A stretch of 38,621 nt of DNA from Deltaproteobacteria bacterium (GTDB lineage: Bacteria > Desulfobacterota > Binatia > Binatales > Binataceae), in contig PLDK01000015.1 in the NCBI GenBank assembly GCA_003135135.1, positions 1-38,621 of the forward strand. The letters run 5' to 3'. This document shows, in pieces, positions 1-38,621 of this stretch. The first letter of the stretch is position 1. Every line of letters starts with the position of its first letter. Below the pieces are notes generated by a model. It was not told the DNA's origin and made no database searches. It saw only the letters and a program-made list of their open reading frames with translations. A program made the position numbers and the translations under genes.

Positions 1-2
1 TG

Positions 3-446
3 CCCGGCGGCGTGGACGTGGAAGCAGGCACGTTCCCTTCGACCTGCGTGGGCACTACCTTGCTCAAGCAGACCGCGCAGAAAGAGACCGACCTGTACGA
101 TCCTATGAACGACCCGTCAGCGGGCGGTACCTTCACCGCGACCGGCTCGCTCACTCAGGCGCGTGAAGGAGCGGCCCAGGGCGAACTCGGAGGAACGAAC
201 TCCGAAACGGAAACCGACGTGATCGTGATTGGCGGCGCCTGCACCGAGAGCACCGCGAACCTGGATTCGTTTGTTATCGGTACGACAAATGCCGGCGCAG
301 CTGGCCATTGCGCCAGCGGCAGCGCGGCGACCACCGATTACAGCGAGCTGTACAGCCAGACAGGTGGAACCTGGACGCTCGGACCGGGTGCGCTATCCAG
401 CGGCGCCGATGCGACCAACAATCCAGCGTCGGCGGTGCTGCCATAG
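3..446 (+). CDS. Kelch/galactose-oxidase-type repeat protein, C-terminal part
   Basis: The frame is open from the left window edge, so only the C-terminal ~147 residues are visible. The segment carries kelch-like blade signatures: an 'LYDPMND..GTFTATGSL' strand followed by 'REGAA' and then 'VIVIGGA', and later 'ELYSQTGGTW'. This is the pattern of kelch/galactose-oxidase beta-propellers, which are usually extracytoplasmic binding or scaffold domains. The composition, rich in Gly, Thr and Ser and poor in charge, fits a secreted or surface protein. A GC-rich hairpin follows the stop codon. It lies upstream of a cytochrome/beta-propeller locus on the same strand, but the hairpin and a ~370-base gap separate them, so co-function is only a guess. 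The enzyme activity, if any, cannot be judged from this fragment. Confidence 0.6.
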   Translation, partial: PGGVDVEAGTFPSTCVGTTLLKQTAQKETDLYDPMNDPSAGGTFTATGSLTQAREGAAQGELGGTNSETETDVIVIGGACTESTANLDSFVIGTTNAGAAGHCASGSAATTDYSELYSQTGGTWTLGPGALSSGADATNNPASAVLP

Positions 447-479
447 CTGGACACATCGAGACAGACTGACGTAACCGGC

Positions 480-510
480 AACGCCGGCCCCCCAACAGGG
501 GGCCGGCGTT
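480..510 (+). terminator. Perfect GC-rich hairpin after the kelch gene
   Basis: A perfect 13-base-pair inverted repeat (480-492 with 498-510) has a five-base loop and lies 33 bases after the stop codon of the kelch-type gene. No T-run follows, so it is either a factor-assisted terminator or an mRNA 3'-end stabilising hairpin. It probably isolates the kelch gene from the cytochrome locus. Confidence 0.6.
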
Positions 511-667
511 GCTGCATCCGGCCATCGGCCATAAGCGGCCTCGATACGAAGGTCGTCGGTCATTAGGGACCGCGCCCCGCAATCTGGAATTCCCCCTAAT
601 TTATCAAGGCTTTATAGTGTATCGATCGGTGCCACATGCCCGTTCCGGAAGGGTACAGTGCGCCTGG

Positions 668-692
668 TTTTTCGAGACTGCTTATCGAAAAA
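668..692 (+). promoter_or_regulatory. Inverted repeat TTTTTCGA-N9-TCGAAAAA upstream of the tetraheme cytochrome
   Basis: An exact 8-bp inverted repeat (668-675 and 685-692) lies in an AT-rich island in an otherwise GC-rich window, about 125 bases before the cytochrome start codon. Its right arm begins the 11-mer TCGAAAAATCG (685-695), which recurs at 774-784 close to the start codon. Two copies flanking a likely promoter suggest a regulator-binding site; no known regulator is assigned. Confidence 0.4.
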
Positions 693-740
693 TCGGGCTA
701 TTTTAAGGTTTTCTAATACGGCATGTTTTTTGCGAATACT

Positions 741-754
741 GTTCTTCGCAGAAC
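741..754 (+). promoter_or_regulatory. Small inverted repeat GTTCT-TCGC-AGAAC in the cytochrome leader
   Basis: A 5-bp stem with a tetraloop sits 65 bases before the cytochrome start, between the two TCGAAAAATCG copies. It could be an operator half or a 5'-UTR hairpin. It is short enough to occur by chance. Confidence 0.25.
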
Positions 755-773
755 GGGGTAAGCTTAAAAACTT

Positions 774-784
774 TCGAAAAATCG
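774..784 (+). promoter_or_regulatory. Second copy of TCGAAAAATCG
   Basis: Exact repeat of the 11-mer at 685-695, placed 89 bases downstream and 34 bases before the ATG of the tetraheme cytochrome. Two exact copies within one 370-base intergenic gap are unlikely by chance in GC-rich DNA, which supports a regulatory role. Confidence 0.35.
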
Positions 785-818
785 TACGTAGGGAGCATTT
801 GCGCAGCGAGGGAGGCTT

Positions 819-1676
819 ATGAGACGAAAAATTACGATTCTTGCAGTAGCCGCGATAGCGGTAATCGGGCTGGCCAGAGGCCACGCCTGGGCGCTCGGAA
901 CTGAGACGCCAGGGGCGGGCCTTACGGGAACAGTCCATGACTTCACGGGCGGTTTTTCCGGCGCGCTGCCCACAACGCCCATCGGCCAGTGCACCTTCTG
1001 TCACACGCCGCATGGTGCAATCTCGACCACACTGTTGTGGAACCATGAACTGTCGGGGCAAACGTACAATTGGGATATCCCCGCGACCACGGCAGGCACC
1101 CAATTCCCGACGATCGTCGATCAAACCTGGCAGGGACCGACGGCGAAGTGCCTGAGCTGTCATGACGGCACAGTGGCAATCGGCGCGATCAACTGGTTCG
1201 ACTCCGGCCACGGCGGTAAGGGAGCTTGGGCGATACCCACGGGCGGAACATCGAAAACGTCGCCGTACTATGCCAACCCGATCATCAACAAGTTTGCCGG
1301 TCTCCAAGGCCTGAGCAATAGCGGTAGCGCCGCGACCCTGTCGGGCGTACATCCGGTTGCGATGCCGTATCCTTATGGCCAAGTGGCGAACACGTACAAT
1401 GCCGTCACGACCGGCGGAGCTTTCCAGCCCAGCCAATGGTTCAGCCCGCCACAAGGGAACGTCCGTCTTTACATGCAGACGGGCAGCAGTGTCAGCCTTG
1501 GCTACAACGGAGCCACCAGCTGGGTAAATCCCAGCCTGTCGGCTAACTCCGGCATGGAATGCTCGTCCTGCCACGACGTGCACAACAAGCTAACCAAAGA
1601 TGGCTACCTCCTGGTCGGACTCGGGACCGGCACCGGAGCCACCTATCTCTGCAACATGTGCCATAACAAGTACTAG
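819..1676 (+). CDS. Secreted tetraheme c-type cytochrome
   Basis: A 285-residue protein with a Sec signal peptide (MRRK basic start, hydrophobic core to about residue 20, likely cleavage after AWA near 25). Four c-heme motifs are visible: CTFCH (58-62), CLSCH (111-115), CSSCH (248-252) and CNMCH (278-282), with further histidines available for distal ligation. The 'CTFCHTPH' opening is the doubled-CXXCH signature of periplasmic or extracellular multihemes. The start is fixed by a strong ribosome site, GAGGGAGG at 808-815. The gene stands alone between an AT-rich promoter region and a strong terminator, so it can be expressed at its own level next to the porin-cytochrome operon. By heme number and size it could be an extracellular carrier comparable to Geobacter OmcE, but this is an analogy; no filament-forming property can be read from the sequence. 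Confidence 0.88.
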   Translation: MRRKITILAVAAIAVIGLARGHAWALGTETPGAGLTGTVHDFTGGFSGALPTTPIGQCTFCHTPHGAISTTLLWNHELSGQTYNWDIPATTAGTQFPTIVDQTWQGPTAKCLSCHDGTVAIGAINWFDSGHGGKGAWAIPTGGTSKTSPYYANPIINKFAGLQGLSNSGSAATLSGVHPVAMPYPYGQVANTYNAVTTGGAFQPSQWFSPPQGNVRLYMQTGSSVSLGYNGATSWVNPSLSANSGMECSSCHDVHNKLTKDGYLLVGLGTGTGATYLCNMCHNKY

Positions 1677-1697
1677 GTTCTGGCATCGATTCAGCAG

Positions 1698-1737
1698 CGA
1701 AGGCCCGGCACGATGTGCCGGGCCTTCGCGTTTTTTT
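1698..1737 (+). terminator. Strong rho-independent terminator of the tetraheme cytochrome gene
   Basis: A 13-bp perfect stem (1698-1710 with 1716-1728), five-base loop, then seven consecutive T at 1731-1737, located 21 bases after the stop codon. This is the clearest intrinsic terminator in the window and makes the cytochrome a monocistronic unit. Confidence 0.93.
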
Positions 1738-1974
1738 GCTGCCAACGCTTGGCAATCCGGCATATCAGGAACGAGTCCAGCCTGTTTTGCGGGTTCGCGG
1801 GATGGCTGTCTCCTTTGGGTTCTCTTCGCAGTGGCTTGATCCCAAAGGGAGCATCCAAATTCCAAAGATCTTCATTTTCTTATCTCAAGGTTTCAGCATC
1901 TTGAGCGGAGCTTCTAGGGCACAGTCCTTGCGATACACGTTTCTCGGCAAAAGGTTCCTCGGAGAACTGTTAAA

Positions 1975-3099
1975 ATGATTGCTCAAAAGACGTTCTGCAC
2001 GAAGGTTGCAAGGTGGATCGCTCTGGGCGTGATCGTCCTGGCTGCCGGCTGCGCGGCGCAAAAGCCGCCGGAGGAGCCAAGTCCGGCGTGGCCGCCCCCT
2101 CCACAGCAGGCCCGGCTCAAATTCGTGCGCACCATCTCGAGCGAAGACGATGTCGTGCACAACACCACGTTCACGCAATCGGTGGCCAATTTCCTTGCCG
2201 GAACGAAGCCGACGCCTGCACAAATCGTGGAACCAGACGGACTTGCGGTCTCCGACGATGGCAGCGTGCTCTACGTCTCGGACCGTGCGCAGGGCGCGGT
2301 GTTCGTGTTCGACTTCGGCAAGAAGAAGTTTCTCAAGGTCGGGGCGGACAAGGGGGGGTTGGAGTGGCCGATCGGAGTGGCGCTGGATGGCGACCAGAAC
2401 ATTTATGTCGCGGAGCAGGGCAAGAAAGCCATCACGGTATTCGATCCGAGCGGGAAACAGCTTCGTTCCATCACCGACCCCAGCCTGGAGCGGCCTTGCG
2501 GCATCGCGATCGACCGCGAGCGCAGGCGCCTTTATGTGGCCGATACGTCGCACGCAACGTCCAAGGAGCATACGGTCAAAATCTTCAGTCTCGACGGAAA
2601 GCTGGTTGGAAAAATCGGCGGACTGAAAGGCTACGCTCCGGGGCATTTCCTGTTTCCGACCTACGTCTGGGTTGACAGCAACGGCGATGTGTACGTGACG
2701 GATACGATGAACTGCCGGGTGCAAAGGTTCAGCCCAGAGGGGAAATATATCCGCAGCTACGGTGAGCGCGGCGATGCGTGGGGACAGTTCAACCGGCCCA
2801 AGGGCGTGGCGCTGGACACCTTCCACAACGTTTACGTTGTGGACTCCGGATGGAGCAATGTCCAGATTTTCAATCCGCAGGGGCAGATCCTGCTGTTCTT
2901 TGGCGGCCGCGGGCCGCTTCCGGGGATGCTCAAGAACCCCACGGCGCTGGCGATCGACAAGAACAATCGCATCTACGTCGGCGACTACTTGAATCACCGG
3001 GTCGAAGTTTACCAACTGGTCAACACCACTGCGGCTGACAGCATGCCTGAATCCGGGGCGCCAGCGGCGGCGCCGGCCGCGGATCAGCCGAAGAACTGA
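1975..3099 (+). CDS. NHL-repeat beta-propeller lipoprotein (first paralogue)
   Basis: A 374-residue protein with a lipoprotein signal: a hydrophobic stretch ending in VLAAGC with Cys26 as the probable lipidation site. A Pro-rich linker follows, then six NHL-type repeats of the form 'P.G(V/I)A.D....(Y/V)V.D......V..F...G', for example around residues 90, 135, 180, 230, 280 and 325. This predicts a six-bladed propeller. The C-terminal ~20 residues are Ala/Pro-rich. A GGAG motif lies 10 bases before the ATG. It shares the N-terminal phrase 'AWPPPPQQARLKFVRTIS' in similar form with the NHL protein at 6295-7383, so the two are paralogues in the same locus. NHL genes also occur beside multiheme nanowire cytochromes in Geobacter, for example near omcS. 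A scaffold or cytochrome-binding role at the outer membrane is inferred. Confidence 0.85.
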   Translation: MIAQKTFCTKVARWIALGVIVLAAGCAAQKPPEEPSPAWPPPPQQARLKFVRTISSEDDVVHNTTFTQSVANFLAGTKPTPAQIVEPDGLAVSDDGSVLYVSDRAQGAVFVFDFGKKKFLKVGADKGGLEWPIGVALDGDQNIYVAEQGKKAITVFDPSGKQLRSITDPSLERPCGIAIDRERRRLYVADTSHATSKEHTVKIFSLDGKLVGKIGGLKGYAPGHFLFPTYVWVDSNGDVYVTDTMNCRVQRFSPEGKYIRSYGERGDAWGQFNRPKGVALDTFHNVYVVDSGWSNVQIFNPQGQILLFFGGRGPLPGMLKNPTALAIDKNNRIYVGDYLNHRVEVYQLVNTTAADSMPESGAPAAAPAADQPKN

Positions 3100-3306
3100 G
3101 CCAACGCGCTTGCAGGCGAACCGAGTCTGGAATGAAACGAAAGCGATTGGCCGCAAGTGTCAGATGAAGGATGGAATGAGCGGACGGGGTCAGGGCGAGC
3201 ATCCAGGCTCATCCAAATGCTGAGCGAATCGAGAGAGGCCCCCGATGCCATCCAGTTCTCCGACAGCAACGGTTCCGCGATGGCGGGCTGGTAGCGGGCA
3301 ATCGCA

Positions 3307-4221
3307 ATGTTGGCTCGAAAGCGCGGTGTGTTACGGAGCTTGGTCGTCGCGCTGTGCGCGATTGGGTGGGGAGCGTTCGTGATTGGCGGATGCAGTGAGG
3401 AATCGCGCTACTCAGTGCTGTCCTTCTTCTTTGAGGGCGCGCCCAAACCCGGACAGAAAACCCAGTGGCAGCAAGTTGCCCATCTGCCGCGCCGTCCTCC
3501 GCCGGCAAAAGCGACTCCCACGCCAGCACCGGTCGCCGTAGTGGCGGAGAAGTATCCGTTCGGATGGCTGCCTGCGTTGCTGAAGACCCTGCCTCACGAC
3601 GCGGCCGGCTACCCCGACATGGTGGCCGCGTTCAAGGAAAAGAAAATCGATCCGCTGCCAGGCGTTGAACAAGACCACGTCGTGCCGAAGCCGAAGAAAA
3701 TCGCCGACATGGACATCACGTTGATCCCCAAGGGTAAGACCAAGGTCATCTTCTCACACGCGATTCATACCACCCTGGTCACTTGCAAGAGCTGCCATCA
3801 GACCCCGTTCAAAATGACGACCGGGGAAAAGCTCTCGATGGACGATTGCGCGATGTGCCACGAAAAGGTGGCATTCCCGATCAAGGGCGAGTGCGTGCGC
3901 TGTCATCCGGCGATGAAGAAGAAGCCGCCCAAGGTGCCGCCCAAGGAAAAGCTGCTGGACGGCAGGATCACGCTGGCGCGCGCCAAGAGCAGCGATGCCA
4001 ACCTCAGTGGAATACCGCCGGCCAGCTTCCCCCATCTGCCACACCGCGTGGCCTTCAGATGCTACGCATGCCACCCCACGGTCTTTCCGATGAAGGAGGA
4101 AGGCACGAAACCGATCACGATGCAGGAAATTTCCTCAGGCAAGTTCTGCGGCGTCTGCCATAACGGCAAGATCGCATTCTCGGGCGACGATCTCGGGAGT
4201 TGCAGCCGATGCCATTCCTGA
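3307..4221 (+). CDS. Hexaheme lipoprotein cytochrome c (c7/c3-like)
   Basis: A 304-residue protein. The N-terminus has a hydrophobic segment ending in VIGGC, giving a probable lipidated Cys29. A Pro/Ala/Lys-rich linker runs to about residue 140. The C-terminal half has six CXXCH motifs: CKSCH (160-164), CAMCH (181-185), CVRCH (196-200), CYACH (252-256), CGVCH (281-285) and CSRCH (299-303). Distal-ligand histidines appear in 'FSHAIH' (149-154) and 'FPHLPH' (241-246), typical of class III/c7 cytochromes. No good ribosome site precedes the ATG. The 3' end overlaps the start of the beta-barrel gene by 13 bases. A lipidated, linker-tethered multiheme translated together with an outer-membrane barrel is what a periplasmic-side conduit subunit should look like; that role is inferred. 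Confidence 0.88.
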   Translation: MLARKRGVLRSLVVALCAIGWGAFVIGGCSEESRYSVLSFFFEGAPKPGQKTQWQQVAHLPRRPPPAKATPTPAPVAVVAEKYPFGWLPALLKTLPHDAAGYPDMVAAFKEKKIDPLPGVEQDHVVPKPKKIADMDITLIPKGKTKVIFSHAIHTTLVTCKSCHQTPFKMTTGEKLSMDDCAMCHEKVAFPIKGECVRCHPAMKKKPPKVPPKEKLLDGRITLARAKSSDANLSGIPPASFPHLPHRVAFRCYACHPTVFPMKEEGTKPITMQEISSGKFCGVCHNGKIAFSGDDLGSCSRCHS

Positions 4222-6293
4222 GCACTACAGCGATCCGCACGTCATTTCGGCTGGTCCTGGTCGCATCGATCTTGATAATCTTCACGAGCGGAAATGGGTA
4301 CGCATTTTCGCTGGCTTCCTGGGTTCCCTCCGAGGGCGACTTCGCCTTGGGCCAGTGGCAGGGCGGGGTCATCGGAGGTTACGAGTGGGAAGATATGCAG
4401 ACGAGCACGAACGGCAGCGCCACTTCCGTCGTGCGAAACAGGTTCGACGAAGACGTCTATCTCAGAAACAACGCCTTTTATCTCATGGACCCGCGGCTGC
4501 TGTCGGGCAGCGCCGGTGTCAACCTCGACTTTTACCAGGAAAACGACAAGTACAACGGCGCAAATGAGCATCAGGACGGCACGCTCATCGGCTTTGACGT
4601 GAATGCCATTGTGCTGGGGGAAAAGCCGTACACCGGCAACTTGTTTGCTCATCGCAGTGAAAATGACACCAGCACGGACTTTGGAGGCCAGACTTACAGC
4701 CTCAACCAGAGTTTCGGCGCGATGGCCACACTTCGGCAGGACAGTTTCCTGCGCGAAGCGCTCCCATATTTCTCCGCCGACGTCTATGCCCGCCAGGAAG
4801 AGGTGGACCAGTCCACGACACAGTTCGGCGAGACCTTTAGGGTCAACGAAACCCGCGAGATTGCCGGGGTTGACGCCGAGAAAGGGTTCCGGTCTGCGGA
4901 CCTCGACCTCACCTACCAGTTCGTCAACGACAGCTATACCGGAAGCATTCCGTACAGCTTCGTCACCCAATGGGCGAGCCTCGACTACAGTCTGGACTTC
5001 GGGGCTACCCTGAACCGCAGATGGGATTCCCGGATCAGCTATTTAAGCCGCACCGGCAACGGCGTGGACGAATCATTCCTGTACGTTGACGAACGGCTGC
5101 GCATCGATCATTTCAAAAACCTGTCCACGACCTACGAGTACCTCCTCATAGACACCAATACCCAGGGTCAAGAGGACATCGACAATACCGGCACGTTCCA
5201 GGTTCAGTATCAGCCGTTCCGAAACCTGGTGAATACTCTCAGCTTTCAGGCGGCTTACGAGTCGTTCACGCCGCAAGGTCACCAGGACTTCATCGCGGTG
5301 GAGGATAGCCCCGACTACAGCCACCCGATCCCCTGGGGCGGGATCTTCATTCTCGGCGGCGATGGGCGTTACGAAATCGATCAATCGCACATCAGCGGAC
5401 CGGTCACTGTCCTAGATGAAAAGCACACCGCACCGTCCTTTTTCGGCCCCGGAATCGGATTCACCCTGAGCCAACCGTTTGTTGTTACCACGACCATCGT
5501 CATGTACGACACCCGTGGCGGAACCGGCGGCTCACAAAGAGTCCTGACCAGGCTGGGGGTGGATTACGTCGTCGAGGCGCGGGGTCAGTTGACGAAGATA
5601 GTGATCCTTCCGACCTCGGTCAGAATTCTGCCTGGCGACCCGCTTGAGGTCAGCTACTCCTACGCGGTTGCGCCCGATGGGCGGTATTCGACCACCAACT
5701 TGTCGGGAAATGTGGGCGTGACTTACGGTTGGATCTCGGTGCTCGGTTCGTACCAGCAGTCGAAGCAGTCGATGCAGAGCGGGGTCGGCGCGCAGTATCT
5801 GTACAACATGCGCCAGGAAAACGCCCAGCTCGATCTGCACAAGGACTGGGAATGGGTTGATGCCCGGGGCAGCGCTCTCTACCAGATCTATCACGCGGAA
5901 TCTCCATCCTTTGGTGCTTTCGACTACACCATGCAGAATTACGGCGAGTATCTGACCTTCCGGCCCGGATGGAACATGACCCTTCATGTCGATGGCAACG
6001 AGATGTATACCGACTACACTGTGCAACCGACACGCCGCGACTCGGACCTTGATTTCGAGACCTCGCTGGACCGCTACTTTATGTCGGGAAATTACTTCAC
6101 GGCGTTCGCCCGGGCGCGCCAAGCTGAGGAGACAGCGTACCCGACCGAGACCGACTACGAGGCAGGCATAAGAGGCAATTTCCGGTACGGCAAAATCTTC
6201 ATCTGGCCGTGGATATCGTGGATCAACAGAACTTACGGCCCGACCAAGACCAACGATCCTCACATAATGCTGAAGATTGGACGGGACCTGTGA
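4209..6293 (+). CDS. Large outer-membrane beta-barrel, candidate porin of a cytochrome conduit
   Basis: About 694 residues. The N-terminal signal peptide has a hydrophobic core 'LVLVASILIIFTSG' with probable cleavage near YAFS. The rest is alternating amphipathic strands rich in Tyr, Thr, Asp, Asn and Gly with Gly/Asp turns and no long hydrophobic helix, ending in a strand 'IMLKIGRDL'. This is the profile of a barrel with more than 20 strands. I chose the ATG at 4209 over a TTG at 4200 because GGGAG (4195-4199) is correctly spaced from the ATG. The coding region overlaps the hexaheme lipoprotein by 13 bases and stops one base before the next GTG start, so translation is coupled. Barrels of this size next to multiheme cytochromes form the sheath of porin-cytochrome complexes (Geobacter Omb/ExtB, Shewanella MtrB types). 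I cannot tell which family it belongs to. Confidence 0.82.
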   Translation: MPFLSTTAIRTSFRLVLVASILIIFTSGNGYAFSLASWVPSEGDFALGQWQGGVIGGYEWEDMQTSTNGSATSVVRNRFDEDVYLRNNAFYLMDPRLLSGSAGVNLDFYQENDKYNGANEHQDGTLIGFDVNAIVLGEKPYTGNLFAHRSENDTSTDFGGQTYSLNQSFGAMATLRQDSFLREALPYFSADVYARQEEVDQSTTQFGETFRVNETREIAGVDAEKGFRSADLDLTYQFVNDSYTGSIPYSFVTQWASLDYSLDFGATLNRRWDSRISYLSRTGNGVDESFLYVDERLRIDHFKNLSTTYEYLLIDTNTQGQEDIDNTGTFQVQYQPFRNLVNTLSFQAAYESFTPQGHQDFIAVEDSPDYSHPIPWGGIFILGGDGRYEIDQSHISGPVTVLDEKHTAPSFFGPGIGFTLSQPFVVTTTIVMYDTRGGTGGSQRVLTRLGVDYVVEARGQLTKIVILPTSVRILPGDPLEVSYSYAVAPDGRYSTTNLSGNVGVTYGWISVLGSYQQSKQSMQSGVGAQYLYNMRQENAQLDLHKDWEWVDARGSALYQIYHAESPSFGAFDYTMQNYGEYLTFRPGWNMTLHVDGNEMYTDYTVQPTRRDSDLDFETSLDRYFMSGNYFTAFARARQAEETAYPTETDYEAGIRGNFRYGKIFIWPWISWINRTYGPTKTNDPHIMLKIGRDL

Positions 6294-6294
6294 G

Positions 6295-7383
6295 GTGAAT
6301 AATTTGCGCGCGATGTTCAAGCCGATAATCGCCGTCCTGGCGCTTGCAACTGCGCTGGGCTGCCAGCCGGCGGGGGGCCTCAACGGACTCGCCGGAGGAA
6401 ATGCGCCGTCATCGGTCTCCGAGGACATCGTCTGGCCACAGCCGCCGAATCCGGCGCGAATCCGCTATGTGCGCAGTATTTCCGTCCCGGGCGATGTCGG
6501 GATCAAGCGCGGATTCTTTGGAACGCTCCTCGACGTAGTGACTCGCAGGGAACAGGAGCGTTTCATCCGTCCGACCGGCGTCGCCGAGAGCGACGGCGCG
6601 ATCTACGTGGCCGATCCCGGGGCGCCGGCGCTGTGGATCTTCGACTCACAGAAGCAGGCCTCAGTCGCAGTCCGTGAACTCGGCGGGGACGCGCTGCTCT
6701 CGCCGGTGGCGGTGACGCCGGAGCGCGACGGACGCGCCTTCGTGGCGGACTCGCTCATCAACAAGGTCTTCCTGGTCGATCGCGGTGGAAAGATGGTGAG
6801 CACAATTGCGGATAGCGGGCTCAAACGCCCGGTTGCGCTCGCCTGGGACAATGCTAGCGGCAGGCTCTACGTGGCAGACGCGATTGGACAGCAGGTCGTC
6901 GTCTATGGGAGCGGCGGACAACGTCTGCTGAGCTGGGGAAGCAGGGGCTCTGGAGACGGCGAGTTCAATTTCCCTGCTTACGTCGCGCTGTCACGCTCTG
7001 GAGAGGTTCTGGTTACCGACGCACTGAACTACCGCGTGCAAGCGTTCGATCAGAACGGGAAGTTTCTCTGGAAGATGGGCCGGCAAGGCGACGGCTCGGG
7101 CGACTTCGCCGCGCCCAAGGGAGTCGCGACCGACAGCGAGGGACATCTCTACGTGGTCGATGCGCTGTTCGACGGCGTGCAGATTTTCGATCGCGAAGGA
7201 GCGCTGCTGCTCGGATTCGGCACAAACGGCCGGGCGCCGGGAGAGTTCTGGTTGCCGACCGGAGCCTTCATCGACGCGCGCGATCAGATCTACGTCGCCG
7301 ATTCCTACAACCAGCGGGTACAAGTGTTCGAGTTTGTCGGCCGTTCCGGTGATTCACACCCGGCGGAAACCGCGAAGCGCTGA
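6295..7383 (+). CDS. NHL-repeat beta-propeller lipoprotein (second paralogue)
   Basis: About 362 residues from the GTG at 6295. Other possible starts are TTG 6304, preceded by GAGGTG, and ATG 6313. The signal segment ends in ATALGC, an acceptable if not ideal lipobox. Six NHL repeats follow, with strands such as 'RPTGVAESDGAIYVADPG', 'FPAYVALSRSGEVLVTDA' and 'LPTGAFIDARDQIYVADS', predicting a six-bladed propeller. The segment 'WPQPPNPARIRYVRSIS' matches the corresponding segment of the NHL lipoprotein at 1975-3099, so the two arose by duplication. The gene begins one base after the barrel stop and overlaps the 12-heme cytochrome start by one base (TGATG). This places it firmly in the conduit operon; a structural or assembly role at the outer membrane is inferred. 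Confidence 0.85.
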   Translation: MNNLRAMFKPIIAVLALATALGCQPAGGLNGLAGGNAPSSVSEDIVWPQPPNPARIRYVRSISVPGDVGIKRGFFGTLLDVVTRREQERFIRPTGVAESDGAIYVADPGAPALWIFDSQKQASVAVRELGGDALLSPVAVTPERDGRAFVADSLINKVFLVDRGGKMVSTIADSGLKRPVALAWDNASGRLYVADAIGQQVVVYGSGGQRLLSWGSRGSGDGEFNFPAYVALSRSGEVLVTDALNYRVQAFDQNGKFLWKMGRQGDGSGDFAAPKGVATDSEGHLYVVDALFDGVQIFDREGALLLGFGTNGRAPGEFWLPTGAFIDARDQIYVADSYNQRVQVFEFVGRSGDSHPAETAKR

Positions 7384-9110
7384 TGACGGTTCGGCGGCAA
7401 GAGCAAGGGACGATGGCGTTGGCGCGGCGGTTGATGCTGGCGCTCGCGCTGGTGGTGCTCGCGGCGGGCAGCGCCAGCGCGCAGATCGAGAGCACCGTCC
7501 ACAACCTGACCGCGACCAGCGCGAAGATGCACGGCGACACCAAAGCCGTAGGCGTCTGCATCTTCTGTCATACCCCGCATAACGCGCGGCCTAGCCAAGG
7601 GCTGTGGAACCGCGACTTTCCGGCCGTTACCTACAAGCTCTATACGAGCAGCACGCTCCAGGCGCAGATGTCGCAGCCCAACGGCTCCTCGCGGCTGTGT
7701 CTCTCATGCCACGACGGGATTGTGGCGCTGAGCAACATGCGCGTGGCGCCTATCAATGGTCCGGTCGCGGCAATGGCTCCGCTCACCGGCGCAGCCTCGT
7801 TTGGGACTGACCTCTCCAACGACCATCCAATCTCGTTCATATACAACAGTGCGCTCGCACTCAGCACGGGTGACCTCGTCGATCCCAAATCCCTGCCGCA
7901 GAGCGCGCCGCTGGACAACGAGAAACAACTCCAGTGCACTTCGTGCCACGATCCGCACCTGAATCGCCCCAACTTCCTGCGAATCGACGATCACTTCGGC
8001 GCCGATTGCACGGTGTGCCATCTCGACCACAACTGGCGTAGTTCCAGTCATGCGACTGCGGCGCAGACGTGGCGCGGCGGCAAAGCCACCGCTCCATGGC
8101 CCGCGGACGGCTACGCAACCATGGCTGAAAACGCATGCGAAAGCTGCCATCGGGTCCATGCCGCGCCGCATCCGCAGTTGCTGCTCGCGCAAACCGTCGA
8201 GGAGAAAAACTGCACCATCTGCCACAACGGCATGCTCGCCAAGCAAAACATCGAAGTCGAACTCGTGAAGCCCTCGAGTCATCAGGTCCAAGGCAGGCAG
8301 TGGATCCACAGTCCGAATGAAGATCCGGTGACGATGCCGCGCCATGTCACCTGCGTTGACTGCCACAACCCGCACGCGACGACTTCCTCGGCGCGCGGTA
8401 CCAAGCCGCCGCTGCTTCCCGGTGCGCTGCGCGGGGTCAGTGGGGTCACGGTCGGGGGCGTGCCTATCAAGGAAGCCAATTTCGAGTACGAGGTCTGCCT
8501 GAAGTGCCATGGGATGACCGAGCCGACGGGGATGGGCATCCTGCGCCAGGACATCACCCGCAACATCGGGCGCAAGATCAATCCGGCCAACATGTCATAT
8601 CATCCGGTGGCGGCTCCCAACCGAAATGTGCGGATGACCGGCCTGATGACCCCGTACAACTCATCCAGCATGATTGGCTGCACGGATTGTCATAACAACG
8701 ATCAGTGGACGCCCGGCGGCACGGCGCCGCGCGGGCCGCACGGGTCGCGTTTCGAGCCGATCCTTCAGATGGAATACGACACGGTGGACCCGAGTACGGA
8801 GTCCTATGCGAGCTACGCGCTTTGCTATAAATGCCACGAGCGCAGCGCCATCCTGTACAACACCATCGGGTTCCCCCACAAGCAGCACGTAGTCGATCAG
8901 CGCACCTCGTGCGCGGTCTGTCATGACGCACACGGCTCGCGGCAGGGCACGTACCTGATCAATTTCATGACGATGTCGCAGCAAGGAGCACCGGTGGTGA
9001 AGCCCTCCAAGAGCGGACGCTTGGAGTATGTTCCCGACCCGGCGCGTCCCGGCCATGGGAAGTGTTACATGACCTGCCATAACACCGACCACAACCCGGC
9101 GTCGTACTAA
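7383..9110 (+). CDS. Secreted large multiheme cytochrome c, 11 CXXCH plus one CX3CH
   Basis: A 575-residue protein. Eleven CXXCH motifs start at residues 59, 106, 185, 209, 252, 277, 324, 372, 433, 481 and 510, and a twelfth site at 561-566 has the spaced form CYMTCH. Many free histidines can act as distal ligands. The first two motifs, in 'CIFCHTPHN' and 'CLSCHDG', match those of the tetraheme protein, implying common ancestry. The signal peptide is hydrophobic from about residue 16 and cleaves near ASA-Q34. The ATG at 7383 overlaps the upstream stop (TGATG); a second ATG at 7413, preceded by AAGGGA, would give a neater signal peptide and is equally likely. There is no lipobox, so it is probably the soluble or surface-exposed terminal cytochrome of the conduit. 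The substrate (metal oxide, humics, partner cell) is unknown. Confidence 0.9.
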   Translation: MTVRRQEQGTMALARRLMLALALVVLAAGSASAQIESTVHNLTATSAKMHGDTKAVGVCIFCHTPHNARPSQGLWNRDFPAVTYKLYTSSTLQAQMSQPNGSSRLCLSCHDGIVALSNMRVAPINGPVAAMAPLTGAASFGTDLSNDHPISFIYNSALALSTGDLVDPKSLPQSAPLDNEKQLQCTSCHDPHLNRPNFLRIDDHFGADCTVCHLDHNWRSSSHATAAQTWRGGKATAPWPADGYATMAENACESCHRVHAAPHPQLLLAQTVEEKNCTICHNGMLAKQNIEVELVKPSSHQVQGRQWIHSPNEDPVTMPRHVTCVDCHNPHATTSSARGTKPPLLPGALRGVSGVTVGGVPIKEANFEYEVCLKCHGMTEPTGMGILRQDITRNIGRKINPANMSYHPVAAPNRNVRMTGLMTPYNSSSMIGCTDCHNNDQWTPGGTAPRGPHGSRFEPILQMEYDTVDPSTESYASYALCYKCHERSAILYNTIGFPHKQHVVDQRTSCAVCHDAHGSRQGTYLINFMTMSQQGAPVVKPSKSGRLEYVPDPARPGHGKCYMTCHNTDHNPASY

Positions 9111-9128
9111 CAAACTTGCTCGGCGTCT

Positions 9129-9149
9129 GAATTGGTGATCTGCCAATTC
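9129..9149 (+). terminator. Weak hairpin after the multiheme operon
   Basis: A 7-bp inverted repeat, GAATTGG (9129-9135) and CCAATTC (9143-9149), has a seven-base loop and starts 19 bases after the stop of the 12-heme cytochrome. There is no T-run. It lies between two converging genes, so it may serve as a weak bidirectional terminator. Confidence 0.3.
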
Positions 9150-9272
9150 CCGCCGAATTTGCCAGTACTCGAGGCGGATAAGGCTTTGAGAAGCGGCTGG
9201 GCAGCCAGCGGATGGCTCCATCGCGCGCAAGCGTCCAGCATCAGCGCAAAGGCGCGCTCGAGGGCAAGCCAG

Positions 9273-10478
9273 TTAAACGATCGGTACGAAAGGCATGATC
9301 GCGTCGCGTAATGCCTTGGTCCAGCCGAGCCAGCGTTGATCGGGGCCGCTGATGCCGTCCCACAACATGCTGTTGCATACATAGGCCACCGCGGTGCCGG
9401 ATTCCGGATGCGCGAACGCCATGCGGCCGCCCGCGCCCGCATGCCCGAACGATCCTGCACCCAGCATCGGCTCGATCGCGCGCGGCAACTCGAAACCCAG
9501 GCCAAATCTCTGCGGCCCCGGCCCGACCAGCGGCATCAGAGAAGCAGGCGCGCTGAGGCCCTCGTCCTGCGATTCGCGTGCGCGCTCCATCGTCTCGCGC
9601 GTGAGTAGGCGGACACCATCGATCTCGCCGATGCAGGCGGCGTACATCTTTGCAAGCGCGCGCGCATTCGCGATGCCATTGCCGAACGGCAGCTCGGCGG
9701 CGTGACTTTCGCGCGTGTTGATGAGATTCAACCCCTTGGCGCCAGTTGTGATCATGTTGAACACCGCGCGCACCGGGCGTGAATTCATATCCAGTCCCAG
9801 GCCGGAGAACAATGCGTGACACTGCTCCTCGGTTAGCTGTGCCGCGGGAACGATATGTGGCGCGACGCGATGTTCCTGCTCGGACGGAAGGCCGATCCAC
9901 AGGTCAAGCTTGAGCGGACCGGCGATTTCCGTATCGACAAACTCGCCAACAGTTTTCCCAGAGACGCGCCGGACCAGCTCGCCGGCGAGATAGCCAAAGG
10001 TCAAAGCGTGATAGAAGTAAGCCGAGCCCGGTTTCCACCATGGCTCCATGTTCGCGAGCGCCGCGGTACAGCGGTTCCAGTCTAAGAGATTGCGGCCAGA
10101 TATTTCGGCTTCCTCGTCGAAGCCCATAAGACCCGCTCGATGTGCAAGCAGGTCGCGAACCGTGATTGCCGCCTTTTCCTTGGCTGCGAACTCCGGCCAA
10201 TAGCGTGCTACAGGAGCGTCATAGTCGATCAGTCCGCGCTGGGCGAGCATGTGCACGCACACCGCCGTGACCGCCTTGGTGCACGACATCAAGACCGTGA
10301 TTGTGTCCGCGGTAAACGGCCGGCTATTGGGCTTGTCCATTCCCGTCCACAGATCGACCACTCTCCTGCCGTGCCGATACACGCATAGCTGCGCGCCGCC
10401 TTCGTCCTGGGCCTGTCCCTCCGCGAATGCGTCGCGCACCGCCTCGAACCCTTCTTCCACCGTTCCTTCAGCACGCAT
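9273..10478 (-). CDS. Serine hydrolase of the beta-lactamase/class C esterase family
   Basis: A 401-residue cytoplasmic protein with no signal peptide. It has the three signatures of the penicillin-binding-like fold: SCTK (Ser65 nucleophile, Lys68), a Tyr motif 'YFYHALTFG' around Tyr156 with the His variant seen in EstB-type esterases, and 'GHAGAGG' (His346) in place of KTG. This family hydrolyses carboxylic esters or small amides. The open frame runs much further upstream, but that extension is antisense to the membrane-protein gene at 10599-11081 and is low complexity and highly charged. The ATG at 10478 has GGGG at good spacing and begins the conserved region. The gene converges on the cytochrome operon and is divergent from the membrane-protein/aldehyde-oxidoreductase operon. 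The natural substrate is not predictable. Confidence 0.87.
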   Translation of the reverse strand: MRAEGTVEEGFEAVRDAFAEGQAQDEGGAQLCVYRHGRRVVDLWTGMDKPNSRPFTADTITVLMSCTKAVTAVCVHMLAQRGLIDYDAPVARYWPEFAAKEKAAITVRDLLAHRAGLMGFDEEAEISGRNLLDWNRCTAALANMEPWWKPGSAYFYHALTFGYLAGELVRRVSGKTVGEFVDTEIAGPLKLDLWIGLPSEQEHRVAPHIVPAAQLTEEQCHALFSGLGLDMNSRPVRAVFNMITTGAKGLNLINTRESHAAELPFGNGIANARALAKMYAACIGEIDGVRLLTRETMERARESQDEGLSAPASLMPLVGPGPQRFGLGFELPRAIEPMLGAGSFGHAGAGGRMAFAHPESGTAVAYVCNSMLWDGISGPDQRWLGWTKALRDAIMPFVPIV

Positions 10479-10598
10479 AATCGACACCCCATCGATTGTA
10501 GCATGCGTTCCAGGAGCGCTGGTGCGTCGGCGTCGTTGCCCGCGCACCGCAGAATTACGCTTGCTCCGACGCGACTCGAACGATACAAGCGATGCTTG

Positions 10599-11081
10599 AT
10601 GCTTAGTCTCCGCTTGGCCGTGCTGTTCATCCATATCGTCGCCGTGATCGTGGCGCTGGGCGGCTCGCTGTTCAGCACTTTCGCACTCGCTCCCGTTTTG
10701 GCCGCGGAACTCGATCCGCCCGCGCGGCTGCGCGTCGCCCGCCGAATCGTTCGCCGCCTGGGCGCGATCGTGCTTGCCTCGCTGGCCGTGCTGGTTGTGA
10801 CGGGAATCTTCAACGTGCTGTTCATCGGCGGCGTTTCGATTCTGCTTGCGATCAAATTGATCCTCGTCGTTGCCGTTATCGCGCTGGCCCTTTATCAATA
10901 TGGAAGCATCGGCGTGCAAATCTGGAGGATCTCGGCCGCTGGTCCGAGTCCGGAAGTCGCAGACCTCCAGGCGCGTTTTCGCCGCGTCGGTCTGACCGTC
11001 GGCTCGATCGTGTTGCTGATTGTCTATCTCTCGATCGGACTCACGCGCGGCTCAGGCGCGATTGTCACGTCCATTCGTTGA
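10599..11081 (+). CDS. Four-helix membrane protein, CopD/DUF4149-like
   Basis: About 160 residues from the ATG at 10599, with four hydrophobic helices. Helix 1, 'LFIHIVAVIVALGGSLF', carries a His and a small-residue GG typical of CopD-domain and related haem- or copper-handling membrane proteins. Basic segments, for example 'RLRVARRIVRRLG', separate the helices. Upstream in-frame sequence lacks membrane character and overlaps the leader of the divergent hydrolase, so the shorter start is preferred; no strong ribosome site is seen. It heads a same-strand run through 15738, with a 10-base gap to the next gene. In this context it may anchor, or accept electrons from, the periplasmic aldehyde oxidoreductase, possibly as a cytochrome b-like protein. 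That is inference from context and one conserved His. Confidence 0.6.
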   Translation: MLSLRLAVLFIHIVAVIVALGGSLFSTFALAPVLAAELDPPARLRVARRIVRRLGAIVLASLAVLVVTGIFNVLFIGGVSILLAIKLILVVAVIALALYQYGSIGVQIWRISAAGPSPEVADLQARFRRVGLTVGSIVLLIVYLSIGLTRGSGAIVTSIR

Positions 11082-11091
11082 GGGTCCACAG

Positions 11092-11646
11092 ATGCCACGA
11101 AAAAAATCGCCGCGCGCAACGCCCGCCTGGATGCGGCGGCTTACCGCGCTCGCGGTCGCGCTCGGCGTTATCGCGACGCTCAGCTACGGCACGGGCGCGC
11201 ACATAGCAGTGCGATACCTCAATCCGTCGTTGGGCGCGTGGTGGAATTCCAACGAGTTTGCAATCTTCCAGTGCGCCGCGGCGGCGGTCGGAATGTTGAT
11301 CGGAATTCGCTTTGGCGCGCGACTGGTAAATGGCGGCGCGCTCAGAAACCGCTCGATGATAGCCGCGGTAATTGCTTGCGCGCTCGTGCTGCCGGTCGTC
11401 GCGCGGGTCGGCGCCGAAATTGCCCGGCTTAGATTCACCAGCGGCGCATCCGCCAACGCATGGCTCATCGACCGCTTCGGCTACGACGTGGGAATGTTTC
11501 TTGACAAGCTTCTGATGGCAGGCGTTTACTCGATCAAAATCGCGGCATTTGCGCTTCCGGCCGGGATGGTTCTCTTCGGTGCGGCGATTGCTATCTTCAT
11601 GACTGCAAAGCCTGTTGGCGACACCGCTGCCGCAATTTCCAGATGA
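11092..11646 (+). CDS. Membrane protein of unknown function in the aldehyde oxidoreductase operon
   Basis: A 184-residue protein from the ATG at 11092, which has GAGGG seven bases upstream. A basic N-terminus (MPRKKSPR) precedes about four hydrophobic helices: near residues 18-35, 60-78, 92-112 and 148-170. I recognise no domain. The gene starts 10 bases after the CopD-like gene, and its stop overlaps the ATG of the 2Fe-2S subunit (ATGA), so the three are probably co-translated. A role as membrane partner of the periplasmic enzyme is inferred from position only. Confidence 0.65.
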   Translation: MPRKKSPRATPAWMRRLTALAVALGVIATLSYGTGAHIAVRYLNPSLGAWWNSNEFAIFQCAAAAVGMLIGIRFGARLVNGGALRNRSMIAAVIACALVLPVVARVGAEIARLRFTSGASANAWLIDRFGYDVGMFLDKLLMAGVYSIKIAAFALPAGMVLFGAAIAIFMTAKPVGDTAAAISR

Positions 11647-12314
11647 ATCGAGACGACCGCAAGCCCCGCAAACCGCCCGGCATCAGCCGCCGATCGTTCA
11701 TCAAGGGCGCCGGCGCGGTCGCGGCCGCGGCAGGCCTGGTGCGCGTGCCGCCGGCAGCCGCCGATGAAAAGCGGCTACCGGCAGGTGTCGTTGAAAAGCT
11801 CGGGCCTGAAGCTACGACGATCGAACTGAGCATCAACGGCAAGCCCGTGGCGCTCGAGATCGAGCCGCGCGTAACCCTGCTAAGCGCGATACGCGAACAT
11901 CTTGGACTGACGGGCACGAAACTCGTCTGTGATCGAGGCGCGTGCGGAGCATGCACCGTGCATCTCGACGGCAAACCCGTGACCTCGTGCATGATGCTGG
12001 CTGTCGATGCGCGTGGACACCAAATCACCACCATCGAAGGTCTCGGCACGCCGTCGAATATGCATCCCGTGCAGGCCGCATTCGTCGAAACCGACGCGCT
12101 GCAATGCGGGTTCTGCACACCGGGGATGGTGATGTCGGTCGCGGCCGCGCTCGAGCGCAATCCGGCGGCTACGACTGACGAAATCAAACACGCAACCGCC
12201 GGCAATATCTGCCGATGCGGCACTTATCCGCACGTCTTCGCGGCCGCGCTCAGAGCCGTTAAGCCTGCGCCTGCCGGTTCCGCGCGTTCGCTCCGCGCAA
12301 CCAAGGACGCCTGA
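11643..12314 (+). CDS. Periplasmic aldehyde oxidoreductase, 2Fe-2S subunit (PaoA/YagT-like)
   Basis: A 223-residue protein that carries electrons from the Mo site through two [2Fe-2S] clusters. The N-terminus has a Tat signal with 'SRRSFIKGAG' (15-24) and a hydrophobic Ala stretch, so the folded complex is exported. The plant-ferredoxin-type cluster is ligated by Cys96, Cys101, Cys104 and Cys116; the second, all-helical cluster has CGFC (155-158) and CRC (190-192), as in the whole xanthine oxidase family. The stop codon overlaps the ATG of the large subunit. Tat export on the small subunit plus a separate FAD subunit matches the E. coli PaoABC arrangement, which detoxifies aromatic aldehydes in the periplasm. 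The substrate here is not known. Confidence 0.92.
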   Translation: MNRDDRKPRKPPGISRRSFIKGAGAVAAAAGLVRVPPAAADEKRLPAGVVEKLGPEATTIELSINGKPVALEIEPRVTLLSAIREHLGLTGTKLVCDRGACGACTVHLDGKPVTSCMMLAVDARGHQITTIEGLGTPSNMHPVQAAFVETDALQCGFCTPGMVMSVAAALERNPAATTDEIKHATAGNICRCGTYPHVFAAALRAVKPAPAGSARSLRATKDA

Positions 12315-14521
12315 TGTCGCGGCGCGTCACGCTCGACCTCGGCTTTGCGGGCAACACGCGCGACGTCACGGTCGTCATTCCCGACGACGAGCCCACGCCG
12401 TGGCAATGGGGCGAGCGCCTGTCCGTGGTCGGCAAGCCCGCGCCGCGCGTCGACGGACCACTGAAAGCGACGGGTGCTGCGCGTTACACTTACGACATCG
12501 AATTGCCCGGGATGCTTTACGGCGCGATCCTGCGCAGTCCGTGGCCGCACGCGCGGATTCGCAACATCGATCTTTCCGCGGCTGAGCATCTCGATGGCGT
12601 GCGCGCGGTTCTTGCTCTTGAAGATCGCGAAATTCGTTTCGCCGGCCAGGAAGTCGCAGCCGTTGCCGCTGTCAGCTCCGACCTCGCCGCCGACGCGCTC
12701 AAGTTGATCAAAGTCGATTACGAAACGATGCCGTTCGTGGTTGACATGGACGCCGCGATGGCGGATTCCGCCCCGCGCGTTTTCGGTAGCGGATCCAACG
12801 TCGGCAGAACCTCGACTTCGAGCGTCGGCAATGTCGCACGAGGACTCGAGGTCGCGGCAAACACGATCGAGGCTGCCTACACGACGGCCGTGCAGACGCA
12901 CGTCTGCCTCGAGACGCACGGCGCGGTTGCGAGCTTCAACGCGGCGGGAGACCAGCTCACGGTATGGTGCTCGACGCAGGGCATTTTTTCCGTGCGCGAC
13001 GATCTGGCGGTGTATTTCAGCCTGCCGCCCAATAACGTGCGCGTAGTCTGCGAATTTCTTGGCGGCGGCTTCGGCTCGAAATTCGGCGCAACCCCCGAAA
13101 TGATTGTTGCCGCGCGGCTGGCCAGGGCGGCCGGTGTGCCGGTCAAGGTGATGCTCCCGCGTGGCGACGAGCATCGTTCCACGGGCAACCGCCCGAACTC
13201 GGAGCAGAAGGTCAGGCTGGGGGTCGATCGCGACGGAAAGTTGACCGCGATCGAGGTCGTCGCACGTGGCAGCGGCGGGATCAACGGCGGTGCGGGCAGC
13301 GCGGATCCGTTCAAGTCGGTGTATCGATGCGCCAATATCCGCACCGAGGAACGCAACATCTATACGAACGCCGGGCCAGCGTCTCCGATGCGCGCGCCCG
13401 GCTGGCCGCAGGGATGCTTCGCGCTGGAACTTGCGATGGACGAGATGGCGCGCAAGGCGGGAATCGACAGGCTCGAGTTCCGCCGCCGCAACAGCGACAA
13501 CCCGGTCCGCGCCGCCGAATACGAGATCGGCGCGCGCGCGTTCGGATGGGCCGAAAAAAATTCGGCGCCGAAATCCGACGGCGCCGTCAAGCGCGGAGTC
13601 GGCGTCGCGTCGGCCGAGTGGCACGCGGTCGGAGTGTCGGGCCCGGAGGCGCAGGCGATCGCGCATCGCGACGGCAGCGTCGAGGTCCGCGTCGGCACCC
13701 AGGACATCGGCACCGGCACGCGCACGATTCTCGCGATCGTCGCGGCTGAGGAACTCGGCCTGCCCGTGGACCGCGTGAAATCCGAAATCGGCGACACCCG
13801 ATTTCTCTTTTCAGTACCCAGCGGCGGCAGCCTGAGCGCGCCCTCGAACACGCCCGCGGTGCGCCAGGCCGCGGCGCATCTCAAGGACAAGCTGTTTCGG
13901 ATCGCGGCGCCGATACTCAGCGCCGAACCCGGCGACCTCGAGGCGTCCGACGGATTCATTCGGGTGCGCACCAACCCCTCGCGCTCGCTCGCGTTTGCCG
14001 ACGTATGCAAGCGAATCCCCGGCGATTCGATTTCCGCGCAGGGCGAGCGCGTGCCCAACTACGAAGGTTTTCGCACCGATCAGGCGGGATGTCAGTTCGC
14101 CGAAGTCGAGGTCGATACCGAAACCGGGATCGTCCGCGTGACACACGTCGTCGCGGTGCACGACGCGGGACGGATTATCGATCCGCTGATGGCGCGCAGC
14201 CAGGTCAACGGCGGGATCCTGATGGGAATCGGGTTCGCGCTGTTCGAGGATCGCCGGATGGATCCGCAGCTCGGCATCATGGTGAATCCCACGATGGACG
14301 ACTACAAGCTTCCCGGCTCGCTCGACGTCCCGCGGATCGACGTGACGTTTTTCGAAGTCGCCAACGGTATCACCAACACCGGCGTGATGGGACTCGGCGA
14401 GGTGGCGCATGTCGCCAGCGCGGCCGCGGTCGCATGCGCGGTGTACGACGCGATCGGCGCGCCGGTGCGTTCACTTCCGATGACGCCCGATCGCGTGCTG
14501 GCGGCGCTGGGACACGCCTGA
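12314..14521 (+). CDS. Aldehyde oxidoreductase molybdenum-cofactor subunit (PaoC-like)
   Basis: A 735-residue protein, close to the length of the PaoC/YagR-type large subunit. It opens with a ~40-residue lead, then the aldehyde oxidase/xanthine dehydrogenase a/b hammerhead ('GKPAPRVDGPLKATGAARYT'). Mo-binding segments follow, including 'GGGFGSKFG' and 'GTQDIGTGTRT'. The C-terminus has 'GLGE' at 693-696, whose Glu is the base that activates the Mo-bound water in this family. It has no signal peptide of its own and would be exported by piggy-back on the Tat signal of the small subunit. Start and stop overlap or sit close to both neighbours. The region is very GC-rich, giving long antisense open frames that are not genes. 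Confidence 0.93.
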   Translation: MSRRVTLDLGFAGNTRDVTVVIPDDEPTPWQWGERLSVVGKPAPRVDGPLKATGAARYTYDIELPGMLYGAILRSPWPHARIRNIDLSAAEHLDGVRAVLALEDREIRFAGQEVAAVAAVSSDLAADALKLIKVDYETMPFVVDMDAAMADSAPRVFGSGSNVGRTSTSSVGNVARGLEVAANTIEAAYTTAVQTHVCLETHGAVASFNAAGDQLTVWCSTQGIFSVRDDLAVYFSLPPNNVRVVCEFLGGGFGSKFGATPEMIVAARLARAAGVPVKVMLPRGDEHRSTGNRPNSEQKVRLGVDRDGKLTAIEVVARGSGGINGGAGSADPFKSVYRCANIRTEERNIYTNAGPASPMRAPGWPQGCFALELAMDEMARKAGIDRLEFRRRNSDNPVRAAEYEIGARAFGWAEKNSAPKSDGAVKRGVGVASAEWHAVGVSGPEAQAIAHRDGSVEVRVGTQDIGTGTRTILAIVAAEELGLPVDRVKSEIGDTRFLFSVPSGGSLSAPSNTPAVRQAAAHLKDKLFRIAAPILSAEPGDLEASDGFIRVRTNPSRSLAFADVCKRIPGDSISAQGERVPNYEGFRTDQAGCQFAEVEVDTETGIVRVTHVVAVHDAGRIIDPLMARSQVNGGILMGIGFALFEDRRMDPQLGIMVNPTMDDYKLPGSLDVPRIDVTFFEVANGITNTGVMGLGEVAHVASAAAVACAVYDAIGAPVRSLPMTPDRVLAALGHA

Positions 14522-14537
14522 CAGGTTTGGAATTGCG

Positions 14538-15530
14538 ATGAACCGATTCGAGGTGATCACGCCCGCCGATCTCGCAAGCGCCTCACAACTGCTTGCCCAG
14601 GACGGCCACGTTGCATTCGCGGGCGGCGTCGATGTCATCGATCTGATGAAGCAAGGCATCGTATCTCCAACCGCGCTGGTGAATCTGAAAGGGCTGAAGG
14701 AACTCGGTGGAATCGAGGTGCGGCCGTCGGGAGAACTTCGCCTCGGGGCGACCGCGAAGTTGAGCGAAGTCGCCGAGCATCCCGCGATCCGCGCCCGATT
14801 CACCGCGATTGCCGAGGCGGCGAGCGAGACGGCCACGCCACAGATTCGCAATCTTGGCACGGTCGGGGGGAATCTCCTGCAGCGCCCGCGATGCTGGTAT
14901 TTTCGCAATCCGGACGTGAATTGCCTGAAGAAGAGCGGCGACAAGTGCTACGCGTTCGGCGGCCTCAATCGTTACCACGCGATTTTGGGTGGCGATCCGG
15001 CGTTTATCGTGCATCCGTCGAATCTTGCGCCCGCGTTGATCGCGATGCGCGCGAGCGCGACGATCGTCGGACCGGCCGGCAAGCGCACGATAGAGCTCGA
15101 AAACTTCTTCACGCTTCCCACTGTCGATCCGAAGCGCGAAAATTCTCTCAAGCCCGGCGAAATAATCACCGAAGTGATCGTGCCTGCGCCGTCTGCGAGC
15201 GTCAGCAGCCATTACCTGGAGGCGCGGGAGAGGCAGAGCTTCGATTGGCCGCTGGTAAGCGTCGCGATCGCCCTCGATCGCGCACCCGGTGCGAAGACTA
15301 TCCACGATGCGCGCGTGGTGATGGGCGCGGTGGCTCCGGTGCCGTGGCGATCGCACGAAGCGGAAGCCGCGCTCAAAGCCGGACCGCTCGACGAGCCGCG
15401 CGCTCGCGCCGCGGCCAAAGCCGCGCTGAAAGGCGCGCAGCCGATGTCCGACAACGCGTACAAGGTGGTGATGGCGAAGGTGATCGTGCGCCGCGCGATC
15501 ATGAGCGCCGCCGGTCTGGAGGCCGCCTGA
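14538..15530 (+). CDS. Aldehyde oxidoreductase FAD subunit with Fe-S insertion (PaoB-like)
   Basis: A 330-residue protein of the FAD-binding medium-subunit family. FAD contacts are visible as 'AFAGGVDVIDLMKQG' near the N-terminus and 'TPQIRNLGTVGGNLLQ' (100-115). An insertion with Cys119, Cys129 and Cys137 ('CWYFR....CLKKSGDKC') corresponds to the extra [4Fe-4S] loop of PaoB/YagS and 4-hydroxybenzoyl-CoA reductase beta subunits; only three cysteines are evident in the loop. The C-terminal CO-dehydrogenase flavoprotein domain includes 'ARERQSFDWPLVSVA'. It follows the Mo subunit by 16 bases and precedes the small Cys protein by one base. Together the three subunits make a complete enzyme. Confidence 0.92.
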   Translation: MNRFEVITPADLASASQLLAQDGHVAFAGGVDVIDLMKQGIVSPTALVNLKGLKELGGIEVRPSGELRLGATAKLSEVAEHPAIRARFTAIAEAASETATPQIRNLGTVGGNLLQRPRCWYFRNPDVNCLKKSGDKCYAFGGLNRYHAILGGDPAFIVHPSNLAPALIAMRASATIVGPAGKRTIELENFFTLPTVDPKRENSLKPGEIITEVIVPAPSASVSSHYLEARERQSFDWPLVSVAIALDRAPGAKTIHDARVVMGAVAPVPWRSHEAEAALKAGPLDEPRARAAAKAALKGAQPMSDNAYKVVMAKVIVRRAIMSAAGLEAA

Positions 15531-15531
15531 A

Positions 15532-15738
15532 ATGCCCCGGTTGTCCGCCAGATTCTGCGCTCTGCTGCGCACCAAGACTGCGTACTATCGCACGCCCGAC
15601 GGCGAGCGGATTTTCAAACCCGACAGTTCGACGGCGTGCTACACGTGCCTCAAGACGCAGCGCCCGGTGGGACCCGACGGGCGGCCAGTAGATGCGCAAT
15701 CATGCGGGACAGACCGGGGATGCTTCGAGCAGGAGTGA
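15532..15738 (+). CDS. Small Cys-containing protein downstream of the aldehyde oxidoreductase
   Basis: A 68-residue protein starting one base after the FAD-subunit stop, so clearly in the operon. Its sequence contains 'ACYTCLKTQRPVGPDG' and 'CGTDRGCFEQE', two Cys pairs that could bind zinc or form disulfides. A basic N-terminus (MPRLSARF) has no clear signal peptide. I do not recognise a family. Being the last gene after three Fe-S/FAD/Mo subunits, it might assist maturation or act as a small metal-binding accessory. Confidence 0.6.
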   Translation: MPRLSARFCALLRTKTAYYRTPDGERIFKPDSSTACYTCLKTQRPVGPDGRPVDAQSCGTDRGCFEQE

Positions 15739-15919
15739 AAAATCTCGGACGAGGACCGCAACGCTGACATTCGCGCGGATGAGTTCGAGGTGTCAGCCTT
15801 CGATGGGCTGGCGATCGGCGTCGGCCTCAGTTAGATGGCGTGAAATCGAGCGTCGCCCGTCCTGCATCCCGCGATCTTAAGCGGCAAGCAGCGCGGCGCG
15901 GCGCGGGCAGGAGCCACAC

Positions 15920-16906
15920 GTGTCGAAAGCAACCGGCGACATCACGCTGCTGCGTTGGGAGACGTTGACTAAGCGCCGCTTCGACGAACTGGATCGCGCC
16001 CGGTGCGTCGTGCTGGTCACCTGTTCGCCGATCGAAGTGCACGGCCCCCATCTGCCGCTGGGCGCCGATGCGCTCGAAGGCGAGGGTCTGGCGGAGCGGA
16101 TACTGCCGATGCTGCCTCAACGTCATCGCGAGCGCACGTTCCTCAAACTGCCCTTCATTTACACCGCAACCGACGTCGTCCCTCATCCCGGCTCGCTCTT
16201 CTTTCGCCCGTCCACAACGATCGCGGTGCTCCAGGATCTCGGCCGCTCGCTCGCAGCGCAGGGGTTTCGTGACGTGCTGGTGTCGAACTTTCACGGCAGC
16301 CCGCGTCACTTCCTCGCCATCGAGACGGCCTGTGAGCGCGTCAGCCGCGAGCGCGGCATCCGCATGGTATCGGTCTTTTCCGTCATGCTGAGCCGGCTAA
16401 CCGGCGGCGGCTCGGAGCTGGACGACGTGCTCGGCGGTTTGCCGGGTGTCAATCGCAACGATCTGGTCGGTGATACGCACGCCGGCCTGGTGGAGACCGC
16501 GCAACTGCTCGCGCTCCATCCCGAGTGGGTCGAACGCGATTACGCGAGGCTGCCGCAGCAGACGGTTAAGAGCTGGCTCGCCGAGCGCGGCGATCCGTTA
16601 CCCGGCATGGGACGCGGCGACTCCCCGGGAATTTTCGGGATGATCAAGGCCATTCGCGGCGACCTGCGCTTCTTTCGTGCCGAGACCTACTCCGGAGCAC
16701 CGGGCGCGGCCTCGCCAGAGCTGGGAGATCGGATTTTAGACACGCTCGCTTCGCACGCGGCCACGGCGGTCACCGAGATTCTCGACGGCACGTTGCCGCC
16801 GACGCAATGGCACTCCCCGTTGTGGCCGCACCGCTTCCTGTTCGTGCATCCGTGGATGGTGCGGTTCATCAACCGCCTCCTCGGCGTGCCGGGCGGCATC
16901 GGATGA
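15920..16906 (+). CDS. Creatininase-family amidohydrolase
   Basis: A 328-residue protein with the metal-binding signatures of the creatininase fold: 'SPIEVHGPHLPLGAD' (36-50; Glu39, His41 and Asp50 as likely ligands), 'NFHGSPRH' (123-130) and 'DTHAGLVET' (185-193). Members hydrolyse cyclic amides or act as peptidases in cofactor pathways, such as MftE of mycofactocin. The GTG start at 15920 is supported by CAGGAG six bases upstream. At ~330 residues it is longer than typical creatininase (~260) because of a C-terminal extension after about residue 265 ('PTQWHSPLWPHRFLFVHPWM') that looks helical and amphipathic. The next same-strand genes are a tiny Cys-rich frame and a radical SAM protein, which makes a peptide-processing role worth considering. 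Confidence 0.85.
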   Translation: MSKATGDITLLRWETLTKRRFDELDRARCVVLVTCSPIEVHGPHLPLGADALEGEGLAERILPMLPQRHRERTFLKLPFIYTATDVVPHPGSLFFRPSTTIAVLQDLGRSLAAQGFRDVLVSNFHGSPRHFLAIETACERVSRERGIRMVSVFSVMLSRLTGGGSELDDVLGGLPGVNRNDLVGDTHAGLVETAQLLALHPEWVERDYARLPQQTVKSWLAERGDPLPGMGRGDSPGIFGMIKAIRGDLRFFRAETYSGAPGAASPELGDRILDTLASHAATAVTEILDGTLPPTQWHSPLWPHRFLFVHPWMVRFINRLLGVPGGIG

Positions 16907-17027
16907 GGGCACGGTGCAATTCGCCGGGCTGATCTGAGCCTTCAAGTCCCGCACCAGTCGACGCAGCTGGTGGTCGCCGGCTATTTCTCCGATGCCGCGC
17001 TCGGTGTGCCGCTGGCTCCGCCGGGCG

Positions 17028-17102
17028 ATGAACGGTTGTCCCTATCCTGAAAATGTCGGCGGTGATCTGTGCTTGGGATGCAACGAAATACCTGAGTGTT
17101 AG
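17028..17102 (+). CDS. Tiny Cys-rich open frame upstream of the radical SAM gene (possible peptide precursor)
   Basis: A 24-residue frame beginning MNGCPYPENVGG and ending LCLGCNEIPEC, with four Cys, three Pro and two Asn. An in-frame ATG at 16992 would give 36 residues with a basic leader 'MPRSVCRWLRRA'. No convincing ribosome site is present at either start. It ends 71 bases before the radical SAM start. Short Cys-rich frames directly before radical SAM genes are often substrates (sactipeptide and ranthipeptide types), but a frame this short can arise by chance. It could also be the end of a decayed zinc-ribbon protein. Confidence 0.25.
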   Translation: MNGCPYPENVGGDLCLGCNEIPEC

Positions 17103-17173
17103 ATCTGATTTTCAGGACAGGCACAGCGCGGAGAATTCGCATACTCCGCGAGGGCCGTGGTAAGCTTGAAGTT

Positions 17174-18082
17174 ATGGCGGCCAAGCGTCATGAGGTACTC
17201 AGCGAGCCGACGGACTTCGGCAGGCGCAAGTTTCGTGTGGCGCTGGTTAATGTGACCAACGTCTGCAACCTCGAATGCCGCCACTGCTTCGTTTACCGCG
17301 ACGGCAATCCCAACCTCGCACGCGACAAGATGGACGACGCGACGATGCTCCATCAGTTGCGCATGCTGCGCGACAAGCACGGCATCAAGTCGATGCTGTT
17401 CATGGGCGGCGAGCCCATGATTCGCAAACGCCTGGTATTCGAGGCGATGAAACTGTTCGAGCGCTCCTCGATCGTGACCAACGGGACCTACGGGATTCCG
17501 TCCATCCCCGGCCATCTGGTCACTGTGTCGCTCGACGGACCGGAGCGGATGAACGATCCGATCCGCGGCGAGGGCGTGTTCCGCAAGGTCAAGGAGGCGA
17601 TCTTCGCGCGCGATCCTCGCGACGGCACGACCGTCATCATCCAGATGGCGATCACCAGGGAGAACGCGCCGGGACTCGAAGAATTCATCGAAGAAGTGAA
17701 GGACTGGCCGGTCGACGGCGTTGCATTCACGTTTCATGTCCCCTCCAAGGGAGAGCACGGCCCACTTGCCTGGGATGACCTGCGCGAGCGCGACGCGGTT
17801 ATCGACCGGGTCATCGCGCTCAAGCGAAAAAACCCGACGCTGATCAAGAGCAACGTCGAAACGCTGGAAATGATGAAGTCCGACCGCGCGCTCAATTACA
17901 CGGGCGAGCACGGTGAGCATTGCGCGCTGCGTGCGATGCTGCCGCTTTACATGGGCGATGGCGGGAATTTCGAGCGAACCTTCTGCTGCTACGGCAACGA
18001 TGTCGACTGCGCGCGCTGCGGCGCCTACGGTGTTTTCAACAGCGCGTACCATCGGATGAAGGGCGACCACGCGGAAGACTGA
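17174..18082 (+). CDS. Radical SAM protein with C-terminal cysteine cluster
   Basis: A 302-residue protein. The radical SAM motif is CNLECRHC (Cys31, Cys35, Cys38), which ligates the [4Fe-4S] cluster that cleaves S-adenosylmethionine. 'FMGGEPM' near residue 76 is the SAM-binding GGE motif. A C-terminal group, Cys250, Cys271, Cys272, Cys279 and Cys282 ('FCCYGNDVDCARCGAYGVF'), looks like an auxiliary Fe-S cluster site, as in SPASM/twitch enzymes, though the spacing is not the standard SPASM pattern. The ATG at 17174 was chosen over an upstream GTG because homology-like sequence begins there. The upstream neighbours are the Cys-rich mini-frame and a creatininase-family gene. Product and substrate are unknown; peptide modification is one option, small-molecule chemistry another. 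Confidence 0.85.
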   Translation: MAAKRHEVLSEPTDFGRRKFRVALVNVTNVCNLECRHCFVYRDGNPNLARDKMDDATMLHQLRMLRDKHGIKSMLFMGGEPMIRKRLVFEAMKLFERSSIVTNGTYGIPSIPGHLVTVSLDGPERMNDPIRGEGVFRKVKEAIFARDPRDGTTVIIQMAITRENAPGLEEFIEEVKDWPVDGVAFTFHVPSKGEHGPLAWDDLRERDAVIDRVIALKRKNPTLIKSNVETLEMMKSDRALNYTGEHGEHCALRAMLPLYMGDGGNFERTFCCYGNDVDCARCGAYGVFNSAYHRMKGDHAED

Positions 18083-18764
18083 GGTTCCCGGACCCACGTT
18101 CGTCAGCCGTCGGTGCGGCTTGCGCGCACTGCTCGCGGAACGCTGCTTGATCCGATCGACCGTCGCCGCGCGGATTTCACCACTTCTCCCAAAAGTAGGG
18201 AAACATGCCAGACTCGTTGGCGGATGACGCAGTCTATGGCGAACCCCTCTCCTCGACGCCCTGTTTGAAACGGCGGTTGACGCTCCTGTCAACCTGTCAA
18301 CCGGTTGACACTTGGGTAGTGGGCGGCTGACACGCGGTGGTTGACGCGCTGATGGTTGAGCCAGCCACCAGAATCAAACGCTGTTATCTCATTGTCGGGA
18401 AATTGAGAGATTCACTCATTTCGGTTTGCCACGGCGTATCCAGCGCATCCTGATGTTCGGGCCTGGCGTGGCTTAGCCTTCATACCGAGACTCGTAGGCG
18501 CGGTGGTGCGCCCGCTTGCGATGCGCGAACAGGTTGTGATTGACAGCGCGCGTCTCCAGAGCGCCACAGGCGGAATCCTGGTGTTTTCGGTGCGATCGGA
18601 GTTTTGAATAGGCACAGGACGCGCGGAGTGATCTCGCCGAGCGGGGCGAGCGGCGGATCGCGCGTGAGTTTTCGGTACCTAAAGCGACCAGATATGCGGA
18701 ACCGAAGAGTCTACCTCAGCGCGGGTGCGACCGCCGTGAGCCGACGGCGCTGTTCGTCGCCGGC
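18083..18764. other. Non-coding stretch between the radical SAM gene and a serine hydrolase
   Basis: About 680 bases with no credible gene. Its notable content is the cluster of GTCAACC/GGTTGAC half-sites at 18275-18345, listed separately. Short frames on both strands lack ribosome sites and recognisable motifs. Confidence 0.6.
18275..18345. repeat. Cluster of GGTTGAC/GTCAACC half-sites with a perfect 16-bp palindrome
   Basis: Five exact copies of the heptamer occur in 71 bases: GGTTGAC at 18275, GTCAACC at 18288 and 18296, GGTTGAC at 18303 and 18339. The middle two form TGTCAACCGGTTGACA (18295-18310), a perfect palindrome. A near-copy, GGTTGAG, follows at 18353. Such a cluster looks like an operator array or the recombination/iteron site of a lost element. 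The nearest regulator-like sequence is the excisionase-type HTH remnant at 20175. Confidence 0.5.
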
Positions 18765-20237
18765 TCAGCGGAGCGCGCGGATCACGTCGGCCACGAGCTC
18801 GCCGACGCCCTCGTTGCCGTCGTCAGGGATGGAGAGCCCGAGCCGTACCACCACGAGCTTCGCCGACGGCACGACGACCACATACTGGCCGCTGTGCCCG
18901 GTCGCGGCGTATGTATCGGTCGGCACGCCCGGCCACATGCGCCGCGACCGGTCCTCGGGTGCCCCCGCATTGAGCCACCAGAAGGCGCCGTATTGACCTT
19001 TGGGTGCGCCAGGCGTTGGGGTGGTCACGTATCGCACCCATCCGGCGGGCAGGATGCGCTGCCCGTTCCAGACCCCATCGCGCCGGTGGAGTTCGCCCAG
19101 GCGGGCCCAATCACGGGCGGTCATGAAGGCGAACGAAGAACCGATCGGCGTGCCTGACGCGTCCGGCTCGAAAAAGGCACTCGTCATCCCGACCGGATCG
19201 AACAGGCGCTGATTGGCGTAGCTCAGCAGGGCCGCGGGATCGACGCCCAGGGTGTTGCGCAGGATGCGCGCCACTATGTTCGCGGTGCCGCTCGAATAGG
19301 ACCAAATCGTGTCGGGCGGCGCGGCCAGCGGGCACGAGGCGGCAAAGGCGCCCGTGTCGGGCTTGGTGAAGAGCATGCGCGAGACATCGTTGATTGCGCC
19401 GTAATGCTCGTCGAAGGCAAGCCCGCTCGACATGCGCAGCAGCTGGTCGAGCGTAATGGCGTGGCGGGGGTCGGTGGCCGCCGACCACTCGGGCACCGGC
19501 GCCGGGGCGTGCAGCGCCAGCCGGCCGTCACCCACCATGATGCCGGCGAGGGTCGCCGTGACGCTCTTCGCCATCGACCACGAGAGCATCGGCGTCTGCG
19601 GACCGTAGCCCGGCGCGTAGCGCTCGGCCACCAGCCGGCCGTCTTGTACAATCACCACGGCCTTCGTTTGGCGTATGCGACCGGGCTCGGGCGGATTGGG
19701 CTCTTGGAAGGCGCGCTCGATTGCCGCTGCGACTTCAGCTGACGGCGCCGCGGCCGCCGCGCCGCCGTCGGGCCACGCCGCGGCCGGGTCGAGCTTGCGA
19801 CGCGGCAGATCGATTCCATCCGCCAGCGCCATCTGCTCTTCGCCCCCGTCAGGTATCAGCGTACAGCCCAGCCCGCGCCGGTACACCGCGCGCTCGTGGA
19901 CGAGCCCGAGCGCGCTCGCTTCGGCTCCGCGCTCGGATACCGAGACGCGCAACGCTGGCCCGAGCGGTGCCAGCTCGAGCGACACGTAGTCCCGAAACAT
20001 TTGGTCCGCGTCCTGACCGGAGTTGAGGGCCAGCGAGCAGGTGACATGGGCCGCGTAGCCGGCAGCCACGTGCATCGCGATCCACAACCAGCGAGCGCCC
20101 ACGGCGACGATCGCTAACAGGGCGAGTCCTAGCGCGAGAGTGACGAGTCTGCGCGCGCGGCGCGCTATGAGACTTTGAATGCGAACGAAGGTTTCCTCTT
20201 CACGGTCGCCGATCTCACGGTTCACCTGCATCCGCAT
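18765..20237 (-). CDS. Membrane-anchored serine hydrolase, beta-lactamase family
   Basis: Up to 490 residues. A hydrophobic segment at about residues 31-50 ('LVTLALGLALLAIVAVGARW') is an uncleaved anchor or signal, so the catalytic domain is probably periplasmic. Active-site motifs are SMAK (Ser221, Lys224), YSS (Tyr313) and GHSG (447-450), the SxxK/YxS/HxG set of class C beta-lactamase-like esterases and peptidases. A ~130-residue region between the anchor and the catalytic domain is not recognised. Possible starts are ATG 20237, ATG 20231 and GTG 20223-20225; no internal start lies before the hydrophobic segment, so the anchor is real if any of these is used. The first ~20 codons lie antisense to an excisionase-like remnant. 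It resembles the hydrolase at 9273-10478 only in fold, not closely in sequence. Confidence 0.83.
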   Translation of the reverse strand: MRMQVNREIGDREEETFVRIQSLIARRARRLVTLALGLALLAIVAVGARWLWIAMHVAAGYAAHVTCSLALNSGQDADQMFRDYVSLELAPLGPALRVSVSERGAEASALGLVHERAVYRRGLGCTLIPDGGEEQMALADGIDLPRRKLDPAAAWPDGGAAAAAPSAEVAAAIERAFQEPNPPEPGRIRQTKAVVIVQDGRLVAERYAPGYGPQTPMLSWSMAKSVTATLAGIMVGDGRLALHAPAPVPEWSAATDPRHAITLDQLLRMSSGLAFDEHYGAINDVSRMLFTKPDTGAFAASCPLAAPPDTIWSYSSGTANIVARILRNTLGVDPAALLSYANQRLFDPVGMTSAFFEPDASGTPIGSSFAFMTARDWARLGELHRRDGVWNGQRILPAGWVRYVTTPTPGAPKGQYGAFWWLNAGAPEDRSRRMWPGVPTDTYAATGHSGQYVVVVPSAKLVVVRLGLSIPDDGNEGVGELVADVIRALR

Positions 20238-20480
20238 CGGAGCACGATCTACAAGCTCCTGAAGCGGGGCGAACTTCCCGTAGGCGCCAACCCTACGCGC
20301 AAATTTTCACTCTGCTCATCTCCCGTCAAACGCGTTTTTGTTCCGTCAATAACCAAAATCGTCGATGGTCACTTAGTTGACAGCGTCTGCTACACTGCGC
20401 CGGGCCAGCACCTCCAGTTCCAGGGAGACCCGACGCCGAAACCGAAACGAAACCAGAGACGATGGCGGACAAGATCGTGA
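20175..20480 (+). pseudogene. Excisionase-type helix-turn-helix remnant
   Basis: The frame reads 'FTVADLTVHLHPHRSTIY' followed by 'KLLKRGELPVGANPTRKF', which matches the MerR-like HTH_17/excisionase signature (VAelL.v..sTIYrlikrGeLPa...g..wrf). Only the first ~40 residues look authentic; after 'RKFSLCSSP' the sequence loses family character. The only start is TTG with no ribosome site. It overlaps the 5' end of the serine hydrolase on the other strand. Most likely it is the stump of a mobile-element or toxin-antitoxin-type regulator. Confidence 0.45.
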
Positions 20481-20551
20481 CCATGCCCGCCAAGGTAAGG
20501 CGGTCGGTGAAGAAACTCCAACGTTTACGGCGCCGACGGGATTATGAGTAG
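20462..20551 (+). CDS. Possible 29-residue basic peptide
   Basis: A short ATG frame encodes MADKIVTMPAKVRRSVKKL followed by an Arg-rich tail. It is strongly basic and could be a remnant of a DNA-binding protein or a spurious frame. No clear ribosome site precedes it. It lies between the excisionase-like remnant and a transposase relic, so decay debris is the simplest reading. Confidence 0.15.
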   Translation: MADKIVTMPAKVRRSVKKLQRLRRRRDYE

Positions 20552-20720
20552 CGACAGGTCGAAAGTAAACGGCCGGAGCCGACCCAGCGGGTGGCGGCGA
20601 AGAGCCTGCAGCTGATGACGGAGGGCGAAATTCTCTAGTTCCACAATCGCCCGACTACGGAATGGGCAAACAAGCCGAGAAGCGATCGATCGCTCGGGCT
20701 TAAGCATGCCGGCCACGCTA
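20552..20720 (-). pseudogene. Integrase-type transposase N-terminal relic
   Basis: On the minus strand the frame reads 'FRSRAIVELENFALRHQL' then 'QALRRHPLGRLRPFTFD', matching the conserved N-terminal 'LRSRA.LELENLALRHQLAVLRR....RLRLTDRLLW' region of rve-type transposases. It is short and loses similarity after 'FTFD'. Related relics occur at 25170-25400 and 37693-37899. Confidence 0.5.
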
Positions 20721-20926
20721 CGGCGGCTCATCCCAAATCTCTAGACTTTTCGGCGCATTTGGAGTTTTTAGTAGCCACATCTATACCGTTTGCCGACGGC
20801 GACGTGTTGCTTGCCGCCGTCGCCGACGAGGAATCGCAGCAATCCGCGCGCGCTTACACGGAAGCGGCATTCGGTAAGAAGGGACTCGCAACCGCACGGG
20901 AATCGCCTGTCCGAGGAGCGCTTTCG

Positions 20927-21937
20927 ATGAGCGAAGAAAGGATCGACAGCGTCCGTCTTCAGAATCTGGCTTACGGCTATCGCCAGTCGGCGACCCTAGT
21001 CGCGGCAATCGAGGTCGACCTGTTCACAAAAATCGCCCAAGGCGCGCGAACCGTCGAGCAGGTTGCGTCGAGTCTCGATATCGCGCCCATCAACGCCGAG
21101 CGGATGCTGGTGGCTTGCGCGGCGCTCGGGCTGGTCGTGAAAAACGGCGCCGGGTACGCCAACGCGCCCGACGTCGAACGCTTCCTGGTCAAGGGCGCCA
21201 AGAATTACGCGGGCCCATGGCTGACCACGATGGGGCGAAGCGATTACGCCGACTGGAACAAGCTCGCGGGGTTTCTCCGGCGCAAGGAACCGCCGCGCAT
21301 CCTCGGGACCTACGAGGATTTCACGGTCGAGGACGCACGCAAGCTCCATCGCGCGACCTTCAGTATCGGTATGGGCGCGGGACGGCGCTTCGCCCGACAG
21401 GTCGATTTGTCCAAGCGAAGCATGATCCTCGACCTCGGCGGCGGCTCGGGATGCTACTGTATCGCGGCGGCTGAGAAGTATCCGCGGATAAGAGCCGTCG
21501 TGTTCGATCTTCCGAGCGTCGCCGTGGTCGCAAACGAGTATATGGCGCAGTGCGGATTCTCCGGCAGGATCAATGCGGTCGGCGGCGATTTCACAAAGGA
21601 TCCATTTCCGGCCGGCGCCGACGTCGTGATCATGGCGAGCAATCTGCCCCAGTACAGCCCGGACATCATCCGCGCCGTCGTGCGCAAGGCGTTCGAGGCG
21701 CTCAAGCCGGGCGGCGAGATGCACCTCATCGGCGAGATGCTGAACGACGCGAAGACCGGACCGCTCGGGCCCGCGCTGTGGGGACTGAACGAGGCTATCT
21801 ACCAAAGCACCGGCGTCGCGCACTCGGAGGCCGAGGTGACGGGCTACCTGAAGGATGCCGGATTCGTCGAAGTGAGCGCGAACGAGTTCATCCCGGGCTC
21901 GCTTACGCGCGCGACCGGCCTGAAGCCGGAGGCTTGA
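20927..21937 (+). CDS. SAM-dependent O-methyltransferase family protein
   Basis: A 336-residue protein. The N-terminal ~90 residues form a winged-helix dimerisation domain ('YRQSATLVAAIEVDLFTKIA'). The C-terminal Rossmann-type methyltransferase domain has the SAM motif 'MILDLGGGSGCY' and 'VVFDLPSVAVVA', typical of the plant/bacterial O-methyltransferase family 2. The ATG at 20927 is chosen because GAGGAGC lies seven bases upstream and the conserved region begins there; longer in-frame sequence upstream is not protein-like. The stop lies eight bases before the nitronate monooxygenase gene, suggesting a two-gene operon. The substrate is unknown; the family methylates phenols, quinones and polyketides. 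Confidence 0.85.
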   Translation: MSEERIDSVRLQNLAYGYRQSATLVAAIEVDLFTKIAQGARTVEQVASSLDIAPINAERMLVACAALGLVVKNGAGYANAPDVERFLVKGAKNYAGPWLTTMGRSDYADWNKLAGFLRRKEPPRILGTYEDFTVEDARKLHRATFSIGMGAGRRFARQVDLSKRSMILDLGGGSGCYCIAAAEKYPRIRAVVFDLPSVAVVANEYMAQCGFSGRINAVGGDFTKDPFPAGADVVIMASNLPQYSPDIIRAVVRKAFEALKPGGEMHLIGEMLNDAKTGPLGPALWGLNEAIYQSTGVAHSEAEVTGYLKDAGFVEVSANEFIPGSLTRATGLKPEA

Positions 21938-21945
21938 GAACGCCA

Positions 21946-22908
21946 ATGTTTCATACCGTCCTGTGCGACCTGCTGGGCATCCGCTACCCGATAATCCAAG
22001 GCGCGATGCAGGGTGCGGGAGGACCACGTCTGGTTGCGGCGGTCAGCGAAGCGGGCGGACTCGGCGTCCTGCCGACCTTCGGCGGCACCGAAAAGGAGTT
22101 GCGCGACGATATCGAGAATACTCGCACTCTCACCAAGCGCCCCTTCGCGGTCAACATCACGCCGATTGGACGCGCCTTTACCGAGTCGCGCGCCGCGATC
22201 TGCATCGAGATGAGAGTGCCAATCGTCACCACCGGGCGCGGCGATCCGGGCAGCAACGTCGTGCAACAGCTCAAGCAGGCCGGAACGATCGTGCTGCCGG
22301 TCGTGCCGTCGGTCCGTCATGCGCTTCGGGTCGAGGCCGAGGGCGCCGACGCGATAATCGCTTCGGGGATGGAAGCGGGCGGGCACGTCGGACGCGTCTC
22401 CACGATGCCGCTCGTGCCGCAGGTGGCCGACGCGGTGAAGGTGCCGGTGGTCGCCGCGGGCGGAATCGGCGACGCGCGCGGCTTGATGGCGGCGCTAGCG
22501 CTGGGCGCATGCGGGATACAGCTTGGCACCCGCTTTATCGCGACGGTCGAAAGCGAGGCTGCCGACTGGGTGAAACAGCGGCTGCTTAAGACCGAGGAGA
22601 CCGGGACGATGGTGTCTTCGCTGATGACCGGAAAGCCGGTCAGGGCGTTTGCGACACGTATCCTGCGCGAGTACGAACAGGCGCTGACGGGCGCCGGTTC
22701 GACCGAAGAGCGGGGAAGCCTGAGCACCCGATATCTGAAGGAGCTTCGGCACGCGCCGGTCGAAGATCGCACGATGGCGGCGGGCGAAATTGCCGGAATG
22801 ATCCGCGATATCCGGACCGTGCGCGAGATTATCGAGGGGATTATCAAAGACGCCGCGGCGCTCGCGGAAAAGCTCTATCGCGTAAGCCGCGAAGACGCGC
22901 GCCAATGA
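21946..22908 (+). CDS. Nitronate monooxygenase/2-nitropropane dioxygenase-family FMN enzyme
   Basis: A 320-residue TIM-barrel flavoprotein. It starts 'LLGIRYPIIQGAMQGAGG', the classic opening of this family, and includes 'GMEAGGHVGR' near residue 143, which contains the conserved His of nitronate monooxygenases. 'VAAGGIGDARGLMAALALGA' and 'GTRFIATVES' form the FMN phosphate site. The family also includes FabK-like enoyl reductases and other oxidoreductases, so the exact activity is open. The start is the ATG at 21946, eight bases after the methyltransferase stop, with a GGAGG about 13 bases upstream. Confidence 0.87.
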   Translation: MFHTVLCDLLGIRYPIIQGAMQGAGGPRLVAAVSEAGGLGVLPTFGGTEKELRDDIENTRTLTKRPFAVNITPIGRAFTESRAAICIEMRVPIVTTGRGDPGSNVVQQLKQAGTIVLPVVPSVRHALRVEAEGADAIIASGMEAGGHVGRVSTMPLVPQVADAVKVPVVAAGGIGDARGLMAALALGACGIQLGTRFIATVESEAADWVKQRLLKTEETGTMVSSLMTGKPVRAFATRILREYEQALTGAGSTEERGSLSTRYLKELRHAPVEDRTMAAGEIAGMIRDIRTVREIIEGIIKDAAALAEKLYRVSREDARQ

Positions 22909-23652
22909 CCGTTCAACGACCAGTTGTCGCAACGACCCGGAGATTACCTGTGGTTCGTCAAAACCTAATCCGCGCCCACGGAAACGTGGAAGCTCGCGGA
23001 GACGGCTCGTTTCGTAGCTGATGAGTTCGAGGCGTCCGCCCTAGCACGGACGCTGTGATGAATTCTGGCGCGACTCTGCACTAACGCGACGTCTTGAGTC
23101 GGCCCGCAGCCACTGCACTCGCGACCCCAAGCTTGCTGTGGTGGACTTCGAATCGGAAAAGCGGCCCCGGAATGGTTATATAGCGCTCTCCTTGAGCCGC
23201 CGGACATGGCGGCCGCGCGATGCGTAGCTCCGCGATCGCTATGCGCGGAGCGGAGACTAATTCTTCCAACGTTCAAGGTCGGCCGTGGTTGAGCAAGGCC
23301 GCGCCTGAGCCCAACTCATACCGTCGCAATCTGCGCAGCCCCGGATCGCTTGACCTGAGCACAACAGGGCTCAATATTTAGGCTAGCGTATAGCCTTGAC
23401 CACTCCTCGGCCTACTCGGGGCGACCGAACTCCCCGGTTTGATTGCGAAGAAAAGTCTCCGCGTCCTCTCCTCATACTACTAACTGCTGCGCGATCGCGT
23501 CGGCCTGCGCCTGCGTGACTTCGGGCCGGGATCGCGATCGGCACGTGCTGAATCCATTCGCAGCGCCTTCGATCTTCGCCAACATCAGGATGGCGGGCTC
23601 GCGCAGCTTTGCGCCGAGCTTCTGGTGCGCGAAGATTGTGCGCCCAGCCGAG
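22909..23652. other. Long intergenic stretch with possible coding debris
   Basis: About 740 bases between converging genes without a supported gene. A short plus-strand frame near 22985-23057 ends 'FVADEFEASALARTL', and a minus-strand frame near 23472-23650 contains 'GAKLREPAILMLAKIEG'; both look protein-like but match nothing I recognise. The DNA word GATGAGTTCGAGG at 23022 recurs near 15779 after the 68-residue protein gene. I read the stretch as decayed genes. Confidence 0.4.
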
Positions 23653-24516
23653 TCAGCGGGGACCGCGCGGTGCGGTACCACCGTCGATCACAAGCATCGC
23701 TCCGGAGATATAACTGGCCGCCTCCGAAGCCAGGAAGATGCAGGGATAAGCGATCTCTCCGACCCGACCGAGGCGGCCCAGGGCGCGAGTGCGGCCGACC
23801 TTTGCCCTCAGATCGGGATTACCCCAACCGCGCGCCGCCGCCGCCTCGGTTTCGATCGGGCCCGGCACGATGCAGTTGACCCGAATGCCGAACCCGCCCC
23901 ACTCGGCGGCGTGTGACTTCGTGAGGTTAATGACCGCGGCCTTCGCTGCCGCGTAAGACGCGGCCATCGGACTGGCACGCAGGGCAAGGTAGGTCGACAT
24001 GTTGATGATCACGCCGCCGGTGTTCTGTTCGATGAACTGGCGGGCAGCGGCCTTGGAGGCGAAGAAAGTACCGTTGAGGTTGATCCCGACCACCGCGCCC
24101 CATCCGTTGGGCGACAGGTCGAGGCTTCGGGCGCCGATGCTTGCGCCGTGATTGTTGATCAGCACGTCAAGCCGCCCAAAATGCCGCACCGCAGTGGCGA
24201 TCGTCTCCTCGCACGCAGCCGGGTCGCGCACGTCGCACTGCGCCATCTCGCACTTGCCACCGGCCTTGCGGATCTCGTCACGCACCGGCTCCAAATGGCT
24301 GAGCTTGCGGCTCGCGATCAGTAATCGCGCGCCACGCGAGGCGAACTCGTGGGCGATCGAAGCGCCGATTCCGGTGCCGCCGCCGGTTACGATCGTCACC
24401 TTATCTTCGATGCTGAAAGGGTCCTCCAACGTCACCTCCCGCTGTCGGTGTCCGCGCTTGAAGAACTCACGCGCGGCCAACGACGCGCCCGCATAAGAAG
24501 CGGCAGCTTGGATCAT
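23653..24516 (-). CDS. Short-chain dehydrogenase/reductase (SDR)
   Basis: About 287 residues from the ATG at 24516. The NAD(P)-binding motif TGGGTGIG is at about 44-51, followed by 'NNHGAS' and the catalytic YxxxK as 'SYAAAKA' (Tyr188, Lys192). It ends with 'SGAMLVIDGGTAPRG', normal for classical SDRs. Alternative starts are TTG at 24543 and TTG at 24429; the latter has an excellent GGGAGG upstream and would begin right at the Rossmann fold, so the first ~29 residues may not be translated. The gene follows the C_GCAxxG_C_C redox gene on the same strand with a small gap. Substrate unknown. Confidence 0.86.
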   Translation of the reverse strand: MIQAAASYAGASLAAREFFKRGHRQREVTLEDPFSIEDKVTIVTGGGTGIGASIAHEFASRGARLLIASRKLSHLEPVRDEIRKAGGKCEMAQCDVRDPAACEETIATAVRHFGRLDVLINNHGASIGARSLDLSPNGWGAVVGINLNGTFFASKAAARQFIEQNTGGVIINMSTYLALRASPMAASYAAAKAAVINLTKSHAAEWGGFGIRVNCIVPGPIETEAAAARGWGNPDLRAKVGRTRALGRLGRVGEIAYPCIFLASEAASYISGAMLVIDGGTAPRGPR

Positions 24517-24549
24517 TTCGGGCTGAACAATCCGAGACCGCAACCAGAC

Positions 24550-25050
24550 TCAGCGGGACGAACTTTTCACGCCGGCGCTGCTCGACTTGGCGTCCTCCCG
24601 CGACAGCATGTCCTTGACGAGTGCCGCTGTCTTGCCCACCAGCCTGATGCATCTGCTGATCTTCTCAGGCGAGTTCATGTAAGCCTTTACTTCCTCGGGC
24701 TTGGTGAAATCCGTACCGCTGATGTCGGCGCAAAAATGGCTGGTCTCGATTTCGGTACCGAAGCGGTGGTAGAGCTCTGCGCAGAGCGGAAAGAGGCTGG
24801 GATCTTGCTTGCCCTCGACAGTGCCTTTCCCGCGGTTGAGACCAAGCGCCGCTACGCCGCCGATAATGGCGCCGCACACCTAGCCCATACCGCCGATCCC
24901 GGCGCCGAACCCACCCATCATGCGGAGCGCAGCCTCGTCTTCTTCCCCCAGGAGATACTGCACGACGTGCAAGACGGTCTGGCTGCAATGGAATCCCTTG
25001 CCGAGGTAGAAAGCCGCCCGTTCGGCGATATCGAATTCCGCAAAGTTCAT
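24550..25050 (-). pseudogene. C_GCAxxG_C_C-family redox protein interrupted by one in-frame amber codon
   Basis: Reading from ATG 25050 (GGAGG eight bases upstream), 56 codons end in 'GGFGAGIGGMG', then a TAG at 24880-24882, then the same frame continues 109 codons from 'VCGAIIGGVAALGL'. The joined sequence has the family's cysteine pattern: 'GFHCSQTVL' (Cys22), 'VCGAIIGG' (Cys59), then 'PLCAEL', 'HFCADI' and 'SRCIRL'. These are presumed redox-active or Fe-S/metal-binding proteins found with redox operons. The single stop replaces one residue just before the second conserved cysteine, with no frameshift and no other damage. The simplest cause is a recent nonsense mutation (for example from CAG or GAG) or a sequence error; suppression is possible. 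The second part also opens with GTG, so reinitiation could make two pieces. Confidence 0.7.
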
Positions 25051-25169
25051 AAGATCGTCCTCCAAGGGTGAAACTCCAAACATCCTTGATCGAGCATCAT
25101 CCGTGCCGTAGTGCCTATTGAAAACTCCGAAAGCAGCGAAAAGTCCAGAGTCTTGCGATTCACCGCGTA

Positions 25170-25400
25170 TGTTCCCGGCCTGCTCGCGTTTCTATCCGCG
25201 TTGTCGTCTTTTGCTCGCTGGTCGGTTCTGTAGCCGCGCGGACCATCCTGAGCTCGTCGCCCTGCGTCATCAGCTAAACGTCCTGCGTCGCCAGCGGCCC
25301 GGCTGTCCGCGGCTCTTCTGTTCCGATCGATTGCTGCGGGTTTGGCTGTATTTGTTGTGGCCGCGTTGCGTACTGGCGGAGCAGCGACTGCACCTCGTTT
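25170..25400 (+). pseudogene. Integrase-type transposase relic
   Basis: The plus-strand frame reads 'ELVALRHQLNVLRRQRPG' then 'CPRLFCSDRLLRVWLYLLWP', the conserved N-terminal region of rve-type transposases (LALRHQLNVLRR...R...DRLLWVWLYRLWP). No start codon, upstream part or catalytic core is recognisable and similarity fades after about 25390. It is a fragment, on the plus strand, in the gap before the OsmC gene. Confidence 0.6.
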
Positions 25401-25546
25401 GCGGTTCAGATCGCAACTCGCCTCGGTTCGTCGCACCTCGTCGATACTGGTTCTTGCCGCCGCTCAAATTCGGTTCGGATGGAATTTTCAGTAAGGACAG
25501 GCCTAGGTTATTCGCAATATGGTTTGCGGCGGTCGCATTTGCACGA

Positions 25547-25981
25547 TCAGCCAGACACGATTTCCGGCTCAAGGCGGACCGGCGTGGACAGAGATGCCGT
25601 GACCAGACACGCCTTTTCGCTTTTTTCGAGCACCCGCATTGCTTTATCTCGATCTGCGCCCGCCGGGAGCTTGAGTCGTGGGCGAAGAACGATTTCCGTA
25701 AAACGGGTCGCACCATCCTTGCGATCGAGGGTGCCCTCGCCCGAGAGCTCCAGGGATTCGAACTCCAGTTTTGACGCCCGGGCCACTGCCCGAAGCGTGA
25801 AGAGAAAGCAGCTCTCGACCGCGGCCATCAGCAGGTCTTCGGGACTCCACGCATCGCCCGGCCCGTCGAAGTCCGCCGGCGGAGCGGTGCGAAGTTCAGG
25901 TATGCCCGCGACAGAGATCACGGCGTACCCTTCAGGGCCGCCGGAGAGCTGCGCTTTGTATATATGTGGCAGTGATTTCAT
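25547..25981 (-). CDS. OsmC-family peroxide/thiol-stress protein
   Basis: A 144-residue protein with the two reactive cysteines of the OsmC/Ohr family: Cys58 in 'AVESCFLFTLRAVA' and Cys125 in 'KACLVTASLSTPV'. The preceding 'GPGDAWSPEDLLMAA' is the conserved 'P..LL..A..SC' lead. Family members reduce organic hydroperoxides or handle thiols using a Cys pair. GGAG lies eight bases before the ATG at 25981; a GTG one codon earlier is also possible. The 3' end runs up to the transposase relic. It is transcribed in the same direction as the YeiH-ArsR pair but 60 bases downstream of it, so it may share their transcript; a link to sulfur stress is inferred. Confidence 0.85.
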   Translation of the reverse strand: MKSLPHIYKAQLSGGPEGYAVISVAGIPELRTAPPADFDGPGDAWSPEDLLMAAVESCFLFTLRAVARASKLEFESLELSGEGTLDRKDGATRFTEIVLRPRLKLPAGADRDKAMRVLEKSEKACLVTASLSTPVRLEPEIVSG

Positions 25982-26043
25982 CACGATTTCTCCAGACCTT
26001 CAGCGCTAGTTATCAATCATGACCTTGCGTGCTTTCCGGCCGA

Positions 26044-27090
26044 CTAACCGATCCAGCCTGACAGGATCGCGACAAGAGTTCCGCTGCCCATCAGCACCCA
26101 GAGCACAAAGCCCTGGATTAGGGGTCGCCGGCCAACTATCTGAAGGGCGCTCCGGCTCAGTCCAGAGCCGATCAGAAACAATGTGACCACCAACGAACGC
26201 TGGGCGCCGACGAACACCATATGGCCAGCGGGTTTCAGCGATGGGACCCACGTCACCAACGCTGCAGCGGCGAGAAATCCCAGGATAAACCACGGCCGCG
26301 TGGCCTTTCCGGCGCCCGCCTGTTCGCTTCCGCGATTCCACAGCATGCCGATCACAAGCGTCACCGGCACGATCCATAGCGCCCGCGTCAGCTTGATCGT
26401 CGTCGCGATTTCCAACGCCTGGGCGCCGTATTGCATCGCCGCCCCTACCACTGAACTCGTGTCGTGAATCGCAAGCGCGCTCCACACCCCGAACTGCATC
26501 TGGCTCAAGCCGAAGTGATGCCCGATCCACGGAAAGATGAAAAGCGCGACCGCGTTCAGGAAGAATACCGTCGCGAGCGCCACCGAAACCTCATGACTCT
26601 TGGCGCGGATGACGGGTGCAACCGCGGCGATCGCACTTCCTCCGCATATTGCCGTACCCACGGTTACCAGCAGCGACGTATCCCGTTCTGTCCGAATCAA
26701 TCGACCCACAGCCAGACCGATGGTCATCGTAAGTGTGATGCCGATTACCGTGTAAAGGAAGCCATGGACACCGGCGTGACCCACTTCAACCAGATTCATA
26801 CCGGCGCCAAGACCGATCACCGAGATTTGCAGCAACGGAGGGATCAGGCGCGCGGTGGTAAAGATATAAGCATTGCCCAAGCTGAGGGCGATGCAAATTC
26901 CGAGCATCAGCGCGATGCCGGGCGAGACGAATGGCAGCAACGTCGCGAATGCCACGATCGGAAACGCAATGCGGGCGGTAACACTCGCCGGATTCGCCCG
27001 GCCGAACTCGTTGCGCCAGCCAACAGGGGCCGCGTGGCCTGAATCCCCGGTCGGTTTCGGAGCCTCCGATGTGTGCAACATGGCGGTCAT
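26044..27090 (-). CDS. YeiH-family putative sulfate/sulfite-type exporter
   Basis: A 348-residue inner-membrane protein with about ten hydrophobic helices. Family signatures are visible: 'LLQISVIGLGAGMNL', 'TAICGGSAIAAVAP' and 'SALAIHDTSSVVGAA', characteristic of the YeiH/UPF0324 putative sulfate exporter family. The function is only inferred in most bacteria; homologues are tied to sulfite, taurine or sulfide metabolism. The ATG at 27090 overlaps the stop of the upstream ArsR-type regulator (ATGA), so both are co-translated and the exporter is very likely a target of that regulator. The N-terminal ~35 residues are polar and cytoplasmic. Confidence 0.88.
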   Translation of the reverse strand: MTAMLHTSEAPKPTGDSGHAAPVGWRNEFGRANPASVTARIAFPIVAFATLLPFVSPGIALMLGICIALSLGNAYIFTTARLIPPLLQISVIGLGAGMNLVEVGHAGVHGFLYTVIGITLTMTIGLAVGRLIRTERDTSLLVTVGTAICGGSAIAAVAPVIRAKSHEVSVALATVFFLNAVALFIFPWIGHHFGLSQMQFGVWSALAIHDTSSVVGAAMQYGAQALEIATTIKLTRALWIVPVTLVIGMLWNRGSEQAGAGKATRPWFILGFLAAAALVTWVPSLKPAGHMVFVGAQRSLVVTLFLIGSGLSRSALQIVGRRPLIQGFVLWVLMGSGTLVAILSGWIG

Positions 27091-27413
27091 GCTCGCAGCC
27101 GTGCGTTGAGCGCTCCGACCTGCGCTTCGAGCCGATCGCGCAGTCTCAAACGAATCATTTCGCAGAGCTCAAAGACCCTCGCGTCGGCAATCGAGTAATA
27201 GACGCTGGTTCCTTGCTGCCGGCGTTTGACCAGCCCGGCATCCTGCAGGACCCTCAGATGCTTGCTGACGTTCGGCTGCGTCGAACCGACAGTCTCGGTC
27301 AATGCCGACACGCCCATTTCGCCACTTTCGAGACTTTGCAGGATGCGGAGTCGCATCGGCTCCCCGAGCGCGCGGAAGCGGGTCGCCACCAGCTCCAGGG
27401 CCTCCGGCGGCAT
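27087..27413 (-). CDS. ArsR/SmtB-family transcriptional regulator of the exporter
   Basis: About 108 residues from the ATG at 27413. The winged helix is clear: 'RFRALGEPMRLRILQSLES', recognition segment 'STQPNVSKHLRVLQDAGLV' and wing 'RRQQGTSVYYSIAD'. One Cys is present ('FELCEMIRL'), so it lacks the Cys pair used by BigR/SqrR persulfide sensors. An earlier ATG at 27458 extends the protein by 15 residues, but it falls inside an imperfect palindrome likely to be the operator, whereas ATG 27413 has AAAGGGTGG upstream. I therefore prefer the shorter form. The stop overlaps the exporter start. Autoregulation is inferred from the palindrome. Confidence 0.82.
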   Translation of the reverse strand: MPPEALELVATRFRALGEPMRLRILQSLESGEMGVSALTETVGSTQPNVSKHLRVLQDAGLVKRRQQGTSVYYSIADARVFELCEMIRLRLRDRLEAQVGALNARLRA

Positions 27414-27455
27414 CTTGCGACCACCCTTTCCGAGCCTCAGACCAAACCTTACATT

Positions 27456-27481
27456 CATAAATACATGACTATATGATTATG
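27456..27481 (-). promoter_or_regulatory. AT-rich imperfect palindrome, probable ArsR operator
   Basis: A 26-base imperfect palindrome with outer arms CATAA and TTATG and symmetric inner AT pairs lies in a short AT-rich tract just upstream of the ArsR-exporter operon. ArsR-family operators commonly have this AT-rich dyad form. It also covers the alternative ATG at 27458. Confidence 0.4.
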
Positions 27482-27516
27482 AAAAAGAAGCAAGAGACTA
27501 AGCGCCTCGGGCACGA

Positions 27517-27669
27517 TCACCCCGCGATTACGCCAATCCGGACGAACGTACGCGCGTAAGTTTCGTGCGCGCCAATCAGCAGGTAGAACGCGCCGGTTGC
27601 GCCCATCACGACGCTCGCGGTGATGACCGAAGCCAGCATGTTGTGAACAGCAGTGAAAAATGACGGTGA
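27517..27669 (-). pseudogene. Remnant resembling cytochrome bd oxidase subunit I
   Basis: A minus-strand frame reads 'PSFFTAVHNMLASVITASVV' then 'MGATGAFYLLIGAHETYART' and ends at a stop at 27517. This resembles the CydA helix region 'F.H..LA....T.F.V.G..A.YLL.GRH....R', including the His and the aromatic/LL pair. Nothing upstream or downstream continues the gene (full CydA is over 400 residues). An internal ATG at 27639 would give only 40 residues. It is probably a decayed oxidase fragment between the two sulfur-linked regulators. Confidence 0.4.
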
Positions 27670-27727
27670 AGACGAATTAAATGCGGTCAACTGTCAGGGC
27701 GTCCATCGAAAGCGATTTCCCCTGGCC

Positions 27728-28420
27728 TCACGGCGCATTGCCGGCTTCCACCGGGAATCCCGCCGCCTTCCATTCCGGGTAGCCGTCCTGCAGGCGTATC
27801 GCCTTGAAGCCACGCCTGCGCAGGGTTTCGACAGCCTCATAGGACATCAGGCAATAGGGCCCGCGGCAGTAGGCGATTATCTCCTTGTCGCGCGGCAGTT
27901 TGCGCAGCCGGCGCTCAAGCTCCTCCGTCGGAACATTGATGGCGCCCGGCAGATGGCCGGCGGCAAACTCCTCGGCCGGGCGGACATCGATGATCGTAAC
28001 TGTATCTTTCCTGATCCGGCGGCGAAGTTCTTCGCGCGAGACCGGCTCGAGGGGATCTCGTTCGTGGAAGTATTTTTGGGCGATTACTGACATCTGAGCA
28101 AGGTTACGCTCAGCAATCTGCCGCAGTATCGCAAGCACCACGACCGCCGCTTCGTCGCTTAGCTGATAGACGACGCGCTGCGCATCCTTGCGCGAGGTGA
28201 CCAAGCCGGCGCGCTGCAAGCGATGGAGATGCTGAGAGGTGTTGCCGAGCTTGAGCCCGGCAGCCTCGGCGAGCGTTTCGACACTGCGTTCGCCCTGGGC
28301 AAGGATCGTCAGCAGGAGCAGGCGATGGGGCTGTGCGAGTGCTCGCGCCACGGTGGCAAGCTGCTCGAGTACGAGGTGCTCGGGAGGTGGACTTGCATTG
28401 CCACGGGAAGTAGTTATCAT
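27728..28420 (-). CDS. ArsR-type regulator fused to a rhodanese domain
   Basis: A 230-residue protein from the ATG at 28420. Residues ~15-105 form an ArsR winged helix ('ARALAQPHRLLLLTILAQGE', 'GNTSQHLHRLQRAGLVTSRK'). Residues ~130-225 form a rhodanese domain ('TIIDVRPAEEFAAGHLPGAI') with the catalytic loop CRGPYC, whose first Cys (185) should carry a persulfide. Rhodaneses transfer sulfane sulfur, so the fusion suggests the regulator senses or processes persulfide directly. An upstream in-frame TTG (28456) is less likely because an inverted repeat sits just before the ATG. The gene is divergent from the TolC-adaptor-RND operon, with ~95 bases between them, and probably controls it. Confidence 0.9.
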   Translation of the reverse strand: MITTSRGNASPPPEHLVLEQLATVARALAQPHRLLLLTILAQGERSVETLAEAAGLKLGNTSQHLHRLQRAGLVTSRKDAQRVVYQLSDEAAVVVLAILRQIAERNLAQMSVIAQKYFHERDPLEPVSREELRRRIRKDTVTIIDVRPAEEFAAGHLPGAINVPTEELERRLRKLPRDKEIIAYCRGPYCLMSYEAVETLRRRGFKAIRLQDGYPEWKAAGFPVEAGNAP

Positions 28421-28421
28421 G

Positions 28422-28439
28422 TTCCATAGATTAGTGGAA
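28422..28439. promoter_or_regulatory. TTCCA-N8-TGGAA inverted repeat in the divergent promoter region
   Basis: An exact 5-bp inverted repeat with an eight-base spacer begins one base outside the ArsR-rhodanese start codon, in an AT-rich tract that extends to 28455. Position and symmetry fit an ArsR-family operator controlling both the regulator and the divergent efflux operon. Confidence 0.45.
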
Positions 28440-28516
28440 TATATTCTGTACGTCAACGGGCGCCCTGCTGTCTGGCGCGGCAGCGCCGCAGCAGGGAGCG
28501 CACGACGGAGGAAGCC

Positions 28517-29893
28517 ATGCGCAAACCGCGATCTGCTTCTGTGATTTTAATTCTCGGGCTGGCCGCCATCTTCTGGGCGGGAAATTCATGCGCCGCCGCT
28601 GACCGGCGCCACATTTCGCTGGCCGAAGCGCTCCGAATCGCGATGCGCCAGAACCGCTCGCTTCAGGCCGCGGGGCTCGAACAGCAGGCCGCCGGCTCGG
28701 AGGTGACGGTTGCTCGCGCGCAGATGCTGCCTCGGCTCGACGCGATCGAAAACTATTCCAACTCCAATTATCCGCCGCTGGTCTTCACCGACATTCTGGC
28801 CCAACAGGATTTCTCACAGAGCGATTTTTCGTTGCATCATCTCAATTTTCCATCGCCCTATTCCAACTTCCAAAGCCAAGTGGTGCTGTCGCAATCGCTC
28901 TTTGCAGGTGGGCGGCTGTTGGCCGCGCTCCGAGCGGCTGACGATCAAGCCGATATCAGAACCTTCCAGGACGCGCGCACCCGCGAGCAGGTGGAGTACG
29001 AGGTGATCGAGGCCTATTACCGGGCTGTGCTCGCTGAGGAAACTACCGGCGTGGTGCAACGCGCGTTCGATGCCGCACAGGCGCATCGCGGGCTGGCAAA
29101 AGATCGCTTCAATCAAGGGATGACGCTCAAATCCGATCTATTGCGCACGGAAGTGTTGCTCGGAACCCTCGAACAACGAGATATCGAGGCGCGCGAGCAG
29201 CTCCGCATCGCGTGGGCTGCGCTGGCGCACACGCTTGGCGCGGAGGACGAGGCAGTCGCTCCGCTGGAGCCCGGCGATGCGCTCTCAGGATCGCCGTCGC
29301 CGGAGTTGGCCCGGCTCGACGAACTCGAGGCCGAAGCCCCTGGGAATCGCCCGGAGTTCCGTATCGCGCATGCCCAGGTGGACGCGGCGCGCCAACAGGT
29401 GACGATCGCGCGGGCGGAGTATCTGCCGTCGGTGAATCTGGCGGCGACCTACGAAAATGATTCGCAGTACCTGACGCGGGCAGGCAACAGCTATCTGGTT
29501 TTTCTCAACGTGAAGCAAAACATCTTCAACGGCTTCGCGAGCAAAGCCGGGCTCGACGCAGCACGGGCGCGCCTGAGCCGGGCGGAGGTGCTGGAACGCG
29601 ACCTGCGCGAGGCGATCGCTCTGGAGGTTGAAACCGCCTATCGAAATCTTACTGCGGCGCGAAAAAATATAAACGTGGCCCGGCAAGACAACGATTACGC
29701 GGCCGACGCACTCAAGATTCTGGAGGATCGTTACCGCTCTGGTCTGGCCGCCAATGTTGACGTGCTCGAGGCGCAGGCTGCGCGCGAGCAAGCCGATATG
29801 CAGCTTGCGCAGGCGCGCGTGGCGGTCGTGATTGACGAGGCGGCGCTCAGGCTTGCCACCGGCGAGTCGCCGGGAGGAGACCTGGTTAAGTGA
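28517..29893 (+). CDS. TolC-family outer-membrane efflux protein
   Basis: A 458-residue protein with a signal peptide (hydrophobic core 'VILILGLAAIFWAG', cleavage near SCAAA). Two repeated outer-membrane-efflux regions of long coiled helices are evident: 'ISLAEALRIAMRQNRSLQAA' at the start, 'QVVLSQSLFAGGRLLAALRA', and 'FLNVKQNIFNGFASKAGLDA' in the second half. It forms the outer-membrane channel of the tripartite pump encoded by the next two genes. Its stop overlaps the GTG of the adaptor gene. Start chosen at the ATG with GGAGG eight bases before it. Confidence 0.93.
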   Translation: MRKPRSASVILILGLAAIFWAGNSCAAADRRHISLAEALRIAMRQNRSLQAAGLEQQAAGSEVTVARAQMLPRLDAIENYSNSNYPPLVFTDILAQQDFSQSDFSLHHLNFPSPYSNFQSQVVLSQSLFAGGRLLAALRAADDQADIRTFQDARTREQVEYEVIEAYYRAVLAEETTGVVQRAFDAAQAHRGLAKDRFNQGMTLKSDLLRTEVLLGTLEQRDIEAREQLRIAWAALAHTLGAEDEAVAPLEPGDALSGSPSPELARLDELEAEAPGNRPEFRIAHAQVDAARQQVTIARAEYLPSVNLAATYENDSQYLTRAGNSYLVFLNVKQNIFNGFASKAGLDAARARLSRAEVLERDLREAIALEVETAYRNLTAARKNINVARQDNDYAADALKILEDRYRSGLAANVDVLEAQAAREQADMQLAQARVAVVIDEAALRLATGESPGGDLVK

Positions 29894-30969
29894 ACTTCAA
29901 TCTCTACCGCACATGGATCATTGCGGGCGTCGCCCTGCTCGCCGTCGTAATCCTGTTCTATCTGCACTCGGCCGGGCTCATCAGGCCCGGATTGTTGCCG
30001 GCGCCCGCATCGTCAGACCCCAACGCGCGCGTAGCTCACGTCACCGCGACGACGATTCCGATGGAAACGCAGGTCGTCGGCAGCATCGAGTCGCTGGTGC
30101 CGGTGGAACTGTCGAGCAATGTATCGGCGCGGGTGCGTGCGGTGCGCGTGCGCGCCGGGCAGCGCATTACACTGGAAGAAATTCTAATCGAAATGGATCC
30201 GTCGGATCTTAACGCCGGGGTTGCGCAGGCGCGCGCAGCGGTGGCCGGCGCGCAGGCCGAGCTGGCGCGGAGCGAGGCCGATTGGCACCGATATTCAGCG
30301 CTGTATTCCCGGGGCTCCGCGACCGCGCAGGAACGCGATGCGGCCGAGGCAGCCTATCGCAGCGCGCGCGCCCATGCGCAGCAGGCCGAAGCGGCGGTCG
30401 CCGCTGGAAAATCGGCCTTGGCGTACGCGACGGTCCGATCTCCGGTGGATGGAGTCGTGGTGGACCGCATGGCGGAGCCCGGCGATATGGCGATGCCGGG
30501 GAAGCCGCTGTTGCGGGTCTATGACACCCGGGCGGTTCGCGCCACGTTCGCGGTTCCGGAAGAGCTGCTCAAGTCGATAAGGCCCGGCAGCCCGGTTCGC
30601 ATTAACGTGGACGCAGTGCATCGCGAATTCGCCGCGACCATCACCGAAATCATTCCGGCTGCGGACCCTATCAGCCGCAGTGTGACGATGCGCGCGGACT
30701 TGCCGGCGGGCGCCGGTCTGCAACCGGGGATGTTCGTGCGGGCGTCTCTCGACGTGGGCCGGGAAACAGTGCTCACGATTCCGCGCGGCGCCGTTCAGAC
30801 GGTGGGTCAGCTCAACACCGTGCGGGTGAGGACGCAGGGTTCAGTCGAGCTCCGGCAGGTCGCGTTGGGGCGCGAGATCGATCAACGGGTTGAAGTTCTC
30901 GCGGGCCTAAACGGCGGCGAAACCGTGCTGCTCGAGCCTTCCCCGAAACCGAATCCGGTGGTTCATTAA
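29890..30969 (+). CDS. RND efflux periplasmic adaptor (HlyD/MFP family)
   Basis: A 359-residue protein with an N-terminal membrane anchor ('TWIIAGVALLAVVILFYL'). The lipoyl/barrel-sandwich halves are 'VPVELSSNVSARVRAVRVRA' and 'YATVRSPVDGVVVDRMAEPG', flanking an alpha-hairpin rich in Ala, Gln and Glu (~110-165). The beta-barrel and C-terminal domains follow ('PGMFVRASLDVGRETVLTIP'). It links the TolC channel and the RND pump. It starts at a GTG overlapping the TolC stop and ends by overlapping the RND ATG (TAATG), so the three are translationally coupled. Confidence 0.92.
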   Translation: MNFNLYRTWIIAGVALLAVVILFYLHSAGLIRPGLLPAPASSDPNARVAHVTATTIPMETQVVGSIESLVPVELSSNVSARVRAVRVRAGQRITLEEILIEMDPSDLNAGVAQARAAVAGAQAELARSEADWHRYSALYSRGSATAQERDAAEAAYRSARAHAQQAEAAVAAGKSALAYATVRSPVDGVVVDRMAEPGDMAMPGKPLLRVYDTRAVRATFAVPEELLKSIRPGSPVRINVDAVHREFAATITEIIPAADPISRSVTMRADLPAGAGLQPGMFVRASLDVGRETVLTIPRGAVQTVGQLNTVRVRTQGSVELRQVALGREIDQRVEVLAGLNGGETVLLEPSPKPNPVVH

Positions 30970-33900
30970 TGAGCAATGAGACGGCCCCGCAAGGGGCGGA
31001 GTCGCTCGGCTTTACCGCCCGAATTGTCGATCTCTTTCTCGGCTCCAATCTCTCATTGCTCCTGCTGCTGGCTTCGCTTGCGGCCGGAACTGTCGCCCTG
31101 CTTGCCACCCCGCGCGAGGAGGACCCGCAGATCGTCGTCCCCATGGCCGACATTATCGTACAGATGCCGGGGGCCAGCGCGCGCGAGGTGGAAAACCTCG
31201 TCACTATCAACCTCGAGAAAAAGCTCTGGGAGATGGACGGGGTGCGGCACATCTATTCGATCTCGCGGCCCGGCATGGCGATGGTGACGGTGCGCTTCAA
31301 GGTTGGCGCCGATCGCATCGAGAGCACCGTCCAGATTTACGACAAGCTCGAATCGAACCGCGACGCGGTGCCGCCCGGGGTGACCGGATGGATCGTCAAG
31401 CCGATGGGTATCAATGACGTTCCGATCCTGACGGTCACCCTCTACAGCACGCACGCGGATGACGCGCAGTTGCGGCGCGTGGCCGACGAAATTCTGCATC
31501 GCATGCAGGAGGTTCCCGACACCGGCCATTCCTTTGTAGTGGGCGGACGTCCGCGCGAAGTCCGGGTCGAGCTGGATACCGAACGGCTGGCCGGCCATGA
31601 GGTGACGCCGCTCGAAGTGGCGCACGCGCTCGAGGGCGCCGACGCCAATCTGCGCGTGGGTAGCTTCGATCGCAATAATCGCGAATACGTGGTGGACAGT
31701 GGCCCATTCCTGCGCAACGCGAAAGATGTCTCCGACACGGTGGTCGCGGTGCATCATGGCCAACTGGTGTATCTGCGCGACGTGGCGCGCGTGGTCGATG
31801 GCCCCGCGGAAGCAACCACCTACACCGAGGTTGGGTTCGGTCCAGCCAGCGGGTTGATCCGCGACGAGCCGGGGCAACTGCGCAACGCGACGCCGGGCGC
31901 GCGCGGCAGGCTCTATCCGGCCGTGACGATCGCTTTCGCCAAGCGGCGCGGCACCAACGCGGTCGCGGTCAGCGAAGGATTACTCGGCAAACTGCGCGCG
32001 CTGCGCGAGGTCGCGATCCCTTCCGACGTGCAGATGCTGATCACGCGCAACTACGGCGAAACCGCCAACGCCAAGGTCAATGAACTGGTCCGCGAGCTGC
32101 TGATCGCGGTGGCGATAATCGCGGTTCTGCTGGCATTGTCGCTCGGTTTGCGCGAGGCGTTTATCGTCGCGATTGCCGTCCCGATCACGCTCTCGATCAC
32201 GCTGCTCGGTAATCTGCTGATGGGCTACACGATTAACCGCGTGACGCTGTTCGCGCTCATCCTGTCGCTCGGTCTGCTGGTCGATGATCCGATTGTCGAT
32301 GTCGAGAACATTCATCGCCACTTTCGCCTGCGCAATCATCCGCCGCGGCTGGCAACCCTAATCGCCGTCGACGAGGTCCGCCCGCCCACCATCCTGGCCA
32401 CATTTACCGTGATCATGTCGTTCATCCCGATGCTATTCGTAACCGGGATGATGGGCCCGTATATGCGGCCGATGCCATTCAACGTGCCGGTGGCGATGCT
32501 GATGTCGCTGCTGGTGGCGTTCACCATTACGCCGTGGGCCTCGTATCATTTGCTACGGCGCGAGTATGACCAACCCGCGAAGGTTGGCGTTGAAGACGAA
32601 GGCGCAACGATCAGGAAGTGGTACACGAAAATCCTGGGCCCCTTGCTCGCAAGCCGCCGGCGTGCCCATCGGTTTCTGTACGCGATGGCCGGGGCATTCG
32701 GCATCTCGGTGCTGCTGGTCGTGACCGGCCTGGTGCCGGTCAAGATGCTGCCGTTCGATAACAAGGACGAGTTCGATCTGCTCGTCACGATGCCGGCCGG
32801 TACTCCGCTCGAGGCGACCAATGCGGCGGTGCATGACTTCGCGAGCCTGCTCGCGCGAGTGCGCGAAGTGACGATGTTCGAAACCTACGCCGGAACCAAC
32901 TCGCCAATGGACTTCAACGGCCTGGTGCGGCATTACTACCTGCGCCAAGAACCCTATCAGGCCGATATCCGGATCAACCTCGCGCCGAAAGAGGACAGGG
33001 TTCAGGGCTCACACGAAATCGCGCTGCGCATCCGTCCGGAGCTGGAGAAGATCGCGCGGGCGCACCCCGGCCTCAAGATGAAGCTGGTCGAATTGCCGCC
33101 GGGCCCGCCCGTTCTGGCCAGCGTGGTGGCGGAGATCTATGGCCCAATGGAGGCGAGTTATTCGGACCTTATTGCATCTGCGTCGCGGGTGCGCGTCCTG
33201 TTCGAGAAGACAGCCGGACTGGTGGATGCGGACGACCTTGCGATCGCCGCGCAGCCACGGTTTGAGTTCATGCTCGATCGCCAGAAGGCCGCGCTGCACG
33301 GCATCAGCGCCGACGATGCGGCACGCACGCTTTTGCTGGCATTGGGTGGGCAAGCGCCCGCGACAATCCACACTTCAACCGAGCGGACCCCGTACCTCAT
33401 CGAGCTGCGCCTCCCGCGCATCCAGCGATCCGCGGTTAACGACCTGATGGCGATAAAGCTTCGGGCTGCCGACGGCAGTATGGTCACCCTCGGCGAGCTC
33501 GGTGAGATACGCCGCACGATTGAGGAGCAGCCCATCTACCATAAGGACCTGCGCCGGGTCGCGATGGTGATGGCGGGCACGGCCGGCGCAAGCCCGGTCA
33601 ACGAAGTGCTATGGCTGGAACCGCGCGCCGCTCGGCTTCTGACGCCCGGCTATACGGCCGACTTCACCGGCGAGGGCGAGTGGGAGGTCACCGTGCAGGT
33701 GTTCCGCGATCTCGGGATCGCGTTTGGCGCAGCGCTGTTTTTTATTTACGTGCTGTTGGTCGCGCAAACCGGATCGACCGCGATGCCGCTCATCATCATG
33801 GCGGCCATCCCGCTCACCCTCATCGGCATCATGCCCGGTTTCTTCTTGCTCAACCTGTTGACCAGCCACGCGGTGAGCGGATACGCCGATCCGGTCTATT

Positions 33901-34238
33901 TCACCGCGACGGCGATGATTGGAATGATCGCGCTGGCCGGAATCGTGGTGCGCAATTCCATCATCCTCATCGACTTCATTCATCTCGGCCTTAAGCATGG
34001 GCAGAGTCTCGAACAGGCGGTGATCGAGGCGGGCGCGGTCCGGCTTCGGCCGATTGCGCTAACCGCAGGTGCGGCGATGCTGGGCTCGGCGGCGATCGCG
34101 TTGGATCCGGTGTTCTCGGGCCTGGCGTGGGCGTTCATCTTCGGGATTTTCGCTTCGACCGCCTTCACCCTGATCGTGGTGCCGCTGGTTTACTATCTCG
34201 TGTACAAAAATTCCGTGTCCTCTGCTAATGGAATATAA
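30969..34238 (+). CDS. RND efflux permease (AcrB/MexF superfamily)
   Basis: A 1089-residue inner-membrane transporter with the RND layout: helix 1 near residues 30-45, a large periplasmic loop with 'PGASAREVENLVTINLEKKL' (pore/porter domain), helices 2-6 including 'LFALILSLGLLVDDPIVDVE' (helix 4, with the two Asp that relay protons), a second porter loop, and helices 8-12 ('TGSTAMPLIIMAAIPLTLIG'). It most resembles less-studied RND pumps found with ArsR/rhodanese genes rather than classical multidrug AcrB; substrates are unknown. It forms an operon with the TolC and adaptor genes and is followed 15 bases later by the DUF2892 gene. Confidence 0.93.
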   Translation: MSNETAPQGAESLGFTARIVDLFLGSNLSLLLLLASLAAGTVALLATPREEDPQIVVPMADIIVQMPGASAREVENLVTINLEKKLWEMDGVRHIYSISRPGMAMVTVRFKVGADRIESTVQIYDKLESNRDAVPPGVTGWIVKPMGINDVPILTVTLYSTHADDAQLRRVADEILHRMQEVPDTGHSFVVGGRPREVRVELDTERLAGHEVTPLEVAHALEGADANLRVGSFDRNNREYVVDSGPFLRNAKDVSDTVVAVHHGQLVYLRDVARVVDGPAEATTYTEVGFGPASGLIRDEPGQLRNATPGARGRLYPAVTIAFAKRRGTNAVAVSEGLLGKLRALREVAIPSDVQMLITRNYGETANAKVNELVRELLIAVAIIAVLLALSLGLREAFIVAIAVPITLSITLLGNLLMGYTINRVTLFALILSLGLLVDDPIVDVENIHRHFRLRNHPPRLATLIAVDEVRPPTILATFTVIMSFIPMLFVTGMMGPYMRPMPFNVPVAMLMSLLVAFTITPWASYHLLRREYDQPAKVGVEDEGATIRKWYTKILGPLLASRRRAHRFLYAMAGAFGISVLLVVTGLVPVKMLPFDNKDEFDLLVTMPAGTPLEATNAAVHDFASLLARVREVTMFETYAGTNSPMDFNGLVRHYYLRQEPYQADIRINLAPKEDRVQGSHEIALRIRPELEKIARAHPGLKMKLVELPPGPPVLASVVAEIYGPMEASYSDLIASASRVRVLFEKTAGLVDADDLAIAAQPRFEFMLDRQKAALHGISADDAARTLLLALGGQAPATIHTSTERTPYLIELRLPRIQRSAVNDLMAIKLRAADGSMVTLGELGEIRRTIEEQPIYHKDLRRVAMVMAGTAGASPVNEVLWLEPRAARLLTPGYTADFTGEGEWEVTVQVFRDLGIAFGAALFFIYVLLVAQTGSTAMPLIIMAAIPLTLIGIMPGFFLLNLLTSHAVSGYADPVYFTATAMIGMIALAGIVVRNSIILIDFIHLGLKHGQSLEQAVIEAGAVRLRPIALTAGAAMLGSAAIALDPVFSGLAWAFIFGIFASTAFTLIVVPLVYYLVYKNSVSSANGI

Positions 34239-34253
34239 GGAACGCCCCCAACC

Positions 34254-34445
34254 ATGACCCAAGATGAAGCTCTGCGTGCGATCGCGGGAATTTTCGTGCT
34301 GCTGGGACTGGCGCTCGGCTATTGGGTTAATCCCGCGTGGTATCTGTTCGTCGCGTTCGTTGCGCTCAACCTGTTCCAGTCGGCCTTCACCAAGTGGTGC
34401 CCGATGATGGCGATCCTGAGCCGGCTCGGCCTGCCCAAGGCGTGA
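34254..34445 (+). CDS. DUF2892/YgaP-type small membrane protein
   Basis: A 63-residue protein with two hydrophobic helices ('AIAGIFVLLGLALGYWV' and 'WYLFVAFVALNLFQSAF') and the diagnostic 'FTKWCPMMAILSRLG' tail. In E. coli YgaP the same membrane domain is fused behind a rhodanese domain. Here it is free-standing and follows the RND permease by 15 bases, while the rhodanese part is fused to the divergent ArsR regulator. The Cys in 'KWCPMM' may exchange persulfide. A role as membrane partner for sulfur transfer or export is inferred. Confidence 0.88.
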   Translation: MTQDEALRAIAGIFVLLGLALGYWVNPAWYLFVAFVALNLFQSAFTKWCPMMAILSRLGLPKA

Positions 34446-34482
34446 CCGCGCCGGACTCCAGGACGCTTGGCGCGCTCGGTAG

Positions 34483-35217
34483 CTAGGAGTGGGAGCCGGA
34501 TTCGACCGGCGCACCTGCGGGTACGAACTCCAGAAAATACTGGTAGGGCAGAAAGTCCTTCGATCCAACCATGCGGTATCCGGCCTGGCCAAACTCCGCG
34601 ATCGCCTGCTGGCGCGGAATCCGCATCGCGGCCGGCGGTCCGACGGGAGCGCTGCGGTGAAAATCGATTATCACGATCCGTCCACCCGGGCGCAGCGCGG
34701 CGGTGAGTTGCTTCAGATACGCGATGCGGCCGGGGACGTGATGGTACACGTCGCAGAAAAAGATCAGGTCCACCGAATGGGGCGCCAGGCCTGCGGCATC
34801 GGGCTTGCTCAAGCGCGCTATATAGTTCTTGAGATGGCGCCGAGCGGCGTCCTGCTTCATGTATTCGACCATCGCGGGCTCGATGTCGAGTCCGATCGCT
34901 TCTCCATCGGGGCCCATGGCGGCCGCGAAGCGGCGCGTGAAATAACCGGTGCCTGCGCCGATATCCGCCACGGTCTGGCCCGGCTTGAGTTCGAGCGCGC
35001 TCACGACCTCGTCGGGCTTCTGCCACTTCGCGCGCTCGGGCGACTCGAAGACTGTCGCCCAGTGTTTGGCGTCGTGAAAATCATGCACCATCGCGGGCTC
35101 GGCCACCTGTGCGGCCGCGGCGCCAAATCGACAAAGCACGGAAGCCAGGACGCAGGTGGTTAATATCGCCCGGGAGGCCCGCAGCGCGATGCGCTCGCCG
35201 GTTGTTCGCTGCAACAT
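34483..35217 (-). CDS. Class I SAM methyltransferase with an N-terminal signal peptide
   Basis: A 244-residue protein. The N-terminus 'ALRASRAILTTCVLASVLCRFGAAAAQVAE' splits into a basic region, a hydrophobic core and an AAA-Q cleavage-like site, so it looks exported. The methyltransferase domain follows with SAM motif I 'VADIGAGTGYFTRRFA', motif II around 'GLDIEPAM' and 'VDLIFFCDVYHHV', similar to UbiE/ArsM-like enzymes. A SAM-dependent enzyme in the periplasm would lack its cosubstrate, so either the segment is a membrane anchor or the true start is internal; the first internal Met (around residue 43) also gives a full domain. It is divergent from the His-rich methyltransferase gene. Substrate unknown. 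Confidence 0.82.
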   Translation of the reverse strand: MLQRTTGERIALRASRAILTTCVLASVLCRFGAAAAQVAEPAMVHDFHDAKHWATVFESPERAKWQKPDEVVSALELKPGQTVADIGAGTGYFTRRFAAAMGPDGEAIGLDIEPAMVEYMKQDAARRHLKNYIARLSKPDAAGLAPHSVDLIFFCDVYHHVPGRIAYLKQLTAALRPGGRIVIIDFHRSAPVGPPAAMRIPRQQAIAEFGQAGYRMVGSKDFLPYQYFLEFVPAGAPVESGSHS

Positions 35218-35337
35218 CCTTGCTCCATATTGCTATCTCTCGGCCGATTCAAGTGTTGCCGTTTCGGCAAGGGTCGCCCTATCGTTCATCAGCAGCGCAT
35301 TGGGCAGATTGTTCCAAACTCGCACGGAGGTTTTTCG

Positions 35338-35997
35338 ATGGACAATCGCAAGCACGGCGAGCACGATCGCGGCGGTCACCGCCATGGCGCGCATGGCCAT
35401 GATGATCGCCACGGCGCCCGTCAACCCGAGCGATTCGATCCGGCGCGTGCGGCATTGCTCGACAACCCGGCGCGCTTCGAGCACCTGCCGCCCGACGAGG
35501 TTTTCGCGATGTTGGCGGCGCCGGCCAAATCGCGCGTTGTCGATTTCGGTACCGGCACCGGAATGTACGCGATCGAACTGGCGCGCCGGCGTCCCGACGT
35601 CGAGGTGATCGCTCTCGACGAGCAGCAACCGATGCTCGACTTGCTGTGCGCCAAGCCGGCTGCGCGGGAACTCCGCAATCTAACCGCGATGCACGTAGAG
35701 CGATCGGCGCAGCTGCGCGGTACTGCGGACCGCGTGCTGGCTGTCAATGTTCTGCATGAAGTCGGCGACGAGGCGTTAGCCGCGATGGTCGCGCTGCTCA
35801 AGCCCGACGGAGCCGTGCTGGTAGTGGATTGGAACGCGGCCGTCGAGCGGCCGGTCGGTCCTCCACGCGAGCATGTTTACACGGCGACGGAGGCTCGCGA
35901 GCGGATCGAGCGTGCGGGCTTGCGCGCCGTGCAGGAGCAAACGCTCAAATTCCACTACGCGATCTTGGCGCAACGACGGCATAATCAGCGCGTATGA
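35338..35997 (+). CDS. SAM methyltransferase with His-rich N-terminus
   Basis: A 219-residue protein. The first ~30 residues are a His/Asp/Gly-rich stretch ('HGEHDRGGHRHGAHGHDD') likely to bind metal ions such as Ni, Zn or Cu. A class I methyltransferase domain follows, with 'RVVDFGTGTGMYAIELARR' as motif I, 'VIALDEQQPMLDLL' and 'RVLAVNVLHEVGDEALAAM'. The ATG at 35338 is set by ACGGAGG seven bases upstream; longer upstream sequence is not protein-like. It is divergent from the secreted-looking methyltransferase, and the ~120 bases between them hold an AT-rich promoter region. A metal- or metalloid-linked role is inferred from the His tract. Confidence 0.83.
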   Translation: MDNRKHGEHDRGGHRHGAHGHDDRHGARQPERFDPARAALLDNPARFEHLPPDEVFAMLAAPAKSRVVDFGTGTGMYAIELARRRPDVEVIALDEQQPMLDLLCAKPAARELRNLTAMHVERSAQLRGTADRVLAVNVLHEVGDEALAAMVALLKPDGAVLVVDWNAAVERPVGPPREHVYTATEARERIERAGLRAVQEQTLKFHYAILAQRRHNQRV

Positions 35998-36046
35998 AGA
36001 AGACGTCAGAAGTGGTGACAGGAGGCGGCCACCTAATGGTAGCGCC

Positions 36047-36240
36047 TAGTCCCTTTTGCCGGCCTGTTACGGAGTGATCGCGAAGTTGCGCGAGGGGTTC
36101 GTCGCGCGCGGTCTTTCCTTTGCAGTCGGGATCTCGAAGGAAACCAAAGTGTGGTCTCCAGGAGAGCAACCGCTTGCAGCTCGGCATTGGAAAGTGACGC
36201 GAAACCGGCCCCTCCCGGCGCCGCTGGAAAGGCCGTGGAA
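36047..36240 (+). pseudogene. IS701-type transposase fragment
   Basis: The plus-strand frame contains 'LPACYGVIAKLREGFVARGL' and 'SFAVGISKETKVWSPGEQP', matching the 'LADAGYG....FR.GL..RGL.YAVGI' core segment of IS701-family DDE transposases. Only about 60 residues of an expected ~420 remain, with no start and no termini visible. The gap 35998-36352 holds nothing else recognisable. Confidence 0.55.
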
Positions 36241-36352
36241 CAAAACCGGCCCGGAACCTTGCACAGGGAGGCCGTCGGGTCTATGGGGGAGCTGGAATCG
36301 GAGACTCATATACGGAAATTCCGGGTAAAGGGTTAAATCCTGGGAAAGGTGC

Positions 36353-37090
36353 ATGAAGATGGCAGAAACGTTTGTACTGGTGCATGGTGCGTGGCATGGC
36401 GGGTGGTGCTGGGCCGCGGTGATCAATCAACTCGAGCGGTTGGGCGACAAAGCCTACGCGGTCGATCTGCCGGGGCATGGCATGAACCGCGCCGATCGCA
36501 CGAAAGTGACGCTCGACAGCTACGTCAACAGCGTCGCAGAGTTTATCGAGCGGCACGATCTGAAAAACGTGGTGCTCGCGGGACACAGTCTCGGCGGGAT
36601 TACGATCCCTGGCGTCGCTGCGAAAATTCCCTCGCGGATAAAACGCGTGGTGTGGGTCACAGCGATAGTGGCGCTCGACGGGCAGCCGACCGTGGATCCG
36701 GCGACGTCGCCGTTCGCGGCGGCGGTCGATTCGTTGCCGGAGCGATCGAATACAATCGAGATGATGGACAAGAAATTTCTCGACGGGCTTACCAACGACA
36801 TGGCGCCTGCGCTTAAGGAATACGTGATGTCGGCGCTGGGTCCGCAGCCGTTCGCGCCCATGCTCGCGCCAGTGCCGATGGCGCCCTACTTCGCCACCGG
36901 AATTCCCAGCAGCTATATTGTTTGCGAAGACGACCAGACGCCGGTCGCAGGCGCACCCAACTGGCATCCCCACTTTTCGAGCCGGCTCAGGAATCCAACG
37001 CTCAAGTTCATCAAGAGCGGGCATGAAGTGATGTTCACGCATCCTGTGGAATGCGCGCGGGCGCTGCACGAGCTGGCCAGCGGCGTTTGA
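36353..37090 (+). CDS. Alpha/beta hydrolase of the methylesterase/hydroxynitrile-lyase type
   Basis: A 245-residue cytoplasmic protein. It opens 'FVLVHGAWHGGWCWAAVI' (oxyanion-hole HGAWHGGW), has the nucleophile elbow 'AGHSLGG' (Ser near 83), an acid in 'CEDDQTP' and the catalytic His in 'SGHEVMFTHP' (near 223). This matches the plant-MES/salicylate-esterase-like and pyrethroid-hydrolase-like branch of the family. ATG 36353 and ATG 36359 are both possible; GGAAAGG lies upstream. It is a single gene between an IS701 relic and a hairpin. Substrate not predictable. Confidence 0.88.
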   Translation: MKMAETFVLVHGAWHGGWCWAAVINQLERLGDKAYAVDLPGHGMNRADRTKVTLDSYVNSVAEFIERHDLKNVVLAGHSLGGITIPGVAAKIPSRIKRVVWVTAIVALDGQPTVDPATSPFAAAVDSLPERSNTIEMMDKKFLDGLTNDMAPALKEYVMSALGPQPFAPMLAPVPMAPYFATGIPSSYIVCEDDQTPVAGAPNWHPHFSSRLRNPTLKFIKSGHEVMFTHPVECARALHELASGV

Positions 37091-37097
37091 TGCAGGC

Positions 37098-37120
37098 GCC
37101 GCTCACTGTGAGCGAGCGGC
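37098..37120 (+). terminator. Hairpin after the alpha/beta hydrolase gene
   Basis: Inverted repeat GCCGCTC (37098-37104) and GAGCGGC (37114-37120), nested with the palindrome GCTCACTGTGAGC. It sits eight bases after the stop codon. No T-run follows, so it is a weak or factor-dependent terminator. Confidence 0.4.
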
Positions 37121-37129
37121 AGTTATGAT

Positions 37130-37640
37130 CAATTTCTCAGCAATCGATGTCGTTGGGCGCTCACGGCATCCACTATGTAGTTCACCTTTGGTGCGAGTGG
37201 TCCCGACCACCAGCGCGTCCAGCGCATCATGCTAGCTACGCTTGGGTCGGAACCCATACGAGAACCCGAGGAAGTCTTCCTCGTAGATCGCGTTGAGCAC
37301 CGCGACTGTTGCGCGCTGGACGATCTTGTCTTCCACTGCCTCAACCGCCAGCGGACGCCGCCGACCGTCAGGCTTCGGGAGGTACCATCGCCGGGAGGGC
37401 AGCGCCCGATACGCTCCGCGTTGGACTCGCGCATGCAGCTCTAGCAACTTGTGCTCGAGGTCTGCTTCGTAGTCCTGCCACGTCACCCCGTCCACTCCCG
37501 GCGCGGCGTTACGCTTGAGTTCGAAGAACGGCAGCCGGAGTAGATCGACGCTGATGTGGTGCAAGAGCGCGGTGAACCGTTCCTTCTTCCGTTGCCTTGC
37601 CTGTCCTCCGCAGAAATTGCCGGCGTGACTTGAACCGCGG
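37130..37640 (-). pseudogene. Group II intron reverse transcriptase/maturase fragment
   Basis: The minus-strand frame contains 'KKERFTALLHHISVDLL', 'ELKRNAAPGVDGVTWQDYEA', 'WYLPKPDGRRRPLAVEAVED' and 'QRATVAVLNAIYEEDFLGFS', the N-terminal reverse-transcriptase blocks of LtrA-type proteins. A TAG at 37232-37234 follows 'YGFRPKRS', after which 'HDALDALVVGTTRTK' continues in frame before a further shift to 'VNYIVDA'. The catalytic YADD block and maturase domain are missing. It is a broken, 5'-biased fragment; no intron RNA domains V/VI are visible nearby. Confidence 0.85.
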
Positions 37641-37692
37641 TAAATTGCGACCGGTTCGAAGGGAGGAGATCGAGAACCTAGGGCGTCGATCC

Positions 37693-37899
37693 ATGATGAA
37701 ATCCTGCCTGCTTTGGCTTAACCTGTTTGCCGATTTGCTCCGCTTTTTGATTTTCAGTTTACGATCTAAAAGCTCGCTCGCGGCCGAGAATCTCTTCCTG
37801 CGCAAACAGCTCGCGTTCTACCAAGAGCGCAGAACCAAGCCCCGACGGACCTCCCATTCAACGCGCTTGACCCTCCTGTGGCTTAGCCGCTTGGCATGA
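37693..37899 (+). pseudogene. Truncated integrase-type transposase N-terminus
   Basis: A 68-residue frame from the ATG at 37693 reads 'FSLRSKSSLAAENLFLRKQL' then 'AFYQERRTKPRRTSHSTRLT' and stops after 'LLWLSRLA'. This is the conserved N-terminal segment of rve transposases; the intact protein is about 350 residues. It is cut short just before the IS110 sequence, suggesting IS110 insertion or decay removed the rest. Confidence 0.7.
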
Positions 37900-37992
37900 T
37901 GGGATGGACCCAGCCCTCGCTTTTCTATGCGGCCTCTAAATGGGCCAGTATGGCAGAAGCCATCACGACGATGAGCGAGGGAGGGTCCGAAG

Positions 37993-38621
37993 ATGAATAT
38001 TAGGACGTTGGGTATCGACTTGGCAAAGAACGTGTTTCGAGTACACGGGGTCGATAGTCGGGGGAAGACCGTAGTGCAGCGCGAGCTGCGGCGCCGGCAG
38101 TTGCTATCGTTCATCGCTCGGCTTCAACCCTGCTTGGTGGGGATGGAGGCGTGCGGCGGCGCGCACTACTGGGCGCGCGAGATGGTCAAGCTCGGGCACG
38201 AAGTCAGGTTGATGAGTCCGCGGTTCGTCCGCCCCCTATGTGAAGTCCAACAAGAATGACGCGAGGGACGCCGAGGCGATCTGCAAGGCGGTGGGGCGGC
38301 GTCGATGCGCTTCGTCGCGATCAAGAGCCAGGTGCAACAGGACATGATGGCACTGCATCGGGTGCGATCGTTACTGATCCGCGAGCGGACGGCGCTGATG
38401 AACGAGATGCGCGGGCTGCTGGCCGAATACGGGGTCGTAGTTGCGCAGGGAGCAGTCGCGCTGCGCCGGGCGCTAGCGACGATCGTCGAGGACCATGAAG
38501 CCCGGGTGAGCGATCTCTTGCGTGAGATACTATCTGAGATGAGCGAGCGCCTGCGGCTGTTCGAGGAGCGGCTCAAGCGCTATGACCTGCGTATCACAGA
38601 GGTCAAAGACGGAAACATCTT
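37993..38621 (+). pseudogene. IS110-family transposase with two compensating frameshifts, running off the window
   Basis: ATG 37993 is preceded by GGGAGGG. The protein begins 'MNIRTLGIDLAKNVFRVHG' (DEDD-type N-terminal domain), continues 'LVGMEACGGAHYWAREMVKL' and breaks at a run of five C (38232-38236). The next frame gives 'YVKSNKNDARDAEAICKAV' up to about 38295; then the first frame resumes as 'MRFVAIKSQVQQDMMALHR' and 'MRGLLAEYGVVVAQG' to the window end. One extra C in the C-run and one missing base near 38300 would explain both shifts. Such paired indels may be real decay or sequencing error in homopolymer/GC-rich DNA. The C-terminal transposase domain lies beyond the window. Confidence 0.85.

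Follow-up and report, generated by a model that had tools for sequence, protein, structure and literature searches.

A six-gene locus of multiheme cytochromes, NHL lipoproteins and a β-barrel predicted to encode a Uet-like outer-membrane electron conduit

We examined a 38,621-nucleotide stretch of DNA from a deltaproteobacterium of the family Binataceae (hereafter referred to as the window) and found in it a six-gene locus whose products probably conduct electrons across the outer membrane in the manner of the Uet (undecaheme electron transfer) pathway. The original prediction, made from the window sequence, is thereby supported in part: the model of the barrel and the conservation of the gene set uphold a predicted outer-membrane electron conduit, whereas its composition is not an undescribed one and the hexaheme lipoprotein is doubtful as the partner of the barrel.

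Results

Organization of the locus

An ORF check confirmed that six cytochrome, NHL and barrel genes lie on one strand, at the positions originally assigned to them (819–9110; Table 1). Signal peptides and lipoboxes were called by eye from the sequence. With the likelier start codons, genes 3 and 4 overlap by 13 nt, genes 4 and 5 are spaced by 19 nt, and genes 5 and 6 overlap by 1 nt; the gene for NHL lipoprotein B sits between those for the barrel and the undecaheme cytochrome. The six genes are not one uninterrupted unit, because a terminator-like stem follows gene 1. The sixth protein, which had been called an 11- or 12-heme cytochrome, has 11 CXXCH motifs plus a CX3CH; as the residues of the latter are invariant in all 50 aligned relatives, it probably binds 12 hemes.

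Table 1. Predicted features of the locus (positions in the window)
Feature	Position	Strand	Details
Tetraheme c-type cytochrome	819..1676	+	285 aa, 4 CXXCH, signal peptide; secreted; OmcE-nanowire family
Terminator-like stem after tetraheme gene	1697..1729	+	15 bp, T-run
NHL β-propeller lipoprotein A	1975..3099	+	374 aa; Pfam NHL 5.8e-27; lipobox LAAGC
Hexaheme lipoprotein, two C7 triheme domains	3307..4221	+	304 aa, 6 CXXCH, lipobox + FFEGAP segment
Outer-membrane β-barrel	4209..6293 (ORF from 4200)	+	likelier start ATG 4209, 694 aa
NHL β-propeller lipoprotein B	6313..7383 (ORF from 6277)	+	likelier start ATG 6313, 356 aa; lipobox; Pfam NHL 5.4e-22
Undecaheme/dodecaheme cytochrome	7383..9110	+	575 aa, 11 CXXCH + one CX3CH

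Conservation of the gene set

When the barrel was the only query, a contig profile search turned up no relative, and loci were fetched with the undecaheme alignment instead. Of the 148 genomes surveyed in the class of the window, 12 contain a full-length undecaheme gene, each together with the barrel; the 12 come from 15 listed genomes, three of which (G132, G139 and G140) match the N-terminal half only and were not counted. All 14 undecaheme genes of the class lie 1.0–1.3 kb from the barrel gene, two more genomes have a strong barrel match alone, and the co-occurrence of undecaheme and barrel in the class gave a Fisher p of 6e-16, uncorrected for relatedness. The barrel is rare in the window's own family (2 of the 41 genomes searched, and 2 of 7 in the genus), in which short matches of 41–55 bits in four genomes were not counted as barrels. 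The undecaheme gene was present in 13 of 369 genomes drawn around G164 (class) and in 2 of 20 drawn around G148 (order), counts that include the centre genomes; a draw overlapping the first had it in 7 of 185.

The undecaheme retrieved 80 named loci. The barrel was present in 68 of them, an NHL gene lay directly upstream of the undecaheme gene in 66, and the combination of undecaheme, barrel, a pair of NHL proteins and a 4-CXXCH ORF occurred in 50; here and in the stem counts below, 'tetraheme' means any ORF with four CXXCH motifs, counted by motif number and not by OmcE homology. Members of the barrel family occur in 79 of the 91 loci, a sample that includes 11 picked by the barrel itself. 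According to the record titles, the cassette occurs in Proteobacteria, Verrucomicrobia, Planctomycetota, Nitrospirae, Bacteroidetes, KSB1, Ignavibacteria, Calditrichota, Zixibacteria and others. In several gammaproteobacterial loci its neighbours include multihemes and a membrane protein resembling cytochrome b (the Pfam b561 match was tested for locus L124 only), in favour of a conduit. When the seed profile was applied to 12 genomes with a barrel-less locus, 5 had no barrel elsewhere; in G158, undecaheme and barrel lie ~0.9 Mb apart. Both observations count against the conduit, as does the absence of the upstream lipoprotein cytochrome from several gammaproteobacterial cassettes. Across the class and the named loci, the gene set is conserved together in relatives, an outcome that favours the conduit idea.

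The undecaheme cytochrome as the candidate stave

The undecaheme opens with a complete OmcE-type domain (residues ~39–214), which carries the first four heme motifs, and eight further motifs follow. Its profile aligned with OmcE residues 5–232 of 232 (E 8.9e-46), and its model aligned with the OmcE structure 7tfs over 167 residues (VIA Z 11.6). In this comparison of 11 chains, MtrA (6r2q_A) gave a Z of 10.0 over 218 of 265 residues with an rmsd of 3.4, followed by OmcS (6.1) and 8rv0 (4.4); the MtrA-like region of the model covers residues 141–527. Foldseek gave MtrA an E of only 0.04, and the C-terminal part alone had a weak sequence match to MtrA (E 0.017) and likewise to OcwA (0.01). The DmsE/MtrA family model (TIGR03508) matched all 50 undecaheme family members at 1e-5, the window protein scoring 53.9 bits (E 1.7e-14), under the curated cut-off of 192.2. 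Judged from sequence, this is a relationship to the DmsE/MtrA decaheme family and not membership in it, and, from the structural model, much of the protein beyond the OmcE-type domain is predicted to fold like MtrA. As the OmcE-type domain runs into this MtrA-like stave, the undecaheme is likelier than the hexaheme lipoprotein to be the barrel's partner. In the parts of the literature that were searched, we found no undecaheme combining an OmcE-type domain with an MtrA-like stave, the nearest account being PMC12016550, although the combination may be in print.

The hexaheme lipoprotein and the barrel

The hexaheme lipoprotein matched Pfam Cytochrome_C7 (6.8e-22), NCBIfam TIGR04257 (8.6e-31) and PDB 3ov0 (7.3e-40). 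By the spacing rule used, a cytochrome gene is adjacent upstream of 60 of the 79 barrels, 19 lacking one. A lipobox-FFDGVP signature is common to these counterparts (53 of 60) and occurs in 4 of 321 other ORFs with at least three CXXCH motifs; the four exceptions are in loci L033, L043, L084 and L091, each without an adjacent upstream cytochrome by the same rule. This signature is post hoc, because both the first pattern, which matched 40 of 70, and the wider one that replaced it were written after the sequences had been inspected.

In a rival arrangement, drawn from the original prediction, this hexaheme lipoprotein is the cytochrome inside the barrel and the undecaheme a terminal cytochrome at the outer surface. 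The frequent adjacency of a signature-bearing cytochrome gene to the barrel gene agrees with such an arrangement, as does the available part of a published account, which predicts that the Uet trihemes are periplasmic (PMC10734462). However, the heme number of the upstream lipoprotein varies from 3 to 21 between loci, which is odd for a chain of fixed length that spans a membrane, whereas the undecaheme has 11 CXXCH motifs in most loci and a model that matches MtrA, the cytochrome enclosed by MtrB. Moreover, several gammaproteobacterial cassettes without the upstream lipoprotein cytochrome keep barrel, NHL and undecaheme. We therefore consider the hexaheme-in-barrel arrangement unlikely, and propose that the hexaheme lipoprotein fits the role of a surface-side cytochrome of the conduit.

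The tetraheme cytochrome and its terminator-like stem

The tetraheme family profile aligned over positions 2–233 of 233 with OmcE 2–232 of 232 (PDB 7tfs; E 1.1e-36). Four histidines outside the heme motifs (His 40, 65, 178 and 255), which align with histidines of OmcE, are conserved in 92–100% of 38 aligned rows, one of which was a wrong pick (L075:6141-6839, a lipoprotein cytochrome). The tetraheme thus belongs with the OmcE-type nanowire cytochromes in its end-to-end homology, its four hemes and the agreement of its distal histidines, and we propose that it is a wire subunit or a carrier. The tetrahemes of class relatives are 27–43% identical to that of the window, one sister being 90% identical. 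The stem that follows the gene has a folding z of -6.85, and a near-identical stem is present in the sister genome (locus L005, 5640–5670). Such stems follow 17 of 76 4-CXXCH ORFs as compared with 12 of 456 other cassette genes (Fisher p 1e-8); a stem scan of the whole region showed no enrichment over shuffles (8 found, 7.8 expected).

The barrel

The AlphaFold2 model of the barrel is a large β-barrel with a mean pLDDT of 88.9, a signal helix at residues 15–29 and, by our own count, ~30 long strands. Searches of the sequence against Pfam and NCBIfam gave nothing at E≤1, against PDB sequences nothing at E≤10 and against PHROGs nothing below E 0.1. The profile comparison with MtrB that the original prediction had called for likewise gave no sequence-family match, none of 60 barrels matching MtrB_PioB (PF11854) at E≤0.01; none of the 60 matched TonB-receptor families. 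Aligned by hhalign with eight MtrB_PioB members, the barrel gave a probability of 58.8 (P 9.4e-5, 176 columns); the control probabilities were 1.0 for the barrel against eight TonB receptors and 13.3 for MtrB against TonB, the last row of these controls using the last 520 residues of the TonB receptors. In structure comparison by VIA, MtrB (6r2q_B) was best, with a Z of 18.0 over 426 aligned residues, ahead of TonB-type receptors by 1 Z unit only (FhuA, Z 17.0). Foldseek listed TonB-dependent receptors first by E-value and gave MtrB the highest TM-scores, with usher and LptD barrels among the weaker matches.

In another reading, the barrel and the NHL lipoproteins serve as a secretion and assembly apparatus exporting tetraheme and undecaheme as extracellular wires, with no electrons passing through the barrel. 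The usher and LptD matches, the OmcE kinship of the tetraheme, two propeller lipoproteins suited to assembly and a secretion route for cytochrome wires that is described as unsolved (in the available part of PMC12307469) would all suit this reading; against it, the fold matches of the barrel are generic, and a conduit requires just such an MtrA-like stave as is encoded ~1.1 kb away from it. We regard an apparatus of this kind as distinctly improbable. The leading Foldseek rows by E-value might point to a nutrient porin, of TonB type or otherwise, that stands beside the cytochromes by chance, but such a porin is very hard to reconcile with the adjacency in every undecaheme gene of the class and in many named lineages, with the TonB-receptor search and hhalign control, and with the TM-scores of MtrB.

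Discussion

In the conduit that we favour, the barrel would sheathe the undecaheme as MtrB sheathes MtrA, and the undecaheme would carry electrons from one side of the membrane to the other. Through its N-terminal lipobox-FFDGVP segment, the lipid-anchored C7 cytochrome would dock at the outer side, as MtrC does, and set the outward reach, and the two NHL lipoproteins may be assembly or docking platforms. The tetraheme, presumably made in excess given its own terminator, would form an OmcE-type chain by stacking on the undecaheme's OmcE-like head. With a stave threaded as MtrA is, head and chain would be periplasmic; with an inverted stave, the chain would be an extracellular wire.

More tentatively, a conduit stave that starts with a full OmcE-type subunit may give the complex a built-in socket for an OmcE-like tetraheme wire, with lipobox-FFDGVP as a docking tag for lipoprotein cytochromes that differ widely in heme number. 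A socket toward the periplasm would let the wire bridge the periplasm to the outer membrane, and an inverted one would give an extracellular nanowire its root in the membrane. In 36 of 71 loci the undecaheme and the barrel have the same nearest relative, which speaks for the conduit. The docking prediction failed: tetraheme distances track the undecaheme tail (rho 0.55) more than the head (0.45), and those of the barrel track the head (rho 0.38) more than the tail (0.30). The barrel and the tetraheme gave a rho of 0.13, not beyond permutations (maximum 0.17). The head/tail covariation of these sequences counts against the proposed docking arrangement. If true, the socket would be a genetically defined wire-to-conduit junction, whichever way the stave is threaded, and would offer a test of how nanowires plug into cells; since an OmcE-family subunit, an OmcE-type/MtrA-like fusion and the barrel occur together in many lineages, the question becomes a testable gene set.

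Comparison with known systems

The comparisons below draw on the available parts of the papers cited. The composition, originally taken to be undescribed, is for the most part that of the Uet pathway of Ca. Tenderia electrophaga, Gallionella and others (PMC10734462, PMC5371394), which has nearly the same parts; a Geoalkalibacter locus is also in print (see below). Uet comprises the tetraheme UetA, the PPIase UetB, the barrel UetC, the C7 trihemes UetD/E/G, the NHL proteins UetH/I and the undecaheme UetJ (PMC10734462), and its cluster has a TPR gene (PMC5371394) that would be UetF. The window has the same kinds of part, as likened by this published list and not by sequence, with trihemes fused in one hexaheme lipoprotein where Uet has UetD, E and G, and with neither a PPIase nor a TPR ORF among the six genes filling 819–9110, whereas Uet has both. 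The gene order differs from the Uet order inferred from Tel_ locus tags, which appeared in none of the surroundings examined in the draws around G164 and G148, nor could any Tenderia or other named Uet sequence be recognised in the fetched loci; the nearest in gene surroundings are the intermediate loci L139 and L141, which have two separate C7 trihemes. Uet-like systems have been reported from Tenderiales and Gallionella (PMC10734462), the Leptothrix group, karst metagenomes and Ca. Dechloromonas occultata, and our survey suggests that such conduits are more widespread than these reports indicate.

The Geoalkalibacter ferrihydriticus locus Ga0056053_02426-02431, likened by its description, has MtoA-homologous and OmcE-homologous cytochromes and two NHL proteins, like the window; its authors report mtoB to be absent (PMC12016550). 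In Desulfovibrio ferrophilus, multiheme cytochromes likewise stand beside NHL proteins (DFE_0448-0451 and DFE_0461-0465), in loci in which the authors see no porin-cytochrome conduit (PMC9769857). The MtrCAB, MtoAB and PioAB conduits (PMC7198977) share with the window a large barrel, an MtrA-like multiheme stave and a lipoprotein cytochrome; the window differs in that its barrel lacks an MtrB_PioB sequence match, an OmcE-type domain fronts its stave, and its set includes, in addition, NHL lipoproteins and a stand-alone OmcE-like subunit.

The OmcE-type nanowire is a filament with an inter-subunit His ligand. The full-length alignment and the four matching distal-His positions liken the tetraheme to OmcE of Geobacter sulfurreducens, although the window's relative, known here from sequence alone, is diverged and linked to a conduit cassette. 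Wire cytochrome and conduit are also encoded together in the OetABI plus OmcX/OmcS cassette of ANME-partner sulfate reducers and Geobacter, where the wires are of the OmcS/OmcX type and not, as here, of the OmcE type; its authors propose that filament and conduit act in concert (PMC10553843).

The six-gene locus and its surroundings

The six genes lie on one strand of the window, in the positions originally predicted, and encode in order a tetraheme cytochrome, NHL lipoprotein A, a hexaheme lipoprotein cytochrome, a barrel, NHL lipoprotein B and an undecaheme cytochrome of 575 residues. Also as predicted, genes 3–6 are packed closely: at the preferred starts, genes 3 and 4 overlap by 13 nt, 19 nt separate genes 4 and 5, and genes 5 and 6 overlap by 1 nt. 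Lipoboxes were read off the sequences of proteins 2, 3 and 5, and the lipoprotein cytochrome consists of two C7 triheme domains. Protein 6 has 11 CXXCH motifs and one CX3CH; all 12 motif histidines are invariant in 50/50 aligned relatives, and 16 other histidines occur in 98% or more of these. The terminator-like stem that follows the tetraheme gene is also kept in the sister genome (L005, 5640–5670).

Features of the window (blank cells, nothing reported)
Feature	Coordinates	Strand	Details
Six-gene locus	819–9110	+	Undecaheme gene at 7383–9110
Terminator-like element after tetraheme gene	1697–1729	+	15-bp GC-rich stem, then T-run; folding z −6.85
Beta-lactamase-family (PF00144) serine hydrolases, two genes	9273–10919, 18765–20237	−	
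Molybdenum hydroxylase, xanthine dehydrogenase/CO-dehydrogenase type, three genes	11643–15530		Fer2_2, MoCoBD and FAD-binding subunits
Rhodanese domain	27728–28456	−	Follows N-terminal ArsR-type-regulator-like stretch (by eye)
Efflux row: outer-membrane-factor-like, membrane-fusion-like, RND	28517–34238		RND ACR_tran 7.5e-147; other two by eye

Two cytochromes related to OmcE, one with an MtrA-like tail

A profile of the tetraheme cytochrome matched OmcE (7tfs) over its full length (E 1.1e-36). It also matched 9yuq (E 4.4e-32), a solved structure in which an OmcE-like cytochrome of 218 residues is present in 16 chains; the match is to chain N. The undecaheme profile covered residues 5–232 of the 232 of OmcE (E 8.9e-46), the match ending at profile position 210 of 567. 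Judged by these sequence profiles, the tetraheme cytochrome and the N-terminal head of the undecaheme are relatives of OmcE.

The AlphaFold2 model of the undecaheme (pLDDT 82.5, pTM 0.81; below 50 in head segments 44–60, 66–69 and 120–122) was compared with 11 solved chains. Residues 39–214 aligned to OmcE (Z 11.6). Residues 141–527 aligned to the Mtr complex (6r2q, chain A; Z 10.0, rmsd 3.4, 218 residues), and OmcS was the next best chain (Z 6.1). We take chain A to be MtrA from the entry itself; its label in the sequence file is 'Cystathionine beta-synthase'. Searched separately, the tail gave a weak sequence match to MtrA (E 0.017) and another to OcwA (E 0.01). The DmsE/MtrA family model was matched at 1e-5 by 50/50 undecaheme members, and the window's protein lies far under the family cut-off.

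The barrel and its neighboring lipoprotein cytochrome

The AlphaFold2 model of the barrel protein shows a signal helix and an all-beta barrel. MtrB was its top row in the VIA comparison (Z 18.0, 426 aligned), FhuA following with Z 17.0. MtrB also had the best TM-scores (0.43/0.45) among the 50 Foldseek rows listed, in which ranking by E-value placed TonB-type receptors first. Sequence searches with the barrel matched no relevant family, and profile–profile comparison gave a probability of 58.8 against eight MtrB_PioB members versus 1.0 against eight TonB receptors. The barrel may be MtrB-like, an assignment of low certainty.

In other loci, the gene adjoining the barrel upstream encodes 3 to 21 CXXCH motifs, most commonly five (33/60), and its domain type may differ (Paired_CXXCH was best in one locus, L044). 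By this adjacency rule, 19 of 79 barrels are without such a cytochrome. An LxxFFDGVP-like segment no more than about 12 residues after a cysteine, a pattern drawn up after viewing these same sequences, occurs in 53/60 of these cytochromes versus 4/321 other ORFs with at least three CXXCH motifs. A constant anchor carrying a variable heme module would be expected if the cytochrome sat at the surface, docked on a barrel that stays the same.

Conservation and spread of the gene set

The undecaheme profile matched 15 of the 148 genomes of the window's class at 1e-60; the match was full-length (>600 bits) in 12 of them (14 genes) and confined to the N-terminal half in three. A 60-row barrel profile (threshold 1e-10) matched 18 of the 148, 14 with a best E no higher than 1.2e-88 and four with short hits of 41–55 bits. 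All 12 genomes with a full-length undecaheme are among the 14 strong-barrel genomes, the other two being G140 and G108, whose barrel lies at the edge of a contig. This co-occurrence has a Fisher's exact p of 6e-16, counting the 148 genomes as independent despite their relatedness. In 14/14 cases the barrel match lay 1,020–1,275 bases from the undecaheme match on the same strand, about the room for one NHL gene.

A scan of an 84,980-species collection, by undecaheme only, gave at least 585 stretches and at least 561 relatives, the best 80 of which were retained (the genomes of two contigs appear twice). The first-round barrel profile, built from 11 class members, found the barrel in 79/91 loci; 11 of the 91 had been selected by the barrel itself, so that the fair count is 68/80 named loci, the best 80 of at least 561. 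In these same best 80 of at least 561, an NHL gene immediately preceded the undecaheme gene in 66, barrel, NHL and undecaheme genes were consecutive in 43, and the halves were swapped in 10 (NHL-undecaheme, then tetraheme-NHL-cytochrome-barrel). Gene order comes from our own ORF picker, and contig ends truncate many of the loci. The expectation that the genes would be conserved together in relatives was borne out by the presence of the barrel in 12/12 class genomes with a full-length undecaheme and by 50/80 named loci (best 80 of at least 561) in which the undecaheme, barrel, two NHL genes and a 4-CXXCH ORF occur together. Where the locus had no barrel (12 genomes), the seed profile found one elsewhere in seven genomes and none elsewhere in five. 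In one genome (G158), barrel and undecaheme are about 0.9 Mb apart. The set also occurs in three strains that are probably isolates, judging by their record titles: Aestuariivivens sediminis S-DT1-15 (L095), Desulforhopalus sp. IMCC35007 (L075) and Planctomycetales bacterium ZRK34 (L057), the last with part of the set in the stretch covered.

The barrel was present in 2/41 genomes searched of the window's family, both in its genus (2/7). After the sister genome, the nearest relatives of the window's undecaheme are proteobacterial (55% to Thiohalobacter, L028; 53% to L029), as are those of its barrel (Ramlibacter, L053; L029). Undecaheme and barrel shared a nearest neighbor in 36/71 loci, and barrel and tetraheme in 30/63; barrel and tetraheme distances showed no correlation above permutations. 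We infer that the cassette spread as a unit with some re-assortment.

In one class relative, locus L027 (G049:C17:52595-54466) is a second, divergent cassette copy; its undecaheme match contains one internal TGA, and the ORF has 10 CXXCH motifs. A further 13-CXXCH cytochrome often adjoins the cassette (L007, L021, L022, L027 and others). In four loci of the gammaproteobacterial draw (L124, L126, L127, L144), the cassette adjoins a multiheme set and a cytochrome-b-like membrane protein, which matched b561-type PF01292 in L124, the one locus tested; together these are a possible quinone-side partner.

A proposed electron conduit

We consider it somewhat probable that the locus is an outer-membrane electron conduit working like Uet, the undecaheme electron transfer pathway of Ca. 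Tenderia electrophaga (probably tags Tel_16500–16545) and others. The undecaheme would take the role of MtrA, the barrel that of MtrB and the lipoprotein cytochrome that of MtrC, with the NHL propellers as putative assembly or docking parts. The tetraheme would be a multi-copy subunit able to stack on the OmcE-type head. Terminator-like stems follow 17/76 of the 4-CXXCH ORFs versus 12/456 other cassette genes, which suggests tetraheme excess.

In MtrCAB (PMC7198977), MtrA extends its N terminus into the periplasm and has its C terminus and heme A10 facing outward; MtrA-like threading of the undecaheme would place its head in the periplasm. UetA is predicted to be extracellular in the Uet literature (PMC10734462). 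A crude covariation test of head–tetraheme docking gave the outcome opposite to that predicted. The boldest reading, in which the conduit also contains a socket for a wire, is tentative and less probable than the conduit itself.

Relationship to known systems

The composition had been thought undescribed, a view that gave way on comparison with Uet: going by the descriptions in two sources (PMC10734462, PMC5371394), the bulk of its part list is common to the window's locus. Uet, as described there, includes a PPIase and a TPR gene, whereas the window's cluster has neither; we therefore call it Uet-like rather than a strict member. A Geoalkalibacter ferrihydriticus locus, Ga0056053_02426–02431, is described as combining homologues of MtoA and OmcE with two NHL proteins and is said to lack mtoB (PMC12016550); because the window-type barrel escapes MtrB models, an unrecognized barrel of this type might be present there. 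The idea of wire–conduit coupling already exists for OmcS/OetABI (PMC10553843). Two loci of the gammaproteobacterial draw (L139, L141), with a tetraheme, two C7 trihemes, a barrel, an NHL protein and an undecaheme, form a bridge between the fused hexaheme of the window and the split trihemes of Uet.
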